Of a DNA stretch of 64,000 nucleotides, positions 1-64,000 are shown one piece after another. Where the stretch lies: the NCBI GenBank assembly GCA_021801345.1, contig JAJYYA010000005.1, positions 1 through 64,000 of the forward strand, given 5' to 3'. The notes beneath the pieces were generated by a model. The model was not told where the DNA came from. It did no database searches and saw only the letters and a program-made list of their open reading frames with translations. The translations under genes and the position numbers were made by a program. Positions within the stretch are counted from its first letter, which is position 1, and the number at the start of each line of letters is the position of its first letter. Source of the DNA: Nitrospirota bacterium. Lineage in GTDB: Bacteria; Nitrospirota; Leptospirillia; Leptospirillales; Leptospirillaceae.

Positions 1-783
1 CTCCTCAATGTTCTGCACGTTGTCACCGCCTACACCAGAATCTGCAAAAATCCCGAAGGAGAGGTCGTTCCCCGGACGGTCATCTTCGCCGGGAAGGCTG
101 CGCCCGGATATGCCACGGCAAAGCTCATCATCAAGCTGATAAACGATGTGGCCGAGATCGTCAACCACGACCATCGGGTTGCCGGTCGTCTGAAGGTCGC
201 CTTTATCCCCAACTACAGCGTCTCGAACGCCGAGATCATCATCCCGGCGGCCGACCTCTCGGAGCAGATCTCGACCGCCGGCACGGAGGCCTCGGGGACG
301 GGCAACATGAAGCTTGCGATGAACGGCGCGCTAACGATCGGGACGCTCGACGGGGCCAACGTCGAGATACGACGCGAGGTGGGGGAGGAGAACCTCTTTA
401 TCTTCGGGCTGACGGCGGCCGAGGTTCTCGAGATCAAACGGACCGGATACTCCCCAGGATCCTACTACGAGGCGAACGAGGAGCTTCGGTCGATCCTCGA
501 CATGATCGCCTCCGGCTACTTCTCTCCGGACGACCCGAACCGGTTTAAGCCGCTCGTGGAGGGACTGCTAAGAAACGACGCCTATCTGCTCCTGGCCGAC
601 TACGCCTCCTACATCGAGGCACAGAAGGCGGTGGAGACGCTCTTCAGGGATCCCGATCAATGGATCCGGAAGGCGATTCTCAATGTGGCGCGGATGGGGC
701 CGTTCTCGAGCGACAGGACGATCTCCGAATATGCCCGGGAGATCTGGGGGGCGAAGCCGGTTCTCCCGGCCTCGGGGGGCTGA
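1..783 (+). CDS. glgP: Glycogen/starch phosphorylase, C-terminal part (5' end outside window)
   Basis: This enzyme releases glucose-1-phosphate from glycogen using PLP and phosphate, in the cytoplasm. The frame is open from base 1. The translation shows the family's C-terminal signatures: FAGKAAPGYATAK, then EASGTGNMK, whose lysine is the PLP-binding residue, then NGALTIGTLDGANVEI. Only the last 260 residues are present; the family is usually 800-850 aa. It ends at a TGA just before a gene-poor stretch. The family assignment is secure; the alpha-glucan substrate is inferred from the family. Confidence 0.96.
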   Translation, partial: LLNVLHVVTAYTRICKNPEGEVVPRTVIFAGKAAPGYATAKLIIKLINDVAEIVNHDHRVAGRLKVAFIPNYSVSNAEIIIPAADLSEQISTAGTEASGTGNMKLAMNGALTIGTLDGANVEIRREVGEENLFIFGLTAAEVLEIKRTGYSPGSYYEANEELRSILDMIASGYFSPDDPNRFKPLVEGLLRNDAYLLLADYASYIEAQKAVETLFRDPDQWIRKAILNVARMGPFSSDRTISEYAREIWGAKPVLPASGG

Positions 784-964
784 GGGAGTTCCGTTTTTTT
801 CTCTCGGGAAGGCTTTCGTCGGAGGACACCCATGGGGCGGGGAGAGCCTCCGGATCTCTTCGGGGGGAGCCGCTCGGAGGGGGTCGGATAAAAAACGCAA
901 AGGGGGGTCTATGGGGGATCGGTTCCTCGCCTTCTTTTTTCAGCGCCTTCGAGGGTCCTCATCT

Positions 965-1165
965 CCTGCGCAGGTAGCCGCCTCGCGTAAGGTCATGGAA
1001 GTTTCTGACGAACGAGCCGGTCGATTCCCTCGGGAAGTCGGCGGAGGGATTCGGCTGGTATGGGAAACGATGGGGCATCGAGGTCTTTCATCGGACGCGG
1101 GAAGTCCGGGTATGGTGACCCCCCTCTTCCCTGTGCAGGGAGTCCTCTCTCGTAAGGTCAGGGAA
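965..1165. repeat. Imperfect direct repeat (36 nt, two copies) in a gene-poor interval
   Basis: Positions 965-1000 and 1130-1165 align without gaps at roughly 78 percent, sharing the core CGTAAGGTCA. The interval 784-1303 between glgP and the DUF29 gene has no convincing gene. The repeat could be a remnant of a decayed coding segment or a regulatory duplication; I cannot tell which. Confidence 0.4.
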
Positions 1166-1303
1166 TCTGGCCGATTCCTTGCGGATTCTCCGGGATGAAC
1201 AGGGAGGGTTCTCTCTTTTTAAGTCTTCGTGAAAAAAGGGATTCGCCTAGAAGATTCTTGCGATAAGGCCAGGCATGGATCCTTTTGTTCGAAGAGGGCC
1301 TCC

Positions 1304-1843
1304 CTATCCGAGACCGGAGACTCGGATCTTCGACCCGCCCTCCGGGTCCTGTGGCAGAATGTTTCCGGCCAGAACTGCCTCGGGAGCCCACGGACAGGCG
1401 GCAGGGATTCCCGCCCGGTCGAGATCGCCTCTCTTTGTGAAGTCGTCAAACGCCTGGAAGACAAGTCCTCTCGCCCTTTTCCAGGAGTCCTCGACGATCT
1501 TTGGCAACTCCCCCTTGAGCCCTGGGTTCTCCCGAAGGGTGTCCATGGCATCCTCCAGAAAGATCTCCGCATCCTTGCGCCACCGATTCTTGTTGTCGGG
1601 ATATTTTTCCAGAAGATAAGCAACTTTGATCAAGTGGGAAAAAGATTGTGAGAGAAGGTTTGTGAATTCCCGTTTTTCCGATTTCCCCATATCTTCGATT
1701 TCCTCCCCAAGAACCTCGGGATCGATTTCCGCAAAGCGGCCCTGGCGCACGAGGTCCGCAGTCTTCAACGCCCAGGAATAATAGTCTTTTCTGTAAAGTT
1801 CTCTGTTCTCCCTCAGGGATGTTTTCTTCTCAAGTACAGCCAT
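1304..1843 (-). CDS. DUF29 family protein
   Basis: This is a 179-aa soluble protein of unknown function. The N-terminal block RKDYYSWALKTADLVRQG, the acidic run DPEVLGEEIEDMGKSEKRE and the helical region with LIKVAYLLEKYPD are typical of DUF29, a family widespread in cyanobacteria and acidophiles and often near accessory genes. I chose the ATG at 1843 because GGAGG lies about 6 nt upstream; an upstream in-frame ATG at 1927 has no ribosome binding site. The C-terminus contains CPWAPEAVLAGNILP, close to the family's usual CPWT ending. No function should be inferred. Confidence 0.8.
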   Translation of the reverse strand: MAVLEKKTSLRENRELYRKDYYSWALKTADLVRQGRFAEIDPEVLGEEIEDMGKSEKREFTNLLSQSFSHLIKVAYLLEKYPDNKNRWRKDAEIFLEDAMDTLRENPGLKGELPKIVEDSWKRARGLVFQAFDDFTKRGDLDRAGIPAACPWAPEAVLAGNILPQDPEGGSKIRVSGLG

Positions 1844-2262
1844 ATTGTTCCTCCCGTCTGTCCGGAATTTGGAAAGCATCTGAATCGCTCTTTGTTTATG
1901 AGCTGTTACATGCAATAAGAATAGCACAAAACTGAATATCGATGAATAATCCCCAAGAGATCCGGACTGGGCGATCCCGTCGAAGAGGGAGTCTCGGACG
2001 AGACCGATCCGGCGGTGTGTTCTTCCTTCCTCCCGAGGGACCTCTGCAAGATCTCAGTTTTTGGGAGGGGAGAGAGGGTTCTTCTGCGACAATGTGACAC
2101 GAACGCCGGAAAAGTCTCCGAAAGTTTTCCCGGCTCCCTTTCCGAGGGGCGGGGGGGGCGCATTCGAAATCGCCGCGGGTCCTTGTCCGTCCGCATGCGA
2201 AGAGGAGGGAAGAGAGAAGAGGGGGCTTGTCGTCTGGCTGAGAAAGGGGCGCGGGCCCCTCC
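1844..2262. other. Intergenic, no gene seen
   Basis: This 419-bp interval lies between the DUF29 gene and the 3' end of the GGDEF-EAL gene, both on the minus strand. The part near 1900-1950 is AT-richer and probably carries the DUF29 promoter. I see no RNA gene, repeat or credible short ORF. Confidence 0.5.
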
Positions 2263-4695
2263 CTAACGGTCGAGAAGTGTCGGGGACGGGTGTCCCAGGT
2301 GGTAGCCCTGTCCGTAGAGGACCCCTGTCTTTTTGGCCAATTCCAGGATCGTCTCGGATTCGACATACTCTCCGATCGTGGGGATCCCGAGAGAGCGAGC
2401 GAGCGTGACGATGGCGCTGACGATCGCCCCGTCGACGGGCCCCGCCCCGGCGAGTCCCCGGATAAAATCTCCCTCGATCTTTAAAAAGTCGACGGGGAAG
2501 AAGCGCAGGTAGTTGAGGGAGGCGAATCCCGAGCCGAAGTCGTCGATGGCGAAGCGGAAGCCGCGGAGTCTGAGGTTCTGGATGAACCCTTCGAGGATCT
2601 TGAGGTTCTTGACCGTCTCGCGTTCGGTGATCTCGAAGACGACCTGTGCGGGGTCGATGCCCGTCTCCCGGACGATCCCCTCCACGGTGGGCATGAAGTC
2701 GGAGACGATGAGGGAGCGGGGGGAGAGGTTGACGAAGACAGGTCCCGAAAATCCGGTGCGGACAACCTCCGAAAAGGCCCTCTCCATGGTGAGGTAGTCC
2801 ATCCGGGCAATCAGCCCGGCCTCCTCCACCGTCTCGATGAAGTCCCCCGCCGGAACGAGGACCGAGTCGTTGTCTGAGAGCCTGAGTCGCGAGAGGACCT
2901 CGTAGCCGTAGATCCGCCCGGACTCCAGTTCGCGGATCGGCTGGAAGACCGGAACCACACGCTTTTCCGTGACGGCCCGGATGATGGTCACCTGATTTTC
3001 TCCGGCGGCCCGGAAGGCCTCGGCCACATCCTCCTCGTTGGCCTCGACGACGAGATCCTTTCCCATCTTCTTGGCCCGGTACATCATGTGGTCGGCGACC
3101 ACAAAGAGATCCCGTGCATGCCTGGCGTGGTGGGGGTAGCTTGCGATCCCCACCGAGATCGAGAGGGTGGCCGGATGGGGCACATCCGGAAGCTCGAACT
3201 TGGCCTCTCTCACGGCCCCGTGGATCCGATCGGCAAGAGTGCGTGCCTGGGCGGTGTCGGCCTCGCTTGCGATGACCGCAAACTCGTCTCCTCCGTAGCG
3301 GCAGACGATGTCTCCCGTCCGGCAGGCGTCTTCAAGGATCCGGGCGAGCGTGACGAGGACCCGGTCCCCTGCGGCGTGGCCGTAGGTGTCGTTGATCACC
3401 TTGAAGTTGTCGCAGTCGATGATCAGGAGCGAGGAGGGGCTGGCATGGCGGTCGGCCCGCCCCGTCTCGTACTCCATGAGGTCCCAGAAGATCCTCTGGT
3501 TGTAGAGACCGGTCAGGGGGTCCCGGCTTGCGTAGTACTCGATCTCCTTGGTGTAGAGATACATGGCCTTGATCGAGCCGAGGACGTTCACCACCGTTGT
3601 GAGAAGACTCTCCACGACGAGCTGGCCCGTCATGTCCCGCATCTTGCCCGCGTGGATGCCGACGCCGGCGATTCCGCCCACCTTGGGGGCATCGAGAAGA
3701 AGGGTTTTGGTCGAAAGCCTGAGGCGGTCGTCGGGAATGTCGGGCAGGGGGATCTCCGGATTGAGGACCGTGTGGACCACCGAGAAGGTCGGCAGGTCGG
3801 AGAAGAGCTTGTTTGTGCGGACTGTTTCGTCGAGGATCTTCATCATGCGCTCCCGGGTCCCGGGGGAGGGCTCGCCCTGCCAGAAGATGTCGAGGTCGTA
3901 GACCTCTTCGCGGGTCACGAAAAGAGTAAAGAGAAAGTAGCTTCCGATGACCTCGTTGAAGTCCTGGAGCATCTTCTCCACGTGGCTCTTCCAGTCGGTG
4001 ATCACGTTGGAGGTGATGATGAAGCGTTCGATCAGCCGGAGCTCGAAGGCCAGGACCCGGATCGTCCGGTCCTCCATCTTCCAGAAGAGAAGAAAGACCA
4101 CCGCCACGACGAACAGCAGGAAGACGATGGCCAGAACCAGTCCCGTCTGGGAGTGCACGATCGCCTGACGCTTGGCGATGAGCGCCTGGTCCCGGTGCTT
4201 GAACGCCCGCCACAGGCTGACGGTGAGGCCGATCATCCGGTTCTGGATGGCCGCGGGGACAAGTGTCGACCGGCCGAGAGCTTTCGCATTCACCATCTCG
4301 GCGTAGGAGTATGTGGCGTAGGAGAAAAGGGAGAGAAGGCCCCCGTGGATGCGCGCCTCCTCCGGCGAGAGTATCTCCCGGTGTTTGGCGATGGCGCTGA
4401 GAGCGACCATGGCCTGGAGCCGGTAGGCCCGGAACAGGGAGAATCGCGCGGGGGTGAGGGGAAGGTGGCCATTCTCCTCCATGACGGTGAGGGAGGTCAG
4501 CACCGACTCTGTGGCGGAGAGGGAGAGGGCGATCCGGGACTCCCGGGCGACAATCTGCCGCTTCTGGGTGTTTTCGTAGAAGAAGGCCCCGCCGAGAAGG
4601 ATCTCCGCGAAAACGGAAAGAAGGATCAGGAAGGAGAGGAGGGAGGTTCGGAAGGAGGCCCGGAAAAATCGCATGAAGGAGAGACTTCTGCCCAT
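2263..4695 (-). CDS. Membrane GGDEF-EAL protein (c-di-GMP turnover)
   Basis: The 810-aa protein has two membrane segments (about residues 15-35 and 175-195) around a periplasmic sensor-like region. A cytoplasmic linker, a GGDEF domain (GGDEF near residue 468) and an EAL domain (from about 580) follow. The cyclase motif YGGDEF is intact and has an RTGD inhibitory site five residues before it. The EAL domain reads EVL instead of EAL but keeps the glutamate, FEITE, DDFG, LKIE and GEYVE, so phosphodiesterase activity is plausible. It may be bifunctional. The ATG at 4695 follows AAAGGA; longer upstream starts add a low-complexity Pro/Ser-rich leader and look wrong. Confidence 0.92.
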   Translation of the reverse strand: MGRSLSFMRFFRASFRTSLLSFLILLSVFAEILLGGAFFYENTQKRQIVARESRIALSLSATESVLTSLTVMEENGHLPLTPARFSLFRAYRLQAMVALSAIAKHREILSPEEARIHGGLLSLFSYATYSYAEMVNAKALGRSTLVPAAIQNRMIGLTVSLWRAFKHRDQALIAKRQAIVHSQTGLVLAIVFLLFVVAVVFLLFWKMEDRTIRVLAFELRLIERFIITSNVITDWKSHVEKMLQDFNEVIGSYFLFTLFVTREEVYDLDIFWQGEPSPGTRERMMKILDETVRTNKLFSDLPTFSVVHTVLNPEIPLPDIPDDRLRLSTKTLLLDAPKVGGIAGVGIHAGKMRDMTGQLVVESLLTTVVNVLGSIKAMYLYTKEIEYYASRDPLTGLYNQRIFWDLMEYETGRADRHASPSSLLIIDCDNFKVINDTYGHAAGDRVLVTLARILEDACRTGDIVCRYGGDEFAVIASEADTAQARTLADRIHGAVREAKFELPDVPHPATLSISVGIASYPHHARHARDLFVVADHMMYRAKKMGKDLVVEANEEDVAEAFRAAGENQVTIIRAVTEKRVVPVFQPIRELESGRIYGYEVLSRLRLSDNDSVLVPAGDFIETVEEAGLIARMDYLTMERAFSEVVRTGFSGPVFVNLSPRSLIVSDFMPTVEGIVRETGIDPAQVVFEITERETVKNLKILEGFIQNLRLRGFRFAIDDFGSGFASLNYLRFFPVDFLKIEGDFIRGLAGAGPVDGAIVSAIVTLARSLGIPTIGEYVESETILELAKKTGVLYGQGYHLGHPSPTLLDR

Positions 4696-4870
4696 GGGGT
4701 AGGGTCCTTTGACGCTCTGTGGTGGGGAGAGGGAGAAGCGTCTTCCCTCCCTCTCCGGCGCCCGGAGAAGGGGGGAAGACGCATGAATGATCCAATCTCT
4801 TAAGATCATAGGGCAAATCGGAACGAAGGTAAATGGGGGGTAAACGGGAATTGAATAAGTTTTATTTAAT

Positions 4871-6022
4871 TTAAAAAAACTGCTCCGGAGAGGGTCTCCC
4901 GAAGCGCTCGGGAGAAAAAGCCCGGGCCATGGGAGTGGCGAGGCCTGTGACCATGTCGGCGAGGATTTCCCCGGTGACGGGAGCGAGAAGAATGCCGTTT
5001 CGATAGTGGCCGCCGGCGACAAAGAGTCCGGGACAGGCGGCAAGGGGCCCGAGAACGGGAAGGGCATCCTCCGAGCAGGGACGAAGCCCTGACCAGGTGT
5101 GGTGGAGGGGATGGCCGAGAATCTCCGGCGCGATCGGCGCCAAAGGAGCAAGAAACTCCAGAAGACCGGCCGGCGTAACGCGCGTCCTCGCCCCGATACG
5201 CTCCTCCGTCGCCCCGATCACCACCGTCCCGTCCTTCTTGGGGACGAAGTAGCCGTGGGGAGGGTAGAACACGACCCGCCGGTAGAAGGATCCGGGGGAT
5301 CGGACCGCCAGGATCTGGCCGTTTACCGGATGGATCCGGACGGGGGGGCCGGGGATGTCGATGGCGGAGAGGGCGGCTCCTGCGGCGAGGACGACCGCTT
5401 GGGCCTCCCGGACATTGCCCGCTTGGTCGGTTACAGAAAGCGTGCCCGAGGGGTTTCTTTCGATGCGGGAGACGGTCACCCCCTGTTCGAGGGGAACGCT
5501 CCGGCGGGAGAGGGCGCCGAGGAGGGCCTTGATGAGCCGGGGGGCAAAGACGTGTCCCTCCTTCGGGTACCAGAGGGCCGAGTCGAAGTCGCCGGTCAGG
5601 GAGGGCTCGAGGGCGCGCGCCTCCGGGGCACTCAGAAGGGTGACCGAAGGATCGATGGGGCGCTGCCAGGCGAGCCGCCGCTCGAGGAGCGCCCGGTCGG
5701 ACGCCCGGGGGGCGACGGCAAGGATCCCGTCGAGGGCGAGGTCGGGGGAAAGGCCGGTCTCCTCGATGAGACCGGAGACGAAGTCGGGGTAGAGGGCGAG
5801 GCTTTGGCGCATAAGATCGAGAAAGGGTCCGGGCCGGTCGGTTTCGTTCATGGGGCCCAGTATCCCGGCCGCGGCGTGGGTGGCAAGGCCCCCCGGCTCG
5901 GCGCGCTCGAGGATCCGCACGGTATGCCCTCTCCTTGCCAGGGCGAGGGCTGTGGCGCAGCCGATGATGCCTCCGCCGACAACGAGGATCTCTGCCTGTC
6001 GGGATTGTCCCTGTGTCACCAT
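4871..6022 (-). CDS. thiO: Glycine oxidase ThiO, FAD-dependent
   Basis: ThiO oxidises glycine to iminoglycine for the thiazole moiety of thiamine. The 383-aa protein opens with a dinucleotide-binding motif (VVGGGIIGCATALALARRG). It has the DAO-family features HAAAGILGP, TWSGLRPCSEDALPVLG and GHYRNGILLAPVTG, the last typical of ThiO. The ATG at 6022 has AGGAG close upstream. No other thi gene is adjacent, so the pathway assignment rests on family resemblance; a related D-amino-acid oxidase is the alternative. It is divergent from ugd. Confidence 0.85.
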   Translation of the reverse strand: MVTQGQSRQAEILVVGGGIIGCATALALARRGHTVRILERAEPGGLATHAAAGILGPMNETDRPGPFLDLMRQSLALYPDFVSGLIEETGLSPDLALDGILAVAPRASDRALLERRLAWQRPIDPSVTLLSAPEARALEPSLTGDFDSALWYPKEGHVFAPRLIKALLGALSRRSVPLEQGVTVSRIERNPSGTLSVTDQAGNVREAQAVVLAAGAALSAIDIPGPPVRIHPVNGQILAVRSPGSFYRRVVFYPPHGYFVPKKDGTVVIGATEERIGARTRVTPAGLLEFLAPLAPIAPEILGHPLHHTWSGLRPCSEDALPVLGPLAACPGLFVAGGHYRNGILLAPVTGEILADMVTGLATPMARAFSPERFGRPSPEQFF

Positions 6023-6058
6023 ATGCTCCTGTTCTTGCCCGGATAAGGGGGTGTTTCG

Positions 6059-6082
6059 CCGATCGCTTCTTGAGGCGATCGG
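6059..6082. promoter_or_regulatory. Inverted repeat in the thiO/ugd divergent intergenic region
   Basis: CCGATCGC at 6059-6066 and GCGATCGG at 6075-6082 form a perfect 8-bp inverted repeat with an 8-nt spacer. It lies between the two divergent starts and could be an operator or an RNA hairpin; no poly-T follows. Function is inferred from position only. Confidence 0.4.
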
Positions 6083-6158
6083 GCCGTTCCTGTAGTATCA
6101 CATTGTCCATGCGTCTTCTTCAATCGTTTCCCCAGAGGGGGCAGTCCGGGAGGGAGTC

Positions 6159-7496
6159 TTGAAGCTTTGCGTCGTAGGATCGGGGTATGTCGGGCTTGTG
6201 ACGGCCGTGGGATTTGCCGAGATGGGCCATGTCGTGGTGGGGGTGGACAACGATCCGGCGAAGGTCGAACGGCTCTCCTCCGGCCGTTCCCCCATCTACG
6301 AGCCGGGGCTTGAGGAGCTCCTTCTTCGAAATATGGAGGGCGGGCGTCTCTCCTTCACCACCGATCTGGCCCGGGGGGTTGCCGAGAGTCTTTTTTGCTT
6401 CATCGCGGTGGGCACGCCCAACGCCGACGACGGTTCGGCCGATCTCGGGACGGTCCTTTCCGTCGCCCGGGAGATCGCCCGGACGCTTACGGGATACCGC
6501 GTGGTGGTCGTCAAGTCCACCGTACCGGTCGGAACCTCGAAAAAGGTCGACCAGGTCATGCGCGAGACGCTGGGGATCGCCCCCGGGGGGACGCAGGAGC
6601 GGTTCGATGTCGTCTCGAACCCCGAGTTTCTCAAGGAGGGATCGGCGCTCGAAGATGTCCTGCGGCCGGACCGCGTGGTCGTGGGGGTGGACAACCCGCG
6701 GGTGGCGGAGCTTATGAAGGAGCTCTATGCCCCCTTCACCCGCAACGGCCACCCCGTCTACCTTATGGACGTGGCCTCGGCCGAGCTTACGAAGTACGCC
6801 GCCAACGCCTTCCTTGCGACGAAGATCTCCTTCATCAACAAGATGGCCGAGCTTTGCGACACGACCGGCGCCGACATCATGAACGTCCGCATGGGCATGG
6901 GATCGGACCGGCGTATCGGCATGCCCTTCCTCTATGCGGGAGTGGGATACGGGGGGTCCTGTTTTCCGAAGGATGTGAAGGCGCTCATCCATACGGGGGA
7001 GTCTCTCGGGATCTCGATGGGGATCCTCCGGGAGGTGGAGGCGATCAATGCCCGTCAGAAGGCGATCCCGGTCTCCCTGATCGATCGGATCTATCCCGGA
7101 AAGGCCGATCTTCGGGTGGCGATCTGGGGGGGAGCGTTCAAGGCGGAGACCGACGACATCCGGGAGGCCTCCTCCCTCGTGACAATCGACGCCTGCCTCT
7201 CCCGGGGCTACCGGGTGGCGCTTTACGACCCCGAGGCGATGGAGAATCTCCGGGGGCGTTATAAAGACAGGATCGTCTTCGGCAAGGAGCCCTACGAGGT
7301 TCTCGCCGGAGCCGATGTTCTCTGTGTTCTGACCGAGTGGCGCGTCTTCCGCACTCCCGACTGGGAGAGGGTCAAAAAATCCATGCGCCGGCCGGTGGTG
7401 ATCGACGGAAGAAACCAGTACGACCCCCGGGAGATCGCCTCCTGCGGGATCGAATGCTACGGGGTCGGGCGGGGGGAGAGAAGTTCCGCCACATAG
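6159..7496 (+). CDS. ugd: UDP-glucose 6-dehydrogenase
   Basis: Ugd oxidises UDP-glucose to UDP-glucuronate with two NAD+. The 445-aa protein has the N-terminal Rossmann motif GSGYVGLVTAVGFAEMGH, the substrate-contact segment KSTVPVGT and the catalytic cysteine in GYGGSCFPKD. The C-terminal UDP-binding domain ends near DGRNQYDP. The start is TTG at 6159, with AGGGAG just upstream. Its product is the substrate of the UDP-glucuronate decarboxylase encoded at 29.6 kb, so the two together would give UDP-xylose for surface polysaccharide. The last 40 bp overlap the convergent DUF488 gene. Confidence 0.96.
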   Translation: MKLCVVGSGYVGLVTAVGFAEMGHVVVGVDNDPAKVERLSSGRSPIYEPGLEELLLRNMEGGRLSFTTDLARGVAESLFCFIAVGTPNADDGSADLGTVLSVAREIARTLTGYRVVVVKSTVPVGTSKKVDQVMRETLGIAPGGTQERFDVVSNPEFLKEGSALEDVLRPDRVVVGVDNPRVAELMKELYAPFTRNGHPVYLMDVASAELTKYAANAFLATKISFINKMAELCDTTGADIMNVRMGMGSDRRIGMPFLYAGVGYGGSCFPKDVKALIHTGESLGISMGILREVEAINARQKAIPVSLIDRIYPGKADLRVAIWGGAFKAETDDIREASSLVTIDACLSRGYRVALYDPEAMENLRGRYKDRIVFGKEPYEVLAGADVLCVLTEWRVFRTPDWERVKKSMRRPVVIDGRNQYDPREIASCGIECYGVGRGERSSAT

Positions 7497-7858
7497 TCTC
7501 TGAGGGTCGGCAGGTGGGAGTGATCGAGGTCGGACGAGGCCGAGAGGAGCTCCAGAACCATGGGCGCCTCGGGGTCGGGGAGGCGCAGCGCCTCAAGATC
7601 CCGGAGTATGGTCGTCCGCATCTCTTCGAGTTCCCCTCTGTAGCGGCTCTGGAACGTGCCAAAGGGAACTTTGCCGGCATGGAAGGCCTCTCTCAGTTCG
7701 CGGGAGGGGGCCCACTCCTTCTTCCAGGGGACGCCTTCGAGCGCCGCCTTCGCGACGCCCCGAGGCCAGAGACGGTCGCACAGAACCGCACTCGACCCGC
7801 CCGGTCGCGGTTTTTTTAAAAAATCGTAAACTCTCGCCGTCACGATGCGTTCAATCAT
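7457..7858 (-). CDS. DUF488 family protein (YeaO-like)
   Basis: A 133-aa protein with the DUF488 signature VLCDRLWPRGVAKA near residue 27, the tryptophan-rich W-K-KEWAPS segment and the late histidines of this family. Function is unknown. The ATG at 7858 follows AGAGGA and sits 42 bp from the divergent sfsA start. The 3' end overlaps ugd by 40 bp on the opposite strand, leaving no room for a terminator between the two genes. Confidence 0.85.
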   Translation of the reverse strand: MIERIVTARVYDFLKKPRPGGSSAVLCDRLWPRGVAKAALEGVPWKKEWAPSRELREAFHAGKVPFGTFQSRYRGELEEMRTTILRDLEALRLPDPEAPMVLELLSASSDLDHSHLPTLRDYVAELLSPRPTP

Positions 7859-7900
7859 CCATCCGGTCCTCTCGTTTCCCCTTCTTCCGGGAGCTTTTCC

Positions 7901-8626
7901 GTGAGATACGATTTGCCGCTTCTTCCCGCGACCTTCCTGATGAGAGAGAAACGCTTTTCCGTTCTTGCTAGGCTTTCGGACAGCTCCGGGATAAGCCCGG
8001 AGGTCTGGTGCCACTGTCCAAACCCCGGTCGTCTCACGAGTTGTCTCGACCGGCCGGGAATCCCGCTTTTTCTTTCGCCCGTCTCCCCCAACCCCAAAAA
8101 TCCCGGAGGCTTTCTTTTTCGCACGGAGCAGTCGGAGCCACTTCCCGGCATCCGCGTCGGCATCAACCCCAATCGGGCCAATGCCCTGGCCCTTCCGGCA
8201 CTCCTTGATCCGGAGAAGGGGCTCTGTCCGAAGTGGCGCCACGAAAGTTCGGAGGTCGCCCTGGGAGAGAGGAGCCGCATCGACCATCTTTTTTCCGACG
8301 AGCAGGGGAGCCGGTGGTTTGTCGAGGTCAAGAGCGTGACCTATCGCGAGGGGGAGGCGGCGCTCTTTCCCGATGCCGTTTCGGAGCGGGCGGTCCGTCA
8401 CCTCGAAGAGCTCTCCCGACAGGTGGGGAGGGGCGACCGGGCGCTGCTTCTTTTCGTCGTCGGGAGAGGGGACTGCCGGGTTGTGGCGCCGGCCGACAGG
8501 GTCCACCCGGCCTACCGGGAGGCTCTCGTCCGAGCCCGGGCCGCAGGCGTCGACGTGCGGGGGGTGGCCTTCGTTCCCGACGATGTCGGATTTACCTTAG
8601 TCGGCGAGCTTCCGGTCGTCTTCTGA
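7901..8626 (+). CDS. sfsA: SfsA family DNA/RNA nuclease-like protein
   Basis: SfsA was named for sugar fermentation stimulation and has an N-terminal OB-like region followed by a PD-(D/E)XK-like nuclease fold. This 241-aa copy keeps HCPNPGRL near residue 45, GINPNRAN, the acidic site residue in RIDHLF, then WFVEVKSVT and FPDAVSERA. The start is GTG at 7901, because the conserved block MRYDLPLLPATFLMREKRF begins there. The physiological substrate is not known. Confidence 0.93.
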   Translation: MRYDLPLLPATFLMREKRFSVLARLSDSSGISPEVWCHCPNPGRLTSCLDRPGIPLFLSPVSPNPKNPGGFLFRTEQSEPLPGIRVGINPNRANALALPALLDPEKGLCPKWRHESSEVALGERSRIDHLFSDEQGSRWFVEVKSVTYREGEAALFPDAVSERAVRHLEELSRQVGRGDRALLLFVVGRGDCRVVAPADRVHPAYREALVRARAAGVDVRGVAFVPDDVGFTLVGELPVVF

Positions 8627-8657
8627 GGCGTGCCTTCTTGCGGCCGCAGAGTGCGGA

Positions 8658-10691
8658 CTACGCGTGAAGGGTTCCGTTTCCGTTGAACTCCTCCATGAAG
8701 GTCTCGAAGATCGGGGCGGGGAGAGGTCGCGAGTAGAAGTAGCCCTGGATGAAGTCGGCACCGAGACCCCGCAGGATATTTCTCTGCTCCTCGTGCTCCA
8801 CGCCTTCGGTCACCGTCAGGATGTTGAGCGCATGGGAAAGGATGATGATGCCCTTTACAACCTCCCGGCTCCGGTCGTTGTCCTCGAGGTCGTCGACGAA
8901 GCTTTTGTCGATCTTGAGGTGGTGGATCGGGAGGCGGTTGAGGTAGCTGAGCGAGGAGTAGCCCGTTCCGAAGTCGTCGATCGAGAGGGCGATCCCCATG
9001 CGGTCGAGCTCCTGGGTCACGCGAAGAGAGGTCTCCCACTCGGCGATCATCGTCGACTCGGTGATCTCGATGACGAGATTTCGGGGAGAGAATCCCGTCT
9101 CTTCCAGAACCTTCCTGACATGGTCGAGGAATCCCGGTTGCCGGATCTGTCGGGTGGAGGCGTTGACGGAGAGGCTCAGGTCGAAGCCCTTGTCGTGCCA
9201 GATTCGTCCCTGGCGGCAGGCGGCCTCCAGGATCCAGCTCCCCAGGTCGACGATCGTGCCGTTGGACTCCGCCACCGGGATGAAGGTCGACGGGGGGACA
9301 AGCCCCTTTTCCGGGTGGTTCCATCGGACCAAAACTTCGGCAAGATGGGCTTTGTCCCGGGCGAGATCGACGATGGGCTGGAAGTAGAGGACAAACTCCT
9401 CCCGCTGGATTCCCCGGCGGATGGACTGGGCAAGTTCCATTGTTTCAAAGGTGCGCGCGGCCAGAGCCGGATCGAAGAGCCAGACCGGGTGCTCCCCCTC
9501 TTTTTCTTTGGCGGTGGAGAGGGCGCTCTTGGCCCGCTCCACCAGAATGTCGGCCTGTGTTCCGTTTTCGGGAAAGCAGGAGATGCCGACCGAGAGCGAG
9601 AGGGCGATCTGGTGGCCGCCGTGCTCCACAGGAGCCGAGCACCGTTCCCGGATCCGGCCGGCCCGCCGGTAGAGCTCCTCGACGGAGTCGCTGTCGGTGA
9701 CCATGATCAGGAAGGCGTCCCCTTCGCCCCGAACGAGAAGGTTCCCCTCTCCCGCCTCGGCCCCCAGACGCATGGCCAGCTTCGTCAGGACGGCATCCCC
9801 CGCCCCGTGTCCATAGGCGGAATTGATGCGCTTGAACCCGTCGATGCCGATCGCGAGAAGGCCGAAGAGGCGGGTCTCGGGGGCCATGAGACGGATGAAG
9901 GAGTCGATGCGGTCGCGGAAGAGATTTTCGTTGGAGAGCCCTGTCACCTGGTCGCGGTAGGTCAGATCCCAGAGCTTTTGCTCGTTTTTCTTCCGCTCCC
10001 GGAGAAACTCGACTCCGATCGTGAGCAGACCGAGCACGAGGACGGCGCCGAACTGGGTGTTCCACAGGCGCATCTGGGTGTTCATAAGGGCGATGCGGGA
10101 GCGCTCGATCCCGAACAGGGCCGTCTGGGTCGCAAGGTGGAGGGAAAGGATCGACTCCTCGAGCGCCCGGTAGTGAAACCTGAGATCTGTGGATGGCGCG
10201 GGGCGGGAAGAGACGAGATCTTTCCGGAAGAGGGCGAAGTTCAGCGAAAGTTCGGAGACGATGGTCCGGCTGAAGGGGAGCTTTGCTTGGGGAACCCCGT
10301 CGAGGACTGCGGACGTTTCCCGGAAGAGGGCCGCCTTCTGTCCGTCGAGATCGCTCATTTCCGGTCTTCCCGACGACCCGGGGGCGGCCTCGAGGCGTTC
10401 GAGAAGGGCCTGACGGACCGATTTCTGGAAAAAGACGAGGTTGTAGACAATTCTGGCGATTTTCCGGTTCTGGTCGAGAAGGGTCTTTTCCCCCTCGTGG
10501 ACATCTTCGATCTTGAGCTGGATTGCCAGGGAGGAGAGGAGGATCGCCGCAACAAAGAGAGCCGGAAGAAGGGGAATCCCCGAAAGAAGTGCGGATGTGC
10601 GGCGAAACAGGGGCATAAGGCGCCTTCTTTTTGCGGGCATGCCGGAGGGTTCGCGAGGTCTCTCCGATCGTCCCGATTGTGTCTCCATCAT
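8658..10691 (-). CDS. Membrane protein with degenerate GGDEF and intact EAL domain
   Basis: The 677-aa protein has a membrane segment near residues 35-55, a periplasmic helical sensor region, a second segment near 215-230, then GGDEF and EAL domains. The cyclase motif is degraded to RGEGDAF, so cyclase activity is unlikely; the domain may bind GTP as a regulator. The EAL domain reads EVLVRW and keeps VNAS, EITES, DDFGTGYSS, LKID and TEGVE, so it should be an active c-di-GMP phosphodiesterase. The ATG at 10691 is preceded by AGAGG; an in-frame ATG follows immediately. Confidence 0.92.
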   Translation of the reverse strand: MMETQSGRSERPREPSGMPAKRRRLMPLFRRTSALLSGIPLLPALFVAAILLSSLAIQLKIEDVHEGEKTLLDQNRKIARIVYNLVFFQKSVRQALLERLEAAPGSSGRPEMSDLDGQKAALFRETSAVLDGVPQAKLPFSRTIVSELSLNFALFRKDLVSSRPAPSTDLRFHYRALEESILSLHLATQTALFGIERSRIALMNTQMRLWNTQFGAVLVLGLLTIGVEFLRERKKNEQKLWDLTYRDQVTGLSNENLFRDRIDSFIRLMAPETRLFGLLAIGIDGFKRINSAYGHGAGDAVLTKLAMRLGAEAGEGNLLVRGEGDAFLIMVTDSDSVEELYRRAGRIRERCSAPVEHGGHQIALSLSVGISCFPENGTQADILVERAKSALSTAKEKEGEHPVWLFDPALAARTFETMELAQSIRRGIQREEFVLYFQPIVDLARDKAHLAEVLVRWNHPEKGLVPPSTFIPVAESNGTIVDLGSWILEAACRQGRIWHDKGFDLSLSVNASTRQIRQPGFLDHVRKVLEETGFSPRNLVIEITESTMIAEWETSLRVTQELDRMGIALSIDDFGTGYSSLSYLNRLPIHHLKIDKSFVDDLEDNDRSREVVKGIIILSHALNILTVTEGVEHEEQRNILRGLGADFIQGYFYSRPLPAPIFETFMEEFNGNGTLHA

Positions 10692-11222
10692 GAACGGCCT
10701 CTTTTCGATGGGCGAGGGAGCGCCCTCCCGAAAGGGGGGGCGGGGGGCTCTCAGAAGCGTATGCGCGGCCTCCGGTTATCGTGATCATGGCCAACGAACC
10801 CGAAAGACCATCATCGCGACATCGGCTCGAAAAGAGACGCCGCTTTACTTTCGCCAAAAACGGGAAGATTTGCAAGGCGTCGGTTGGAAATATTTCAAGG
10901 TTTTAAGCCTATAGGGGTGGTCAGAGTTTCCTCAGTCAATTGGAGATGCGCATGCCAATTCCCTGGAATGCCTGACCCCTTTGGAGGCTCTCGTCGAGGG
11001 GAGTCATCAAGGACGTCTTCTCCCCAGCCATTTTCGCCCGGTCTGAAGCTCGGGAGGTGAATCCGGCACGAACCGCCCCAAAGCTGTTTTTCCTGGGTAT
11101 CCCGGCAGAAGATGCGGTTGACCGGGTTCCCGTCCTTCCTGCGGATAAGAAGAGGTCCCGTCCCAGAAGGCCTCCCTGACTCTTTTGAGATTCGGTCGGG
11201 AGTTTGGGGGTAGCCCCCGGAT
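10692..11222. other. Intergenic with a nested inverted repeat at 10913-10980
   Basis: No credible gene is seen. AGGGGTGGTCAG (10913-10924) faces CTGACCCCT (10972-10980). Inside it, AATTGG (10938-10943) faces CCAATT (10955-10960) around ATGCGCAT. This compact 68-bp structure is downstream of the AAA ATPase gene and could be a terminator-like or mobile-element-end structure. The rest appears to be decayed sequence. Confidence 0.4.
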
Positions 11223-12344
11223 TTATTCGTGGGCTGCTGTCACGTTGTAGAGAGAAAGATAATTCTCGTTTTCCAGAACGTACCCGCCAAAAGATTCCTT
11301 CCATATGAACCCTTTTCTTCTCAATGTTTCCAATGCCGTTCTCACTGTTCCCGGGCTGGGCATTTTTCCGAGAATCTTTGCGTACTCGTGCATGGTCTCC
11401 TCAGAGAAGGGGATAAAATGAGAATGATTCCGAACCAATACGTCGAAGACGGCTTTTTGGGTCGTTGTCAAAGAGGCCAAGTCCACCTTGAGCTGGTTGT
11501 CAATGCTGACCTTCGTGAGTTCGGCCTCCATCAGGATGCGGGTGTTCAGATCCTCATCCGAACTGTCGGTTTTTCTCAATGCGCTGTCCACGGAGTCTTT
11601 CAAATACTCCGGACGAAGACCCAGAAGGGAAAATGCCTTGAAGATACGATGGGGATCCAGTTTCTGCCCGGACAACCTTTTGCTGTAGTAGGAGGAGAAC
11701 TCTTCCGCAAAGCCTTTTCCAAGAACGGGAAAGCGTTGGACTTTGACCCCGTAGAAGGGTTGCTTGTGGTCTTGCGTCAGGTTCGCCAGCTTGTCTCGGT
11801 TGGACCCCGTAAAAACAAGGGCGAGCCGCGTCGATTGTCCCGCTATGTTCATTGTGTCCCGAGCGGATTTTAGAGCGAACATCGTATTTGTTCCCTCTTT
11901 TGTCGACAGGGCATGTTGAGCTTCGTCGATAACAAGGGCGATCGGTTTTTTTGCCACTTCCGACAATGTCTTCAGAGCGAGATTCAACGAAATATTGTCG
12001 GGAAGCATTGTGGCCTTCAGGTTGAACTCCATTCCGCGTATCGTCAACTTTTCCGCACCAAGCTTCTCGAAAAGTCCGGCATAAGAAACCAGCGTGCTTT
12101 GTATCGCTTCAGAAATGACGTGGGCGGGATCCTTTGACCTGTCATTCCAGAGGTCGGCATAGACAGTCAAAAAGCCGTTCGATTCAAGTTCTGGCAATAG
12201 ATCCACCTGGAGGAATGTACTTTTTCCGGTTCTTCGCGGAGCGGCAAGAAAAAGACCGGACCGGTAATCTGGAATACTGTCCCCAACGAGACCACGACAA
12301 TACTCTTTTGCCAGATCTGTTCGCCTGTACACAAAGGTCTTCAT
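11223..12344 (-). CDS. AAA ATPase with C-terminal winged helix, accessory
   Basis: The 373-aa protein has Walker A APRRTGKST at about residue 35 and Walker B ALVIDEAQ at about 135. A sensor-1-like segment LALVFTGSN comes at about 170, and a C-terminal winged-helix-like region (TTTQKAVFDVLVRNHS onward) ends the protein. It looks like the single-protein ATPases common in accessory DNA. The ATG at 12344 has a very strong GGGAGGAG site. Composition is lower in GC than its neighbours. Partner and function are unknown; a defence or mobile-element role is only a guess. Confidence 0.8.
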   Translation of the reverse strand: MKTFVYRRTDLAKEYCRGLVGDSIPDYRSGLFLAAPRRTGKSTFLQVDLLPELESNGFLTVYADLWNDRSKDPAHVISEAIQSTLVSYAGLFEKLGAEKLTIRGMEFNLKATMLPDNISLNLALKTLSEVAKKPIALVIDEAQHALSTKEGTNTMFALKSARDTMNIAGQSTRLALVFTGSNRDKLANLTQDHKQPFYGVKVQRFPVLGKGFAEEFSSYYSKRLSGQKLDPHRIFKAFSLLGLRPEYLKDSVDSALRKTDSSDEDLNTRILMEAELTKVSIDNQLKVDLASLTTTQKAVFDVLVRNHSHFIPFSEETMHEYAKILGKMPSPGTVRTALETLRRKGFIWKESFGGYVLENENYLSLYNVTAAHE

Positions 12345-12367
12345 CGCTCCTCCCCCCCAAGAAAATA

Positions 12368-12422
12368 TTACGCATTAATTACGCGCTGAACGTAATTGTA
12401 GCGTAAGTTTTCGAAAAGTCAA
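12368..12422 (-). promoter_or_regulatory. Sigma70-like promoter with TTACGC repeats for the AAA ATPase
   Basis: On the minus strand TTGACT (12422-12417) and TACAAT (12400-12395) are separated by 16 nt and point at the ATG at 12344. TTACGC repeats at 12368-12373 and 12379-12384, with the inverse GCGTAA at 12401-12406, bracket the -10 box and predicted start. They are operator candidates. Confidence 0.6.
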
Positions 12423-12778
12423 TGAACACAATGTGATGACAATGTCTTCCTGGCGGATCAGAATCGGGGTCATCAGGAATTTTCCTCGGGTTCCGGAACC
12501 GGGGATTGGGCGCGTCGAGGGAGATCGATTGAAAAGATGCGAAGAGGGGAAGGATTGGGGGTGGGGAAGGTCCATCCTTCCCCATCCGCTGAACATGCTG
12601 GATCTATGTCTATTGCGCCAGCGGCGTTTCACGGGGAGTGGAACTATCGGATCAGTCCCCAGAAAAAATCAGGATAAATGTTCAAGTTAGTTTTGCTAGT
12701 CTAATGACGTTAAGTGTTGCACGTTAACCCCACTTTCTAACCAGCCGATTCAAGATCGATTGGATCGAAACACGATTT
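12423..12778. other. Intergenic, no gene seen
   Basis: About 350 bp lie between the ATPase promoter and the antitoxin operator. The stretch after 12690 is AT-rich and repeats GTTAA twice near 12710-12727. I find no supportable coding region; one 85-codon frame has no ribosome binding site or recognisable motif. Confidence 0.4.
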
Positions 12779-12791
12779 AAGTGTTACACTT
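12779..12791. promoter_or_regulatory. Palindromic operator candidate upstream of the RHH antitoxin
   Basis: AAGTGT-T-ACACTT at 12779-12791 is a perfect 6-bp palindrome 32 bp before the antitoxin ATG. Ribbon-helix-helix antitoxins commonly bind such sites to autoregulate, so this is a likely operator. Confidence 0.55.
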
Positions 12792-12823
12792 ATCCAGTGC
12801 CAACTGCCCGGAGGAGGAACGCG

Positions 12824-13060
12824 ATGAAAAAAAAGAACGTGACCATTACCTTGGATGAAGAGATCTTGGATTGGGCACGCATCAAGGCAGCGAAACGGCG
12901 ATCGAGCCTCTCGCGCATGCTGGGAGAAATACTGGAAGAGGAACACCGCATGGAAAACAATTACGAAAAAGAAATGGTCGCATATTTCGATCGTCCACGA
13001 AATCGGATCATTTCGAGTGAACCTTACCCTACAAGAGAAGAAATACATGAAAGAAGGTAG
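12824..13060 (+). CDS. Ribbon-helix-helix type antitoxin
   Basis: The 78-aa protein begins MKKKNVTITLDEEILDWARI, a beta strand followed by a helix typical of RHH antitoxins (DUF6364-like). The second helix RRSSLSRMLGEILEEE and an acidic toxin-binding tail follow. The ATG at 12824 has GGAGGAGG 7 nt upstream; a GTG 27 bp earlier is less likely. Its 3' end overlaps the PIN toxin frame by 14 bp, the usual arrangement of a translationally coupled pair. Since the toxin is broken, this may be an orphan antitoxin. Confidence 0.8.
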   Translation: MKKKNVTITLDEEILDWARIKAAKRRSSLSRMLGEILEEEHRMENNYEKEMVAYFDRPRNRIISSEPYPTREEIHERR

Positions 13061-13404
13061 ATCTTTTGTCGACACGAACATTTTTGTTTATGCGGAAGAT
13101 TTCCAAAACCCAAAAAAGCAAAAGAAAGCGCACTCTCTTCTTAAAGCCCTTTGGGAAAACCATTCCGGACGAACAAGCATTCAGGTTCTTCAGGAGTTCT
13201 ACCAAGTGACGACTCGCAAACTCCGACCAGGACTTCCCCTGGCAGAAGCCAGAGACATTGTTGAGAGGCTTCAGGCTTGGAACCCGTTGCCGACAACGCA
13301 AGACACTCTTTCTACGAGCCTGGGAAATAAGTCAAAAATTCCATGAGGATGGAAATTTGATCCGATTAAAGTGTCATTTCCATGAAGCAAGTGGGAACAA
13401 GTAA
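13047..13404 (+). pseudogene. PIN-domain toxin, frameshifted and truncated
   Basis: The frame from ATG 13047 reads MKEGRSFVDTNIFVYAED, the PIN N-terminus with its first metal-binding aspartate. It continues through SIQVLQEFYQVTTRK and RDIVERLQAWNPLPTTQDTL, then runs into junk and stops at 13346. In another frame, TTT at 13309 onward gives FLRAWEISQKFH, the expected continuation, so an indel lies in the CTTTCT tract near 13307-13312. Even that frame ends at 13404 without the C-terminal PIN aspartates. The toxin should be inactive. Confidence 0.75.
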
Positions 13405-13707
13405 CTCATTATCCCTCAAAAACATGGCTATATGGGGAATCTTTTTCGAGAAAGTCGTTTTTTGAGGCGTATTTCCTAGGCTCCTAGTCGGCCTGGTCGG
13501 AGCGGTAGGCAAGATCGGTCTTCGAGAAGAATGCGGCTCTCCGTTTTTGTCCTGTCAGGGATGAAAAGAGGCCTTGTTTCTCCCCGTCCCCCCCCAAAAA
13601 AAAAGTGCCGCATGAATGATCTGCACCCCATCCGTCTGGCCCTTCCCAACCGCTGAGAGATCGTCGGAAGGTCTCGATCCCTTCCGGAAAGCTCGGGAGA
13701 TCCTGTC
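13405..13707. other. Intergenic, no gene seen
   Basis: This 303-bp interval lies between the decayed toxin and the 3' end of the receiver-GGDEF-EAL gene. It contains a C-run followed by an A-run near 13590-13603, which reads as a T-tract on the minus strand downstream of that gene. I could not find a convincing stem before it, so no terminator is called. Confidence 0.4.
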
Positions 13708-16287
13708 TCAGGCCGGGGGAACCTGCTCCGCGAGGGTCCGGAGAAGCGACTCTTTTTGGAGAGACTGATAGAGATACTGGAGACGGTCCTTTCGGGCGAG
13801 AAGCCTCCGGGAGAGGTCGAGGGCTCCCTCGTCGTCTCCCTGCCGAAGTTTTTCGACCATGTCTCGGACGGTCGCGTCGATCTCGGACGAGCATGCCGCA
13901 AGCGGCGCGAAGACGGGAAGGCTTCCGTAGAGCGATCGTCCCTCCCCGGAAAGCCATTCCGAGACCGGGGACGGTTCGACGAGCGTCCTCGATTCCTCCC
14001 TCTTCTGGAGCAGGGACCGAAGGTCCATGCTGGTCCGGTAGATCCACTCGAGGTGGGCAAGGAAAACCGAGAGGATCGCAAGTTCGCTCTCCGAGACATT
14101 CGGAGTGCCGAAGGCGGCATGACCTCCGTTGATCCAGGACTCCCGCCAGGAAAGGAACTCCTCCGGAGGAAGCGGCGATGAGATTCCGAAGCCCTGGGCC
14201 AGATCGCATCCCATCTTTTCGAGAAGGAGGGCATACTCCCGCTTTTCCAGCCCCTTGGCCACGACCTTCTGCCCGAAGCTTCTGGCAAGGCCCGAGACCC
14301 CTTCGATAAGCGCCATGCCCCCGTGGTCCTTCTGAAAGTCGAGGACGACGTTCTGGGAGATCTTCAGGGCGTCGAGAGGGAGGGCCGAAAGGTTCGGAAG
14401 TGTGGTGTGACCGGCTCCGAAGTCGTCGAGAGAGGTCAGGACGCCCAAGGCGTTGAGCTTTTCCAGTGTCCGGCGAATTTCCGGAAGACTCCCCGTCTCG
14501 ACCCATTCCCGGACCTCGATGCGCAGAAGGGCCGGAGGCACGTCGGGATAAGTCGCCAAAAGCTGGGCGATCTCTGAAAAGAAGGTGGGCTGGGAGAGTC
14601 CTGTCGCGTCGAGATTGACGCTGACGGGAACAGGGTGTCCGTCTTTTGCCCAAAGCGCGATCTGGGCGACCGCGGCCTCGAGGACGAAGCGGTCGAGGGC
14701 TCCGCTCGTGTCAGTTCCGGCGATATACGGAAGGAAGCTGTGCGGAGACAGAAAGCCTTTTTCCGGATGGTCCCAGCGGACAAGGGCTTCGGCGTAGACG
14801 ATCTCTCCGGTCAGAAGGTTGACGACCGGCTGGTAGCAGAGCCGGAAGAGACCGTCTCGGAGTGCGCGGGCGATTTCGCCGACAGCCTCCGTCCGTTTCG
14901 CTTCTTCCTGGTCCATTTGGAAGTCGTAGAAGGCATACCGCCGCGTATTCGAGCTCTTTGCCTGGTACATGGCCCGATCGGCCTTGGCGACGAGTTCCTC
15001 TCCCGTCTCTCCGTCGGAAGGGAAGAGGGCGGCTCCCACGGAGACTCCGGCCGAGACAAGATGCCCTCCGAGGGTGTACGGCGGGGCAAGCCGGGCGACG
15101 AGCTTTTCGATGAAGCGGGAGACGCTGCCCGGACGTCCGACATTGTGCAAGACGACGGCAAATTCGTCGCCGCCCAGACGAGAGACGAAGTCGGAGCGGC
15201 GCATGAGTCTCCGGAGCCGGTCCGCGACCTCCACGAGCAGTGTGTCGCCGGCCGCGTGGCCGTAGGTGTCGTTGACGGACTTGAAACGGTCGAGATCGAG
15301 AATCAAAAGGCAGAAAGGAAATCCGCTCCTTTTTCCGGCATCGACGCTTCTCTGGAGATGGTCGTTGAAGCTCTTCCGGTTGGGGAGTCCGGTCAGGGTG
15401 TCGGAGTTGGCCAGAGCGACAAGCGCGCGTTCCATCTCCTTTCGCTTGATGGCATAGGAGACCGAGCGAAGAAGGAGGGGGGCCGTAACCATCTCCTTCA
15501 CCAGAAAGTCCTGGGCGCCCGCCGACAAGGAGGAGACGGCGACCGCCTCCTCCTTCATTCCGGAGAGGACGATCACGGGAAGCTCGGAATCGATCTCCCG
15601 AAACTTCCGGAGGGATTCGAGCCCCTCTCCGTCGGGCAGGATCAGGTCGAGAAGGACGGCGTCGACGGACGTTCTCGCGAGGGTCTTTCGGGCCTCCGAG
15701 AGGGTCCGGGCGAAGAGCAGGGAGAGGGGGCGAAGGAGAGGGTATTCCTTGAGCATCTCCCGGACCAGCACGCGATCTCCCGGGTTGTCTTCGACGAGAA
15801 GGATCGTCAGGGGGCTGGCGGGGTCCTCCGTCTCCGCGGAGACGAAATGGCTTCTGTGGCGAAGGTCCCGGGTGTCGAGGAGAAGGGCCCGGAAAATATG
15901 CAGGAGGTCCTCGCCGCTATTGGGGTCGACGAGATAGACCCGGCGGTTTCGGTTCGCGAGGGAGAGGATCTCCCGGCCGGGGGCCGGCGAAAAAATCACG
16001 AGTGTCGTAAGGGACAGGGGAGAGGAGAACTCCTGGGGGGAGACGAGTTCGAGAAGGCCGGAAGATTCAAGGTCGCTCTCCGACAGCAGGAAGATGTCGG
16101 GAGGGGCGGGAACGCGTCCCCGGGTTCCTAGGAGATGTCCCCGCAGATCCCGGGGGGTGTCGAGACGGGTCACCCGGAAGCTCTCTCCGGATTTTTCGAG
16201 GACGCTTTCGAGAAGAGGATGAGGAAAGTCTTTCCCGGAGAGAATCAGCACGTCGATCTTTTTGATGGCGGAGGAGGTGTTTGTCAT
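13708..16287 (-). CDS. Dual receiver-like GGDEF protein with degenerate EAL and CZB-like tail
   Basis: This soluble 859-aa protein has a first receiver-like region without a clear phosphoacceptor (residues 8-140) and a second receiver (about 160-290) with phosphoacceptor in AVLLDLILPDG. An intact GGDEF (about 371) carries an RRSD inhibitory site. The EAL domain keeps EALVRW and DDFGAG but has VAKGLE for VAEGVE, losing a glutamate needed for catalysis. The last 150 residues (HLEW near 745, SEWLSGEGRSLYGSLP) resemble a CZB zinc-binding domain without most ligands. I read it as a cyclase with a regulatory EAL. The ATG at 16287 starts the conserved part; its ribosome site is weak. Confidence 0.88.
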   Translation of the reverse strand: MTNTSSAIKKIDVLILSGKDFPHPLLESVLEKSGESFRVTRLDTPRDLRGHLLGTRGRVPAPPDIFLLSESDLESSGLLELVSPQEFSSPLSLTTLVIFSPAPGREILSLANRNRRVYLVDPNSGEDLLHIFRALLLDTRDLRHRSHFVSAETEDPASPLTILLVEDNPGDRVLVREMLKEYPLLRPLSLLFARTLSEARKTLARTSVDAVLLDLILPDGEGLESLRKFREIDSELPVIVLSGMKEEAVAVSSLSAGAQDFLVKEMVTAPLLLRSVSYAIKRKEMERALVALANSDTLTGLPNRKSFNDHLQRSVDAGKRSGFPFCLLILDLDRFKSVNDTYGHAAGDTLLVEVADRLRRLMRRSDFVSRLGGDEFAVVLHNVGRPGSVSRFIEKLVARLAPPYTLGGHLVSAGVSVGAALFPSDGETGEELVAKADRAMYQAKSSNTRRYAFYDFQMDQEEAKRTEAVGEIARALRDGLFRLCYQPVVNLLTGEIVYAEALVRWDHPEKGFLSPHSFLPYIAGTDTSGALDRFVLEAAVAQIALWAKDGHPVPVSVNLDATGLSQPTFFSEIAQLLATYPDVPPALLRIEVREWVETGSLPEIRRTLEKLNALGVLTSLDDFGAGHTTLPNLSALPLDALKISQNVVLDFQKDHGGMALIEGVSGLARSFGQKVVAKGLEKREYALLLEKMGCDLAQGFGISSPLPPEEFLSWRESWINGGHAAFGTPNVSESELAILSVFLAHLEWIYRTSMDLRSLLQKREESRTLVEPSPVSEWLSGEGRSLYGSLPVFAPLAACSSEIDATVRDMVEKLRQGDDEGALDLSRRLLARKDRLQYLYQSLQKESLLRTLAEQVPPA

Positions 16288-16909
16288 AGGGAGAAAGATC
16301 CTTATGTCACAACGGGAGGCCCTATCGCCGAGAAAGGAGCAGGCGTCCCCCGGTTCCTGGTGAGGCGTCCTCCGCGGGTAAGGGATCGGAGGGAGAAGCG
16401 ACAGGGGTGAAGACGCCGCACGGGAGCGGCGAATCATATCCGGAAAAAGACGGAAGAAGGAGGACACACCCGGTCCCCGGTCCGGAGATTCGGCGAAGGA
16501 AAGGGGAGAGAGAGGCGACAAGGAAGACTCGGCTCCGAGGAGGGATCCGCGAGAAACGAAGGAATCCTTTCTTGCCCGAGACATTGTATGATTTTTTCCG
16601 GAAAATCGAAAGATCTTTTTTCTTGTGGTCTGAAAATGAAAATAATGCCGTACGCACAGCGTCTTTCATCAATTAACGCAAGCCGCCCTGCCCCTTCGCA
16701 AGAGATGCCCTCCGAAGGCCCCGACCGGCCGCGAGAGAGGGCGATTCGGCGGCATTTTAGGACCGGATCGCACGCTCTGCCGGGGTCTGCCTTGCCTTTG
16801 CATGCTTGGTTCCCAAAGAAAGAGAGAGCGGGGCGCTTCCTCCGTGAGGAGTCCTGTGCCCCGAAAACCTCCCTTCCTCTATTGGCGAGGCATCCGTTAG
16901 GCGGTCCTC
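16288..16909. other. Intergenic, no gene seen
   Basis: This 622-bp gap lies between the caspase-fold gene and the receiver-GGDEF gene, both on the minus strand. The part near 16580-16680 is AT-rich and probably carries the promoter of the c-di-GMP gene (minus-strand TTGATG near 16670). I looked for a c-di-GMP riboswitch core and did not find one. Confidence 0.4.
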
Positions 16910-18385
16910 TTACTTCAGAAGAAAGCTCTCCGGATCGGTCGAATGAAAGAGGATCTGCGGCGTCTGGCTCCGGTTGTGGCGTCGGGCGGCATCCTCGACC
17001 CGAGGCTTGACATAGGTATAGAGCCGTTCGACCGGGACCTCGTGCCCCTTCCCGGAGGACTCCGCGAGCGACTCGTTCAGCGACTTGAGAAGATAGTAGG
17101 TGAAGACCCCGTGCTCTCCCCGTTCGGTGATGCCCGAGATCTGGTCATGGGCGGCGGCGGAGAGGACGACGATCTTGCCGACGGAGGAGGATCCCATGTG
17201 GACAGCCACCAGGGGGCGGGCTCCCGTTTCAAGTACGGAGCGTCCGCCGGCTCCGGAGAAACAGGAGTCGAGCGCCACGAGGATCCTCTTGGCCGGAAGG
17301 GCGTTGAGATCGTCGTAGAGGGTCTTGAGAGGAAAAGCCGTGTCGGCGAGATCGGCAAGCTCGACGTCGGAGGTGACGAGGTAGGCCTCCTGGGAGTTCG
17401 GGTCGGGAGCCCCGTGGCCCGAAAAGTAGAAGAAGATCGTCGACTGGGAGTCGGTGTTGTTCTTGAGCCACCGTATCTCGGCCTTGAGAATTCCCTGGGT
17501 CGCATGTTTGTCGGTCACAATGTGGATGTTCCGTTCGGGGAATCCCAAGGCCCGGAGATGGAGTTTCATCGCCTGGGCGTCGCGGCTTGCATACTTGGCC
17601 GGAGGAATGTCGCTTCCCAGGTACTTCTCGATGCCGATCACGACGGCATAGGCATGGGGATTCTTCGGGAGTCTGTAGTCGGGTGTGTCGGCCGGGGTCT
17701 TGGGGACGAAGGCCTCGGCCGCAAGTTTTGAGGCCTTCTCCGCTCCGAGCCCCGAGGCGACCGCCGAGGAGACGAGTGCCTGGAGCTCCTGTCGGGAAAG
17801 GGCTCCGCTTCCTCCCGCGACCGTCTCTCCGGACTGTCCCAGATAGGCGATCCGGTCGGCCGCAACCTTCCGATAGAGTCTCTGACCCAGGGAAAACTGT
17901 TTCTTGACCTCCCGAGCGGTCTTTTCGATCAGGCCGTTTCTTGCATATCCGCCTTCCCCGCTCGAGATGACGCGGAAGAGGATCTTGCCGTTGTAGGCCG
18001 ATGAGGCTTCCGACGTGTCGTTGACCGAGAGTCCGGAGTTGAAGGAGAGTTTGAGGATCGCGTCGAAGCCGCTGTCGGGAGAGATCAGGTCGGGGGTGGT
18101 GAGGGTGGGCGTCCCGCCCATCTGTTTGATCGTCTTGGCAATGTCCGCGGTCAGCTCCTTCGAGAGATCGGAGTTCGGGGCCAGAACCATCCGGTTGTAG
18201 GTGGTGATGACCCCGAAGTGGAGGGGGCGTCTGGCGGCCAGGACCGCCTTCGAGACGTCCTCCCGGGTCTGGGGGGCGATATAGTCGAGGGTTGTCGTGG
18301 AGCTGCAGGCGGAAAGTCCCGCAAGGGCCGAGAGTGCAAGGGCCGGCAGTGCAAATAAAACTCGCTTGGAATTGTTGTGTTTCAT
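16910..18385 (-). CDS. Caspase-fold (peptidase C14) lipoprotein
   Basis: The 491-aa protein has a lipoprotein signal (hydrophobic run ending LSALAGLSAC), so it should sit in the envelope. After a 220-residue N-terminal part comes a caspase domain: YAVVIGIEKYLG, the catalytic histidine in FFYFSGHGAPD (about 324) and the catalytic cysteine in VALDSCFSG (about 374). Members of this family cleave after basic residues or act as signalling proteases. The ATG at 18385 has AGGAGG 7 nt upstream. It follows the DUF4384-like lipoprotein gene by 58 bp, probably in one transcript. Substrate unknown. Confidence 0.9.
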   Translation of the reverse strand: MKHNNSKRVLFALPALALSALAGLSACSSTTTLDYIAPQTREDVSKAVLAARRPLHFGVITTYNRMVLAPNSDLSKELTADIAKTIKQMGGTPTLTTPDLISPDSGFDAILKLSFNSGLSVNDTSEASSAYNGKILFRVISSGEGGYARNGLIEKTAREVKKQFSLGQRLYRKVAADRIAYLGQSGETVAGGSGALSRQELQALVSSAVASGLGAEKASKLAAEAFVPKTPADTPDYRLPKNPHAYAVVIGIEKYLGSDIPPAKYASRDAQAMKLHLRALGFPERNIHIVTDKHATQGILKAEIRWLKNNTDSQSTIFFYFSGHGAPDPNSQEAYLVTSDVELADLADTAFPLKTLYDDLNALPAKRILVALDSCFSGAGGRSVLETGARPLVAVHMGSSSVGKIVVLSAAAHDQISGITERGEHGVFTYYLLKSLNESLAESSGKGHEVPVERLYTYVKPRVEDAARRHNRSQTPQILFHSTDPESFLLK

Positions 18386-18443
18386 CGTAGTCCTCCTATG
18401 TGGAGTAGCAATCTTCCGGGAGTGTCCCGGAGAGTTCGTTGAT

Positions 18444-19586
18444 TCATCGGGATTCAAAGGAGCGGAGCCGGATCGTCTTCTCCTCCTCACGCGCTTTTTT
18501 ATTTCCCAAGATTGTGAAGGTCTGCGCCGCATCATTGAACGGGATATCGAGGCGGATCAGCCTCCCGAAGAGGTCGTAGGTCGTCTTGTTGTCGGAGAGC
18601 CAGATATCCGGGGGGAGAGGCTTCGTCGTGGCGATGACCCGGAGAATTTCAAAGGATTCGGAGGCTCCCTTTGGAAGCTCGGCCTCGAGTGCGACCCCCT
18701 CCCGGGCGATCTCCCCGGAGGGGAACGTGGCCGTCTCTCCTGTTCTGGCGTGCCAGAGGGCGAGAAAACGAGGATCCGGGACAATCAGTGAAAAGGAATG
18801 GTCGGACGGGTTCTCGTCGATCAGGTAGAGATAGCTGTCTTGGCCCACGAAGATCCGGACGACGGCAAGATCTCCCTCCCGATAGAAGGGCTGGTTCAGT
18901 GAGAGCTTCACCATGGGTCGATGGCTCTCGGGGGGGAGATGGACGAGACAGGTCTTGACGACCACGGCAATGCGGGTTCTGAGACAGTCTTCGCAGTCGC
19001 CCGTTCCTACGAAAGAGGGGTTGCTCTTAAGTATCACATGCCCCAATATGAGCGCTCTTTTCTGTGCCAGGAGATCGCTCTCCACATACTGGTCCGCTCG
19101 ACCGGAGAATGAGGACTGGCCGCTCAGAAAGGAATCCTCAACCTCCTCTCCCCCCAGAAGGGTCCGTATGGCGAGCTCCTCGGCCCGGGAGACGGCCAGT
19201 GACCGGATCGCCTTCGGTGGATCAGACGCGGCTCCTATCGCCGCTCCCGTGCTTTCGACCCAGGTGCAGCCCCGGGGGTCTTTGTCGAGGATGCGGGCCC
19301 AGTCTCCGGGGGGAGAGGTCTTGGGGGAGAGCGCGCCTGAGAGGCCGACCGAGGAAGAGGCGCCGGAGGAGGGGATCTTTCCGCGAAGGCTCAGGGGGGC
19401 GTTTCCGGAGGAGGCCCCCTCCTTCGCAGGACCTGAGTGAGCGCAGCCTCCGAAGAGGGCGAGGAGGAGCGCGAAAAGAATCGCGCCGCTTTCGCGCGAC
19501 CGGACCCTTTTCTCGGATGAGAAGGCGGGAGGGCTCCCTCTAAGAAAGGTCTTGTAACGAGACAAAATCTCTTTGCCGATCGTCAT
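18444..19586 (-). CDS. Lipoprotein with C-terminal DUF4384-like domain
   Basis: The 380-aa protein has a long charged N-region, a hydrophobic segment and the lipobox LLALFGGC (cysteine near residue 48). The C-terminal half reads FYREGDLAVVRIFVGQDSYLYLIDENPSDHSFSLIVPDPRF, matching the DUF4384 beta-fold pattern in which a phrase about polar/charged strands ends with a P-D or P-N motif. DUF4384 is often encoded beside or fused to caspase-like peptidases, as here. The start could be further downstream because the ribosome site is weak. Confidence 0.75.
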   Translation of the reverse strand: MTIGKEILSRYKTFLRGSPPAFSSEKRVRSRESGAILFALLLALFGGCAHSGPAKEGASSGNAPLSLRGKIPSSGASSSVGLSGALSPKTSPPGDWARILDKDPRGCTWVESTGAAIGAASDPPKAIRSLAVSRAEELAIRTLLGGEEVEDSFLSGQSSFSGRADQYVESDLLAQKRALILGHVILKSNPSFVGTGDCEDCLRTRIAVVVKTCLVHLPPESHRPMVKLSLNQPFYREGDLAVVRIFVGQDSYLYLIDENPSDHSFSLIVPDPRFLALWHARTGETATFPSGEIAREGVALEAELPKGASESFEILRVIATTKPLPPDIWLSDNKTTYDLFGRLIRLDIPFNDAAQTFTILGNKKAREEEKTIRLRSFESR

Positions 19587-19611
19587 CGGACGCCCGTCTC
19601 TTCGTCTCGGA

Positions 19612-20778
19612 TCATCGGGGGTGGGGGACGGAAAAGGGAAAGTCTTCCCCCGGCTTGGGAACGACTGGCGTTGACATTGAGAAAGGCCTCCCCGAGGAGA
19701 GGGTCTTCTCCGGCCCCTTGTAGATGTGCGAGGAGGAGACGATGCGGTTACCGCTGACCACCGCCGCCTTCATCGCCTTTCGAAGCGAGGACTCGATCCG
19801 GCCGTTCTTCATCTGCATGGCAAGCGCCACCGCGGTATGTCCGGCACTGTCTGCAAGCAGGGGATCGGCTCCCGCTCCGATCAAATCCTGGACGATCTTG
19901 GAGTGCCCCTTCCACGCCGCCTCCATGAGGGCTGTCTCGCCTTTTCTGTCCTGCACGTTTACATCGGCCTTGGCGGAGAGGAGAAGCGGGATCACCGCCG
20001 TCGCTCCCGCCGAGGAGGCGTAGAGGAGGGCGGTTTCGCCCTCGTCGTCTCTGGCGTTGATCTCCGCCCCCCCGTCGATCAGGATCTTGGCGATTCCGGC
20101 CTGGTTGGCCTGGGCCGCCCCCATGAGGGCCGTGCCGCCGAAGTTGTTGCGCGCGTTGATGTTTGCGCCTCCGGCGACAAGGACCCGGACGACGTCTTCG
20201 TGGCCCTTGAACGTGGCCTCCATGAGAGGCGTCACCCCGTTGTTGTCGTCGGGGGTGTTGGGGTTGGCTCCGTGAGTGAGAAGAATCCGGGCAATTTTGG
20301 CATGACCACCGACGGCGGCCCGCATGAGGGCGGTCGATCCCTTGCTGTCCCGGGCGTTGACGTCGGCCTCGCGGTCGAGCAGAAAGAGAACGACGGAAGC
20401 CTTTCCGTGGCGGGAGGCGATCATAAGGGCGGTGCGACCCTCGTTGTTTGGGATATTGACGTGGGCGCCGGCCTTGACGAGAATCTCCGCGGCCTTCTTG
20501 TGTCCTGCGGCGGCGGCCCACATCAGGGGCGTCATCCCTCCGGACGAGGCGGTCGCATTGGGGCTGGCGCCTTGGGCGAGAGCATTCTTGAGGCCGGTGA
20601 GGTCCCCCGCATGGGCCGCGCGCTCAAGATCTCCGTCGGCATCGGCTAAGGCGGGCGAAACGGACAGCAGAAGTGTTAAAAGGCAGGCGAGAACCGGGAA
20701 AAAAAGACCGGGAAGGAGTCTCTGCGCTAACCCTGTCCCTGCCTTAATGTGCGGCAGGATCGTATCGATGGTCTTCAT
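19612..20778 (-). CDS. Secreted ankyrin-repeat protein
   Basis: The 388-aa protein has a signal peptide (hydrophobic run ending SPALA before DADG) and then about eight ankyrin repeats between residues 45 and 320. The repeats follow the G-TALM-AA--GH--I---L---GA--N pattern. The C-terminal 60 residues are Pro/Ser-rich. Ankyrin stacks mediate protein binding; the export signal places this one in the periplasm. Its ATG at 20778 overlaps the stop codon of the preceding gene (ATGA), indicating translational coupling. Confidence 0.9.
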   Translation of the reverse strand: MKTIDTILPHIKAGTGLAQRLLPGLFFPVLACLLTLLLSVSPALADADGDLERAAHAGDLTGLKNALAQGASPNATASSGGMTPLMWAAAAGHKKAAEILVKAGAHVNIPNNEGRTALMIASRHGKASVVLFLLDREADVNARDSKGSTALMRAAVGGHAKIARILLTHGANPNTPDDNNGVTPLMEATFKGHEDVVRVLVAGGANINARNNFGGTALMGAAQANQAGIAKILIDGGAEINARDDEGETALLYASSAGATAVIPLLLSAKADVNVQDRKGETALMEAAWKGHSKIVQDLIGAGADPLLADSAGHTAVALAMQMKNGRIESSLRKAMKAAVVSGNRIVSSSHIYKGPEKTLSSGRPFSMSTPVVPKPGEDFPFSVPHPR

Positions 20779-21905
20779 GGCGAGGTGGCTCCTGAGACGT
20801 TGGACTTTGAGATCCAGGGATACCAGTCGATTCCCACCATGGCGCGGATTAAAAACGACTGACTGCTTCCCAGTTGGACGGTGCCTCCGGGACCGGGAGG
20901 AGCCAAGAAGGTTGCTTGAGCAGATCCGATGGACATATTTTCTCCAACGATCTCGAGATAGGGGGTCCAATGATTGAAAAGACGATATTCGATATCCAGG
21001 GCAACATGTTCTTCTAAGTTGATGGATGAAGAGGTAAGACTTCCGGTGGGGAGCATGACATCCCCAACGCCAATCGCCAAAGAAACAAGAGTGCTGCCAG
21101 AAAAAATTGGCCAACCGAAACGGAGAGGATCTATGGAGAAATCAGTCATCCCGGCCGATCCACCGGAAAGTGTTTGTCCGGAAGAGGAAATCGGAATAAC
21201 AATCGGAGCATTTCCCAGATAATCGATGTTGACCTGCGGCATGTAGGCCGAAAGATCACCCAAATTCGTGAAAGAATACCCCATGCGCATACCCACACCG
21301 ACGAACGGTCCGGAAGAGCTCATCGTCAATCCTCCGTTTCCCCCGCCGCTGGAATTGCTACTCATCTCGGAAATCCCTGCTCGTGGCCCTATGAATAAGC
21401 CTCTCCAAAGAATGACCGGACGGGCAGGGGGAGGGGCACTGACGGTTCCATCGGTCCCGGAAAGCCAGACGACTTCGTTCTTTGGATCGAGAAGTTCTGC
21501 CTGAGAGTCTTCTCGTATATGGAGTGTGAAGTCCGGTCTGATATTCGTAAGGGAGAGGACGGTTGGATGCTTTTTTAGAGCCATTTTCAGATTTTTTGTT
21601 TTGATCCCGGGGGCGGCCGTGAGGGCAATGCGCGGAACGCGGGAGTGGGAGTTGCGGAACTCCTGGTACCAGACGGCCCCGGTGATCTTGTCCAGAAACC
21701 GATCGGCTCCCGATTCTTGCGACCCGGAGAAACCCATGGATGAGCAGGCCGAAAGGAGTCCGAGCAACAAGATCGACAAAAAACCGAAGAAAACCGAGGA
21801 CTGGAGTCTCCCCAGCACCTCCCATCGGAGATCCGACTTGGCATTTCTCAAGGGGGCCAAGGGGGGAAGTCCGTCCTTTTTTTTCGAAGATAACAAGAGA
21901 TTCAC
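20775..21905 (-). CDS. Putative outer-membrane lipoprotein
   Basis: I do not recognise the family. The 376-aa product has a hydrophobic segment with lipobox LLGLLSAC (about residues 45-57) and then alternating polar/hydrophobic stretches rich in Gly, Ser and aromatics (GPFVGVGMRMGYSF, HVALDIEYRLFNHW), as in outer-membrane beta-barrels. I chose GTG at 21905 because it overlaps the upstream stop as GTGA and has GGAG 7 nt before it. A shorter form from GTG 21818 would place the signal peptide nearer the N-terminus. Confidence 0.65.
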   Translation of the reverse strand: MNLLLSSKKKDGLPPLAPLRNAKSDLRWEVLGRLQSSVFFGFLSILLLGLLSACSSMGFSGSQESGADRFLDKITGAVWYQEFRNSHSRVPRIALTAAPGIKTKNLKMALKKHPTVLSLTNIRPDFTLHIREDSQAELLDPKNEVVWLSGTDGTVSAPPPARPVILWRGLFIGPRAGISEMSSNSSGGGNGGLTMSSSGPFVGVGMRMGYSFTNLGDLSAYMPQVNIDYLGNAPIVIPISSSGQTLSGGSAGMTDFSIDPLRFGWPIFSGSTLVSLAIGVGDVMLPTGSLTSSSINLEEHVALDIEYRLFNHWTPYLEIVGENMSIGSAQATFLAPPGPGGTVQLGSSQSFLIRAMVGIDWYPWISKSNVSGATSP

Positions 21906-23254
21906 TGTGCCGCTCCAATCAATTCGGTCACCCATCCGCTGTTTTGAACCCAGACATTCCCGGTGCCAGATAGATCGATGGCGATATTGCTCGGATTCTT
22001 GATGCTTGCAATATAGTGATTGCAAGGACTGTTGTCCGATAGCATTCCTGGGGAGCAGTAGTAATTGAAAGATTGGGTCGATACGACATATTCCGTCACG
22101 ATTCCCGAGGAAGCGGTGCCATTAATGTAGGGAGAGGTTTCAACGACCCAGACGTTTCCCTTGCTGTCCACAGCGATGCCACCGCCATTTGAATAGTTGG
22201 GAAAGGACCAGTTGGAAACCGAGGAAGAAACGGTACCGTTGGCACTGATCTTCAGAATGTTGCTTCCGTTGTCGACCCAGATGCTTCCGGTCGTTGTGTC
22301 TGTGGGATCGGAGGAGAGAAACGAAAAGCTATTATTGTTGTAACTTGATGATTGATTATTTAATGAGACCGTATGAGTGCACCCTCCCCCCGTGCTGCAG
22401 AATGTGGTAGGGGGTGAGGTTCCGGATGGATACTCTAAGACTATGGTGTTATTATTAAAATTGCCAGTTGAGGAATTGTAAAAGGAGGCTGCGAGCCAGA
22501 CGTTTCCAACTGCATCAGAAGTCAATCCTACAATCGATTGAAGAGTACTCCCGGAGGGGAGCGTGGAGGCAATCAGTGCGGCCGTGCCATAACTGGCACC
22601 TGTATATGGTATTTTCATGAAAAACAGAGAATCGCTATTGCCATTATATGCGGCCATCCAGACATTCCCCTTCGGATCGGAGGTGATATTGCCGGTACTG
22701 TATATATAGTCAGAATCGGTAAGGCTTGACAGGCTCACAGTACAACCTGAGTAACAATATGTGACTGCGGCCCCATAGCCACTCGATGTTTTTGGAATCT
22801 CGATTACCGTTCCATTTCTAGCAAGGCTACTATTGCTCGTGTTGTTGGTTCCGATCCAGAGATCCCCCGTTTTTGGGTTGATCGCCAATCCGCTAAGCGA
22901 GTTAGTCCCGGGATTAAAACTGTAATTGCAGCCGGAATTACAGAATGTGATCTGATCGGAGGCGTTTCCCTTCGGGAGTTCCACGATTTCACTGGAACTA
23001 TAGAGCCAGACATTGCCCGAAGAATCGATCGTTGGACCAGATACGCCAGAATTGAAGCTTGAAGGAAGAGAGTAAGTACATGCACTGCCACAATACGTTG
23101 CGACCGCTGTCGACCCTCCTGTAAGGGTCATCCCGGAGTTGTTGTTTCCGCAGGCGTATAGACCGAATGAGAAGATGAGAGACAAGCACCACGGGGCGAA
23201 TCTCGCCACGCCCCGGCAAAAAAAACGATCCCCTCTCTCAACATCGAGCGTCAT
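21902..23254 (-). CDS. Lipoprotein with Vgb/NHL-like beta-propeller repeats
   Basis: The 450-aa protein has an N-terminal signal with lipobox FGLYAC and at least five copies of a propeller-blade pattern: I--D--GNVWL/V, e.g. IDSSGNVWLYSS, INPKTGDLWIG, SDPKGNVWMAA, SDAVGNVWLAA and VDSKGNVWVVE. This resembles virginiamycin-lyase-like or NHL propellers used for binding. Recurrent Cys pairs (YCGSACTYSL, FCNSGCNYSF) suggest disulfides in an oxidising compartment. Its base composition is clearly lower in GC than its neighbours, hinting at transfer. The ATG at 23254 follows GGGGAG. Confidence 0.8.
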   Translation of the reverse strand: MTLDVERGDRFFCRGVARFAPWCLSLIFSFGLYACGNNNSGMTLTGGSTAVATYCGSACTYSLPSSFNSGVSGPTIDSSGNVWLYSSSEIVELPKGNASDQITFCNSGCNYSFNPGTNSLSGLAINPKTGDLWIGTNNTSNSSLARNGTVIEIPKTSSGYGAAVTYCYSGCTVSLSSLTDSDYIYSTGNITSDPKGNVWMAAYNGNSDSLFFMKIPYTGASYGTAALIASTLPSGSTLQSIVGLTSDAVGNVWLAASFYNSSTGNFNNNTIVLEYPSGTSPPTTFCSTGGGCTHTVSLNNQSSSYNNNSFSFLSSDPTDTTTGSIWVDNGSNILKISANGTVSSSVSNWSFPNYSNGGGIAVDSKGNVWVVETSPYINGTASSGIVTEYVVSTQSFNYYCSPGMLSDNSPCNHYIASIKNPSNIAIDLSGTGNVWVQNSGWVTELIGAAQ

Positions 23255-23384
23255 CTGAAAAGTCTCCCCTCTGCATATTCGCCGAATTTTCGGTCCTGCT
23301 ATTTTCACTAAAGATCTATCCCCCCAAGAGCCTTTGGCGACTCTTGGGGGAGCGCTCAAAATTTCCCCTGCCATCTCTCTCTGT

Positions 23385-23951
23385 TCAATGCTTCGCCTCT
23401 TCCTTGCTGAGTTCGTCGAAGCCCTTGTCGGCATCCTTCTCGATCGCCTTCTTCATTTTGGCGTTCATGTCCTTGTACTCCTTGAGCATGTTCTTGAAGG
23501 TCGCAAGGTCGATCTGGGCTTTGGCATACACCGTTCCGTCAGAGTCCTTGTAGTGGTCGACGATCATGACTCCCCGAAGCGTCTGCTTTGTGAAGCTCTT
23601 GATCGTGCTGGTGGCCTCCTGCTCGGCTGCGGTCTGGTCTTCGTTTGCGCCTCCGGCAACGCTGTTCTGGTAGGACTTGGAGAGGATCGCGGTATAGGTC
23701 TTAAGCTCCTGGGCGACTTTGGCGGTGGCCCGCATGTCGGCCGTCTGGGTGGCGAGCGAGAGGTCCGGGATGTGCTGGGCGAGGCCAACGCCGCAGATGA
23801 TCTTCTGCTGGGGATCGAAGCAGGCGCCCCGACGCACCCAGGAGGGAGCGCTCGAAGTGCTGGCGATGCGTCCGCCCTCATGGGCGCAGGCAGAGAGGGC
23901 GAAGGAGAGAAGGAGAAGGGGGAGAAGGATCTTTTTGCCGGATCGGTTCAT
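23385..23951 (-). CDS. LPP20-like lipoprotein
   Basis: The 188-aa protein has a clear lipoprotein signal (LLLLSFALSAC). It is followed by the LPP20-type pattern: APSWVRRG, ICGVGLAQH, then a helix with ATQTADMRATAKVAQEL and a late VYAKAQIDL strand. LPP20 proteins are outer-membrane-associated and of unknown function. The C-terminus is a charged helix (MKKAIEKDADKGFDELSKEEAKH). AAGGAG lies 7 nt before the ATG. It lies between the Deg-like protease and the propeller lipoprotein. Confidence 0.85.
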   Translation of the reverse strand: MNRSGKKILLPLLLLSFALSACAHEGGRIASTSSAPSWVRRGACFDPQQKIICGVGLAQHIPDLSLATQTADMRATAKVAQELKTYTAILSKSYQNSVAGGANEDQTAAEQEATSTIKSFTKQTLRGVMIVDHYKDSDGTVYAKAQIDLATFKNMLKEYKDMNAKMKKAIEKDADKGFDELSKEEAKH

Positions 23952-24024
23952 GGAGGGCTCCTTGTCGGATTTGAGTGGCTGTCGGTACGTTCGGTTTTGT
24001 GGCTCATCTGTCTAGTTCGGGTGT

Positions 24025-25146
24025 CTAGTTCGGGGGAAGGAGAGCCTTTCCTCCGAGCTTTTTTTCAATATCGCGATGCATGGACTGTCCCAGGTTCTCG
24101 AGCTTTTCCATCTCCCTTTCAAGGACCGATCGGGCCTTGAAGGGATGGGGCGGGGTCACGAGCCCCGGGAGGTGGGGCTGGTTCTCATTGTTTTGGGGCG
24201 AGACGGACCCGCTTTGAGAAGGGGACGGAGGGGTTTCAGGGGCGTTCGGGGTTTGAGTCTCAGGCGAAGTGGGGCGGGGAGGGGCGGAGGCGATGACCGC
24301 AGGCTTCGCTTCGGGGGCCGGCCAGCCGCCGGAGCGTCTGATCCACTTCGAGACCACGTCCGACTGGAGAGAGAAGTTGATGCTGGTGATGGCAAGTCCG
24401 TCGGCGGATTTGCGGGCGATGGCCGTATCGACGCCCACCATGCGTCCCCGGGAGTCGAGCAGGGGACCGCCCGAGTTTCCTCGGTTCATTCCTGCGTCGG
24501 TCTGAAAGACGTTTTTTCCGGGGACCCCCTCGAAGTCCAGGATCTGGGTGCTGATGATTCCCTCCGTCATCGACCAGAGGCCGCCCGACTCGGGATTGCC
24601 GATGGCAACCACCCGCTGGCCGGGGACGACGTCGGAGGCCTTGCCCAACGAGATGCGGGCGGGAAAGGGAGGCGGCTCGGCCGGGCGCAGAAGCGCCAGG
24701 TCAAGGCGGGTATCGTAGCGTTCGAGGGTCGCGCGGGTCCGGTGCCGAAGATCGAGGGCGGGGTCGCCCGAGAGCTTGTCCGGCTTGTAGTAGACGAAGA
24801 GATGGACGAAGGGTCGTCCCGTCTCCTTGTCCATGATGACGTGGGCGTTCGTGAGAACGTCGCCGCGACGCGTCACGAGGCTTCCGGCTCCGAGCTCTCC
24901 CTTGCCTTCGCTGTTGAATCCCGCTACAGCCACAACAGCAGGGGAGAGCGTCCGGTAAATCGCGGCAGGGGAAAGGCGGGAAGGACTTCCTGCGGACGTG
25001 GCGAAGAGGCGAGCGTGAAGAGGGGATCGGGTCTTCCCTTCCGGAGGGCTTTGCGCGATCGAGACGGAGGGCGCAAGGAAGAATCCGCCGAAAAGTCCGA
25101 GGAGGAAAAGACGCCCGGCAAAAAAACGAGTCGGAAATGCTTTCAC
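24025..25146 (-). CDS. Deg/HtrA-like trypsin-fold serine protease, periplasmic
   Basis: The 373-aa protein has an N-terminal export signal (FAGRLFLLGLFGGFFLAPSVSIA) and a trypsin-like domain with the full triad: His in LTNAHV (about 102), Asp in RLDLALL (about 148) and Ser in GNSGGPL (about 225). No PDZ domain follows; the C-terminus is a Pro-rich linker and a short helix, so this is a shortened relative of HtrA. I chose GTG at 25146 with GGAG 7 nt upstream; an ATG at 25257 would extend the N-region by 37 residues. It heads the envelope cluster. Confidence 0.87.
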   Translation of the reverse strand: MKAFPTRFFAGRLFLLGLFGGFFLAPSVSIAQSPPEGKTRSPLHARLFATSAGSPSRLSPAAIYRTLSPAVVAVAGFNSEGKGELGAGSLVTRRGDVLTNAHVIMDKETGRPFVHLFVYYKPDKLSGDPALDLRHRTRATLERYDTRLDLALLRPAEPPPFPARISLGKASDVVPGQRVVAIGNPESGGLWSMTEGIISTQILDFEGVPGKNVFQTDAGMNRGNSGGPLLDSRGRMVGVDTAIARKSADGLAITSINFSLQSDVVSKWIRRSGGWPAPEAKPAVIASAPPRPTSPETQTPNAPETPPSPSQSGSVSPQNNENQPHLPGLVTPPHPFKARSVLEREMEKLENLGQSMHRDIEKKLGGKALLPPN

Positions 25147-25480
25147 AATGGCTCCGATCCCGGCATTGCCGGAGTTCTGGGGCAAAACAGGCCCCCCCTT
25201 TTGGGAGAAAGAAGGAGCGAAGACGAGAATCAAAGTTTTCTGATGAAATGGTAGCAAATTGAAGATAAATGTAAACTATTCTTAGGTTTGCATGACTACT
25301 ACTAAAGTAGGATATTTTTCTCTTTAATTTTCAATTAACATAAGATTAAGTTTGGTGGGTTATTGCAGTATCAGGAATATTTCAGGCAGATATTTCCCCC
25401 GAAGCGGCAACAGGAGTCTTTCCCGGAGGTTCCTGGTCTCTGTTTGCCGCCCCGGGAGAGCCATCTCACGGAGGCGTCGC
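25147..25480. other. AT-rich divergent intergenic region
   Basis: The 334 bp between the Deg-like protease and the LuxR-type gene are strikingly AT-rich from 25250 to 25360 and must hold promoters for both directions. CTAC-TAAA-GTAG near 25300-25311 is a small inverted repeat. I see no coding sequence. Confidence 0.45.
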
Positions 25481-26536
25481 ATGGATCTGTCCCCCTCTGA
25501 TTTGCGCCTTTCCGTTCTCGACCTCCTCGGACGTCTATACGACGCTCCGGACAAGGCCGCCCTTCTTTCGGTCCTTCACGCCGGACTCGCAAAGATCCTG
25601 CCCCTTGCGCCTGCTCTTTTCTTCCTTCCCGTCGACTCCTGCAGCGGACGCTGGGAGACCGAGGGCTACCACTCCCTTCCGGAAGGGGCCTCCTGGGCCC
25701 GGGAGTGGGCCCTCTTCTACCTGAAAATCGATCCTCTGGCGCCCGTGGCCTTCTCGGGCCAGAATGGCCGCCCTCTCCGGTATTCGGATGTCGGGGAGTT
25801 TGAAGACTTCAGATCTTCCCGGTATTACCGGGAGTTTTTTTCTCAGATTCCTGCGGCGTTTTCCCTGCTTTTGCCTCTCGCGTGCCATGGAGAGCGCCTG
25901 GGAGCGGTCTGGCTTCTTCGGCAGGAGTCCTCCGGGGAGTTCTCGGATGAGGAGCGGGACGTGGGGAACTTGGTCGGCTACCACCTTTCCCGGGCCCTTC
26001 TTCTTGTCACTTTGCGATCCCACCCGGCTCTTTGCGGCAAGCCGGGAGTCCTTGTCTATGACGGGGAGAAGAATCTTCTCTTCCGAAACGAGCGGGCCGA
26101 GACCATACTGGGACGCTCCGACCTCCGGTGGTGCCTCGACCATCCGGAGGACCCCCCTCCGGTTCTCCAGACGGAAAAAGGGATTTTCCATTGCCGTGTT
26201 CTTCCCGTCCGCGCTCCCTCCGGGGCCCCTTCGGAGGAAGGCGAACCCTCCCGCACCCGTCCTGGGCGAAGCGGTCGCGTCGTCATTCTCGAGTCCTACC
26301 GCCAAATTTCGATGATTTCCAAGAGGCTGGACCAGTTCGACCTGTCCCTGCGGCAGTCCGAGATCGTCCTTGAGGTGGTTCGGGGGCGCAGTAACAAGGA
26401 GATCGCGGAAAAGCTCGGCATCGCCCTTCAGACCGTCAAGGATCACATGCACGATATCTTTCGTCAGATGTGCGTCCGGAGCCGCACCGAACTCGTGGCT
26501 GCAGTTGTCCGGGGGATCGACCAGGAAGGGGAATAG
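25481..26536 (+). CDS. LuxR-type transcriptional regulator
   Basis: The 351-aa protein has a GAF-like N-terminal region (about residues 1-170) without an obvious autoinducer-binding signature, a middle part, and a C-terminal LuxR helix-turn-helix (LRQSEIVLEVVRGRSNKEIAEKLGIALQTVKDHMHDIF, about 285-325). The ATG at 25481 has GGAGG 7 nt upstream, so the longer reading from 25352 is rejected. It is divergent from the envelope cluster and could control it, but that is positional inference. Confidence 0.85.
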   Translation: MDLSPSDLRLSVLDLLGRLYDAPDKAALLSVLHAGLAKILPLAPALFFLPVDSCSGRWETEGYHSLPEGASWAREWALFYLKIDPLAPVAFSGQNGRPLRYSDVGEFEDFRSSRYYREFFSQIPAAFSLLLPLACHGERLGAVWLLRQESSGEFSDEERDVGNLVGYHLSRALLLVTLRSHPALCGKPGVLVYDGEKNLLFRNERAETILGRSDLRWCLDHPEDPPPVLQTEKGIFHCRVLPVRAPSGAPSEEGEPSRTRPGRSGRVVILESYRQISMISKRLDQFDLSLRQSEIVLEVVRGRSNKEIAEKLGIALQTVKDHMHDIFRQMCVRSRTELVAAVVRGIDQEGE

Positions 26537-26595
26537 CGGGAGGGCTCCTTTGGCAGTTAACAGGGAATTAAGGGGCTCCGGACTTTTGCCGAAAC

Positions 26596-26614
26596 GCCCT
26601 CCAGTCTGGAGGGC
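26596..26614 (+). terminator. Perfect 9-bp hairpin after the LuxR-type gene
   Basis: GCCCTCCAG (26596-26604) and CTGGAGGGC (26606-26614) form a perfect stem, with one base between the arms, 60 bp after the stop. Only a weak T-run follows, so it may be an imperfect intrinsic terminator or act in both directions between convergent genes. Confidence 0.5.
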
Positions 26615-26981
26615 TTCAAAACTGCCCACGCCTTTTTAAGGCCGATCGACCTTCTCGGGTCATGCCCCTCTTTCGTCTGATTTTTTGATCATGCGGGCCC
26701 GCTTCGTTCTTCCTTCCCCGCTCCTTTGCGGCCCCGCGGGGATAAAGACAGTTTCGAAAGGAGGATTGACGCAGATCGTTCGTACCGCGTCTTCCAAGTC
26801 GGATTGGGTGACATTCCGGAGGGGAGAGGGGCGAAGGTTTCGGGGAAGGCTTCAGAAGAGAAATCCGGTTCTCTTTTTTCTCATTCGGGGGGACGAAAGG
26901 GGAGACGACAGATTGGGGCAAGGGGAGAGTTGCTCGTCCGGATTCGGCAAACGTGGAAACTGAGGCGGAAAAAGGAAGGCG
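26615..26981. other. Intergenic, no gene seen
   Basis: The 367 bp lie between the convergent LuxR-type and Uma2 genes. An open frame on the plus strand runs through part of it but extends far into the antisense of the Uma2 gene and has no motif. I call no gene. Confidence 0.4.
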
Positions 26982-27545
26982 TCAGGCAGGAAAGATCTTG
27001 GAGAGAGGAATCGACAGCCCGGGGAGGAGAGGGGATTCGAGACAATCCCCCTTGCCGTATTCCAGGGGAGCCTGGTAATGCCCGTCAACAAGAAGGAAGA
27101 CTCGGACTGTTTGGCTCTCCGGATCCACAGTCCAGAACTCGGGAACCCCAAAACGCTCGTAGAGGGAATGTTTCAGCCGGAGATCGTTGATGAGCGTCGA
27201 CGGGGACAGGATCTCGATGGTCAGGTCCGGAACTCCCCGGATGTTCTTCTCGCCAATGATGGCCGCATGCTTCTTCGAGACATAGAGCAGGTCCGGTTCG
27301 ACCACTTGAGGCGGATCAGTGGAAAAGACGACGTCGCAGGGGGCGGCGAAAATTTCTCCGAGAGGGTTAGAACGAAGAAAATCCCAGGCAATTCCGGAGA
27401 GATTCATCGAAATGTGCTGATGTCGGGGAGCGGGGGAAGGGGTCATGCAGAGTTCCCCGTCGATGATCTCGTAGCGAAAGGGACCCCCTTCCGGGAGTGA
27501 CATAAATTCCTCGTAGGTCCATTCCTTGAGACGGGTCGCTTTCAT
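26982..27545 (-). CDS. Uma2 family (DUF820) PD-(D/E)XK protein
   Basis: The 187-aa protein has the Uma2 pattern. The N-terminal TYEEFMSLPE-G--YEIIDGEL carries the first acidic residue. Then come VVEPDLLYVS (active-site Asp), GVPDLTIEILSPST (Glu) and the helix LKHSLYERFGVPEFWTVDP. These are restriction-endonuclease-like proteins, very abundant in cyanobacteria and some acidophiles, with unknown biological role. GAGGGGG lies about 6 nt before the ATG. Confidence 0.92.
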   Translation of the reverse strand: MKATRLKEWTYEEFMSLPEGGPFRYEIIDGELCMTPSPAPRHQHISMNLSGIAWDFLRSNPLGEIFAAPCDVVFSTDPPQVVEPDLLYVSKKHAAIIGEKNIRGVPDLTIEILSPSTLINDLRLKHSLYERFGVPEFWTVDPESQTVRVFLLVDGHYQAPLEYGKGDCLESPLLPGLSIPLSKIFPA

Positions 27546-27891
27546 CCAAACCCCCTCATAAATCCAACGTCCACTCTTCGTCTTTCAACTCCTGCCATGC
27601 TGTTTCCACACAACAACGGGCTCGTCCTTTCACTCTGTTTTTCCGAACCACCTTGAATTAAATCGGACCAGTTCCAGGCGATCTCCGTGTTGGCGTCCGA
27701 TCGCGGTTCGAACAGACAACAGTTCTTGACAACAGGACTTTGTGCCCCAAAGGCTCTGTCCCTTGCCTCTTTTTTCTTGAGATTTGAACCGGAAAAAGCG
27801 AAAATAAGGAATCAGACAGTAAATCCGGCCAGTCCTTTTTCGGACCGGGACCTCTTCCGAACACGCCACCTCCCGACAAGGATCCTCACAT
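27546..27891. other. Upstream region of ilvD
   Basis: This 346-bp region lies between the divergent Uma2 and ilvD starts. A TTGACA hexamer occurs at 27726-27731 but I find no good -10 partner at 16-18 nt. I see no leader peptide with runs of branched-chain codons and no T-box-like structure. Confidence 0.4.
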
Positions 27892-29577
27892 ATGCGTAGC
27901 GATATCATGAAGAAAGGGGTCGATCGGGCCCCCAACAGAAGCCTTCTCAAAGCCTGCGGCCTGACAGATGCCGACATGGACAAACCCTTTATCGCCGTAG
28001 CGAACTCCTATGTGGGGATCGTTCCGGGCCACGTGCACCTTAACCGTCTGGGAGAGATCGCCCGGGACGAAATCCGCAAGGCGGGGGCGATTCCCTTCGA
28101 GTTCAACACCATCGGGGTCGACGACGGCATCGCCATGGGCCACGGGGGGATGCGCTACTCCCTTGCCAGCCGGGAGCTGATCGCCGATGCCGTGGAGACG
28201 ATGGTGATGGCCCACCCCTTCGACGGCATGCTCTGTCTGACCAACTGCGACAAGATCACCCCCGGCATGATGATGGGAGCCCTTCGGGTCAATATTCCCA
28301 CCGTCATGGTCTCAGGGGGCCCCATGGAGGCGGGCCGTCTTGCCTCGGGAGAGGTGGTCGATCTCATCTCCGTTTTCGAGGGGGTCGGGGCGCTCAAGGC
28401 CGGGAAGATCTCGGAGGCGCGCCTCAAGGAGATCGAAGACGAAGGATGTCCGACCTGCGGCTCCTGCTCCGGGATGTTTACCGCCAACTCCATGAACTGT
28501 CTGGCCGAGGTGCTGGGGATGGCCCTTCCCGGCAACGGGACGATCCTCGCCACCGATCCGGCCCGGGAGGATCTCGTGCGCCGGGCGGCGCGGCGGGCGG
28601 TCGAACTGGCACAGGCTGGGCAGAACATCCGGGAGTTTGTCACCGAGAGATCCATGGCCAATGCGCTTGTTCTCGACATCGCCATGGGGGGATCGACCAA
28701 CACCATTCTCCATACCATGGCGGTCGCCCATGAAGCCGAGATCGACTTCCCCCAGTCCCGGATCAACGAGATCGCCGACCGGGTGCCCTACATCTGCAAG
28801 GTCAGCCCTGCAGGCTCCTACCACATTCAGGATGTCGAGCGGGCGGGGGGAGTCATGGCCATCATGAAGGAGCTCTCCAACGTCCCGGGACTTCTCGATC
28901 TTGACGTGCGAAGTGTCTCCGGCCGAACCCTGGGGGAGATGATTGCGGAGGCCAAGAATCGTGACGCGGAGGTCATTCGTCCCGTTACGCGCGCCTACAG
29001 CGCAAAGGGGGGGCTTGCGATCCTTTACGGAAGCCTCGCCCCCGAGGGCGGGGTCGTGAAGGTCGGGGCGGTCGATCCGGCCATGCGACGATTCGAGGGG
29101 CCGGCCGTGATCTTCGATTCCCAGGAGGCGGCCTGCGACGGGATCCAGAACGGATTGGTGAAGGCCGGCGATGTAGTGGTCATCCGCTATGAAGGGCCGG
29201 CCGGAGGTCCCGGGATGCAGGAGATGCTCGCTCCCACGGCGACCCTGATGGGCATGGGTCTGGGCGACAAGGTGGCGCTCGTCACCGACGGGAGATTCTC
29301 CGGGGGGACCCGGGGGGCCTGCGTGGGCCATGTCTCTCCCGAAGCCTCGGCCGGAGGGCCCATCGGTCTCGTCAAAGCCGGCGACCGGATCAGGATCGAT
29401 CTCGAGGCGCGCACGATCGACCTTCTGGTCTCTCCCGAGGAGCTTGTCGCCAGACAAAAGACCTTCTCTCCCCTTCCTCCCAAAGTGACCCGGGGCTATC
29501 TGGCCCGCTATGCCGCCCTTGTCGAAAGCGGAAGCCGCGGGGGGGTTCTCCGGACACCCAAGTCGGCGCTCCTGTGA
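27892..29577 (+). CDS. ilvD: Dihydroxy-acid dehydratase
   Basis: IlvD dehydrates 2,3-dihydroxy-isovalerate and its methylvalerate homologue in valine and isoleucine synthesis. The 561-aa protein shows the Fe-S cluster cysteines in [14 protein letters not shown] and in [21 protein letters not shown], plus GRFSGGTRG near the C-terminus. Length matches the family. Its stop overlaps the next start as GTGA, so ilvD heads a four-gene overlapping unit with otherwise unrelated functions. Confidence 0.97.
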
Positions 29578-30614
29578 CGCTTTTCGACAATTCGCAGCTT
29601 GCGGGCTATTCGGGAAAGAAGGTGCTTGTGACCGGGGGGGCCGGCTTCGTCGGCTCCCACTTGGTCGACCGCCTCCTGGCTCTCGGGGCGACGGTCGACG
29701 TCCTCGACGACCTGTCGACGGGGACGGCAAAGAACCTTCCTGCCGGCGTCAACCGGCTGATCGAACGCGATGTGGCCTCCCCGGAGCCTCTTTCCGACTA
29801 CGCCTTCCTCTTTCACCTGGCCTGCCCTGCCTCCCCCCCCCGCTACCAGGCCGATCCTGTCGCAACCTTCAGGACGGCAGTCTTCGGGACGGTGCGCATG
29901 CTCGACGAGGCCAAAAGGACCGGGGCCCGACTCCTGATCGCCTCGACCTCGGAGGTCTACGGGGATCCCCTGGAGCATCCGCAAAAGGAGAGCTACTGGG
30001 GCCATGTAAACCCTGTCGGGATCCGTTCCTGCTACGACGAGGGCAAGCGGGCGGCCGAAACCGTGGCGACCGACTATCGGCGCATGTACGGGATCGATCT
30101 TCGCATCGTTCGGATCTTCAATACCTACGGTCCCCGCATGGATCCCTTCGACGGGCGCGTGGTGAGCAATTTCGTTCGCCAGGCCTTGGTGGGGGAGCCC
30201 CTCACCCTCTACGGGGACGGCTCCCAGTCCCGTTCCTTCTGCTACGTCTCGGACCTTGTGGAGGGGATTCTCCGGCTGGGGGCCCTTCCCGACGGCCCCG
30301 GGCGCGAATTTCCCGTCAACCTCGGCAATCCAGACGAGTTTACTATTTCCGAGCTGGCATCGGTCGTCGAGGAGGTCATGAAAAAGCCCCTCGAACGCGT
30401 TCTCCGCCCCCTGCCTTCCGACGACCCCCGCCGACGCCGTCCCGACATCTCCCGGGCTCGGGACCTTCTTGGCTGGAAACCGGCGATCCCCCTTCGGGAG
30501 GGAGTCGCCCTGACCGTCGACGACTTTAAGGGGCGTCCCGGGGATCTCGCCTCCGACTCCCTGCCAGGATCGGCCCCTCGCCGGGGGGATCCCCACCGGT
30601 GGGAGGTCCGGTGA
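29574..30614 (+). CDS. UDP-glucuronate decarboxylase (UDP-xylose synthase)
   Basis: This extended short-chain dehydrogenase/reductase decarboxylates UDP-glucuronate to UDP-xylose. The 346-aa protein has [14 protein letters not shown], then the UXS-specific [30 protein letters not shown] and the catalytic tyrosine/lysine in [24 protein letters not shown] also fits the family. The start is GTG at 29574, overlapping ilvD's stop. Ugd, encoded at 6.2 kb, makes its substrate. The product is probably used for lipopolysaccharide or exopolysaccharide. Confidence 0.93.
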
Positions 30615-31684
30615 CGGGGAAGCGACGCCTTCTCAATCTTTCCCTCGCGATCGCCATCAGCGGGGCGGCCCTCTTCTTCGCCCTGCGCCATGTCTCTTTT
30701 CGAAGTCTGGGCCATATCCTCTGGAAGGGCCATTACGGATGGCTCATTCCTGCAACGCTTCTTCTTTTTGCCATCTACGGCGTCCGGGCCCTCTTCTGGC
30801 GCCAGACCCTCTCCGTGACGCGGAAGGTCTCCTATCCCTCCCTGTATGCGTCGGTGGTGGTGGGGTTCATGGCCAACTCCATCCTTCCCTTCCGGGCGGG
30901 AGAGATGGTCCGCGCCCTTTACGCCCGGCGTCTCGAAAACCTTCCCCTTCCCCTTCTCCTTTCGACGATCCTGATCGAGCGGCTTTTCGACCTTCTCTCC
31001 CTCTCGCTCCTTCTTTTTCTCTACCTCGTCTCAGGCGGGCAGGGGATCGGAGGAAAGAGCGCCTGGATCATCGGGGGGGCCATTGGTCTCTTTATGGGGT
31101 TGTCGGCACTGGTCTACGGGAGGCTTCTGGTGGTGAGGTTCCTCGAGCGGACGCTTCTTCCCCTGACCCGCGGGCACCGGCTTGCAAAGAAGCTTGTTCT
31201 TACCGCCGAGCAGGCCCTTCTCGGCCTTTCCTCCATCGCCTCCCCGGTGCTTCTTTTCAGGCTTTTTCTGACGAGCCTTGCGATCTGGTCGCTCACCCTT
31301 TTCCTGACATGGTTCACGCTCATCACCTTCGATGTCACCCAAAGTCCGGTCCGGGTCACTCTGGCCTTCCTTGTCTTTACCAACCTGGCCATGCTCATTC
31401 CGTCCTCTCCCGGAGGCATCGGGGTCTTCCAGTTGGCGGCGGTCTACGCCCTCTCGCCGTTCCACGTTCCGGCCGACCGCGCCGTGGCGCTCTCTCTCGT
31501 CAACCAGGCTCTCGTCATCTCCGTCACAGGAATCCTTGGATATCTCTTCGTCACACGCTCTCACGTCTCTCTTGCCGCCATGCAGAGTCAGGCGCTCGAG
31601 ATGGGGGAAAAGGAGGAACTCCTTTCAGAGAGCCCTTCTTCCGACCCCTCCGTCGGATCCCCCGACCGGCCCCGGCCCCGATGA
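30611..31684 (+). CDS. Flippase-like / lysylphosphatidylglycerol synthase TM family membrane protein
   Basis: The 357-aa protein has about eight membrane segments and the family motifs GFMANSILPFRAGEMVRA and FTNLAMLIPSSPGGIGVFQLAAVYAL. Members of this UPF0104/AglD-like family are implicated in lipid or lipid-linked sugar translocation. GTG at 30611 overlaps the previous stop (GTGA) and has GGGAGG 5 nt upstream. Coupling to the UDP-xylose synthase suggests a role in glycan export; this is inference. Confidence 0.85.
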   Translation: MTGKRRLLNLSLAIAISGAALFFALRHVSFRSLGHILWKGHYGWLIPATLLLFAIYGVRALFWRQTLSVTRKVSYPSLYASVVVGFMANSILPFRAGEMVRALYARRLENLPLPLLLSTILIERLFDLLSLSLLLFLYLVSGGQGIGGKSAWIIGGAIGLFMGLSALVYGRLLVVRFLERTLLPLTRGHRLAKKLVLTAEQALLGLSSIASPVLLFRLFLTSLAIWSLTLFLTWFTLITFDVTQSPVRVTLAFLVFTNLAMLIPSSPGGIGVFQLAAVYALSPFHVPADRAVALSLVNQALVISVTGILGYLFVTRSHVSLAAMQSQALEMGEKEELLSESPSSDPSVGSPDRPRPR

Positions 31685-32634
31685 CCCGCCTCGTCAATAC
31701 CTTCTCCTACTCTCACTCCCGGGGGGGGCTCTTCCGGGACTGTCCCCGCCGCTACTGGTTTGTCCGCTACGGCGCGTGGGGAGGGTGGGAGAGGTCGGCC
31801 GACCCGTCCACACGCGAGATCTACCGCCTCTCGAAGCTCTCCAACCGCTATCTCTGGACCGGCCATCACGTCCATGACCGGGTCGAGCGGCTGGTGGCAA
31901 AGGTCGTCGAGAAAAAACCGCTTCCTCCGGAGGAGGAGGAGCGCAGCGCTCTTCTCGCGACTCTTCGGAGCGAGTTTGCGGCTTCGAAGAAGGATCGTTC
32001 GGGGAAGGCCTCTTTGCGCAAGGGTTTTTTTGGCCTTCTTGAGCACGAAGGGCGGGACTTTGCCATTTCCGATACCGACTGGAAGCCCCTCGTCGATCGG
32101 GCGCAGGAGGCCCTGGGGGGGTTCTACCGGAGCTGGGTTCTGCCCGAGATTTCCGGACTTCCGGGCGAGGCGATCCTCGACCGGGACGCCGAGCTCCGGA
32201 CGGCCCTTCTCGATGTCGACGGCTTCGAGGTTCCCGTCCACATGAAGATCGACCTGGCCTACCGCGCCTCCGACGGGACGGTCAGGGTTCTCGACTGGAA
32301 GACCGGTCGGCCGGGTTCCGCCGGAGAGCATGAAAGCCAACTGGCGCTCTATGCCTGGTACTATTCCCGGGAGAGGGGGGTTCCCCTGGAGTCGATTCGC
32401 CTCGGACCGGTCTATCTTGCCACCCGTCCCGAGAGGCCGGAGATCGGGCAGATCGACCCAAAAAGGGTTGCGGCCGTTCTCGAAGAGACGGTGGGGACCG
32501 TTCGGGAGATCCTCTCCTGTATCGACGATCCGGTCCTTGGCGTGGCAAGAAAGGAGCGCTTCCCGGTGACGATGCGCCCCTTTACGTGCCGGGACTGTCC
32601 TTTTCGCTCCCTCTGTCTTGATCGCCCCCGTTAG
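31681..32634 (+). CDS. PD-(D/E)XK nuclease of the Cas4/AddB-like Fe-S type
   Basis: The 317-aa protein has SYSHSRGGLFRDCPRRYWFVRYG at the N-terminus, then VHMKIDLAYR (Asp), VRVLDWKTGR (D-x-K) and QLALYAWYY. A C-terminal C-x2-C-x5-C (CRDCPFRSLC), together with the N-terminal cysteine near residue 21, is the layout of RecB-family nucleases with a 4Fe-4S cluster. The ATG at 31681 overlaps the flippase stop (ATGA). No cas gene is nearby, so a repair role is more likely than CRISPR adaptation. Confidence 0.88.
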   Translation: MTRLVNTFSYSHSRGGLFRDCPRRYWFVRYGAWGGWERSADPSTREIYRLSKLSNRYLWTGHHVHDRVERLVAKVVEKKPLPPEEEERSALLATLRSEFAASKKDRSGKASLRKGFFGLLEHEGRDFAISDTDWKPLVDRAQEALGGFYRSWVLPEISGLPGEAILDRDAELRTALLDVDGFEVPVHMKIDLAYRASDGTVRVLDWKTGRPGSAGEHESQLALYAWYYSRERGVPLESIRLGPVYLATRPERPEIGQIDPKRVAAVLEETVGTVREILSCIDDPVLGVARKERFPVTMRPFTCRDCPFRSLCLDRPR

Positions 32635-33034
32635 TCCTTCTCCGTCTTTTAAAGAGATTCCGGGGGGGGCCGCTTCTTTTGTGAGGTCTTCTCTCCTTCC
32701 TTAAACGGGGGCTCTTCCCCGATCTTTTTTCTCTCGGGCCCGGCTGACCCCTCCTTTGTCGCTCTTCTGCCATGAAATGAGGTCTTTTGTCGTGCGAGCC
32801 CGATAAAAACTCCCCTCTTTACGCACTGTTCTTGCCCGTTTTTCCGAATAGCGATGTCGTTGGGACTTTTTGCAATGCGTGATGAAAATAGTGGGATTTA
32901 GAGCTCTTCATTGTTTTTCGCCTTTGTTTGAGATATCTTCAGGACCTCTCCCTTCCCGGAAGCATCCCGGAGCTCTTGGATTTATTGGGAAAACGAGACT
33001 CTAAAAACGTTACCGAATTCATAAAGGAGGCACT
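32635..33034. promoter_or_regulatory. Upstream region of the chemoreceptor; possible sigma28 elements
   Basis: This 400-bp gap has no gene. TAAA followed after 15 nt by GCCGCTTC (near 32651-32677) and an isolated GCCCGATAA at 32798-32806 resemble parts of the flagellar/chemotaxis sigma28 consensus (TAAA-N15-GCCGATAA). Neither site is complete. AAAGGAGG lies just before the chemoreceptor ATG. Confidence 0.3.
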
Positions 33035-34156
33035 ATGGCGTTTTTCGGCCGGTCTGATGGCAAAACGGGCAAGACAAATCTTGAGACACCCAAAGGAGAG
33101 ATCGTCGCTTCGTCCTTTCTTCCGGAGGGTGATCCGTTTCCCTCCGATCTCGATACGATCGTTCGGATGGCGCCGGGAGTAATCGGCCCCCTCCTCGATG
33201 CCATCCAGTCGGATGGGGTTGCGATCGCCAGCCCCGACATGGGGCAGGGGAAGGAGGGGAACCGGATCATTTACATGAACCGGAAGATGCATGAGATTGT
33301 GGAAAAGATGGAGGACGAGCTTAAAAAGAACTTCGGGATGTCGCCCCGGGATGTGGTCGGAGGGTCGATTCACCGGTTCCACAAGGATCCCGACAAGATC
33401 CGCGAAGCGTTGAAGGTTCTCCGTCCGGGAGAGACCCGCTTCAACCAGATCATTCCGGTCGGGCACATGCGCATCAGCTCGGTGACCGAGGTGATGACCG
33501 ACGCCTCAGGGCGCACGATCGGCTATCTGACGATCTTTACCGACGTGACTGCCCATGCCCATCTCGACGAGGTGTCGAAGAACGCCGCCGGGATCTCCCG
33601 GATGGTCGATGAGATCTCGAAGCGCATGCAGGGACTGGCTTCGCGTGCCGACGAGAGCCGCGAGCGGATGGTCCAGATGAGCCAGGGGGTCGCGGAGAAC
33701 GAGGAGGCGATGGGACGGCTCGGATCTGTGGTGGGCAACCTCGGCCGCCGCTCGGAAGAGATCGGATCGATCATCGAGACGATCGGTCAGATTGCTTCAC
33801 AGACCAATCTTTTGGCCTTGAACGCGGCGATCGAGGCGGCCCGCGCCGGTGAGCAGGGACGGGGGTTTGCCGTGGTGGCCGACGAGGTCCGAAAGCTTGC
33901 CGAGCGGACCGCCCGCTCGACCAAGGAGATCGAGGCGACTATCCGGAAGGTGCAGGAGGAGACGGCGATGACGGTCTCGCTTCTTGAGGAGAGCCGGACG
34001 CGTGCCATCAGGAATCGGGAGACGACCAAGCAGACCGAAGAGGCTCTCGAAAGCATCCGTCAGGATCAGCAGTCGCTTTTGGTCGCCATCGGCGATATCT
34101 CTCGGGCGGCCATGGAGCAGGAGCAGTCTGTCCGCGCCTTCATCGCCGAGCGGTAG
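33035..34156 (+). CDS. Soluble PAS-containing methyl-accepting chemotaxis protein
   Basis: The 373-aa protein has no membrane segment and no HAMP domain. Residues 45-175 look like a PAS fold ([14 protein letters not shown], then [41 protein letters not shown]). After a short coiled coil comes the MCP signalling hairpin [39 protein letters not shown], which binds CheA and CheW. It is therefore a cytoplasmic receptor, perhaps redox- or energy-sensing like Aer, though no flavin-binding evidence is visible. A perfect AAAGGAGG sets the start. Confidence 0.93.
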
Positions 34157-34394
34157 GGGGCCGCTCCTCCGGCGACTCTTTGCCGGAGGAGGACCCCGCC
34201 CGGAGGATCAAAAAAAGCCCCAGGCCGACGAGTGCGAAACCCGAGACGGTGATCGCCTGAAGTCCCATGTCCCCTGTTCTTGAGTGGGCATGGACATCGT
34301 CCCGGATGATCCCCAGGAAGACGGGACCTCCGGCCGGAACGAGCGCTATGAGGGCTATGGCCGCCCCCGCAAGACGGATCGATTGTGTTGACAC
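34140..34394 (-). CDS. Small two-TM membrane protein, unknown
   Basis: The 84-aa product has two hydrophobic segments ([23 protein letters not shown] and [21 protein letters not shown]) and a charged tail. GTG at 34394 is preceded by GGGAG at about 6 nt. The 3' end overlaps the convergent chemoreceptor gene by 17 bp. I do not recognise it; spacing and hydrophobicity support a real gene but it could be spurious. Confidence 0.6.
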
Positions 34395-34828
34395 ACCCGC
34401 TCCCTCGCTGAGAAAACGTTTTTGGGCTTTCGGGAGCGGTTTTGGATCGGGAGATCCTTCTTCCGTTCCCTGTGTTTTCTCGTAGATTATACCTCAAAAA
34501 TCCGCTTTCCTATGGTCACTGTAACTATTCCCTTTCCCCGACAAAGACGCCCGTGTTTTTCGGTGCGCGACGATCCGGAAATGTCCTGAGGACTCCTTCT
34601 GCAAGAAATCTCCCGTCTTTCAACTTTCGAGACAGAGATCCGAAAACCGAAAGAAGGGAAGTTGTCTTAAACCTTAAAGAGGAGAACTGCGTCTCGGGGA
34701 AAATTTCCGGGAGCCTGGGATCGGACGAGACGAAAAAAACAGAACGGATCGAGGCCCGCTCGAGCGACATGCCAAAAGCTTGCACAAAAACTCTCCGGAC
34801 TCCGTGAGGTGGGAGGAGGCATTCTCCG
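34395..34828. other. Intergenic, no gene seen
   Basis: The 434 bp lie between the small membrane protein gene and the 3' end of the RloB-like gene. One minus-strand frame is open but shows no motif or ribosome site. This marks the edge of a lower-GC island that runs to about 36.6 kb. Confidence 0.4.
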
Positions 34829-35332
34829 TCAAAGGCCCAGAAGAGAAAGGAGCGTATCGATTGTCGGCACATGAGCTCGGCTTTCAAGAAGGCAATTCCT
34901 GCCGAAATATTTCAAGTAATTCTCACTTTGAGTGGCATCATCCTTCACAAACGGGGCGAACCGCTTTTTGAGGGCTATCCCATCGCCATTTGGATCCTCC
35001 TTCAAGATTCGCATCATGAGAGCCTCAAAACAGGGTTCCGACAAGAGAAGATGAATCTTTTTTTTGGTGGCCAATCTGGATACCGAATCCGACCAATCCG
35101 TATCGGTGTCTACAAGTACGGCCACTGTGTCATAAGCGGCAATGGCTTGTTGTGTCCATTCGACCACATGCTTGGCTCCCTTACCCTGGGCGTTCTTGAT
35201 CTTTACCGATAGGCCGCATCCGCGCGTTATGAATAAGCTTTTTAGATGGGTCAGAAACGCCATTTCATCGGCGCCTTCCCCCACGATCAAAAGTGTGCGT
35301 TGCGCCTTCCAGATCATAGGCTCCACGCTCAA
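34829..35332 (-). CDS. RloB-like TOPRIM-domain protein
   Basis: The 167-aa protein has a TOPRIM-like layout: the acidic LLIVGEGADEMAFLTHL at the N-terminus, the D-x-D motif in VAVLVDTDTDW (about 75) and LLSEPCFEALMM (about 98), which parallels the NPCFE-W-LLH motif of RloB. Such proteins are predicted nucleases. The start TTG at 35332 overlaps the ATPase stop (TTGA); an ATG at 35317 is possible. Paired with the ATPase it resembles RloAB- or PARIS-type antiphage operons, but it is short and the exact family is uncertain. Confidence 0.72.
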   Translation of the reverse strand: MSVEPMIWKAQRTLLIVGEGADEMAFLTHLKSLFITRGCGLSVKIKNAQGKGAKHVVEWTQQAIAAYDTVAVLVDTDTDWSDSVSRLATKKKIHLLLSEPCFEALMMRILKEDPNGDGIALKKRFAPFVKDDATQSENYLKYFGRNCLLESRAHVPTIDTLLSLLGL

Positions 35333-36522
35333 AATTGCGGTACCGCGCCATAGGCACCGGCCATGTATTTTGCGTAGTAATTATCATCGTTTCGGATTCC
35401 GTCCACTGCGTCCATGCGGATTGCCGAACTCTCGCAATGGGTATCCTTTTGCACCAGCATGACTTGGGATTTGTGCAAAAGATTCAGGACCTCGGCCGCA
35501 TGGCAGCTAAACAAAAGTTGCGCATTGTGAGGGTTGGTCTTCGGATCGGCAAACAAGTCGAGGATTGGTTCAAGCATGTGGGGGTGGAGGTCGTTTTCAA
35601 ATTCATCAATGACTGCGAGACCGCCGATCTCTAATGTTTCCAGCAGTCGTGACAGCAACACAAAGGCCCCTTGTGTGCCGCTGGATTCCATGGCAAAAGG
35701 CAAGCTGAATTCAAGCCCTCGATCTCTGTGCATACCGAAGGGAATCCACGCGTTGAGTCCAGGCTTGTCGGGGGCATCCGGGTTGGAAACGGAAAAGACC
35801 TTCAATTCAACATTGGTCAGGCCCAGATCCCATGCCGATAACAAATTTTTCATCAGACGCTGCTGATTCGGGTGAGCGGAAAAATGTTCTGCCGCAGACA
35901 TCACTGCTCCATCGCCCAAAGGGATACGGCCCTGAACAGTAATATTCGTAACGACGTAAGGTGAGACCATCCTCATAGAGAGCGGTTCGCCGAATTGGGC
36001 GGCCCAGGAGATCAGGGAGACATTTTGTCGCACCTTACGTGCTTCCTTGTCGGGGAGCCCGAATTCTTTTTGCTTCACGGTATAGAGATGGGTCCCTTCG
36101 TCCCAGTCGCGGATAAATACATAGCCGAAGCGCTCGCGCTTCTGATAAAGAGCCTCGTGGAGGACCCGATGAGGTGTACAGGAAAGCTCGTAGCGCCAAA
36201 GCTTTCCATCAAAGTCCAACGTGCATTCGAATTCGGAAGGATCGTTCGGCGACGCAGCATGAGGCATTAAAGGGAGGGTTGATTCCGTTGGGATTTGGAA
36301 CGATTGGCTGATAAACCAGCCCAGAAAGGCCAAAGGTTTAAGCAAAGCCGTTTTTCCGCTGCCATTGGGACCCATTGCAGCCATGATTTTGGACACTCTC
36401 TCCCCTGTCGGCACTTCGGCCATCCAGTTTGTGAGGGCCACCTTTTTTGTGAGCGTCAGGTCGACTTCTGTCCTGTGCCGGAAAGACTGGAAATTTGAGA
36501 ACGCATACCGATGAAGCATCAC
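35329..36522 (-). CDS. RloA-like AAA ATPase (ABC/SMC-type fold)
   Basis: The 397-aa protein opens HRYAFSNFQSFRHRTEVDLT, a typical start of AAA_15/AAA_21 ATPases. It has Walker A AAMGPNGSGKTALLKP (about 50), a signature-like SSGTQGAFVLLSRL (about 280), Walker B GGLAVIDEFENDLHP (about 300) and the switch histidine in LLFSCHAAEVL. It is co-transcribed and overlapping with the TOPRIM gene. In related systems the ATPase senses phage and controls a nuclease partner. The start is GTG 36522 or the ATG 3 bp later; GGAGG lies just upstream. Confidence 0.85.
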   Translation of the reverse strand: MMLHRYAFSNFQSFRHRTEVDLTLTKKVALTNWMAEVPTGERVSKIMAAMGPNGSGKTALLKPLAFLGWFISQSFQIPTESTLPLMPHAASPNDPSEFECTLDFDGKLWRYELSCTPHRVLHEALYQKRERFGYVFIRDWDEGTHLYTVKQKEFGLPDKEARKVRQNVSLISWAAQFGEPLSMRMVSPYVVTNITVQGRIPLGDGAVMSAAEHFSAHPNQQRLMKNLLSAWDLGLTNVELKVFSVSNPDAPDKPGLNAWIPFGMHRDRGLEFSLPFAMESSGTQGAFVLLSRLLETLEIGGLAVIDEFENDLHPHMLEPILDLFADPKTNPHNAQLLFSCHAAEVLNLLHKSQVMLVQKDTHCESSAIRMDAVDGIRNDDNYYAKYMAGAYGAVPQF

Positions 36523-36530
36523 TCCTCCAT

Positions 36531-36549
36531 GTTTATTTATAAAATAAAC
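36531..36549. promoter_or_regulatory. Palindromic operator candidate of the ATPase-TOPRIM operon
   Basis: GTTTATTT (36531-36538) and AAATAAAC (36542-36549) are a perfect 8-bp inverted repeat with a 3-nt spacer. It lies between the predicted transcription start and the ribosome binding site of the minus-strand ATPase gene, a good position for repression. Confidence 0.55.
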
Positions 36550-36561
36550 GAAAATATGTTG

Positions 36562-36589
36562 ATTATAATATTTAGCGAGCGGAAGTCAA
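36562..36589 (-). promoter_or_regulatory. Sigma70-like promoter of the ATPase-TOPRIM operon
   Basis: On the minus strand TTGACT (36589-36584) and a perfect TATAAT (36567-36562) are separated by 16 nt. The predicted start near 36555 gives a short leader to the ATPase. Strong consensus boxes fit the pattern of the other accessory ATPases in this window. Confidence 0.65.
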
Positions 36590-36797
36590 ACTCTCTTGTC
36601 AGGCGTATCGGATAAAGGCTCCCTCCTGCCGGCTCGACGTGATCCCTTCACGACGCTCCTTCGAGCGTTCTCTTCGTTTTTAACCACAAAACCCCGATAT
36701 GACCTCGATCATACCGATCCCCGCCTTTGTCGTGTAGGCTCTATGCGATCCTTTCCTCAATCTTGTGGTCGGTTCGTTTTTTCAAGGAGGCGCTTGC

Positions 36798-37190
36798 ATG
36801 TTTGGATTTCTGAGAAAATCGGTTGTAGCGGAGGCGGGGCCTAAGCCGGCGTCGGAGGAAAAACTCCTTCGGGAAGCCTATCATATCGGGCGATACTCCC
36901 CTTCGAACTGCGAGTGTCCCCCGGCTCCAAGCGTGATTCCGGTTTGGGTCGAGAACAACGTCGAGGCTTTCGAGATCTACGTCGACCGGCTCTATCGCGA
37001 CTATCAGGTGCCGGACTCTCTTGGTCCCCGAATCTTTCTCCGCATCTACGAGGGCTTCTGCGACCTCATCCGTGCCCAGCCCGACGGAGGAAACTCCCCC
37101 TTCTGCCTTTGCCGGGAGGATGTCCTTGTCCATGCCCGGGAGATCTTTCTCTCTCTGGCCCGGAAAAGGGCCGTTCCTCTCGACCTCTGA
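36798..37190 (+). CDS. Hypothetical protein, 130 aa
   Basis: I do not recognise the family. The protein starts MFGFLRKSVVAEAG, has a cysteine pair in NCECPPAP (about 38) and another in FCLCRED (about 103), and is otherwise mixed helix/strand with no signal peptide or membrane segment. The spaced cysteines could bind metal. AAGGAGG lies about 7 nt before the ATG, and codon use looks native. Confidence 0.7.
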   Translation: MFGFLRKSVVAEAGPKPASEEKLLREAYHIGRYSPSNCECPPAPSVIPVWVENNVEAFEIYVDRLYRDYQVPDSLGPRIFLRIYEGFCDLIRAQPDGGNSPFCLCREDVLVHAREIFLSLARKRAVPLDL

Positions 37191-37394
37191 CCGTCCATCC
37201 TTCCCCTCCGCCAGTCTCCGCCTCCTCTCCGCTCGCCTTCCTGGGACGACTGGAGAGGACGGTCTCCTGAGGCTCTCTCAGAAAAGTTTGTTTAAATGCT
37301 GTCGTCGATTGAAATGCGCGCCAATAATGTGTAATATGAGATGATTTTCACTTTTTATCCTGCCGCCACATTTCTCATTGAAGGAGCTATACCG

Positions 37395-37814
37395 ATGCTG
37401 GAACAGACCTTGGCCATTGTGAAGCCGGATGCCGTCCGGAAAAAGTTTTCCGGAGCGATCCTGGCTCGTTACGAGAAGGAAGGCTTCCGGATCCGGGCGG
37501 TCAAGATGCGCCTGCTCTCGAAGTCCGAGGCGGAGGGTTTCTACGCCGTTCACCGCGAGCGCCCCTTCTTTCGAAGCCTGGTCGACTTTATGATCAGCGG
37601 CCCTGTGGTGATCGTGGTTCTCGAAAAGGAAAACGCGATTTTGGCGCATCGCACTCTCATGGGGGCGACCGATCCGGCCAAGGCCGAAAAGGACACCCTG
37701 CGCGCCCATTTTGGGGAATCGATCGAATGCAATGCCATCCACGGCTCCGATTCGGCCGAGACCGCCCGCTTCGAGATTCCCTACTTTTTCTCCGCGGTCG
37801 AGATTGTCGGCTGA
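37395..37814 (+). CDS. ndk: Nucleoside diphosphate kinase
   Basis: Ndk transfers the gamma phosphate of ATP to NDPs by a phosphohistidine intermediate. The 139-aa protein has [30 protein letters not shown] and the active-site histidine in [14 protein letters not shown] lies 8 nt before the ATG at 37395; an upstream frame extension is not conserved. It precedes the Rossmann oxidoreductase gene by 3 bp. Confidence 0.97.
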
Positions 37815-37817
37815 TTT

Positions 37818-39053
37818 ATGGCCGCTCCCTCTCTCCTGATCGTCGGCCGGGGGCCCGCCGCCCTCTTTGCGGCCCGACTCGCCGCGGTCAGAGGCTACAG
37901 GACCACGCTTCTTCTTGATTCAGATCCCGCTCCGCTTGCCCTTCACATGGGGAGCGGGGGAGGGGTCCTTTCCCGTCTCGAATCCGAGGCGGGAGCGGCG
38001 CTCTCCCCCTCTCCGACCGCTCCGCTTTCTCTTCCTCCCTGTCTTTCTTTGGGCACTCCTGCCCGCTACCTGGGAGCGCCTCGTCCCTTGGCTCCTGCCT
38101 CTCCCGAGGAAGAGGAGCGCTTCTTCTTCGGCCTCGAGGCCGCGCTTTCCTCTTCGATATTCCCTGAACTCTCCCGGCGCATGGAGCTCAGCCATCAGAA
38201 GACGTCGACCGTTCCGTCCCTGCTTTCGGGCCTGTCCAACTGGCTCTTCGAGCCCGAGAGGGAAAAGGAGCGTCTTCCCCGAAAGATGGCCCGGGAGGCC
38301 AAGCTTTCCATTGCCCCTGCCGGGGATCTTCTCTCGGCACTTTTGCCCTTTGCCGGGCTTTCCGGACGGCGTCCGGAGCATCCCGAGGCCCTGCGTCTCT
38401 TTATGAACATGAACTCTTCCCGGATGCTCTCTCTTCCTCCCCAGATCCCGCCTCCGTCCGCACCGAACGAGGTGCGTTTCTTCGAGGGGAAGAGGCCTCC
38501 GGTCCTTGCCGCCTCCGGCCATGGGCGCCGCTTCAGGCTGTCTGGCGAGGAGGGCGACTACGACCGGGTGCTGCTCATGACAGAATCTCCCTCCGTCTCT
38601 CTCGTCTCCGGGGTCTGCGATCTCGCCCTTTCCGCCCTCCCGGCCCACTGGCCTTCGATCGTCCTGCTGTCCTCGCCCGAAGGCGGGGGATCCCTCCTTT
38701 TGATCGAACGCCATGGGGGCGGGGACAAGTCCAGGGGGTGGCTCTGGGGAACGCATCTTCAGGGGCAGGACCCGGGACAGAGCCTTCTTTCCTGGGTCGA
38801 TCTCTGGAATGCCCAGACCCTTCTTCCGGTCATGGATCGCCCCTCCCTGGTCCGCCGGGAGACCTCCCCGATGATCGAAGGGGGGGAGGAGCTGACCGGC
38901 CGGGCGAGGGAGAAGACCGTTTACCTCAGGACAAACGGAACGCTCTCCTGTCTTGTCGATCCGACCTTTCTTCCCCTTGTCTCCGAAGACTTCTGGGCCG
39001 ATCTGTCCCTTGCCCTTCCCGCCCGAAGGAAGGCCGCCAATGTTCAAGGGTGA
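37818..39053 (+). CDS. FAD/NAD-binding Rossmann-fold protein, unknown substrate
   Basis: The 411-aa protein begins LLIVGRGPAALFAARLAAVRGYRTTLLLD, a G-x-G-x-x-A nucleotide-binding motif ending in an acidic residue. That arrangement suggests FAD or NAD binding. The rest is Pro/Leu-rich and shows no second recognisable motif. It may belong with anaerobic glycerol-3-phosphate dehydrogenase B-like or other flavin proteins, but I cannot assign it. It immediately follows ndk and is probably co-transcribed. Confidence 0.7.
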   Translation: MAAPSLLIVGRGPAALFAARLAAVRGYRTTLLLDSDPAPLALHMGSGGGVLSRLESEAGAALSPSPTAPLSLPPCLSLGTPARYLGAPRPLAPASPEEEERFFFGLEAALSSSIFPELSRRMELSHQKTSTVPSLLSGLSNWLFEPEREKERLPRKMAREAKLSIAPAGDLLSALLPFAGLSGRRPEHPEALRLFMNMNSSRMLSLPPQIPPPSAPNEVRFFEGKRPPVLAASGHGRRFRLSGEEGDYDRVLLMTESPSVSLVSGVCDLALSALPAHWPSIVLLSSPEGGGSLLLIERHGGGDKSRGWLWGTHLQGQDPGQSLLSWVDLWNAQTLLPVMDRPSLVRRETSPMIEGGEELTGRAREKTVYLRTNGTLSCLVDPTFLPLVSEDFWADLSLALPARRKAANVQG

Positions 39054-39177
39054 TGGGCGGGGCAGGAGGGGCTCGCTTTTCCGGGGCGGGTGCCGGGAAA
39101 GATCCCGGCACTCCGCGTCAAGGCGCTTTCGCGTCCAATGAAGACCGTCGCCACACTTTAGCGAGGACATCCTTCCT

Positions 39178-40362
39178 ATGACAGACTCTCCCGCCGCTGC
39201 CCTCGACCGTCTTCTTCGGGGGACCGTCGACTGCGTGAGCCGAGACGAGCTCGCCCAAAAGCTCGAACGTTCGGCCAAAACCGGTGTGCCCCTTCGCATC
39301 AAGGCAGGCTTCGATCCAACCGCTCCCGATCTTCACATCGGCCACGCCGTCCTTTTGATGAAGCTCCGGGAGTTCCAGGAGCTGGGGCATCGCGTCCTCT
39401 TTCTCATCGGGGACTTCACCGGCATGATCGGCGATCCCACCGGCCGCTCCGATATCCGCAAGCCCCTCACGACGGAGGAGATCGCCGCCAACGCCGCGAC
39501 CTATGCCGCGCAGGTCTTCCGGATTCTCGATCGCGAGAAGACCGAGGTTGTCTTCAACAGCCACTGGATGTCGGCGCTGGGGACGGAGGGGATGATCCGT
39601 CTGGCAGCCCGCCAGACTGTGGCTCACTTTCTCGACAGGGACGACTTTAAAAATCGTATGGAGAAGGGGGTGGCGATCCATCTCCATGAGCTTCTCTACC
39701 CGCTGATCCAGGGGTACGACTCGGTGGCGATCCGTGCCGACGTGGAACTCGGCGGCACCGACCAGCTCTTTAACCTTCTCGTGGGCCGGGATCTCCAGCG
39801 TTCCTACGGTCAGGAACCCCAGGTCGTCCTCTCCCTTCCTCTTCTCGTAGGAACGGACGGAGAAAAGAAGATGAGCAAGAGCCTCAAGAATGCCGTCGGC
39901 ATTCTTGACCCTCCTTCCGAGATGTTCGGCAAGCTCATGTCGATCCCCGACTCGGCGACCGCCTCCTATGCCCTCCTTTTGACCTCTTTTTCGGAAGAGT
40001 CGATCGCCCGGGCCCACCCGCGCGAGGCCAAGGCGCAGGTCGCGGAAGCGATCACCGCCCGCTTCCATGGCGAAGAGAGTGCCGCGAAGGCGCATGAGGA
40101 GTTCGACCGGCAGTTTTCGCGCCGCGAAGTCCCGACCGAGATCGCCCCCTTCGCCGTCGCTCCTCCCCATCCGGCGCGTCTTTCCACCGTCATGGTGGCC
40201 GCCGGTGCCGCCCGCTCGGAGAGCCAGGCCAAGCAGCTCATCCGGGCAGGGGCGGTGGATCTTGACGGAGGAGCGGTCTCCGACATTTTTTGCGAAGTTC
40301 GCCCCTCCGGACAGATCCTTCGCGTGGGAAAGCGCTTCTACTGCCGTCTCGTCCCAGGTTAG
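39178..40362 (+). CDS. tyrS: Tyrosyl-tRNA synthetase
   Basis: TyrRS charges tRNA-Tyr. The 394-aa protein has the class I motif HIGH in DLHIGHAVLLM (about 48), the TyrRS-specific DVELGGTDQLFNLL, KMSKS in DGEKKMSKSLKN (about 230), and a C-terminal S4-like RNA-binding domain (ARSESQAKQLIRAGAVDLDGG). The tyrosine-binding pocket and length fit the TyrZ-type bacterial enzyme. No T-box leader is visible upstream. Confidence 0.97.
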   Translation: MTDSPAAALDRLLRGTVDCVSRDELAQKLERSAKTGVPLRIKAGFDPTAPDLHIGHAVLLMKLREFQELGHRVLFLIGDFTGMIGDPTGRSDIRKPLTTEEIAANAATYAAQVFRILDREKTEVVFNSHWMSALGTEGMIRLAARQTVAHFLDRDDFKNRMEKGVAIHLHELLYPLIQGYDSVAIRADVELGGTDQLFNLLVGRDLQRSYGQEPQVVLSLPLLVGTDGEKKMSKSLKNAVGILDPPSEMFGKLMSIPDSATASYALLLTSFSEESIARAHPREAKAQVAEAITARFHGEESAAKAHEEFDRQFSRREVPTEIAPFAVAPPHPARLSTVMVAAGAARSESQAKQLIRAGAVDLDGGAVSDIFCEVRPSGQILRVGKRFYCRLVPG

Positions 40363-40726
40363 CAAAAGAGGAGGATGAGGAGCGACGGTTCCCTCCTCCT
40401 TCCCATTGAACCGCGATCGGAAGGATGCGGGAAACCTCTCTTCAAAAGTCGGAGCCGAAACGGGAAACATCTCCGGACCGATAGTGCCGCCAAAAGAGAG
40501 CGTCGGGGCTCCCGATTTGCGATCCCAAAAAGGCCCACAGGGTCTGACCGCTACCTTCGGTGAGGGAAAATGAGGACGTTTCCTCGGAAATACGATCCAA
40601 AGCCCGGGACAAACGAGCCTCAGGGAAGATCTTCCGAACAGCGCCACAAGACCCCTTCCCGGCTTTGCCGGCGGGAGCCAGTCCCGTGTCATCCGGTCAA
40701 GGGTGAACAAAACAGAACTTGAATTT
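40363..40726. other. Intergenic, no gene seen
   Basis: The 364 bp after tyrS contain no supported gene. A minus-strand frame is open but probably reflects base composition. CCCGGCTTTGCCGGCGGG near 40655-40672 can form a small stem. The accessory hotspot begins at the right edge. Confidence 0.4.
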
Positions 40727-40756
40727 TTGATTTGCTCAAATCTCTTTTGGTATACT
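40727..40756 (+). promoter_or_regulatory. Leaderless-type promoter of the first DUF4143 ATPase
   Basis: TTGATT (40727-40732) and TATACT (40751-40756) are 18 nt apart, and the ATG follows after 6 nt, so transcription should start at or next to the start codon. No ribosome binding site precedes the ATG, which agrees with leaderless initiation. Confidence 0.6.
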
Positions 40757-40762
40757 TCCGGC

Positions 40763-42019
40763 ATGATACCTCGTGACATCACCCAAGAGCTTCTGGAATC
40801 AGCCCGGGAATATCCGGTCGTGACCATTTTGGGACCCCGCCAGTCGGGAAAAACCACGCTGGCCCGATCCACCTTTCCCGACAAGCCTTACTACTCCCTC
40901 GAAGACCCGGACATTCGGCTTTTTGCCGAATCCGATCCTCGCGGATTCCTTTCGGAAACCTGGGAGGAGGGGGCCATCCTTGATGAAATCCAAAGGCTTC
41001 CTCTCCTGCTTTCCTATTTGCAGGGCATGGTCGACCAAGATCCCCGGCAGGGACGATTCATTCTCACGGGAAGCCATCAGCCCGCCCTCTCCGAAAAGAT
41101 TTCCCAATCCCTGGCCGGACGAACCGCCGTGCTGAGCCTCTGGCCCCTGTCGATCAACGAACTCCGTCTCAGGGGACCCATTCCCTCTCCCTTTGATTTG
41201 GTCGTGAAAGGTTTTTTTCCAGGCCTGCACGAAAGAGGTCTCGACCCCAGGCGATTTTTCAACGGCTATCTTCAGACTTATGTGGAGAGAGATCTCCGCT
41301 CCATGGTGGGGGTCAGAGATCTTTCTGCCTTCCAGAAATTTCTCGTTCTGATGGCCGGAAGGATCGGCCAACTGACCAATCACTCCTCTTTGTCCAACGA
41401 TGTCGGGGTGTCGGCCCCGACGGTCAGGAACTGGCTTTCCGTCCTCAGAGCCTCCTATGTGCTTTTCGAACTGCCTCCCTTCTTCGAGAACATCGGAAAA
41501 CGCCTGGTCAAGTCTTCCAAGTTCTATTTCGTCGACACGGGACTGGCGGCTTTTCTTCTTGGGCTGCATACCGAAGAGCAGGTCCGGAGGGACCCTCTCC
41601 GGGGGAGCCTCTATGAAAATCTTCTCGTCGGCGATATCTTGAAGTGTGCTCAAAATCGGGGGAGAAAGCCCGATTTTTTCTTTTACCGAGATTCCCGGGG
41701 AAGCGAAGTCGATCTTCTGGTTCCCGAGAGCGGCCGCCTCTATCCCGTCGAAATCAAATCGGCCGAAACATTCACTCGGGACTTCATGCGCGGACTCGAA
41801 AACTTCCGCTCCCTCGCCATTTCTCGAAGCGCGCCGGGGCTTGTCTTTTACAATGGTCCAGAAGACTTCGTCTCGGAAGGACTTCGGGTCCTCAACCCCT
41901 TCCGTCAGAAGACCGACCTCTTTACCCTTGTGACCACCCCTCCCCTTAAGCCCGCACACGGCACAACGGCGGAACCCTCCCCCTCGAAACGCGAGCAGGA
42001 GGGAGGGGAGTGCCTTTAG
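40763..42019 (+). CDS. DUF4143 AAA ATPase with PD-(D/E)XK-like C-terminus
   Basis: The 418-aa protein has Walker A LGPRQSGKTTLAR (about 28), Walker B GAILDEIQRLP (about 75), sensor FILTGSHQPAL and SLAGRTAVLSLWPLSI. It then has the DUF4143 region GYLQTYVERDLR and KFYFVDTGLAAFLLG, ending in SEVDLLV--PVEIKSAE, a D-ExK nuclease-like site. The family is abundant in accessory DNA and its biology is unclear. No ribosome binding site is present. The last third is duplicated at 43.7 kb. Confidence 0.9.
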   Translation: MIPRDITQELLESAREYPVVTILGPRQSGKTTLARSTFPDKPYYSLEDPDIRLFAESDPRGFLSETWEEGAILDEIQRLPLLLSYLQGMVDQDPRQGRFILTGSHQPALSEKISQSLAGRTAVLSLWPLSINELRLRGPIPSPFDLVVKGFFPGLHERGLDPRRFFNGYLQTYVERDLRSMVGVRDLSAFQKFLVLMAGRIGQLTNHSSLSNDVGVSAPTVRNWLSVLRASYVLFELPPFFENIGKRLVKSSKFYFVDTGLAAFLLGLHTEEQVRRDPLRGSLYENLLVGDILKCAQNRGRKPDFFFYRDSRGSEVDLLVPESGRLYPVEIKSAETFTRDFMRGLENFRSLAISRSAPGLVFYNGPEDFVSEGLRVLNPFRQKTDLFTLVTTPPLKPAHGTTAEPSPSKREQEGGECL

Positions 42020-42271
42020 GTGCAGGACCCTATCGCGTGTTTTCGACGATGAAAACGGGTTTTCGATGAAGACAAGCGTCTTCTTTCGATTTTTGGTTGG
42101 ACAATGAGGCAATGGGGAGTCGGGTAGACGCATTGTAGCGAGGCGTATCGACAAGGCCGGGGCGATTGTTCCCGGTGAGGAATCAGGGCAGGAGTGCGCA
42201 CGCAAGGTCCGCTATCTCGGCCTCTTGCCCGGACCCCCAATTTGGCGGGAGAATAGATCCATGACGACCTC
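41644..42271 (+). repeat. 628-bp direct repeat, copy 1
   Basis: This segment covers the last 125 codons of the DUF4143 gene, the 240-bp intergenic region and the first 11 bp of a copA start (ATGACGACCTC). It matches 43666-44293 with a constant offset of 2,022 bp, no indels and 8 substitutions that I counted. Here the copA start is cut off by the AAA cassette at 42272. Confidence 0.9.
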
Positions 42272-42312
42272 ATGCCAGCCAACGGCGAGATTATTATTAT
42301 TATTACTGGCAT
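42272..42312. repeat. Inverted repeat at the left edge of the AAA cassette
   Basis: ATGCCAG (42272-42278) and CTGGCAT (42306-42312) are a perfect 7-bp inverted repeat starting at the exact end of the direct repeat. An ATT trinucleotide run lies inside the loop. It may mark the cassette boundary. Confidence 0.45.
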
Positions 42313-42323
42313 TAACGAATACC

Positions 42324-42351
42324 TTGCTAATATCATTAATATTGGTATAAT
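42324..42351 (+). promoter_or_regulatory. Leaderless-type promoter of AAA cassette 1
   Basis: TTGCTA (42324-42329) and a perfect TATAAT (42346-42351) are 16 nt apart, and the ATG begins 6 nt after the -10 box. No ribosome binding site is present. The small inverted repeat AATAT-CATTA-ATATT lies in the spacer. Confidence 0.6.
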
Positions 42352-42357
42352 CACACC

Positions 42358-43560
42358 ATGGATCGCCGAAAAAACCCATATGCGCCAGGAGCCGGGGTTC
42401 AACCGCCCGAACTTGCCGGTCGAGACAAGCTCCTCGAAGACGCAGCGATTGATATGGACAGGATACTCAACAGGCGCCCCACCAAGGGGATGATGTTGCT
42501 GGGTCTTCGCGGCGTCGGAAAAACCGTCTTATTGAACAGGCTTCACTTGATGGCCGAACAAAAAGGCTTTCGGACGGCCAAAGTCGAAGCCCCAGAAGGT
42601 GGACTCCTGCCCCAGCTCTTAGCCCCCGAACTTCGACAGGTTCTCTACCGCCTCGACTTGCAAATTTCCACCGGATATAAGCTTCGCCAAGCGTTCTCGG
42701 TCCTACGCAATTTTGTTGCGGCATTCAAGGTCAAAATAGGTGATATCGAGCTTGGCATCGAACCGGTGCATGGAGAAGGCGATACCGGAAATCTCGAACA
42801 GGATTTGCCCGATTTATTGGTGGCTGTATGCGAAGCCGCAAACGAACGCGGAACGGCATTGGCAATTTTTCTCGATGAGGTGCAGTACCTCTCGCCCAAT
42901 GAACTGGCCTCGCTCATTGTTGCCTGCCACGAGGTCTCGCAGCGCAATCTTCCCCTTTTTTTTGTGGGTGCGGGTCTGCCGCAGATTGCCGCCCTTTCCG
43001 GCAATGCAAAATCTTACTCCGAACGTCTTTTCACCTATCCCCAGGTGGGCCCGCTCGACGTCCCGGCCGCACGCTCGGCGCTCGTCCATCCAGCGAAGAA
43101 CGAAGGGGTCGATTTCCAAAGCGATGCGGTCGAAGAAATTCTCCGCGTAACGGAGCGGTATCCGTATTTTATCCAGGAGTGGGGTTTCCAGGTATGGAAC
43201 TCAGCTCCTTCGAGTCCGATACGTTTCGCCCATGTTCAGCAAGCCACTCCCGGCATCATCGCTCATTTGGACGCCAACTTTTTCCGCGTCCGCTTCGACC
43301 GTTTGACTCCGCTCCAGCAGAAATATCTTCGCGCCATGGCGGAACTCGGACCAGGTCCGCATCAAACCGGTGACATCGCGACCACGCTCGGCGTCGGGGT
43401 TGGTGCCGTCGCGTCTGTCCGACAACAGTTGATCAATAAAGGCATGATTTGGAGTCAGCGTCATGGCGAAACGGCCTTCACTGTGCCACTTTTCAACGAA
43501 TTCATGAAACGGCAAATGCCCATCCTAGAAAAGCACGAACCCAAACGTCGACCGCATTGA
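42358..43560 (+). CDS. AAA ATPase with C-terminal winged helix, cassette 1
   Basis: The 400-aa protein starts with the conserved NPYAPGAGVQPPELAGRD. Walker A is LGLRGVGKTVLLNR (about 47), Walker B LAIFLDEVQYLSP (about 165), the sensor FFVGAGLPQIAAL and then a C-terminal winged helix (TGDIATTLGVGVGAVASVRQQLINKGMIW). It is clearly paralogous to the protein encoded at 47214. These look like Orc/Cdc6-type or STAND-like ATPases found singly in accessory DNA. It lies exactly between the two 628-bp repeats. Its role is unknown. Confidence 0.87.
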   Translation: MDRRKNPYAPGAGVQPPELAGRDKLLEDAAIDMDRILNRRPTKGMMLLGLRGVGKTVLLNRLHLMAEQKGFRTAKVEAPEGGLLPQLLAPELRQVLYRLDLQISTGYKLRQAFSVLRNFVAAFKVKIGDIELGIEPVHGEGDTGNLEQDLPDLLVAVCEAANERGTALAIFLDEVQYLSPNELASLIVACHEVSQRNLPLFFVGAGLPQIAALSGNAKSYSERLFTYPQVGPLDVPAARSALVHPAKNEGVDFQSDAVEEILRVTERYPYFIQEWGFQVWNSAPSSPIRFAHVQQATPGIIAHLDANFFRVRFDRLTPLQQKYLRAMAELGPGPHQTGDIATTLGVGVGAVASVRQQLINKGMIWSQRHGETAFTVPLFNEFMKRQMPILEKHEPKRRPH

Positions 43561-43568
43561 ATATTTGT

Positions 43569-43598
43569 CCCCTTATTAGGCTGTACGCCTAAAAGGGG
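43569..43598 (+). terminator. Intrinsic-terminator-like hairpin after AAA cassette 1
   Basis: CCCCTT-a-TTAGGC (43569-43581) pairs with GCCTAA-AAGGGG (43587-43598) around a 5-nt loop, with one bulged A. T-rich sequence (six Ts at 43612-43617 and six more shortly after) follows. It makes the ATPase a self-contained transcription unit. Confidence 0.7.
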
Positions 43599-43665
43599 GG
43601 CAAGAGGACTATTTTTTGTTTTTTCGACCCACACAATAATATTCTCCATCTATCCTACAGCTCCT

Positions 43666-44041
43666 GTGTGCTCAAAATCGGGGGAGAAAGTCCGATTTTT
43701 TCTTTTACCGTGACTCCCGGGGAAACGAAGTCGATCTTCTGGTTCCCGAGAGCGGCCGCCTCTATCCCGTCGAAATCAAATCGGCCGAAACATTCACTCG
43801 GGACTTCATGCGCGGACTCGAAAACTTCCGCTCCCTCGCCCTTTCGCGAAGCGCGCCGGGGCTTGTCTTTTACAATGGTCCAGAAGACTTCGTCTCGGAA
43901 GGACTTCGGGTCCTCAACCCCTTCCGTCAGAAGACCGACCTCTTCACCCTTGTGACCACCCCTCCCCTTAAGCCCGCACACGGCACAACGGCGGAACCCT
44001 CCCCCTCGAAACGCGAGCAGGAGGGAGGGGAGTGCCTTTAG
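43666..44041 (+). pseudogene. C-terminal fragment of the DUF4143 ATPase (duplicate)
   Basis: The frame corresponds to the last 125 codons of the intact gene at 40763-42019 and ends at the same stop. Differences include Pro to Ser, Ser to Asn and Ile to Leu changes plus silent ones, so it looks like a diverged allele rather than a fresh copy. It has no start, Walker motifs or promoter and should be non-functional. Confidence 0.9.
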
Positions 44042-44293
44042 GTGCAGGACCCTATCGCGTGTTTTCGACGATGAAAACGGGTTTTCGATGAAGACAAGCG
44101 TCTTCTTTCGATTTTTGGTTGGACAATGAGGCAATGGGGAGTCGGGTAGACGCATTGTAGCGAGGCGTATCGACAAGGCCGGGGCGATTGTTCCCGGTGA
44201 GGAATCAGGGCAGGAGTGCGCACGCAAGGTCCGCTATCTCGGCCTCTTGCCCGGACCCCCAATTTGGCGGGAGAATAGATCTATGACGACCTC
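43666..44293 (+). repeat. 628-bp direct repeat, copy 2
   Basis: This is the copy that runs into the intact copA gene: its last 11 bases are the copA start. It is about 98.7 percent identical to 41644-42271. The left junction at 43665/43666 falls inside what would be the DUF4143 coding sequence. Confidence 0.9.
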
Positions 44294-46904
44294 CTCTTCC
44301 TCCCCTTCTCAGCCCCCCGCCGCCTCCTCAGGCTCTCTCGACCCTTCGGAGGATCTCTGCGACGTGGAGTTCCCGGTGCTCGGGATGACCTGTGCCGCCT
44401 GTACCGGCCGGGTGAGCCGGGCCTTGAAAAAACTTCCCGGAGTCGCGGATGTCTCGGTGAACCTCGCGACCCATCGCGCCTCCCTCGTCTTCGACCCTCG
44501 TCGGACGACGCCCTTTGAAATCCTCGAATCCGTCCGGCAGAGCGGCTACAAAGCCGATCCCGACACCTTTTCCTTCGAGATCTCTCCGGAGCTGGGTCCG
44601 GGAGACGATCGCCGGATCATGGCGGCGCTCTCGGGAGTCGCCGGAGTCCTCTCCGTCTCCGTCATTCCCTCCCTCTCCTACGCCGGCGTGGTCTGCCTTG
44701 GGGGAGAGGAGACAAGGTCCCGCCTGCTCTCGGCCCTGGCCGGGGAGGGGTTTTCTGCAAAAATTAAGGAGTCGGAGGAGATCCCCGGGAGTGAAGATCG
44801 AGAGATCAAGAGGCTTTTTCGGGATTTTCTCCTGGCGGCCTTTCTTTCGGTTCCGCTTTTCTTCCTTGCCATGGTTCCCCTTCCCGGAGGAGGTCTCTCC
44901 CGGATCTTTCCGACCCCCCGCTCCCTCTGGGCTTTCGAAGCCTTTCTGGCCGCCGTTGTTTTTTTTGTTCCGGGGAGGCGATTTTGGGTCCCGGGGCTCC
45001 GGGCCTACCGACATTTTGCCCCGGACATGAACAGCCTGGTGATGACCGGGACGGGGGCCGCTCTCCTCTACAGCCTTCTGGTCTTGGCCGTCCCCGGGAT
45101 CTTTCCGCCGGCCGATCGCCATGTCTACTTCGAGACGACCGGCATGGTGATTGCCGTGATTTTGCTTGGCCGCACACTCGAGGCCCGGGCCCGGCGCCGG
45201 ACCGGGGACGCGCTTTCGGCCTTTTCCGCTCTGGTTCCCGACATGACGGAGCGCTTTGAGGACGGAGAGTGGGTCCGGGTTCCCTCCCGGGACCTGGTCG
45301 CGGGCGATCTCGTCTTGGTTCCCGCCGGAGAGCGGATTCCGGCCGACGGGGTCGTCGTTCGCGGTCGGGCCCATGTCGATCTCTCGGCCATGACCGGAGA
45401 GCCGATGCCGGTGACGGTGACGGCGGGTTCGCGGGTCTTCTGCGGCTCCTCTCCGACCGACGGCCCTCTCGAGATCCTGACGGAGGCGCTGGGACAGGAG
45501 ACGCGTCTGGCGGGGATCGTTCGGGCGGTCATGCGGGCCCAGGGCGCCAAGCTTCCCGTGGAGGCGCTGGCCGATCGCGTCGTCGCCGTCTTTACCCCCG
45601 CCGTCCTCTTTATCGCCCTCGTCACATTCGTCCTGTGGCTTCTCCTCGACCGCTCGGGAGGGGGGCTGCTCCGGGGTCTTGAGAGCGCCGTGGCGGTCCT
45701 TCTGGTGGCCTGTCCCTGCGCCATGGGGCTTGCGACCCCGGCGGCGGTCATGGTGGGGACCGGTCGCGCGGCCCGCCTGGGGATCCTCTTTCGCCGGGGA
45801 GACGCGCTGGAGGCTCTTTCAAAGGTCGGGAGGATCCTCTTCGACAAGACCGGGACCCTGACCTTGGGAACACCCTCTGTCGTCGATCTGTGTGCGCTTC
45901 CCGGGGTGGAGGGGGGGCAAAGAGGAGGGGGTGATGCCAAGGGGGGAAAAAAGGCGAAAAAGGGTGTCGGGCCAGGGAGCGTAGAGGAAGAGAAGGGGGA
46001 AAAGAGAGTTCTCTCCGTCGCCGCGGCGATCGAGACCGGCTCTACCCATCCTCTGGCTAAGGCGATCCTGGAGGCTGCCAAAAGACGGGGCCTCGCCGTT
46101 TCCGGGGCCAGGGAGATTGTCGTCTTGCCCGGTCGCGGGGTGACGGGAGAGGTCGACGGCGGGGAGGCGCTCCTCGGGAATCTCCGTCTTCTCGAGGAGC
46201 GGGGGATCCCCTGCGAAGCGATGGCCGAGAAGGTTCGGGAGTGGGAGGCCGCGGCAAAAACCGTCGTCTTCGTTGTCCTGGGAGACCGTCTCCTGGGAGG
46301 GATCGCGATCTCCGATCCCCTGCGGCCGGAGGCCGCGGAGGTCGTCTCCGATCTCGCCAGGATGGGGATCCGCTCCTCCCTTGTGACGGGGGATGGCTCG
46401 GGCCCGGCAGAGGCGGTGGCCAGGACCACGGGGATCTCCGAGATCCATGCCCGGGTGGATCCCCTCGAAAAGGGGGAGATCGTGGCGGGTCTCGTGTCGA
46501 AGGGGGAGCGGGTGGCCTTCGTAGGCGACGGGATCAACGACGCTCCGGCCCTGGCCTCTGCGACGGTGGGGCTGGCTCTCTCCTCGGGCACCGGGGTGGC
46601 GCTTGAAACCGCCGACGTGACCCTGGCCGGTCCGGGGATCTCCCGCCTCCCGACGGCGGTGGCCTTGGCCCGAAGAACTCTGCAAACAATTCGGACCAAC
46701 CTTTTTTGGGCCTTTGCCTACAATATCGTCCTGATCCCGCTGGCGGCAGGGGCGGCCAGACCCTACTTCGGGATCGGCCTCGATCCTATGTGGGCCGGGG
46801 CGGCGATGGGGCTCTCAAGCGTTTTGGTTGTCGGCAACAGCCTGAGGCTCTCGGGCTTTGCCGACAGAGGAACACACGGACAATCTCTCAACGGGGGTGT
46901 GTAA
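44283..46904 (+). CDS. copA: Copper-exporting P1B-type ATPase
   Basis: CopA pumps Cu(I) to the periplasm. The 873-aa protein has an N-terminal metal-binding domain GMTCAAC (Cys37, Cys40). A second HMA-like domain (about 105-165) has no CxxC. Eight membrane segments follow, with the transport motif CPC (477-479), DKTGT phosphorylation site (Asp521), a GDGIND hinge (about 748-753), and YN and MGLSS motifs in the last segments. A Lys/Gly/Glu-rich insert (about 541-576) lies just after the phosphorylation site and is not usual. The copZ start overlaps its stop. Confidence 0.96.
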   Translation: MTTSSSSPSQPPAASSGSLDPSEDLCDVEFPVLGMTCAACTGRVSRALKKLPGVADVSVNLATHRASLVFDPRRTTPFEILESVRQSGYKADPDTFSFEISPELGPGDDRRIMAALSGVAGVLSVSVIPSLSYAGVVCLGGEETRSRLLSALAGEGFSAKIKESEEIPGSEDREIKRLFRDFLLAAFLSVPLFFLAMVPLPGGGLSRIFPTPRSLWAFEAFLAAVVFFVPGRRFWVPGLRAYRHFAPDMNSLVMTGTGAALLYSLLVLAVPGIFPPADRHVYFETTGMVIAVILLGRTLEARARRRTGDALSAFSALVPDMTERFEDGEWVRVPSRDLVAGDLVLVPAGERIPADGVVVRGRAHVDLSAMTGEPMPVTVTAGSRVFCGSSPTDGPLEILTEALGQETRLAGIVRAVMRAQGAKLPVEALADRVVAVFTPAVLFIALVTFVLWLLLDRSGGGLLRGLESAVAVLLVACPCAMGLATPAAVMVGTGRAARLGILFRRGDALEALSKVGRILFDKTGTLTLGTPSVVDLCALPGVEGGQRGGGDAKGGKKAKKGVGPGSVEEEKGEKRVLSVAAAIETGSTHPLAKAILEAAKRRGLAVSGAREIVVLPGRGVTGEVDGGEALLGNLRLLEERGIPCEAMAEKVREWEAAAKTVVFVVLGDRLLGGIAISDPLRPEAAEVVSDLARMGIRSSLVTGDGSGPAEAVARTTGISEIHARVDPLEKGEIVAGLVSKGERVAFVGDGINDAPALASATVGLALSSGTGVALETADVTLAGPGISRLPTAVALARRTLQTIRTNLFWAFAYNIVLIPLAAGAARPYFGIGLDPMWAGAAMGLSSVLVVGNSLRLSGFADRGTHGQSLNGGV

Positions 46905-47110
46905 TGGCGACGGTGATCAAGGTGACAGGAATGACGTGCAACCACTGCGTGATGGCGGTGACCCGGGCGATCGAAAAGGTTCCGGGGGTGACGAAGGTGG
47001 CGGTCTCGCTCGAGCGGGCAGAGGCCTCGGTCGAGGGGAGCGCGCCCCGGGAGGCTCTCGTGGCCGCAATCAAGGCCGAGGAGTACGAAGCGGTCTGAGG
47101 AGCGGTGGGA
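46893..47110 (+). repeat. copZ direct repeat, copy 1
   Basis: This segment, copZ with about 10 bp on each side, matches 48441-48658 at roughly 92-93 percent with three indel bases. The two copies bracket AAA cassette 2. Confidence 0.85.
46904..47098 (+). CDS. copZ: CopZ-like copper chaperone
   Basis: The 64-aa HMA-domain protein has the metal site GMTCNHC at residues 9-15 and the conserved helix AVTRAIEKVPGV. CopZ delivers Cu(I) to CopA. The ATG at 46904 overlaps the copA stop (TAATG), so the two are coupled. A degraded copy lies at 48451 beyond the AAA ATPase. Confidence 0.95.
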   Translation: MATVIKVTGMTCNHCVMAVTRAIEKVPGVTKVAVSLERAEASVEGSAPREALVAAIKAEEYEAV

Positions 47111-47128
47111 CGGCTTCCTTCCCTGTCG

Positions 47129-47157
47129 TTGATTTAGGATTTATATAAAAATATAAT
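47129..47157 (+). promoter_or_regulatory. Sigma70-like promoter of AAA cassette 2
   Basis: TTGATT (47129-47134) and a perfect TATAAT (47152-47157) are 17 nt apart, 57 bp before the TTG start. Unlike cassette 1, this gene has a leader with a GGGAG ribosome site. Confidence 0.6.
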
Positions 47158-47213
47158 GAGTTATAGCTGTAGAGATATATTTGACGGCAGGAAGTTAATC
47201 TTGGGAGATTCCT

Positions 47214-48419
47214 TTGGATCCGATTGACAATCCGTTTTCGCCAGGTGCCGGAGCCCCGCCTCCTGAGCTTGTCGGCCGCGACGATATTCTCAACCAGACG
47301 ACAACCGGCATTGCGCGGACAAAAGCGTGTCGATCGGAGAGAAGCCGGTTGCTCACCGGATTGCGCGGTGTCGGCAAGACCGTATTGCTGAACAAGATCG
47401 CCTGGATTGCCCGACAGCAGGAATGCATTACGCTGCAGATGGAAGCGAGGGAATGCCAGTCCTTGGCAGAGATGATCGCGCCAGCCGTGGAAGAGGCTCT
47501 CAACTCTCTCGACAAAATACGAGGAACAAAAGACGCCCTCGCCAAGGGATGGAAAACGTTTAAAGCCTTATTGGGCGGTGCCAGAATCAGGGTTTCCGAA
47601 TTTGAGGTCGGATTTGATCCGACAGAAGGGAACGAGTCCCGAGGAGCCTCCGTCGTGGAATCGACTCTTCCACCCCTGATCGAAGCCGCAGCGGAAGCCG
47701 CAAAGGAGCGAAATACCTCGATTGTTATTCTTGTCGACGAGATGCAATACCTCGATATCCCCTCCCTCCGGGCATTGATTTTTTCTCTTCACAATACCCA
47801 GCAGAAGCAACTCCCGTTCTATCTTGTCGGGGCTGGATTGCCGAATTTGCCAGGATTGGCCGCGGAGGCGGTCTCCTATGCGGAAAGACTCTTTCTCTAT
47901 CCTGTGGTGGGACCGCTTTCGCAGAGCGATACAGAAAAGGCTTTGCAGGACCCGGTGCAGAAATATAACGTTCACTTCGAGCAGGAAGCGCTCGACGAAA
48001 TTTTCAGACAAACGCAAGGCTACCCCTACTTCGTTCAGGAGTGGGGAAGCCAGTCGTGGAATCTGTCGATGGGACCGACAATTACCAAAAGCGATGTGCG
48101 GAAGGCGACTCTATATGCGACAAGCCAGCTTGATGAAAGATTTTTTAGGGCGAGAATAGATCGGTTGACCCCCTCTGAAAAAACATATTTGAGGGCAATG
48201 TCCCACATCGGACCCGGACAGCTTCGCACCGGAGATATCTCAAAGGTTTTAGGGCGCAGAAGCGGAGATCTTGGGCCAACAAGGGACAAACTGATTAAAA
48301 AAGGCATGATCTACAGTCCGTCCCATGGGCTTTTGGCGTTTACCGTGCCCTTGTTCGACGAGTATATGAAAAGGGTGATGCCGGAGTTTGCGGGTTCGAC
48401 TCCCGGGCATGCCCCCTGA
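47214..48419 (+). CDS. AAA ATPase with C-terminal winged helix, cassette 2
   Basis: The 401-aa protein is a paralogue of the 42358 product: NPFSPGAGAPPPELVGRDD, Walker A TGLRGVGKTVLLNK (about 45), Walker B VILVDEMQYLD (about 170), YLVGAGLPNLPGL, YPYFVQEWGSQSWNLS and the C-terminal winged helix ending FTVPLFDEYMKR. Similarity is present along the whole length but the two have clearly diverged. TTG at 47214 has GGGAG upstream. It lies between copZ and a broken copZ. Function unknown. Confidence 0.87.
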   Translation: MDPIDNPFSPGAGAPPPELVGRDDILNQTTTGIARTKACRSERSRLLTGLRGVGKTVLLNKIAWIARQQECITLQMEARECQSLAEMIAPAVEEALNSLDKIRGTKDALAKGWKTFKALLGGARIRVSEFEVGFDPTEGNESRGASVVESTLPPLIEAAAEAAKERNTSIVILVDEMQYLDIPSLRALIFSLHNTQQKQLPFYLVGAGLPNLPGLAAEAVSYAERLFLYPVVGPLSQSDTEKALQDPVQKYNVHFEQEALDEIFRQTQGYPYFVQEWGSQSWNLSMGPTITKSDVRKATLYATSQLDERFFRARIDRLTPSEKTYLRAMSHIGPGQLRTGDISKVLGRRSGDLGPTRDKLIKKGMIYSPSHGLLAFTVPLFDEYMKRVMPEFAGSTPGHAP

Positions 48420-48440
48420 TCTACTTCCTCCTCTCAAAGG

Positions 48441-48658
48441 GGGGGGTGTGATGTCGACGGTGATCAAGGTGAGAAAAAGGACGTGCAACCACTGCGGATG
48501 GCGGTGACCCGGGCGATCGAAAAGGTTTCGGGGGGGTGACGAAGGTGGCGGTCTCGCTCGAGCGGGGAGAGAGTTCGGTCGAGGGGAGCGCGCCCCGGGA
48601 GGCTCTCGTGGCGGCAATCAAGGCCGAGGAGTACGAAGCGGTTTGAGGAGTGGTGGGG
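48441..48658 (+). repeat. copZ direct repeat, copy 2
   Basis: This is the decayed partner of 46893-47110. A similar repeat-cassette-repeat layout exists at 41.6-44.3 kb. Confidence 0.85.
48451..48646 (+). pseudogene. Broken duplicate of copZ
   Basis: The 196-bp segment aligns end to end with copZ but lacks one base after ACTGCG and gains two in the G-run near 48530, so its frame is lost. The metal-binding block GMTC is also changed to RKRTC. The tail (AIKAEEYEAV) is still recognisable. It cannot encode a working chaperone. Confidence 0.9.
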
Positions 48659-48834
48659 CACCGGGTAAAGGACTGCGCGCTTCCTTTCCGGACAAAGAGA
48701 GTCCGGGAGAAAATCGGTCAGATCGAAAAGCCCTGTCAAAGGAGCAGAACTCTGGCCCGTCCCCGTCCGTCTCTGCCCTTGACGCACTCCCGAAATCGAG
48801 CTTAAATACTCACCTTCCGGCCACGATAACGGCG

Positions 48835-49227
48835 TCAGTGTTCCGGAAAGCGACAGGACGGGACAAGTCCAGCGGATTTTGCCAGGAATTTTTTGTCGAA
48901 GGTGAAAAATGTGTCGCAGTCGAGTGAGCTCGAGAGGTGGAGGGCATCTGCGAAGTCGAATCCCCTCTTGTAAAGATGGAGCGTGGCAAGCAGGATCGAC
49001 TCCGCTTCAAAATGAAGATTGAGTGCCGAAAGGAGACCCTCGTAGAGTTTTTCAATGGCGTCGCGTTCAAGACCATAGGCACCACGCAAAACTCATTCAA
49101 TCTCGAGAGCAACCGACAGCGGGACAAAACATTGATGGGCATCGACCAGTTTGATTGCCGCCTCCATTTGGTTCCGGTCGTCGCCAGTGAGGAGTCGGAC
49201 GGGAATATTTGTGTCGAGCGAGATCAC
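48835..49227 (-). pseudogene. VapC-like PIN toxin with an in-frame TGA
   Basis: From GTG 49227 the frame reads VISLDTNIPVRLLTGDD, with the first PIN aspartate, through VPLSVALEIE. A TGA at 49095-49093 replaces the expected tryptophan codon, and VLRGAYGLERDAIE to FADALHLSSSLDCDTFFTFDKKF follows in the same frame with the C-terminal acidic residues. It is therefore a nearly intact toxin gene with one nonsense mutation. A TTG at 49089 could start a C-terminal fragment. Its start overlaps the antitoxin stop (GTGA). Confidence 0.8.
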
Positions 49228-49466
49228 GACGTCTTGGCGAACCGGGCTGTGTCCATCTCATCCTCCGAGATTCGTGCTCCTGTGTAATCAGCCATCCCGG
49301 CAAGTTCCCTTGCTGTCAGCTTCTTTTTGGCTGGTTCCACCGTGACTCGACATCCACCGATTTCCGGCAAGACATAAAGACGCGACCCGGCCGAAATACC
49401 GAGCTTGTGTCGAAGTCTGGCCGGAATAATCATTTCCCCTTTCGCGGAGACCGTGACCGTATCCAT
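49224..49466 (-). CDS. vapB: AbrB/MazE-type antitoxin (VapB-like)
   Basis: The 80-aa protein has the SpoVT/AbrB swapped-hairpin DNA-binding fold: TVTVSAKGEMIIPARLRHKLGISAGSRLYV. An acidic C-terminal toxin-binding tail follows (ISEDEMDTARF). GAGGAT lies about 9 nt before the ATG. It is directly upstream of and overlaps the VapC-like frame. With the toxin broken it may persist as a neutral autoregulator. Confidence 0.85.
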   Translation of the reverse strand: MDTVTVSAKGEMIIPARLRHKLGISAGSRLYVLPEIGGCRVTVEPAKKKLTARELAGMADYTGARISEDEMDTARFAKTS

Positions 49467-49962
49467 CGATTAAATCCTCATAAATTAAAGAATGTATGCA
49501 ACAAAGGTTCCTTGCCTCTTTGCAGGAATCTTTGGGTAGGAAAATATGCATTGGGTTTTCCTGATGATATGATTGTTTTGTCTTGAACAATCATAGGAGG
49601 AGCCCAGTTTTTATTAAGGCTTTACTCAATCAGAGGGAAAGATCCAAGAGGTTCGTTTACGGCAAGATCAGTCTTTGAAAAGACGGACGGTAGACAACCC
49701 CTCCTCGAAAACCGGCCATCTTGGACATCAATCGAATCGCCTCCCGAAGCGTCGGCAGTTTCTCCCGGTGATCGGGATTCTTGGTGTTTCACACGCCCGA
49801 TAAGGTCAGAAGTGGCCCCTCATCGCCGGAAGGGAAGTGTTTTCTTCCAAGTCGATGGAGGGACAATCGCGGGTGGTGTGATTTAGTTCCGCCGCTTCAC
49901 ACCTCTCGGCCGACCCCGAATGGCGATTCCTCTGGCTCGTCCTGTTTGCCGGCATCCGGCGT
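49467..49962. other. Intergenic with decayed sequence
   Basis: Nearly 500 bp lie between vapB and the next DUF4143 ATPase promoter. The only supportable content is a possible transposase remnant at 49667-49788, described separately. The part near 49500-49600 is AT-rich and holds the vapBC promoter region. Confidence 0.4.
49667..49788 (-). pseudogene. Possible C-terminal remnant of an IS4-family transposase
   Basis: The minus strand reads NPDHREKLPTLREAIRLMSK, then MAGFRGGVVYR and a stop. LPTLREAIR-----GGF resembles the C-terminal block of some IS4-type transposases (TLREALR-IAKLGGFLGR). The match is short and from memory, so the call is tentative. Confidence 0.3.
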
Positions 49963-50003
49963 ATGTTGACGAATGTAAGTTTTAAACTTATAATCGTCAA
50001 CAT
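49963..50003 (+). promoter_or_regulatory. Consensus leaderless promoter inside an inverted repeat
   Basis: TTGACG (49966-49971) and perfect TATAAT (49989-49994) are 17 nt apart, and the ATG follows after 7 nt. The arms ATGTTGACGA (49963-49972) and TCGTCAACAT (49994-50003) form a perfect 10-bp inverted repeat spanning from the -35 box to the start codon. A repressor bound here would block both transcription and the start. Confidence 0.72.
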
Positions 50004-51201
50004 GTATATTCCGAGAGACCTCACCTCTCGACTCCTGGAGAGCCGATCTTTGGTCCAGATTCTGACCGGACCCCGTCAATGCGGAAAAAGCACCCTCCTT
50101 TCGCATCTTTCCGATTCTTCCTATACGGAAATCACATTCGATGATTTGCAAATGCGAACTTTGGCCAATCGCGATCCGGGCTTGTTTCTCGATCAGTTCA
50201 AACCGCCCCTTCTGCTCGACGAGGTGCAGTATGTCCCCAACCTGTTTCCGGAAATCAAAGCTCGCGTCGACCGGTTGAAGCGGGAGCGACTCGAGAAAAA
50301 CCGCGAGCTGTCGCCAATCTTTCGAATGACGGGCTCCAACCAGATCCTCATGGATCGAAACATCAAGGAGAGCCTGGCCGGACGGGCCAGTTACTTCCAT
50401 CTGAATACTCTCTCCGTCCATGAAATCAGGTCGAATCTCCCGGAGATCGAACTCTCTGACATCCTGTTTCGGGGAGGCTGGCCGGAACTCTCTCTCGACT
50501 TTGGAGTGTCCCCCGTCTCGTATCTGAACGACTACATCCGCAGCTATCTCGAAAAAGAGATTGTTTTAAGTGCCGGCATACAGAAGCAGGAGGCCTTCAA
50601 TACCGTTCTTGGTCTTCTGGCGGCAAGAACGGGCATGTTGCTGGACTATGCCAATATTGCCCGGGACAGCGGAATTCAGGGGGTGACGGTCAAGGAATGG
50701 ATCGGTGTTCTGGAGAGGACGGACTTGGCGTATTGCCTTGCTCCTTACTCGAGCAATCTGAACAAGCGACTGACGAGAACGCCGAAATTTTACTTACTGG
50801 ATACGGGTTTGGCGGTGAGACTGCAGGGATGGAGGGAGCGGATGCCCCTTCTGACGAGCCCGCAGGCCGGCGCATTGTTCGAAACGCTGGTCCTCTCCGA
50901 AATCGTCAAGTTCCTCCGGAACTACGGCAAAGACTGGCAGGTCTATTTATGGAGGACCAAAGAGGGGGAGGAAATCGACTTTCTCATCCTCACAGCCTCG
51001 GAGGAGGTCATTGCGCTCGATGCCAAAATGAGCCTCCAGTCGACCCCGCCTGTCAGCATCCCCCCACAATTCAAAAAGCTTTTCCCAAAGACGCAAGAGA
51101 TCGTTCTGGTGACCTTTGGCGGAAGTCGCATTCAGCTTTCGAGGGAGTGCCGGGCTGTTCCCTTGGCAGAGCTGCATGACTTTCTGCTGAGCTTTCACTA
51201 A
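50002..51201 (+). CDS. DUF4143 AAA ATPase, second copy type
   Basis: The 399-aa protein begins MYIPRDLTSRLLESRSLVQI. It has Walker A TGPRQCGKSTLL (about 22), Walker B LLLDEVQYVPN (about 72), sensor FRMTGSNQILM and SLAGRASYFHLNTLSV. The DUF4143 block YIRSYLEKEIV and KFYLLDTGLAVRLQG follow. The nuclease-like site is EEIDFLI---IALDAK, with D-x-K instead of E-x-K. No ribosome site precedes the ATG. It is a distant paralogue of the 40763 product. Confidence 0.9.
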   Translation: MYIPRDLTSRLLESRSLVQILTGPRQCGKSTLLSHLSDSSYTEITFDDLQMRTLANRDPGLFLDQFKPPLLLDEVQYVPNLFPEIKARVDRLKRERLEKNRELSPIFRMTGSNQILMDRNIKESLAGRASYFHLNTLSVHEIRSNLPEIELSDILFRGGWPELSLDFGVSPVSYLNDYIRSYLEKEIVLSAGIQKQEAFNTVLGLLAARTGMLLDYANIARDSGIQGVTVKEWIGVLERTDLAYCLAPYSSNLNKRLTRTPKFYLLDTGLAVRLQGWRERMPLLTSPQAGALFETLVLSEIVKFLRNYGKDWQVYLWRTKEGEEIDFLILTASEEVIALDAKMSLQSTPPVSIPPQFKKLFPKTQEIVLVTFGGSRIQLSRECRAVPLAELHDFLLSFH

Positions 51202-51275
51202 AACTGGCAGAACTCGTTTCGGAGTCTCCTCTCGAACGTCCCGGTTCTCGATACCGGCACGTATAACAGGCAGTC

Positions 51276-51662
51276 CTAGCCCAGAGAGCTCCAGGGAATG
51301 GCCACGATCCTGTCGTGAAGCCGCCGGACTTCCGTTCCGTCGTAGACGAGGATGCCGGCAACCGTTTCGGGATAGTCCTCCATGAAATCCTGAAGTCCCT
51401 CCGTGTCGGAATAGCGAGGGGATTGCGTGAATTTGGCCTCCACGGCAATGAGGCTTCGGCCCCGCTCGAGGACGAAGTCCACCTCTTTGCCCGTCACCGT
51501 CCTGTAGTGGAAGATGCGGGGTTTGGGGAGCATGAGTCCTGTCAGGATTTGAAGATGCAGAAAGACCAGCGATTCGAAGAAGGCCCCGGCCTCTCTCGAG
51601 TCGCTGAGAGTCCGGGCGTCGTGGATGCCGGAAAGATGGACGGCAAGTGCCGGATCCACCCA
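51276..51662 (-). pseudogene. DUF4143 ATPase, C-terminal half (split by the IscB element)
   Basis: This half encodes WVDPALAVHLSGIHDARTL through the nuclease-like KEVDFVLERGRSLIAVEAK to the stop. Its first codon (TGG, 51662-51660) directly abuts the left end of the IscB element. Joined to 54246-53380 it completes a 417-aa protein in frame, reading KSPKIH-WVDPALAV as the family expects. An internal GTG could yield a 127-aa fragment, but function is unlikely. Confidence 0.9.
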
Positions 51663-52018
51663 GTCAACTACCCCGTCCTGAAGGACGGAGCTTGAGAATC
51701 CAGACGCCCGAGGCCATGGGAGCCGATCGGTTCACCGACTCCCTAAAAGAAGGGCAGGATTTTTAAAGCCAGGTTGACCAGGGAAAGCGGTATCCAACCC
51801 GCTCCGTTACGAACAGGTCGTTAAGACCCACCCCGGGATGCTTCCTCAGTCCCGGGCTCTGGAAGGCCCGGATCATGCTGGCGAAAGGCAAAGCGCCGAA
51901 GGTTCGGATCGCCGTCGAAAGACGGGAGCCGGTTCGTGACATTCCCGAGGGGAGACGCTTCGCAAGAAGCGCGTTACGGTCGTAAGACCAGTGCAACGTA
52001 AGTTTTTAAGGAGCAACC
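51663..52018 (+). ncRNA. Predicted IscB omegaRNA
   Basis: IscB proteins use a structured RNA encoded upstream of the ORF, with the guide taken from the DNA beyond the left end. The 356 bp before iscB have no ORF but many stems. These include CCGTCC-TGAA-GGACGG (51673-51688), a CCCGGGA/TCCCGGG pair near 51825-51850 and CGCTTC-GCAA-GAAGCG (51956-51971). The guide would be the flank ending at 51662 (ATCCACCCA). Exact ends are not determined. Confidence 0.72.
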
Positions 52019-53350
52019 ATGCAGGTTTTCGTATTGGACAAGAGAAAAAAGCCACTGATGCCCTGCCACCCGGCACGGGCAAGGGAGTTGCTAAAAAGGG
52101 GTCAGGCGGTGGTCCACAAGATCGCCCCCTTCACCATCCGGTTAAAGGAGCGAGTCGGGGGAGAGGTTCAGCCGATCCGGATCAAACTCGATCCGGGATC
52201 AAAAACCACCGGCATCGCTCTGGTCCGAGAAGAAGTGATGGGAACGGAAACCACCGCCCATGTCCTGTTCTTGGCGGAACTCGATCACCGGGGAGACCGG
52301 ATCCGGGAGCGTCTCACCGCCCGGAGAGCGTTTCGGAGACGCAGACGGGGCAACCTCCGCCATCGTCCACCCCGGTTCGACAATCGGACAAGGCCCGAGG
52401 GGTGGCTCCCCCCGTCCCTCCAACACCGGGTCGATACGACAGGGGCCTGGGTGAATCGGCTCCGGAGGCTGGCTCCGGTCTCCGGTATTTCCATGGAACT
52501 TGTCCGGTTCGACCTGCAGAAGAGGGAAAATCCGGAGATCTCCGGAGTTGAGTATCAGCAAGGGACCCTGGCCGGGTATGAGGTCCGGGAGTATTTGTTG
52601 GAGAAATGGAACCGGACCTGTGCCTACTGCGGGAAGACGGACGTGCCTCTTGAGATCGATCACATCCACCCCCGCTCCAAGGGAGGGACGGATCGGGTCT
52701 CCAATCTGACACTGGCGTGTCACGTCTGCAACCAGAAGAAGGGAGACGAGGACATGACCGAGTTTCTGATCAAGAAGCCGGACGTTCTGAAGAAGATCCT
52801 CGTTCAAGCCAAGACCCCGCTCAAAGACGCCTCCGCCGTGAACTCCACCCGATGGGCGTTGTATGAGGCGTTGAAGCGGACGGGTCTCCCGGTCGAGACG
52901 GGATCCGGAGGACGGACGAAGTACAACCGGACCCGGTTCGGACTTCCGAAGACGCACAGCCTTGATGCGGCCTGTGTCGGGAAGGTCGATCAAGTCACGG
53001 ACGGGGACCGGCGGGTCCTGTCGATCAAGGCCACGGGTCGGGGGAGCTATCAGAGAACCCGGCTTGATGCCTTTGGCTTCCCCCGAGGGTTCCTGACCCG
53101 AACGAAGAGTCACTTCGGGTTCATGACCGGAGACCTGGTGAAGGCCACGGTCACGAAGGGAAAGAAGATTGGGGTCTATGTGGGCCGGGTCGCCGTCCGG
53201 GCCTCCGGAAGCTTCAATATCCAGAGACCCGGATCGGTGGTTCAGGGTCTTTCTTACAAAGACTGTCGATGTCTCCAACGGGGAGACGGGTACGGGTATG
53301 CGGTCATATCACACCTAACAGAAAGGAGAGCGCATTCCTCCCCGGCATAA
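52019..53350 (+). CDS. iscB: IscB RNA-guided nuclease (RuvC and HNH)
   Basis: IscB is the Cas9-related nuclease of ISC transposons. The 443-aa protein opens with the PLMP segment VFVLDKRKKPLMPCHPARAR. It then shows RuvC-I IKLDPGSKTTGIAL (Asp58), an Arg-rich bridge helix (about 96-123), RuvC-II Glu160 (SMELVRF), an HNH domain with C201-C204, DH214-215, N229 and C234-C237, and RuvC-III THSLDAA (His313, Asp316). All catalytic residues are present, so it should be active. AAGGAG precedes the ATG. Confidence 0.95.
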   Translation: MQVFVLDKRKKPLMPCHPARARELLKRGQAVVHKIAPFTIRLKERVGGEVQPIRIKLDPGSKTTGIALVREEVMGTETTAHVLFLAELDHRGDRIRERLTARRAFRRRRRGNLRHRPPRFDNRTRPEGWLPPSLQHRVDTTGAWVNRLRRLAPVSGISMELVRFDLQKRENPEISGVEYQQGTLAGYEVREYLLEKWNRTCAYCGKTDVPLEIDHIHPRSKGGTDRVSNLTLACHVCNQKKGDEDMTEFLIKKPDVLKKILVQAKTPLKDASAVNSTRWALYEALKRTGLPVETGSGGRTKYNRTRFGLPKTHSLDAACVGKVDQVTDGDRRVLSIKATGRGSYQRTRLDAFGFPRGFLTRTKSHFGFMTGDLVKATVTKGKKIGVYVGRVAVRASGSFNIQRPGSVVQGLSYKDCRCLQRGDGYGYAVISHLTERRAHSSPA

Positions 53351-53379
53351 ATGCCGAGGTTGAAAATCGCGCGCAGTTG

Positions 53380-54246
53380 ATGAATCTTGGGAGACTTGAT
53401 CAGGCGTTTTGTCCTGTTGCGCGAAAAAGCCGGGACCCGGGCAAGAAGCGAAGAGACTTCGAGAAGATTCATGTACCGGTGGACGGTCGCCTGGCTGACC
53501 CCGGTGTCTCGGGCAATCTCGGTTTGGTTGGCTATGTTTGCGCTTCGGAGAGCCAAGGCCGCCATAACGCGCCTGAAGTCCGGAAGGGATTCTACGGAGG
53601 AAATTTGCCGGAGATCCCTTTCGAGATAGGTGGCGATATACCCCTCCCACCACCCTTGAATGCCCGAAGGTCGAGAGAGGGTGTCAAGAGGAGGGAAGAA
53701 GCCACGGACCATGAGTTCTCCGGTCGATTCCTCCGGCCCGTCAATGGGCCCGTCTTCCGGGATCTTTCCGGCAAGGAGTGTGTCGAGGAGGCCGGAGGGA
53801 GAGCACCGGGCCCATTCCCCCCAGGACATGGGATAGAGTGTGGCGTGAACAGCCCGGCCCGCCAGACTCTCCGTGGCGTGCTGCATGAGGAGGGGGTTGG
53901 CCGAACCGGAAAGCACAAATCGGATCTTCCGCCTGTGCCGGTCCACAGTCTCCTTGACGGCAGACAGAAGCGAGGGGGACTTCTGGACTTCATCCAAGAC
54001 CAGGCGGTCCGTTCCGGCCCAGAGGGCTTCCGGATCGCGGTTCGCCTGCGTGAGGGTGTCGAAATTGTCCAATGTCAGATAGCGCCATCGGGAAAAGGGC
54101 TCTTCTTCTGTGAGAAGGGTGCTTTTTCCGACCTGGCGGGCGCCGGAGAGAATGACGACCGGATGATCTTCCACGGACTGGCGCAGAAGGGGGGCCATCC
54201 ATCTCTTTCTGTAATCTGATTCATCTTCTGAATGATTATTATTCAT
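53380..54246 (-). pseudogene. DUF4143 ATPase, N-terminal half (split by the IscB element)
   Basis: The 289 codons carry Walker A LSGARQVGKSTLL (about 30), Walker B RLVLDEVQKSPS (about 80), FVLSGSANPLLM, SLAGRAVHATLYPMSW and YIATYLERDLRQI, ending at KSPKIH. The native frame then runs into the element and continues to 53254, adding about 42 foreign residues. The truncated product keeps the ATPase core but loses the nuclease-like end. An earlier ATG at 54264 lies upstream of the predicted transcription start. Confidence 0.9.
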
Positions 54247-54282
54247 GGCTTGAATTATAATCATTCAGAAGCCGAGCATCAA
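54225..54282 (-). promoter_or_regulatory. Leaderless promoter with 15-bp inverted repeat
   Basis: On the minus strand TTGATG (54282-54277) and perfect TATAAT (54259-54254) are 17 nt apart, and the ATG at 54246 follows after 7 nt. CTTCTGAATGATTAT (54225-54239) and its exact inverse (54257-54271) flank the -10 box and start codon with a 17-nt loop. This is a strong operator candidate, partly within the coding sequence. Confidence 0.75.
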
Positions 54283-54416
54283 ATCCGACACACTCCCTCG
54301 AGCCACTCCGAATATCCCGGCAGGAGAGGGCTCTCGAATCTGTCCCCGACGAAGGTCTTTGTCGACCCTCTCGGCGACAAAGCCTCTTTCTTCCGGCTCC
54401 CTCCTTTTTTTTCTCG

Positions 54417-57983
<3,567 letters not shown>

Positions 57984-57985
57984 CC

Positions 57986-59338
57986 TCAGTCCTCCTTGTC
58001 CGTCCGCGCGAGGGAGAGAGAAAATGTCTCGGGGAGAGTCTCGGGAAGTTCCTCGAGGAGGGTCTCGTAGAGTTTTTCGATGTCGGGAGGGATCTCTTGC
58101 GAGTCGACCTGGAAGGTCAGGGGGGCGGCGGCGGGATCGGACGAAAAATCCCGGGCGAAGAGGGTGGCGTGGTCGGCCTCCTGGCGGAAGGCAATCCTGA
58201 AGACATGGGGCTCGCCCCTGTCGTCAAAGACGACCTCCTCCGGAAAGGTCCTCTCGGGAAGGGAGATCCCAAGCGATCGCGTCCTCTTCCGGTTGTGGCA
58301 AAAGAGGCAGAGAGGTCCGAAGCCCTCCTTCGTCCGGTCCGAGACCACAGAGAGGTCTTTCTTGCACGAGGTGCAGGGGGGGAGGGTCTTGGCGAACGCC
58401 TGGTGCGCCTTTGTGGCCTCCAGAAAGGCTACGGAACGGGGGAGCGAGAGGGGGACGCCGGGAAGCCCCGAGAGCAAGAGGGCGGAGCCGATGTGTCCCG
58501 CATAGCCCTCGAAGACAAGGTCGAGCCACTCGTTTCTCTTGCGGCCGCGCTTGAGGTATCCCCGGAGAGCCGCATCGTCTGGCCCCCGGCGCTTCTTCCA
58601 GAAGAGCCTCCGCAAAAAGTGCTCCCAGGATCCGATGCCGGGACTCGTCGGGAGGCAGGGGGGAAGGGGGCAGAGGGCCCGGAGATGACGGTGTCTCTCC
58701 GGGAGAAGCTGAGAGGTAAAATAGGGCAGAAGGCGGGCGAGCAGGAGATCCCCTTCCCTGGGCTCGTAGCCGGGGGAGAATTCGACCTCGATTTCGGTGT
58801 CGGTCACTCCTATGAGGTTTACGACCCGTCCCCGGGTACCGGATCCTTTTCTCACCTGGTAGAATGCGAGGGATGAGCCCTGCAGGATCTCTAGAAGGGG
58901 CAGGATCTCGGGAAAGCGCCCGGTCCTTTTGAGAAGGGCCGCCACGATCTCCGAAAATCTCTCCTGCGAGCGGCCGAGACCCTGGTCGAAATAGTTGTGA
59001 TAATAGAAGAATTCCTTCGTTACGGGGTTTCCGGCCCTCCCGGAAATGTCGTAGCGCAGGGCCTCCTCCTCGAATATCATGAGGGGCTGGTTCATCCCGG
59101 GGATGCCCAGGAAGGAGTCGAGAAAGCGCGAGAGAAGGTTCACTGTTTCCCGGTAGGCGGCGAATGTGGCCAAGGTCTCTCCGGCACCGGCCTTGGGCAA
59201 GGCCGATTCGATCCTCTGCACCGTCTCGAGGGTCTGGCGGTGCCCGAGGAGATCCTCGATGTAGATCCGCCCGAATCCGCTATTATAGATTCCCAGGAGC
59301 TTTTTGGCAAGGGGGCCGTTCGACGGGGCGGGGCTCAA
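57986..59338 (-). CDS. Unknown protein with CxxC pairs, tandem paralogue B
   Basis: I do not recognise this 450-aa family. It shares length and order of motifs with the upstream gene product: L-RIYIEDLL near the N-terminus, F-YHNYFDQGLGRSQE (about 110), KRGRKRNEWLDLVFEGYAGH (about 265), GLPGVPLSLPRS and a zinc-ribbon-like CTSCKKDL---CLFCHN (about 325-355). No signal peptide or membrane segment is seen. TTG at 59338 overlaps the upstream stop (TTGA) and its stop is 2 bp from dnaE, so it is embedded in a replication/repair unit. Confidence 0.8.
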   Translation of the reverse strand: MSPAPSNGPLAKKLLGIYNSGFGRIYIEDLLGHRQTLETVQRIESALPKAGAGETLATFAAYRETVNLLSRFLDSFLGIPGMNQPLMIFEEEALRYDISGRAGNPVTKEFFYYHNYFDQGLGRSQERFSEIVAALLKRTGRFPEILPLLEILQGSSLAFYQVRKGSGTRGRVVNLIGVTDTEIEVEFSPGYEPREGDLLLARLLPYFTSQLLPERHRHLRALCPLPPCLPTSPGIGSWEHFLRRLFWKKRRGPDDAALRGYLKRGRKRNEWLDLVFEGYAGHIGSALLLSGLPGVPLSLPRSVAFLEATKAHQAFAKTLPPCTSCKKDLSVVSDRTKEGFGPLCLFCHNRKRTRSLGISLPERTFPEEVVFDDRGEPHVFRIAFRQEADHATLFARDFSSDPAAAPLTFQVDSQEIPPDIEKLYETLLEELPETLPETFSLSLARTDKED

Positions 59339-60678
59339 GATCTCTTCCTTCCTGTCTTTTTTGACCCGATGGAGACGGGAAGCGCTTGGGGGATTGTCGC
59401 CATAAGCGCCTCGTGAAGGGCCGAGATGTCCGGGGTCCGGTCGTTTGACATGGTCGAGAAGGTCATGGGCAGATCTTCCGGGACGGGCGTGATCTCGCGG
59501 GCGGTGAGGACATTCCGGTCGGTCTCGAGGCGGAGCGAAAGGCAGAAGACGTGAGGGTTGCCCGCCGTGTCGTAGGCGACCTCGATGGGAAAAACGTCAT
59601 GGGGGAGACGAGGGATCTTCCGAGCCTTTGCGACTTTGGCGTTGTGGCAGGAGAGGCAGAGGGGCCCGATTGTTCCGTCGGATCCGGAGTCGAGGAGGGA
59701 GGAGAGAGACCTCTTGCAGGACGGACAGGGAGGGAGGCTCTCCGAAAAATGCCTGTAATCTTCCAGGACGTCGAGGGCTTCGGAGGAGCAGGGAAGGGAG
59801 AGGGGAACGCCGGGGATCCCCGCGACGAAGATGGCGGAGCTCGTGTGTCCCGCATAGCCGTCCATGAAGTAGTCCAGCCACTCGTTTCTTCGTCGTCCCC
59901 GCTTGAAAAATCTCGCAACGGCCTCCCGGTCGACCGTTGTTTTTCCGGAAAAGTTCTGTCTGAGGAAGCGGATCCAGGAGTCGAAGCCGGTCCCCCGGAA
60001 GACGTAGGGCGTGATCATTGAAAGGGTCTTCCCGGACGCGAGGTCCGGAACGGGGCCGGGGAGAAGTTGGGGAAGAAGGCGGGTGAAGAGGGTCTCGCCT
60101 TTTTCGGGCGTGTGCCCCGAGGTGAAAAAAACCTGGAACTGTTTTCCGGTATGGACGTCGAGGAGGGTGCCATAAGTTTTGGATCCCTCGACCACCTCAA
60201 AGAGTCCCAGGGAGGAGTCCCGGAGGATGTCGATCAGGGGCAGGAGCTCGGGAAAATGACCGACAGAGCGGAGAAAGCCCGCCGAGATCTCGGAAAGCGT
60301 CTCCTCCGACCTCCCGAACCCCTGGTCGAACGTGTTGAGGTAGGTAAAGAGAGAGAGCGTGATGGGGCTTTCGGGGGGATAGGAGGGAAGGTAGAGCTCC
60401 TGCTCCTCCCCGAGGACCATCAGGGCCTTCCGGAGGGAGGGGATCCCCGAGAAGGTTTCGAGAAAGATCGTCAGGAGGTTGACGGTTTCGCCGTAGACCG
60501 TGCGCGTGGCTTCGAGGTCTCCGGCAACGGCCTTGGGCAGGGCCTTTTCGATTTTGTTGACAGTTTCGAGCGTCTCTTTGCTTCTTAAAAGCTCCTCGAG
60601 GTAGGTGCGTCCGAGGGGGGTGCGCCAGGTCTCGAGGAGCTTCCTCTGGAGGGGGCCGGGGGAGAGAACGGGGCTCAT
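59335..60678 (-). CDS. Unknown protein with CxxC pairs, tandem paralogue A
   Basis: This 447-aa protein is the sister of the next gene's product: GRTYLEELLRSKETLETVNKIE, YLNTFDQGFGRSEE, FKRGRRRNEWLDYFMDGYAGH, GIPGVPLSLPCS and CPSCKRSL---CLSCHN. The paired cysteines suggest a structural zinc. AAGGAG lies 8 nt before the ATG. It sits 61 bp downstream of the UvrD-family helicase gene on the same strand. A DNA-linked role is guessed from location only. Confidence 0.8.
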   Translation of the reverse strand: MSPVLSPGPLQRKLLETWRTPLGRTYLEELLRSKETLETVNKIEKALPKAVAGDLEATRTVYGETVNLLTIFLETFSGIPSLRKALMVLGEEQELYLPSYPPESPITLSLFTYLNTFDQGFGRSEETLSEISAGFLRSVGHFPELLPLIDILRDSSLGLFEVVEGSKTYGTLLDVHTGKQFQVFFTSGHTPEKGETLFTRLLPQLLPGPVPDLASGKTLSMITPYVFRGTGFDSWIRFLRQNFSGKTTVDREAVARFFKRGRRRNEWLDYFMDGYAGHTSSAIFVAGIPGVPLSLPCSSEALDVLEDYRHFSESLPPCPSCKRSLSSLLDSGSDGTIGPLCLSCHNAKVAKARKIPRLPHDVFPIEVAYDTAGNPHVFCLSLRLETDRNVLTAREITPVPEDLPMTFSTMSNDRTPDISALHEALMATIPQALPVSIGSKKTGRKRS

Positions 60679-60739
60679 AGGGACTCTCCTTGGGACTCTC
60701 CTTGTGGGAAGACCGGAAGAAGAGGAAGGAGCATTGTCA

Positions 60740-62683
60740 TCAGTCTTCCCAGCTGTTGTAGGTGTTCACCGTGAGGTGCTCGTCTCCGATCTCCTCGAGA
60801 AAACGCGAGGGAGCCGCAGGGGAGCCGTATCCCCGGCCGATGACCTGGGGGACGCAGAGCAGGAGGTCGTGGCGGGCCCGGGTGACGGCCACATAGAAGA
60901 GCCGGCGCTCCTCCTCAAGATCCTCGGGGCTCTCCGAGCTTCGCGAGGAGGGGAAGACCCCCTCGGCGAGAGACAAGAGAAAGACCATGTCCCATTCGAG
61001 CCCCTTGGCCTGGTGGATGGTCGAAAGGACGATCCGGTTCTTGATCTCGTCGGCCGAGAGGTCGTCGCCGCCGGCTTCGAGCAGGGCCAGCTCGGCGAGG
61101 AAGTCCCCGAGCGCCGTCTCCGGCGGGATCTGGTTCGCGAAGGAGACGATATCCTCCTCCCGGCTCTCCGGGTCCTCGAAGGTCTCGTAGAGGTAGTCGT
61201 GGTAGCCGGTGTCGAGAAGGGTCTGAACGAGGAGGACCACATTTCCGGGAGAGGCCTCCCGGCGCTCCCCGAGCAGCTTGAAGGTCTCCCCCATGCGGGA
61301 AAGCCCCGGCCGGGCCCCGGCGGGGAAGGCCTTCAAGAACGCGGGGTCGGAAAGGGCCGCCTTTGGATTTTCCGTTCTGACGAGATGGTCTAAGGCCTTT
61401 TCGGCCGTCTTCTTGCCGACCCGGGGGAGCCTTTGCAGGATCCGTTTCCAGGCCATGGCGTCCCTGGCGTTTTCGAGGAGGCGAAGCCAAGAGAGGATGT
61501 CCTTGATGTGGGCCTGCTCGTAGAACTTGAGGCCGCTTGTGAGGTGGAAGGGGATCCGCTCGCGCGAGAGGGCGAGCTGGAGGGAGAGAGAGGCGTAGTG
61601 CGCCCGGTAGAGGACGGCGATCTCGGAGGGCTCGTGCCCCCGGTCGAGGGCCCGCCGGATTTTTCCTACGATAAAGCGGGCCTGGTCGAGGTCCGAGTAC
61701 ATCCGGACCAGCGTCGGGTGGTCGGCTTCCGGGCGGGGAGAGTAAAGGGTTTTAGGGATCTGGCGGCTGTTTCGTTCGATGATGCGGTTGGCCACGTTGA
61801 GGATGTTGGGAGTGGAGCGGTAGTTCTTCTCGAGGCGGTAGACCCCCGCCTCGGGATAGCGCTCCGAGAAGGTGAGGATATTGTCGATCGCCGCCCCCCG
61901 GAAGGAGTAGATGCTCTGGCTGTCGTCGCCTACCACGAAGAGGTTTTTGTGGTCGCAGGCCAGAAGGTCGAGGATCCGTCCCTGCAGGGGGTTGGTGTCC
62001 TGGTACTCGTCGACGAGGATGTGGCGGAAGCGCTCCCGAAGGATCGAGGCCGTCTCGGGGCTCTCTTCGAGCAGCCGAAGCCAGAGGAGAAGAAGATCGT
62101 CGAAGTCCAGGACCTTCTGGGCCGCCTTCTCTTCGCGGTAGCGCCGGTCGATGGCCTCGACCGCCTTTTCCAGATGGGAAAGCCAGGGGGCCCGGCGCCT
62201 GAGGAGCTCCCGAAGAGGGATCAGAAGATTCGACGCAAGGGAGAGATACCCTAAAATCGCCGCGGCGGGGGGAAGCTCCTCCTCCGGCATCTCGTCGGCC
62301 AAAGAGTCCCGGATCTCCTTGATCAGGTCCCGCTGGTCCTCCCGGTCGAGAAGGGTCCGGGTCCCTTCGACGCCGACTTTGTGTCCGAACTCCCGGATCA
62401 GCCGGTATCCCACATGGTGGAATGTGCCGGCCCAGGGAACGAGGAAGGCGGGGCCCATCAGACCGGTGAGCCGGTCTTGCATGACCCGGGAGGCCTTCTT
62501 CGTGAAGGTCAGGAGAAGGATGCGGGGGGCGGGAACGCCCCGGGAGAGAAGATGGGCCGCCCGGTAGGTCAGAACCCGGGTCTTGCCGCTTCCCGCCCCG
62601 GCGAGGACAAGGGCGGGGCCGTCGGGCGCCAGAACGGCCGGCTTCTGTTCCTCGTTGAGATCTGGGAGGGGCGGATGGGACAC
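60740..62683 (-). CDS. UvrD/Rep-family superfamily 1 DNA helicase
   Basis: The 647-aa protein unwinds DNA 3'-5' using ATP. Motifs in order: LNEEQKPAV (Q motif), Walker A AGAGSGKTRVL (about 30), VDEYQDTNPLQ (about 215), GDDSQSIYSFRGA, EKNYRSTPNIL, STIHQAKGLEWDMVFL and YVAVTRARHDL near the end. It is shorter than E. coli UvrD and lacks the long C-terminal extension of PcrA. It heads the minus-strand run that ends with dnaE. Confidence 0.93.
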   Translation of the reverse strand: MSHPPLPDLNEEQKPAVLAPDGPALVLAGAGSGKTRVLTYRAAHLLSRGVPAPRILLLTFTKKASRVMQDRLTGLMGPAFLVPWAGTFHHVGYRLIREFGHKVGVEGTRTLLDREDQRDLIKEIRDSLADEMPEEELPPAAAILGYLSLASNLLIPLRELLRRRAPWLSHLEKAVEAIDRRYREEKAAQKVLDFDDLLLLWLRLLEESPETASILRERFRHILVDEYQDTNPLQGRILDLLACDHKNLFVVGDDSQSIYSFRGAAIDNILTFSERYPEAGVYRLEKNYRSTPNILNVANRIIERNSRQIPKTLYSPRPEADHPTLVRMYSDLDQARFIVGKIRRALDRGHEPSEIAVLYRAHYASLSLQLALSRERIPFHLTSGLKFYEQAHIKDILSWLRLLENARDAMAWKRILQRLPRVGKKTAEKALDHLVRTENPKAALSDPAFLKAFPAGARPGLSRMGETFKLLGERREASPGNVVLLVQTLLDTGYHDYLYETFEDPESREEDIVSFANQIPPETALGDFLAELALLEAGGDDLSADEIKNRIVLSTIHQAKGLEWDMVFLLSLAEGVFPSSRSSESPEDLEEERRLFYVAVTRARHDLLLCVPQVIGRGYGSPAAPSRFLEEIGDEHLTVNTYNSWED

Positions 62684-62715
62684 GAAGGCTCCTGGAAATC
62701 GGCGTTTAGGACCGG

Positions 62716-63516
62716 TCAGAGATCCATGCGGGAGACGGAGGGAAGGCTCTCGAATCCCGGGCGTGCAAAGAAATATCCCTGGAAGAGGGCGATGCCCATC
62801 TCCCGGAGCGTTCGGACCTCTTCGAGGGTTTCGACCCCTTCGGCGATGAGGCGGATGCCCATCTCCCGGCAGAGGGTGACCATGGCGCTTACGATGCGGC
62901 GCCTCACGGTGTCGCGGTCGATGGCGGTGACCAGCTGGCGGTCGAGCTTGAGATATTCGGGGGTGAGCTGAGCCATGAGGTTCAGGCTCGAATACCCCTC
63001 CCCGAAGTCGTCGATGGCGATCAGGAGTCCATGGCTCCGGTAGCCCTCGAGGACGTGTTTAAGGAAGAGGGGATCCTCGATCTTCTCTTCCTCGGTGGTC
63101 TCGAGGATGATCCGCTCGATGGGAAAGTTGTTCTTTCTTGCGCACTCGAGGGTCAGCCGGATGCACTGGTCGGGATCGTAGACGGCGTTTACGAGAAAGT
63201 TGATGTTGATATTCGTGGTGATCCCGAGACGCGAGGCGAGGGTGATGGCCTTGGCCCGGCAGAGCTGGTCGAATCGAAACCTGTTGTCCCGCGTGACCCG
63301 CGAGAGAATCTCGGCCGCGCCTTCGCCCTCCACTCCCCGAACCAGTGCCTCGTAAGAGTGGACCTCTTTCTTGTCGAGGTCCACGATGGGCTGAAAGGCG
63401 AAGGTGAAGTCGAAGTCCAGAAGAGAGCCTTTGGCGCAATGCTCGCAGGTCAGGGATTCGATTTTGTCTCTTCGCTCTTCAGGGGAGGGAACGAGGGAGA
63501 GCTCGATGTTTGTCAT
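62716..63516 (-). CDS. Stand-alone EAL-domain c-di-GMP phosphodiesterase
   Basis: The 266-aa protein has a short N-terminal segment with CEHC (about 24-27) and one EAL domain. It shows FTFAFQPIVDL, EALVRG, INFLVNAVYDP, LETTEEEK, AIDDFGEGYSSL, LKLDRQLV and IAEGVETLEEV. All catalytic residues are present. The closest pattern is that of EAL domains linked to BLUF sensors (YcgF/BlrP1-like), but no sensor domain is fused here. The CxxC could respond to metal or redox state. It is expected to be cytoplasmic. Confidence 0.92.
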   Translation of the reverse strand: MTNIELSLVPSPEERRDKIESLTCEHCAKGSLLDFDFTFAFQPIVDLDKKEVHSYEALVRGVEGEGAAEILSRVTRDNRFRFDQLCRAKAITLASRLGITTNININFLVNAVYDPDQCIRLTLECARKNNFPIERIILETTEEEKIEDPLFLKHVLEGYRSHGLLIAIDDFGEGYSSLNLMAQLTPEYLKLDRQLVTAIDRDTVRRRIVSAMVTLCREMGIRLIAEGVETLEEVRTLREMGIALFQGYFFARPGFESLPSVSRMDL

Positions 63517-63678
63517 GGGGGCAGTCTCCGGGACGCATGAATTCTGAGGACCGAACGGTCGTCATTATAGCACGCCCCGGGGGGAAGGGGGATATGTGAG
63601 CTGCGGGGGAGTCGACAAAGCGTTTACACTCCTACCGAAGATCTCTCCCTTAGACTTTGGGGGCGGACGAAGGCTGCA

Positions 63679-63727
63679 ACCTCTTCCGGTGACATGCCGC
63701 TTTGAGAGGAGCCGGGCAATATTGTTT
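63679..63727 (-). repeat. Degenerate copy of the Rpn-like gene tail
   Basis: The 49-nt segment aligns with 63915-63962 (one indel, a few substitutions), including GCAATATTGTTT. Read on the minus strand it gives NNIARLLSK, then a frameshift and SPEEV. It is a decayed second copy of the neighbouring gene's end. Confidence 0.65.
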
Positions 63728-63769
63728 CAAAACCGGTGAGGAAGGTGTAAGGAAGCGATCCGAGTCGGC

Positions 63770-64000
63770 TTAGGGGGACTCTTCCCGACCGGACCACCTG
63801 TCCGGAGCTTCCGGCCGGTCGCCATAGTCCAAACGGATTTTGGGGAGGGCGAAGGCTTGAGTGTCTGCGGCGATCTCCCGGACGAGATTCGGGTCGGCAT
63901 CGAGAAGGTCGGAGACCTCTTCGGGGGACATGCCTTTTGAGAGGAGGCGGGCAATATTGTTTCTGAGTTCTTCTAGAAGGCCCTCCTGGCGGCCCTTCTG
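63770..64000 (-). CDS. Rpn/PD-(D/E)XK transposase-family protein, C-terminal end (5' end outside window)
   Basis: The frame is open to the window edge on the minus strand. It reads QKGRQEGLLEELRNNIARL, LSKGMSPEEVSDLLDADPNL, then DYGDRPEAPDRW and a stop. The charged QEG repeats and the SPEEVS-LL helix are typical of the tail of Rpn/YhgA-like recombination-promoting nucleases. Only 76 residues are visible and the catalytic part is outside. Confidence 0.65.
   Translation of the reverse strand, partial: QKGRQEGLLEELRNNIARLLSKGMSPEEVSDLLDADPNLVREIAADTQAFALPKIRLDYGDRPEAPDRWSGREESP

Follow-up and report, generated by a model that had tools for sequence, protein, structure and literature searches.

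Direct copies of host DNA flank single-gene AAA+ ATPase units next to copA and copZ in a Nitrospirota bacterium, with a similar layout at roughly a tenth of related solo ATPase genes

The window analysed here, a stretch of 64,000 nt from a Nitrospirota bacterium, carries between tyrS and copA an AAA_14-DUF4143 ATPase gene followed by a compact unit with one gene only, an AAA_16 ATPase, which lies between two direct copies of host DNA (Table 1). The copies, each of 628 bp, align without gaps at an offset of exactly 2,022 bp and differ at 8 positions (41669, 41689, 41692, 41703, 41819, 41824, 41923 and 42260), which bears out the original prediction of some eight mismatches at that offset. Identity breaks off sharply at either end, and a 98.7% match over 628 bp cannot be chance. 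As had also been described, the repeat starts within one gene (that for AAA_14-DUF4143) and ends 11 bp into copA, whose native upstream region is retained because the right copy supplies it. The unit differs in composition from the genes around it, with 52.9% GC compared to 66% in copA and 63% in tyrS.

Table 1. Features of the two ATPase units and their flanks in the window.
Feature	Coordinates	Strand	Evidence or remarks
AAA_14-DUF4143 ATPase gene	40763..42019	+	Pfam; PADLOC PDC-S01 1e-100; stop 42017-42019; 3' part inside repeat
Left copy of 628-bp repeat	41644..42271	unstranded	Starts within AAA_14-DUF4143 gene
First single-gene unit	42272..43665	+	1,394 bp, 52.9% GC
Promoter-like TTGCTA-N16-TATAAT	42324..42351	+	Consensus match only, 10/12 positions; AT-rich leader, 34% GC
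First AAA_16 (ORC/Cdc6-like) ATPase	42358..43560	+	Pfam; 400 aa; AAA+ domain and C-terminal winged-helix-like region
Strong hairpin past ATPase stop codon	43565..43603	+	-27.6 kcal/mol, z -4.4
Right copy of 628-bp repeat	43666..44293	unstranded	Orphan 3' end of DUF4143, intergenic region, copA bases 1–11
copA	44283..46904	+	ORF and alignment to relatives; ATG 44283
Left copy of second repeat	46885..47109	unstranded	Holds intact copZ (46904-47098)
Second single-gene unit	47110..48430	+	52.2% GC
Second AAA_16 ATPase	47214..48419	+	43% identical to first AAA_16 ATPase
Right copy of second repeat	48431..48657	unstranded	Degenerate copZ copy with indels; 91% identical to left copy

Of the self-contained promoter, AAA ATPase and terminator first ascribed to the unit, the gene stands, but the flanking signals are less clear-cut. 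The promoter-like match is weak, with two such sites found against 1.1 expected and thus hardly above chance, and the hairpin, while strong, is not a textbook terminator, the T runs beginning ~10 nt after it. When relatives at different sites are aligned, homology starts ~55–130 bp before the ATG and ends ~15–130 bp past the aligned 3' end, and at one locus (L048) the repeat edge falls within ~12 bp of that left limit. Moreover, the 110 bp upstream of AAA_16 family genes contain 10-bp phased, partly palindromic repeats, with identity exceeding that of shuffled sequences by 0.104 at lag 10 (t = 12.2) and by 0.060 at lag 20, and zero phasing in the upstream regions of other genes with similar AT content. 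This is a feature of the family as a whole, not significant in either window copy alone.

The AlphaFold (AF2) model of the first AAA_16 ATPase (pLDDT 90, pTM 0.88) has as its nearest PDB neighbours in Foldseek the archaeal Walker ATPase 2QEN, Orc1/Cdc6 on origin DNA, ORC and RuvB. The AAA+ core and winged-helix fold are common to this ATPase, Orc1/Cdc6, ORC4-type initiators, 2QEN and RuvB, the ORC-type combination being present at the fold level only (TM about 0.45–0.54). In profile searches, the protein matched ORC4 at 9e-8 and scored 19.2 bits against the Orc1/Cdc6 NCBIfam cut-off of 181.3. It belongs to a bacterial family separate from Orc1/Cdc6 that is not known to act in replication; the phased upstream repeats are at most suggestive of origin binding and initiation. 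PADLOC returned no good match for it (best mad8, 4e-5), nor did it match the PDC-S01 profile. Its DUF4143 neighbour, on the other hand, belongs to PDC-S01 (AAA_14-DUF4143, a PADLOC candidate single-gene defence); the two share the same scars and the solo ATPase lifestyle, but come from different families (AAA_14-DUF4143 and the ORC-like AAA_16).

A second AAA_16 ATPase, whose repeat the original prediction did not mention, is found 3.7 kb downstream and likewise lies between direct copies of host DNA. Here the repeat is ~225 bp long with 91% identity, and a whole gene, copZ, has been duplicated. A third AAA_16 copy in this genome (contig 66) has no direct repeat nearby.

A cassette-free arrangement in related genomes, proposed at the outset as a check, was indeed found: tyrS adjoins copA in G011, where 118 bp separate the two and both DUF4143 and AAA_16 genes are missing. 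In G002, G012 and G006, a single copZ stands directly before the gene found at 54.4 kb in the window. Since both the tyrS–copA and the copZ–next-gene loci are empty in relatives, the two window insertions are lineage-specific. Judging from the sequence comparisons, the AAA_14-DUF4143 gene is an insertion in its own right between tyrS and copA, and in G008 this gene occupies a different site, where the homology extends from ~70 bp before the ATG to near the stop. The compared genomes represent one per species, so that no pair of fresh insert and empty site was seen within any species.

The layout had been attributed to a single crossover with a circle carrying a related allele, a reading that fits the anatomy exactly but whose foreign allele is not borne out, because the two copies are mutual closest relatives in all four cases that could be resolved. 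The 628-bp copies are 98.7% identical to one another and 88% to G008, and the copZ copies 91% compared to ~74%; sister copies also occur in G186 (96.4% versus at most 89%) and in G172 (94% versus at most 90.7%). The argument that the mismatches must be allelic because they change amino acids is not supported either: of the seven in the DUF4143 region, three alter the translated residue and four are silent. Polarising them against G008 as the outgroup assigns four changes to the left copy and two to the right, with one ambiguous, and this polarity is compatible with ordinary divergence following duplication. Four of the eight mismatches sit in the first 60 bp of the repeat (binomial P 0.004), which may point to a recombination tract or to gene conversion. 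As far as these comparisons go, a same-species donor is possible and one from another species is not indicated.

Similar flanking copies (scars) occur elsewhere. In another genus of the family, G014 carries an AAA_16 homologue between 104–107-bp copies of the neighbouring gene's 3' end. We surveyed the family with an alignment of five AAA_16 members as query, which yielded 80 loci from genomes that span many phyla, and a further 21 from viral contigs. Comparing the left with the right flank over up to 2.5 kb revealed copies ≥70 bp long and ≥80% identical at 8 of the 80 genome loci (L029, 71 bp; L031, 89; L034, 111; L040, 148; L048, 531; L054, 75; L064, 942; L084, 133), most of which duplicate the neighbouring gene's 3' end. 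Scars around AAA_14-DUF4143 genes were found in Nitrospirota at L164 (97 bp), L173 (215), L176 (126), L253 (51), L270 (87), L274 (79), L286 (67), L297 (643), L299 (187) and L300 (115). A neighbour's 3' end is duplicated at the first window unit, in G014 and at L040, L048, L064, L084, L164 and L297, and a 5' gene end at L034 and L270.

Under a stricter rule (copies within 1 kb, at least 50 bp long and at least 75% identical), scars flanked 4/72 AAA_16 and 10/78 AAA_14-DUF4143 genes, or 14/150 pooled. The controls, ORFs of 280–700 aa in the same loci, gave 2/288 for the AAA_16 loci and 0/23 for the DUF4143 loci (2/311 pooled). The pooled difference is significant (Fisher P 6e-6, or 4e-7 when L037, one of the two control hits and itself an AAA ATPase, is counted as such), with the proviso that related genomes contribute loci that are not wholly independent of one another and that most positives come from MAGs. 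About 90% of the surveyed loci have no recognisable duplication, their scars having been eroded, excised or never made. None of the scars consists of a 100% identical pair, and at some loci the left copy is 1–2 kb distant, with other genes intervening. The way BLAST extends its hits overstates the mismatches at the ends of repeats, and a clustering of mismatches there, partly due to this, was not relied on. The 21 viral AAA_16 loci gave only one weak match (44 bp, L113), and the plasmid loci from a few isolates no clear scar (L145–L149, L202–L204) or a weak one (L150, L198). Thermus plasmid DUF4143 loci, inspected for within-species empty sites, were set aside, IS elements confounding their boundaries and repeats being absent, and a search for empty sites in the genera of L173 and L176 produced no informative one.

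The scar is also found around other cargo. Within a single Nitrospirota genus, the 3' end of a glycosyltransferase gene (X) occurs once in each of seven genomes and is repeated around inserts in three others, as X-DUF4143-X in G186, X-HicAB-X in G172 and, with shorter partial copies, X-AAA-X-HicAB-X in G198 (the names HicAB, AAA and glycosyltransferase were read off the sequences rather than assigned by profile). The HicAB cassette and its junction are ~95% identical between G172 and G198, whereas identity is down to 83% in the arm beyond, which looks like the resident copy of G172; a conserved cassette with diverging arms is as expected if the arms recombine. At L270, in the complete genome G146, partial copies of a DUF1810-like gene enclose a stack of a DUF4143 gene and a HigBA-like module (names again given by eye), so that serial insertions with partial copies between them are seen both here and in G198. 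Since the same layout surrounds toxin–antitoxin modules at two loci, the scar is not ATPase-specific, and the data suggest recombination between arms, with the scar as a mark of small inserts more widely, be they single genes or toxin–antitoxin modules. At the glycan locus g38 the two flanks resemble two haplotypes, as they do in G172, and general recombination at hot spots, with no special unit involved, may lie behind some scars.

We consider that the repeat was probably left behind by a duplicative (additive) insertion, in which a compact unit with one gene entered the chromosome. The unit would comprise an AT-rich promoter/operator, the ORC-like AAA+ ATPase and the hairpin, and its joining to the chromosome would leave 628 bp of host DNA from the insertion point on both sides, with the DUF4143 gene and copA remaining intact. 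To found each site, we infer, the unit would be joined, as a linear or a circular copy, to a locally duplicated target, the candidate routes being a template switch during repair or replication, or end-joining into a circle followed by a RecA crossover. The copies could afterwards serve as homology arms, through which RecA might excise the 2,022-bp circle and restore the original site, or carry the unit with one arm into the same site of another strain. Counting against this reading are the ~90% of loci free of a recognisable duplication, the lack of any fully identical pair or of a fresh insertion beside an empty site within one species, the distant left copies at some loci and the haplotype-like flanks at g38. 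Still, the presence of the scar around a second ATPase in the window and around roughly a tenth of related solo ATPase genes across bacterial phyla suggests a recurrent, so far unnamed route of single genes into chromosomes.

The single-crossover reading, in which a Campbell-type circle with the ATPase and a 628-bp arm of a related strain entered the resident locus, is a serious contender that we nonetheless find less probable. It accounts for two copies of one host sequence flanking the insert, an identical anatomy, and for the bunching of mismatches at one repeat end, as well as for a HicAB cassette and junction common to two species with species-specific arms, and it has a precedent in E. 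coli, where circularised linear donor DNA was integrated by RecA-dependent single crossover (PMC3240628). The sister copies in four of four resolvable cases count against it, as does the absence of its donor-type order, DUF4143-ATPase-copA free of the repeat, from 21 same-family genomes. Moreover, the donor must already hold the unit beside this very sequence, so that such a crossover can spread sites but cannot found them, leaving the first arrival at each unrelated site unexplained. Because the scar recurs around homologous ATPases at unrelated sites, it is not a one-off and each site needs its own first insertion; this need for a founding step favours duplicative insertion, with homologous recombination accounting for spread and excision. 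To a similar degree, it is conceivable that the scar arises generally wherever genes are gained at recombination hot spots, unrelated to the ATPase and resulting from one-end homology with illegitimate joining or from unequal exchange between haplotypes. HicAB, HigBA and another AAA ATPase with the same layout and the haplotype-like flanks in G172 speak for this, and there are documented cases both of homology-facilitated illegitimate recombination and of duplication induced by transformation (PMC3240628, PMC3784515). One-ended events should not, however, yield tight single-gene inserts with consistent ends, nor would they be expected to produce the excess over neighbouring genes that is seen, albeit against controls drawn from ORFs of the same loci rather than from recently gained non-ATPase genes.

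Two further explanations carry far less weight. An assembler could have merged strain variants with and without the ATPase, given the draft state of this genome (73 contigs) and the MAG origin of many survey loci, but we regard such an artefact as very improbable: the copies differ by 1–23%, the right copZ copy has indels, control genes on the same contigs lack the scar, the ATPase occurs at different sites with consistent ends, and scars are present in a single-contig genome (G146, L270) and on long contigs, including one of 1.8 Mb (L274). IS-like transposition, or site-specific integration via a linked enzyme, we scarcely credit at all, in agreement with the original view that the repeat is not an insertion-sequence target duplication: nothing in its favour came to light, neither unit has a transposase or integrase gene, the target copies are long and variable (71–942 bp) rather than short and fixed, and no inverted repeats were found on searching 39,000–48,000.

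To our knowledge, solo ATPase and defence-like genes are patchily distributed and without a visible mobilising enzyme. The duplicated-target scar, present at ~10% of such loci and rare at neighbouring genes, provides a concrete, testable trace of their arrival, which marks recent insertions and predicts an excisable circle. A bolder proposal, which we hold to be unlikely, is that the AAA_16 gene with its phased upstream repeats forms a minimal recombinase-free mobile element, whose ATPase would assemble on its own repeats and direct copying or joining of the unit at new sites, with a long, variable target duplication as signature. If the ATPase did drive its own insertion, it would represent a new class of minimal mobile element.

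Among open-licence full texts, we found nothing directly describing this phenomenon in bacteria. The closest parallel is in fungal mitochondria, where mobile ORFs duplicate the target gene 3' end (Allomyces atp6; Glomus atp6, atp9, cox2 and nad3; PMC3630166) and a single mobile ORF is likewise bracketed by the duplicated 3' part of a neighbour gene, which stays unbroken. Those ORFs are homing endonucleases that bring in a foreign 3' end, whereas here an AAA+ ATPase lies between sister copies, and Pfam gives only AAA-type ATPase domains in the cassette ORF, with no homing endonuclease or other nuclease domain. Additive integration by Campbell crossover, circularised linear DNA or homology-facilitated illegitimate recombination also leaves flanking direct repeats (PMC3240628), but as laboratory or rare events with chosen homology rather than recurrently around particular gene families at unrelated sites. 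Integron cassettes are likewise single-gene inserts able to stack in series; the window units differ from them in having no integrase and in repeats that are host gene fragments, variable in length and locus-specific. One family member, L151 from Vibrio, was excluded from the scars, as it lies among multicopy repeats that, from the host and the copy pattern, look like integron attC sites.

The 2.6-Mb whole genome that holds the window yields 10 DUF4143 and three AAA_16 matches, such that solo ATPases are strongly expanded in it. Within the window, about 7 kb of lineage-specific DNA (48658–54400) separates copZ from the next gene conserved in relatives; this region is an insertion hot spot, and it contains a second ATPase of the AAA_14-DUF4143 family and a further ORF.

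Features of the window downstream of copZ, and other direct repeats
Feature	Position	Remark
Second DUF4143 ATPase	about 49882–51201	inside lineage-specific stretch 3′ of copZ
Further ORF	52010–53350	inside lineage-specific stretch 3′ of copZ
Diverged direct repeat pair	58433–58554 / 59785–59906	75–79% range for both further pairs
Diverged direct repeat pair	59099–59212 / 60439–60552	75–79% range for both further pairs

The glycan locus of the Nitrospirota genus g38 (surveyed loci L313 and L314) is also a hot spot: genes of three kinds, HicAB-like, DUF4143 and AAA ATPase, are stacked there between incomplete copies of the 3′ end of a glycosyltransferase gene. At L270, in a single-contig genome, partial copies of a DUF1810-like gene enclose a stacked DUF4143 gene and HigBA-like module.

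Directly upstream of AAA_16 genes (e.g. at L037, L074 and L214) lie phased 10-bp repeats, palindromic in part, which probably constitute a binding array for the ORC-like ATPase. In Vibrio, the AAA_16 ATPase of L151 may be a superintegron cassette, since it is located among multicopy repeats resembling integron attC sites.

What the first reader, a model, noticed from the sequence alone, without database searches (positions are those of the whole stretch)
51276..54282. IscB element precisely interrupts a DUF4143 ATPase gene
Removing 51663-53379 joins 289 and 128 codons in frame into a 417-aa ATPase, with the expected KSPKIH-WVDPALA junction and no extra base. The element carries terminal hairpins and an intact nuclease. 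IS200/IS605-like elements can excise without a scar, so the ATPase could be switched back on when a transposase is supplied, while IscB cleaving the empty site would favour retention. This gives a defined natural donor/empty-site pair.
Basis: partly seen in the sequence, partly recalled or inferred. Interest (0 to 1): 0.82.

Follow-up and report, generated by a model that had tools for sequence, protein, structure and literature searches.

The report
IscB transposon splitting an ATPase gene
A small mobile element that carries an RNA-guided DNA cutter (IscB, a relative of Cas9) has split an ATPase gene with single-base precision, and its sister copies in many bacteria mostly sit exactly in front of gene start codons, with ends that look built to let the host gene still be translated.

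Summary
51663-53379 is a 1,717-bp IscB element: the Rfam HEARO/omega-RNA model starts exactly at 51663 (99.4 bits), IscB hits its NCBIfam equivalog (468 bits), and removing the element rejoins an AAA_14/DUF4143 ATPase. An uninterrupted homologue in a congener (73% nt, 75% aa) aligns without gaps across the junction, and true empty sites of sister copies at accB and two other genes show the same scarless ends. The switch interpretation is only partly supported: the genome (97% complete) has no detectable Y1 transposase, the copies are diverged, and this copy has altered terminal bases and a frameshifted IscB tail. Retention by cutting the empty site fits the anatomy (left flank as guide, ATGA as TAM) but was not tested. 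The wider result is more interesting. In this genus and in Cyanobacteria, Proteobacteria and others, the target ATGA is usually the start codon of the downstream gene (16/26 versus 4.5% background; accB confirmed by empty sites). The right ends carry either a Shine-Dalgarno sequence or an IscB frame whose stop overlaps that start codon (ATGA or TGATG). The window copy, antisense inside a gene, is the exception.

The parts
51276..51662 (-). C-terminal fragment of the DUF4143 ATPase (128 codons from the junction, plus stop)
   Evidence: DUF4143 positions 83-159; in-frame with N-terminal fragment
53380..54264 (-). N-terminal fragment of the ATPase (AAA_14 plus first half of DUF4143), 295 codons from ATG 54264
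   Evidence: AAA_14 8e-25, DUF4143 1-81; 75% aa identity to uninterrupted L030
51663..53379 (+). complete IscB (ISC-type, IS200/IS605 superfamily) element, 1717 bp, no TnpA
   Evidence: left end by RF02033, both ends by sister copies and by empty sites of sister copies
51663..51960 (+). HEARO / omega-RNA scaffold, full model 1-211
   Evidence: RF02033, 99.4 bits, E 3.2e-19
52019..53350 (+). iscB, 443 aa; RuvC/HNH motifs LDPG, MELV, EIDH, KTHSLDA present; last ~11 residues frameshifted relative to sister copies
   Evidence: NF040563 468.5 bits; PDB IscB matches; tail comparison; motif positions
51673..51690 (.). left-end hairpin (CGTCC..GGACG stem)
   Evidence: DNA fold
53340..53359 (.). right-end hairpin (CGGCAT..ATGCCG stem) with an outer GCGC stem
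   Evidence: DNA fold, z -2.8 on the minus strand
51647..51662 (+). left flank that would become the guide of the omega-RNA (GTGCCGGATCCACCCA)
   Evidence: position directly 5' of the omega-RNA scaffold; guide role inferred from known IscB biology
53380..53383 (+). ATGA: target / target-adjacent motif side of the insertion (TTCAT on the other strand)
   Evidence: ATGA follows the right end in all 23 genus right ends collected; the relative IsrB cuts ATGA-TAM targets (PMC9581776)

Best explanation
51663-53379 is a non-autonomous IscB element of the IS200/IS605 type. A Y1 transposase supplied in trans inserted it as single strand next to TTCAT (ATGA on the iscB strand), here antisense inside a DUF4143 ATPase gene, splitting it without loss or duplication (shown: anatomy and junction; inferred: transposase action). 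Transcription through the left end would add about 16 nt of ATPase sequence as guide to the omega-RNA. IscB would then cut the reconstituted site (guide match + ATGA TAM) but not the filled one, favouring retention (inferred). At family level the ATGA target is usually the start codon of a host gene: the element lies between leader and start codon in the sense direction, takes its guide from the host transcript, and its right end lets the host gene be translated, either through a Shine-Dalgarno sequence in the right end (cyanobacterial copies) or through overlap of the IscB stop codon with the host start codon (docking shown statistically and by empty sites; translational function inferred). 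The window copy departs from that rule, so it simply disrupts its gene.
For: Ends and identity. No intact copy of the site in the own genome. 14 omega-RNA loci and many IscB copies in the genome. No Y1 transposase in own genome, present in 8 of 14 congeners. Scarless empty sites of a sister copy at the accB start codon in four close congeners, and at a COX1-family gene and moeB in a congener with 98-99% aa identity. Start-codon docking: 16/26 versus 42/939 background ATGA, p ~9e-16; own genus 7/11 versus 10%, p 3e-5 at one of several cut-offs; still significant against non-genic ATGA only, p 4e-4 and 1e-7. IscB stop at +1, -2 or -5 of the target ATGA: 18 of 32 in the IscB frame versus 5 of 64 in the other two frames. 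ATGA/TGATG overlaps are known coupling signals (PMC6728339). Shine-Dalgarno right ends such as AAGGAGGTAGAAAG|ATGA.
Against: The window copy shows neither the start-codon position nor the stop/start overlap (its stop is at -32). The own-genus docking p-value depends on cut-offs (0.13 to 5e-7). Several lineages have neither an SD nor an overlap (Allochromatium type), and omega-RNA-only minis have no iscB to couple to. RNA-guided cleavage, transposition and translation were not tested.
Confidence: 0.85

Rival explanations
1. The element is a fixed relic: it cannot move in this host and the ATPase is a dead pseudogene, not a switch. (Compatible with the identity given above; a rival only to the mobility part.)
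For: No Y1 transposase in a 97%-complete genome; no close sister copy, 72-78% over full length; altered right-end bases and an extra base; frameshifted IscB tail.
Against: Both ATPase fragments remain open and gapless against a 75%-identical homologue, so the insertion is probably not very old; congeners hold Y1 transposases, so mobilisation in trans after gene transfer is possible; IscB catalytic motifs are intact.
Confidence: 0.5
2. Start-codon docking is only the residue of selection: elements land at random ATGA sites and only harmless insertions survive; the ends have no translational role.
For: Disruptive insertions are removed by selection; ATGA is intrinsically common at starts and at stop/start overlaps.
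Against: Enrichment remains against non-genic ATGA only (p 4e-4 and 1e-7). A survivor in front of accB, or of TsaD- or ProC-like genes, still needs translation from that ATG behind the element. SD sequences and stop/start overlaps recur at the ends.
Confidence: 0.35
3. A reversible genetic switch: the ATPase is regulated by programmed excision and insertion of the element.
For: Scarless junction and intact fragments.
Against: No transposase in the genome, no empty copy of the site in the assembly, and the IscB logic opposes loss.
Confidence: 0.05
4. Assembly artefact or chance adjacency of unrelated ORFs.
For: A single fragmented assembly; no reads available.
Against: Ends coincide to the base with the independently defined family ends and with gapless homology on both sides.
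Confidence: 0.02

Closest known systems
ISC / IscB-omega-RNA (OMEGA) elements of the IS200/IS605 superfamily, HEARO RNA RF02033
   Same: IscB with RRXRR, HNH and RuvC motifs; full-length HEARO RNA upstream; hairpin ends; insertion directly 5' of ATGA without target duplication; no own transposase, as is common for IscB (PMC9755519).
   Different: This copy has right-end TTG instead of AGG and a frameshifted IscB tail, and lies antisense inside a gene.
TnpB-carrying IS605 elements with nuclease-driven retention / gene drive (PMC11870625)
   Same: Guide copied from the insertion flank; nuclease attacks the empty site.
   Different: IscB/Cas9-type nuclease; guide on the 5' side and TAM on the 3' side; no transposase in the element; retention not tested here.
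Translationally coupled gene pairs with ATGA / TGATG overlaps (PMC6728339)
   Same: In sister copies the IscB stop overlaps the host start codon in the same two arrangements.
   Different: Here the overlap would be created by transposition, the target supplying part of the stop codon.
MITE-like derivatives of IS200/IS605 elements
   Same: About 430-bp copies with both ends and no protein gene (L011, L013, L015).
   Different: They keep a full omega-RNA, so they could be guide-RNA-only elements served by IscB in trans.

Membership tests
IscB-omega-RNA (ISC) element | IscB protein with RRXRR/PLMP, split RuvC and HNH | tested here: met
IscB-omega-RNA (ISC) element | HEARO/omega-RNA directly upstream, starting at the element's left end | tested here: met
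   RF02033 1-211/211 at 51663-51960
IscB-omega-RNA (ISC) element | precise insertion 5' of ATGA/GTGA without target duplication | tested here: met
IscB-omega-RNA (ISC) element | hairpins near both ends | tested here: met
IscB-omega-RNA (ISC) element | RNA-guided cleavage of guide + TAM targets | not testable with these tools
   needs biochemistry; relative IsrB is active on ATGA TAM (PMC9581776)
autonomous IS200/IS605 element | Y1 transposase TnpA in the element | tested here: not met
   none in element or genome; so non-autonomous
AAA_14/DUF4143 ATPase | AAA_14 followed by full DUF4143 in one ORF once the element is removed | tested here: met
start-codon-docked IscB copy | target ATGA is the start codon of a downstream gene | tested here: not met
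   window copy: antisense inside the ATPase; met by many sister copies
ATGA/TGATG translational coupling | upstream stop overlaps downstream start | tested here: not met
   window copy stop at -32; sister copies +1 or -5

The most novel reading that the evidence does not exclude
IscB transposons are start-codon specialists: their target/TAM ATGA is used as the host start codon. By landing between a leader and its ATG they borrow the host promoter and leader as guide RNA, and they restore translation of the host gene with a right end that carries a ribosome-binding site, or with an iscB reading frame whose stop codon is completed by the target so that it overlaps the host start. This lets them sit in front of essential genes at little cost.
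Probability: 0.5. Interest if true: 0.8.

Novelty: new member of a known kind. Interest (0 to 1): 0.55.

Why it matters
The window copy gives clean, independently verified ends of an IscB element and a homologous empty allele, useful for testing RNA-guided retention. The family pattern matters more: if IscB elements really dock on start codons and keep the host gene translated, this would explain why ATGA is the target, how the guide gets transcribed without a promoter in the element, and how a transposon can occupy sites in front of essential genes such as accB.

Tried and rejected
Looked for the mobilising transposase by searching the loci of congener Y1 genes for the element's end motifs: no full match of that kind. 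Searched the own genome for an intact copy of the site: only the interrupted one. A promoter scan across the element and its left side found no sigma-70-like site. Considered that an AAGGAG upstream of the right-end hairpin serves as a ribosome-binding site brought near by the hairpin in this genus; not pursued, because it may instead belong to the transposase recognition structure. Key papers on HEARO target sites (Weinberg 2009, Kapitonov 2015, Altae-Tran 2021, Meers 2023) are not held, so whether start-codon docking was noted before could not be checked; that HEARO precedes ATGA/GTGA is from memory. Some minus-strand homologues in the junction alignment were read on the wrong strand and are ignored; the correctly read ones show no extra residues at the junction.

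Full report
Observation. Taking out 51663-53379 rejoins minus-strand codons into a 423-aa ORF reading KSPKIH|WVDPALA. The N-terminal piece matches AAA_14 and DUF4143 1-81, the C-terminal piece DUF4143 83-159. The closest uninterrupted homologue, in congener G008 (L030), is 75% identical over the N-terminal part and aligns without a gap over the whole gene; blastn places the two window segments back to back. Other homologues read on the correct strand show no residues at the junction. In G008 no dnaE was found beside the gene, so this is a homologous empty allele, not the ancestral locus.

Identity of the insert. Rfam HEARO (RF02033) covers 51663-51960, its first position on the proposed left end. 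IscB 52019-53350 scores 468.5 bits to the NCBIfam IscB equivalog and matches solved IscB structures; the RuvC and HNH motifs are present. Both ends fold into hairpins. Y1 transposase is absent from the element and from the genome, while controls and 8 of 14 congeners are positive.

Copies in the genome. There are 28 DNA matches, 21 IscB matches and 14 omega-RNA loci. Sister copies begin GTCAAC and end directly before ATGA. Three copies (L011, L013, L015) are about 430 bp and hold a full omega-RNA and both ends but no iscB. The window copy is no recent duplicate: the nearest full-length copies are about 78% identical; the first 340 bases are 87% identical to mini L011. Its right end reads CAGTTG|ATGA where most read CAGAGG|ATGA or similar, with one extra base, and the IscB tail is frameshifted by a 2-base insertion.

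Empty sites of sister copies. The mini at accB (L015) lies exactly between the leader ..CCGGAGGACACTCTTTC and ATGACAAACGAG; four close congeners have the uninterrupted sequence. The copy at L006 lies exactly at the start codon of a COX1-family gene, and a separate copy occupies the same start in congener G001. At moeB (L007) a congener with 98-99% aa identity shows the insertion two codons inside the original start, leaving the next ATG (ATGA) as the new start.

Family pattern. With left ends from Rfam and right ends from sister copies, flanks of 26 insertions in Cyanobacteria and Proteobacteria were joined: 16 have ATGA as the start of an ORF of at least 100 codons with at most 30 open codons upstream, against 42 of 939 other ATGA sites in the same loci (p ~9e-16). 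In the genus it is 7 of 11 against 10% (p 3e-5) at the looser cut-off needed for GC-rich DNA and 3 of 11 (p 0.03) at the strict one. Compared only with start and intergenic ATGA in the window (15% starts) the p-values are 4e-4 and 1e-7. Downstream genes recognised by Pfam include accB, an aminotransferase, ArsD and a ThiF-family gene; TsaD-, ProC-, HisB-, UbiA-, AccA- and PgsA-like starts were recognised by reading the N-terminus only.

Right ends. In Moorena and relatives the right end finishes with a Shine-Dalgarno sequence at usual spacing, e.g. AAGGAGGTAGAAAG|ATGA. In this genus and in several Proteobacteria, an actinomycete and a Ktedonobacter the iscB frame runs through the right end and stops at the target: +1 (A|TGA), -2 (TG|A) or -5. 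This holds for 18 of 32 copies in the IscB frame and 5 of 64 in the other frames (L002 is an undercount). ATGA and TGATG overlaps are established coupling signals (PMC6728339). The translational role is inferred, and copies within one lineage are not independent.

Mechanism for the window copy. The left flank GTGCCGGATCCACCCA would be the guide and ATGA the TAM; the related IsrB enzyme cuts ATGA-TAM targets (PMC9581776). The own genome has no other copy of the joined site. Nuclease-aided retention is established for TnpB (PMC11870625) and inferred here. Excision would need a transposase in trans and ends that still work.

Verdict. The finding is real and its ends are right. As a single locus it is a new member of a known kind with an untested switch story. 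The start-codon docking of the family is the point worth following; whether it has been described before could not be checked because the key papers are not held.

Noticed in passing
L002, L005, L006, L007, L010, L013, L015, L021, L052, L063, L064, L070, L076, L078 (own genus); L090-L140 (other phyla): IscB element right ends abut an ATGA that is the start codon of the downstream gene far more often than chance; confirmed by empty sites at accB and a COX1-family gene.
   Followed up: yes
L002, L005-L008, L051, L052, L063; L090, L094, L096, L104, L137, L143, L183: The IscB reading frame runs through the right end and its stop codon is completed by the target, overlapping the host start codon (ATGA or TGATG).
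   Followed up: partly
L101, L103, L117, L121, L123, L126, L131 (cyanobacteria): The element right end finishes with a Shine-Dalgarno sequence correctly spaced from the target ATG.
   Followed up: partly
L011:1394-1837, L013:1501-1944, L015:1501-1929 (approximate): About 430-bp elements with both ends and a full omega-RNA but no iscB; one sits directly in front of accB.
   Followed up: partly
L006 and L070: Two congeners carry an element at the same start codon of orthologous COX1-family genes while close relatives lack it: recurrent insertion or patchy loss.
   Followed up: no
window 49963-51201 (+) and 40787-41524 (+): Further DUF4143 ATPase genes in the window, one convergent with the split gene; the genome has about 11 matches to this family.
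   Followed up: no
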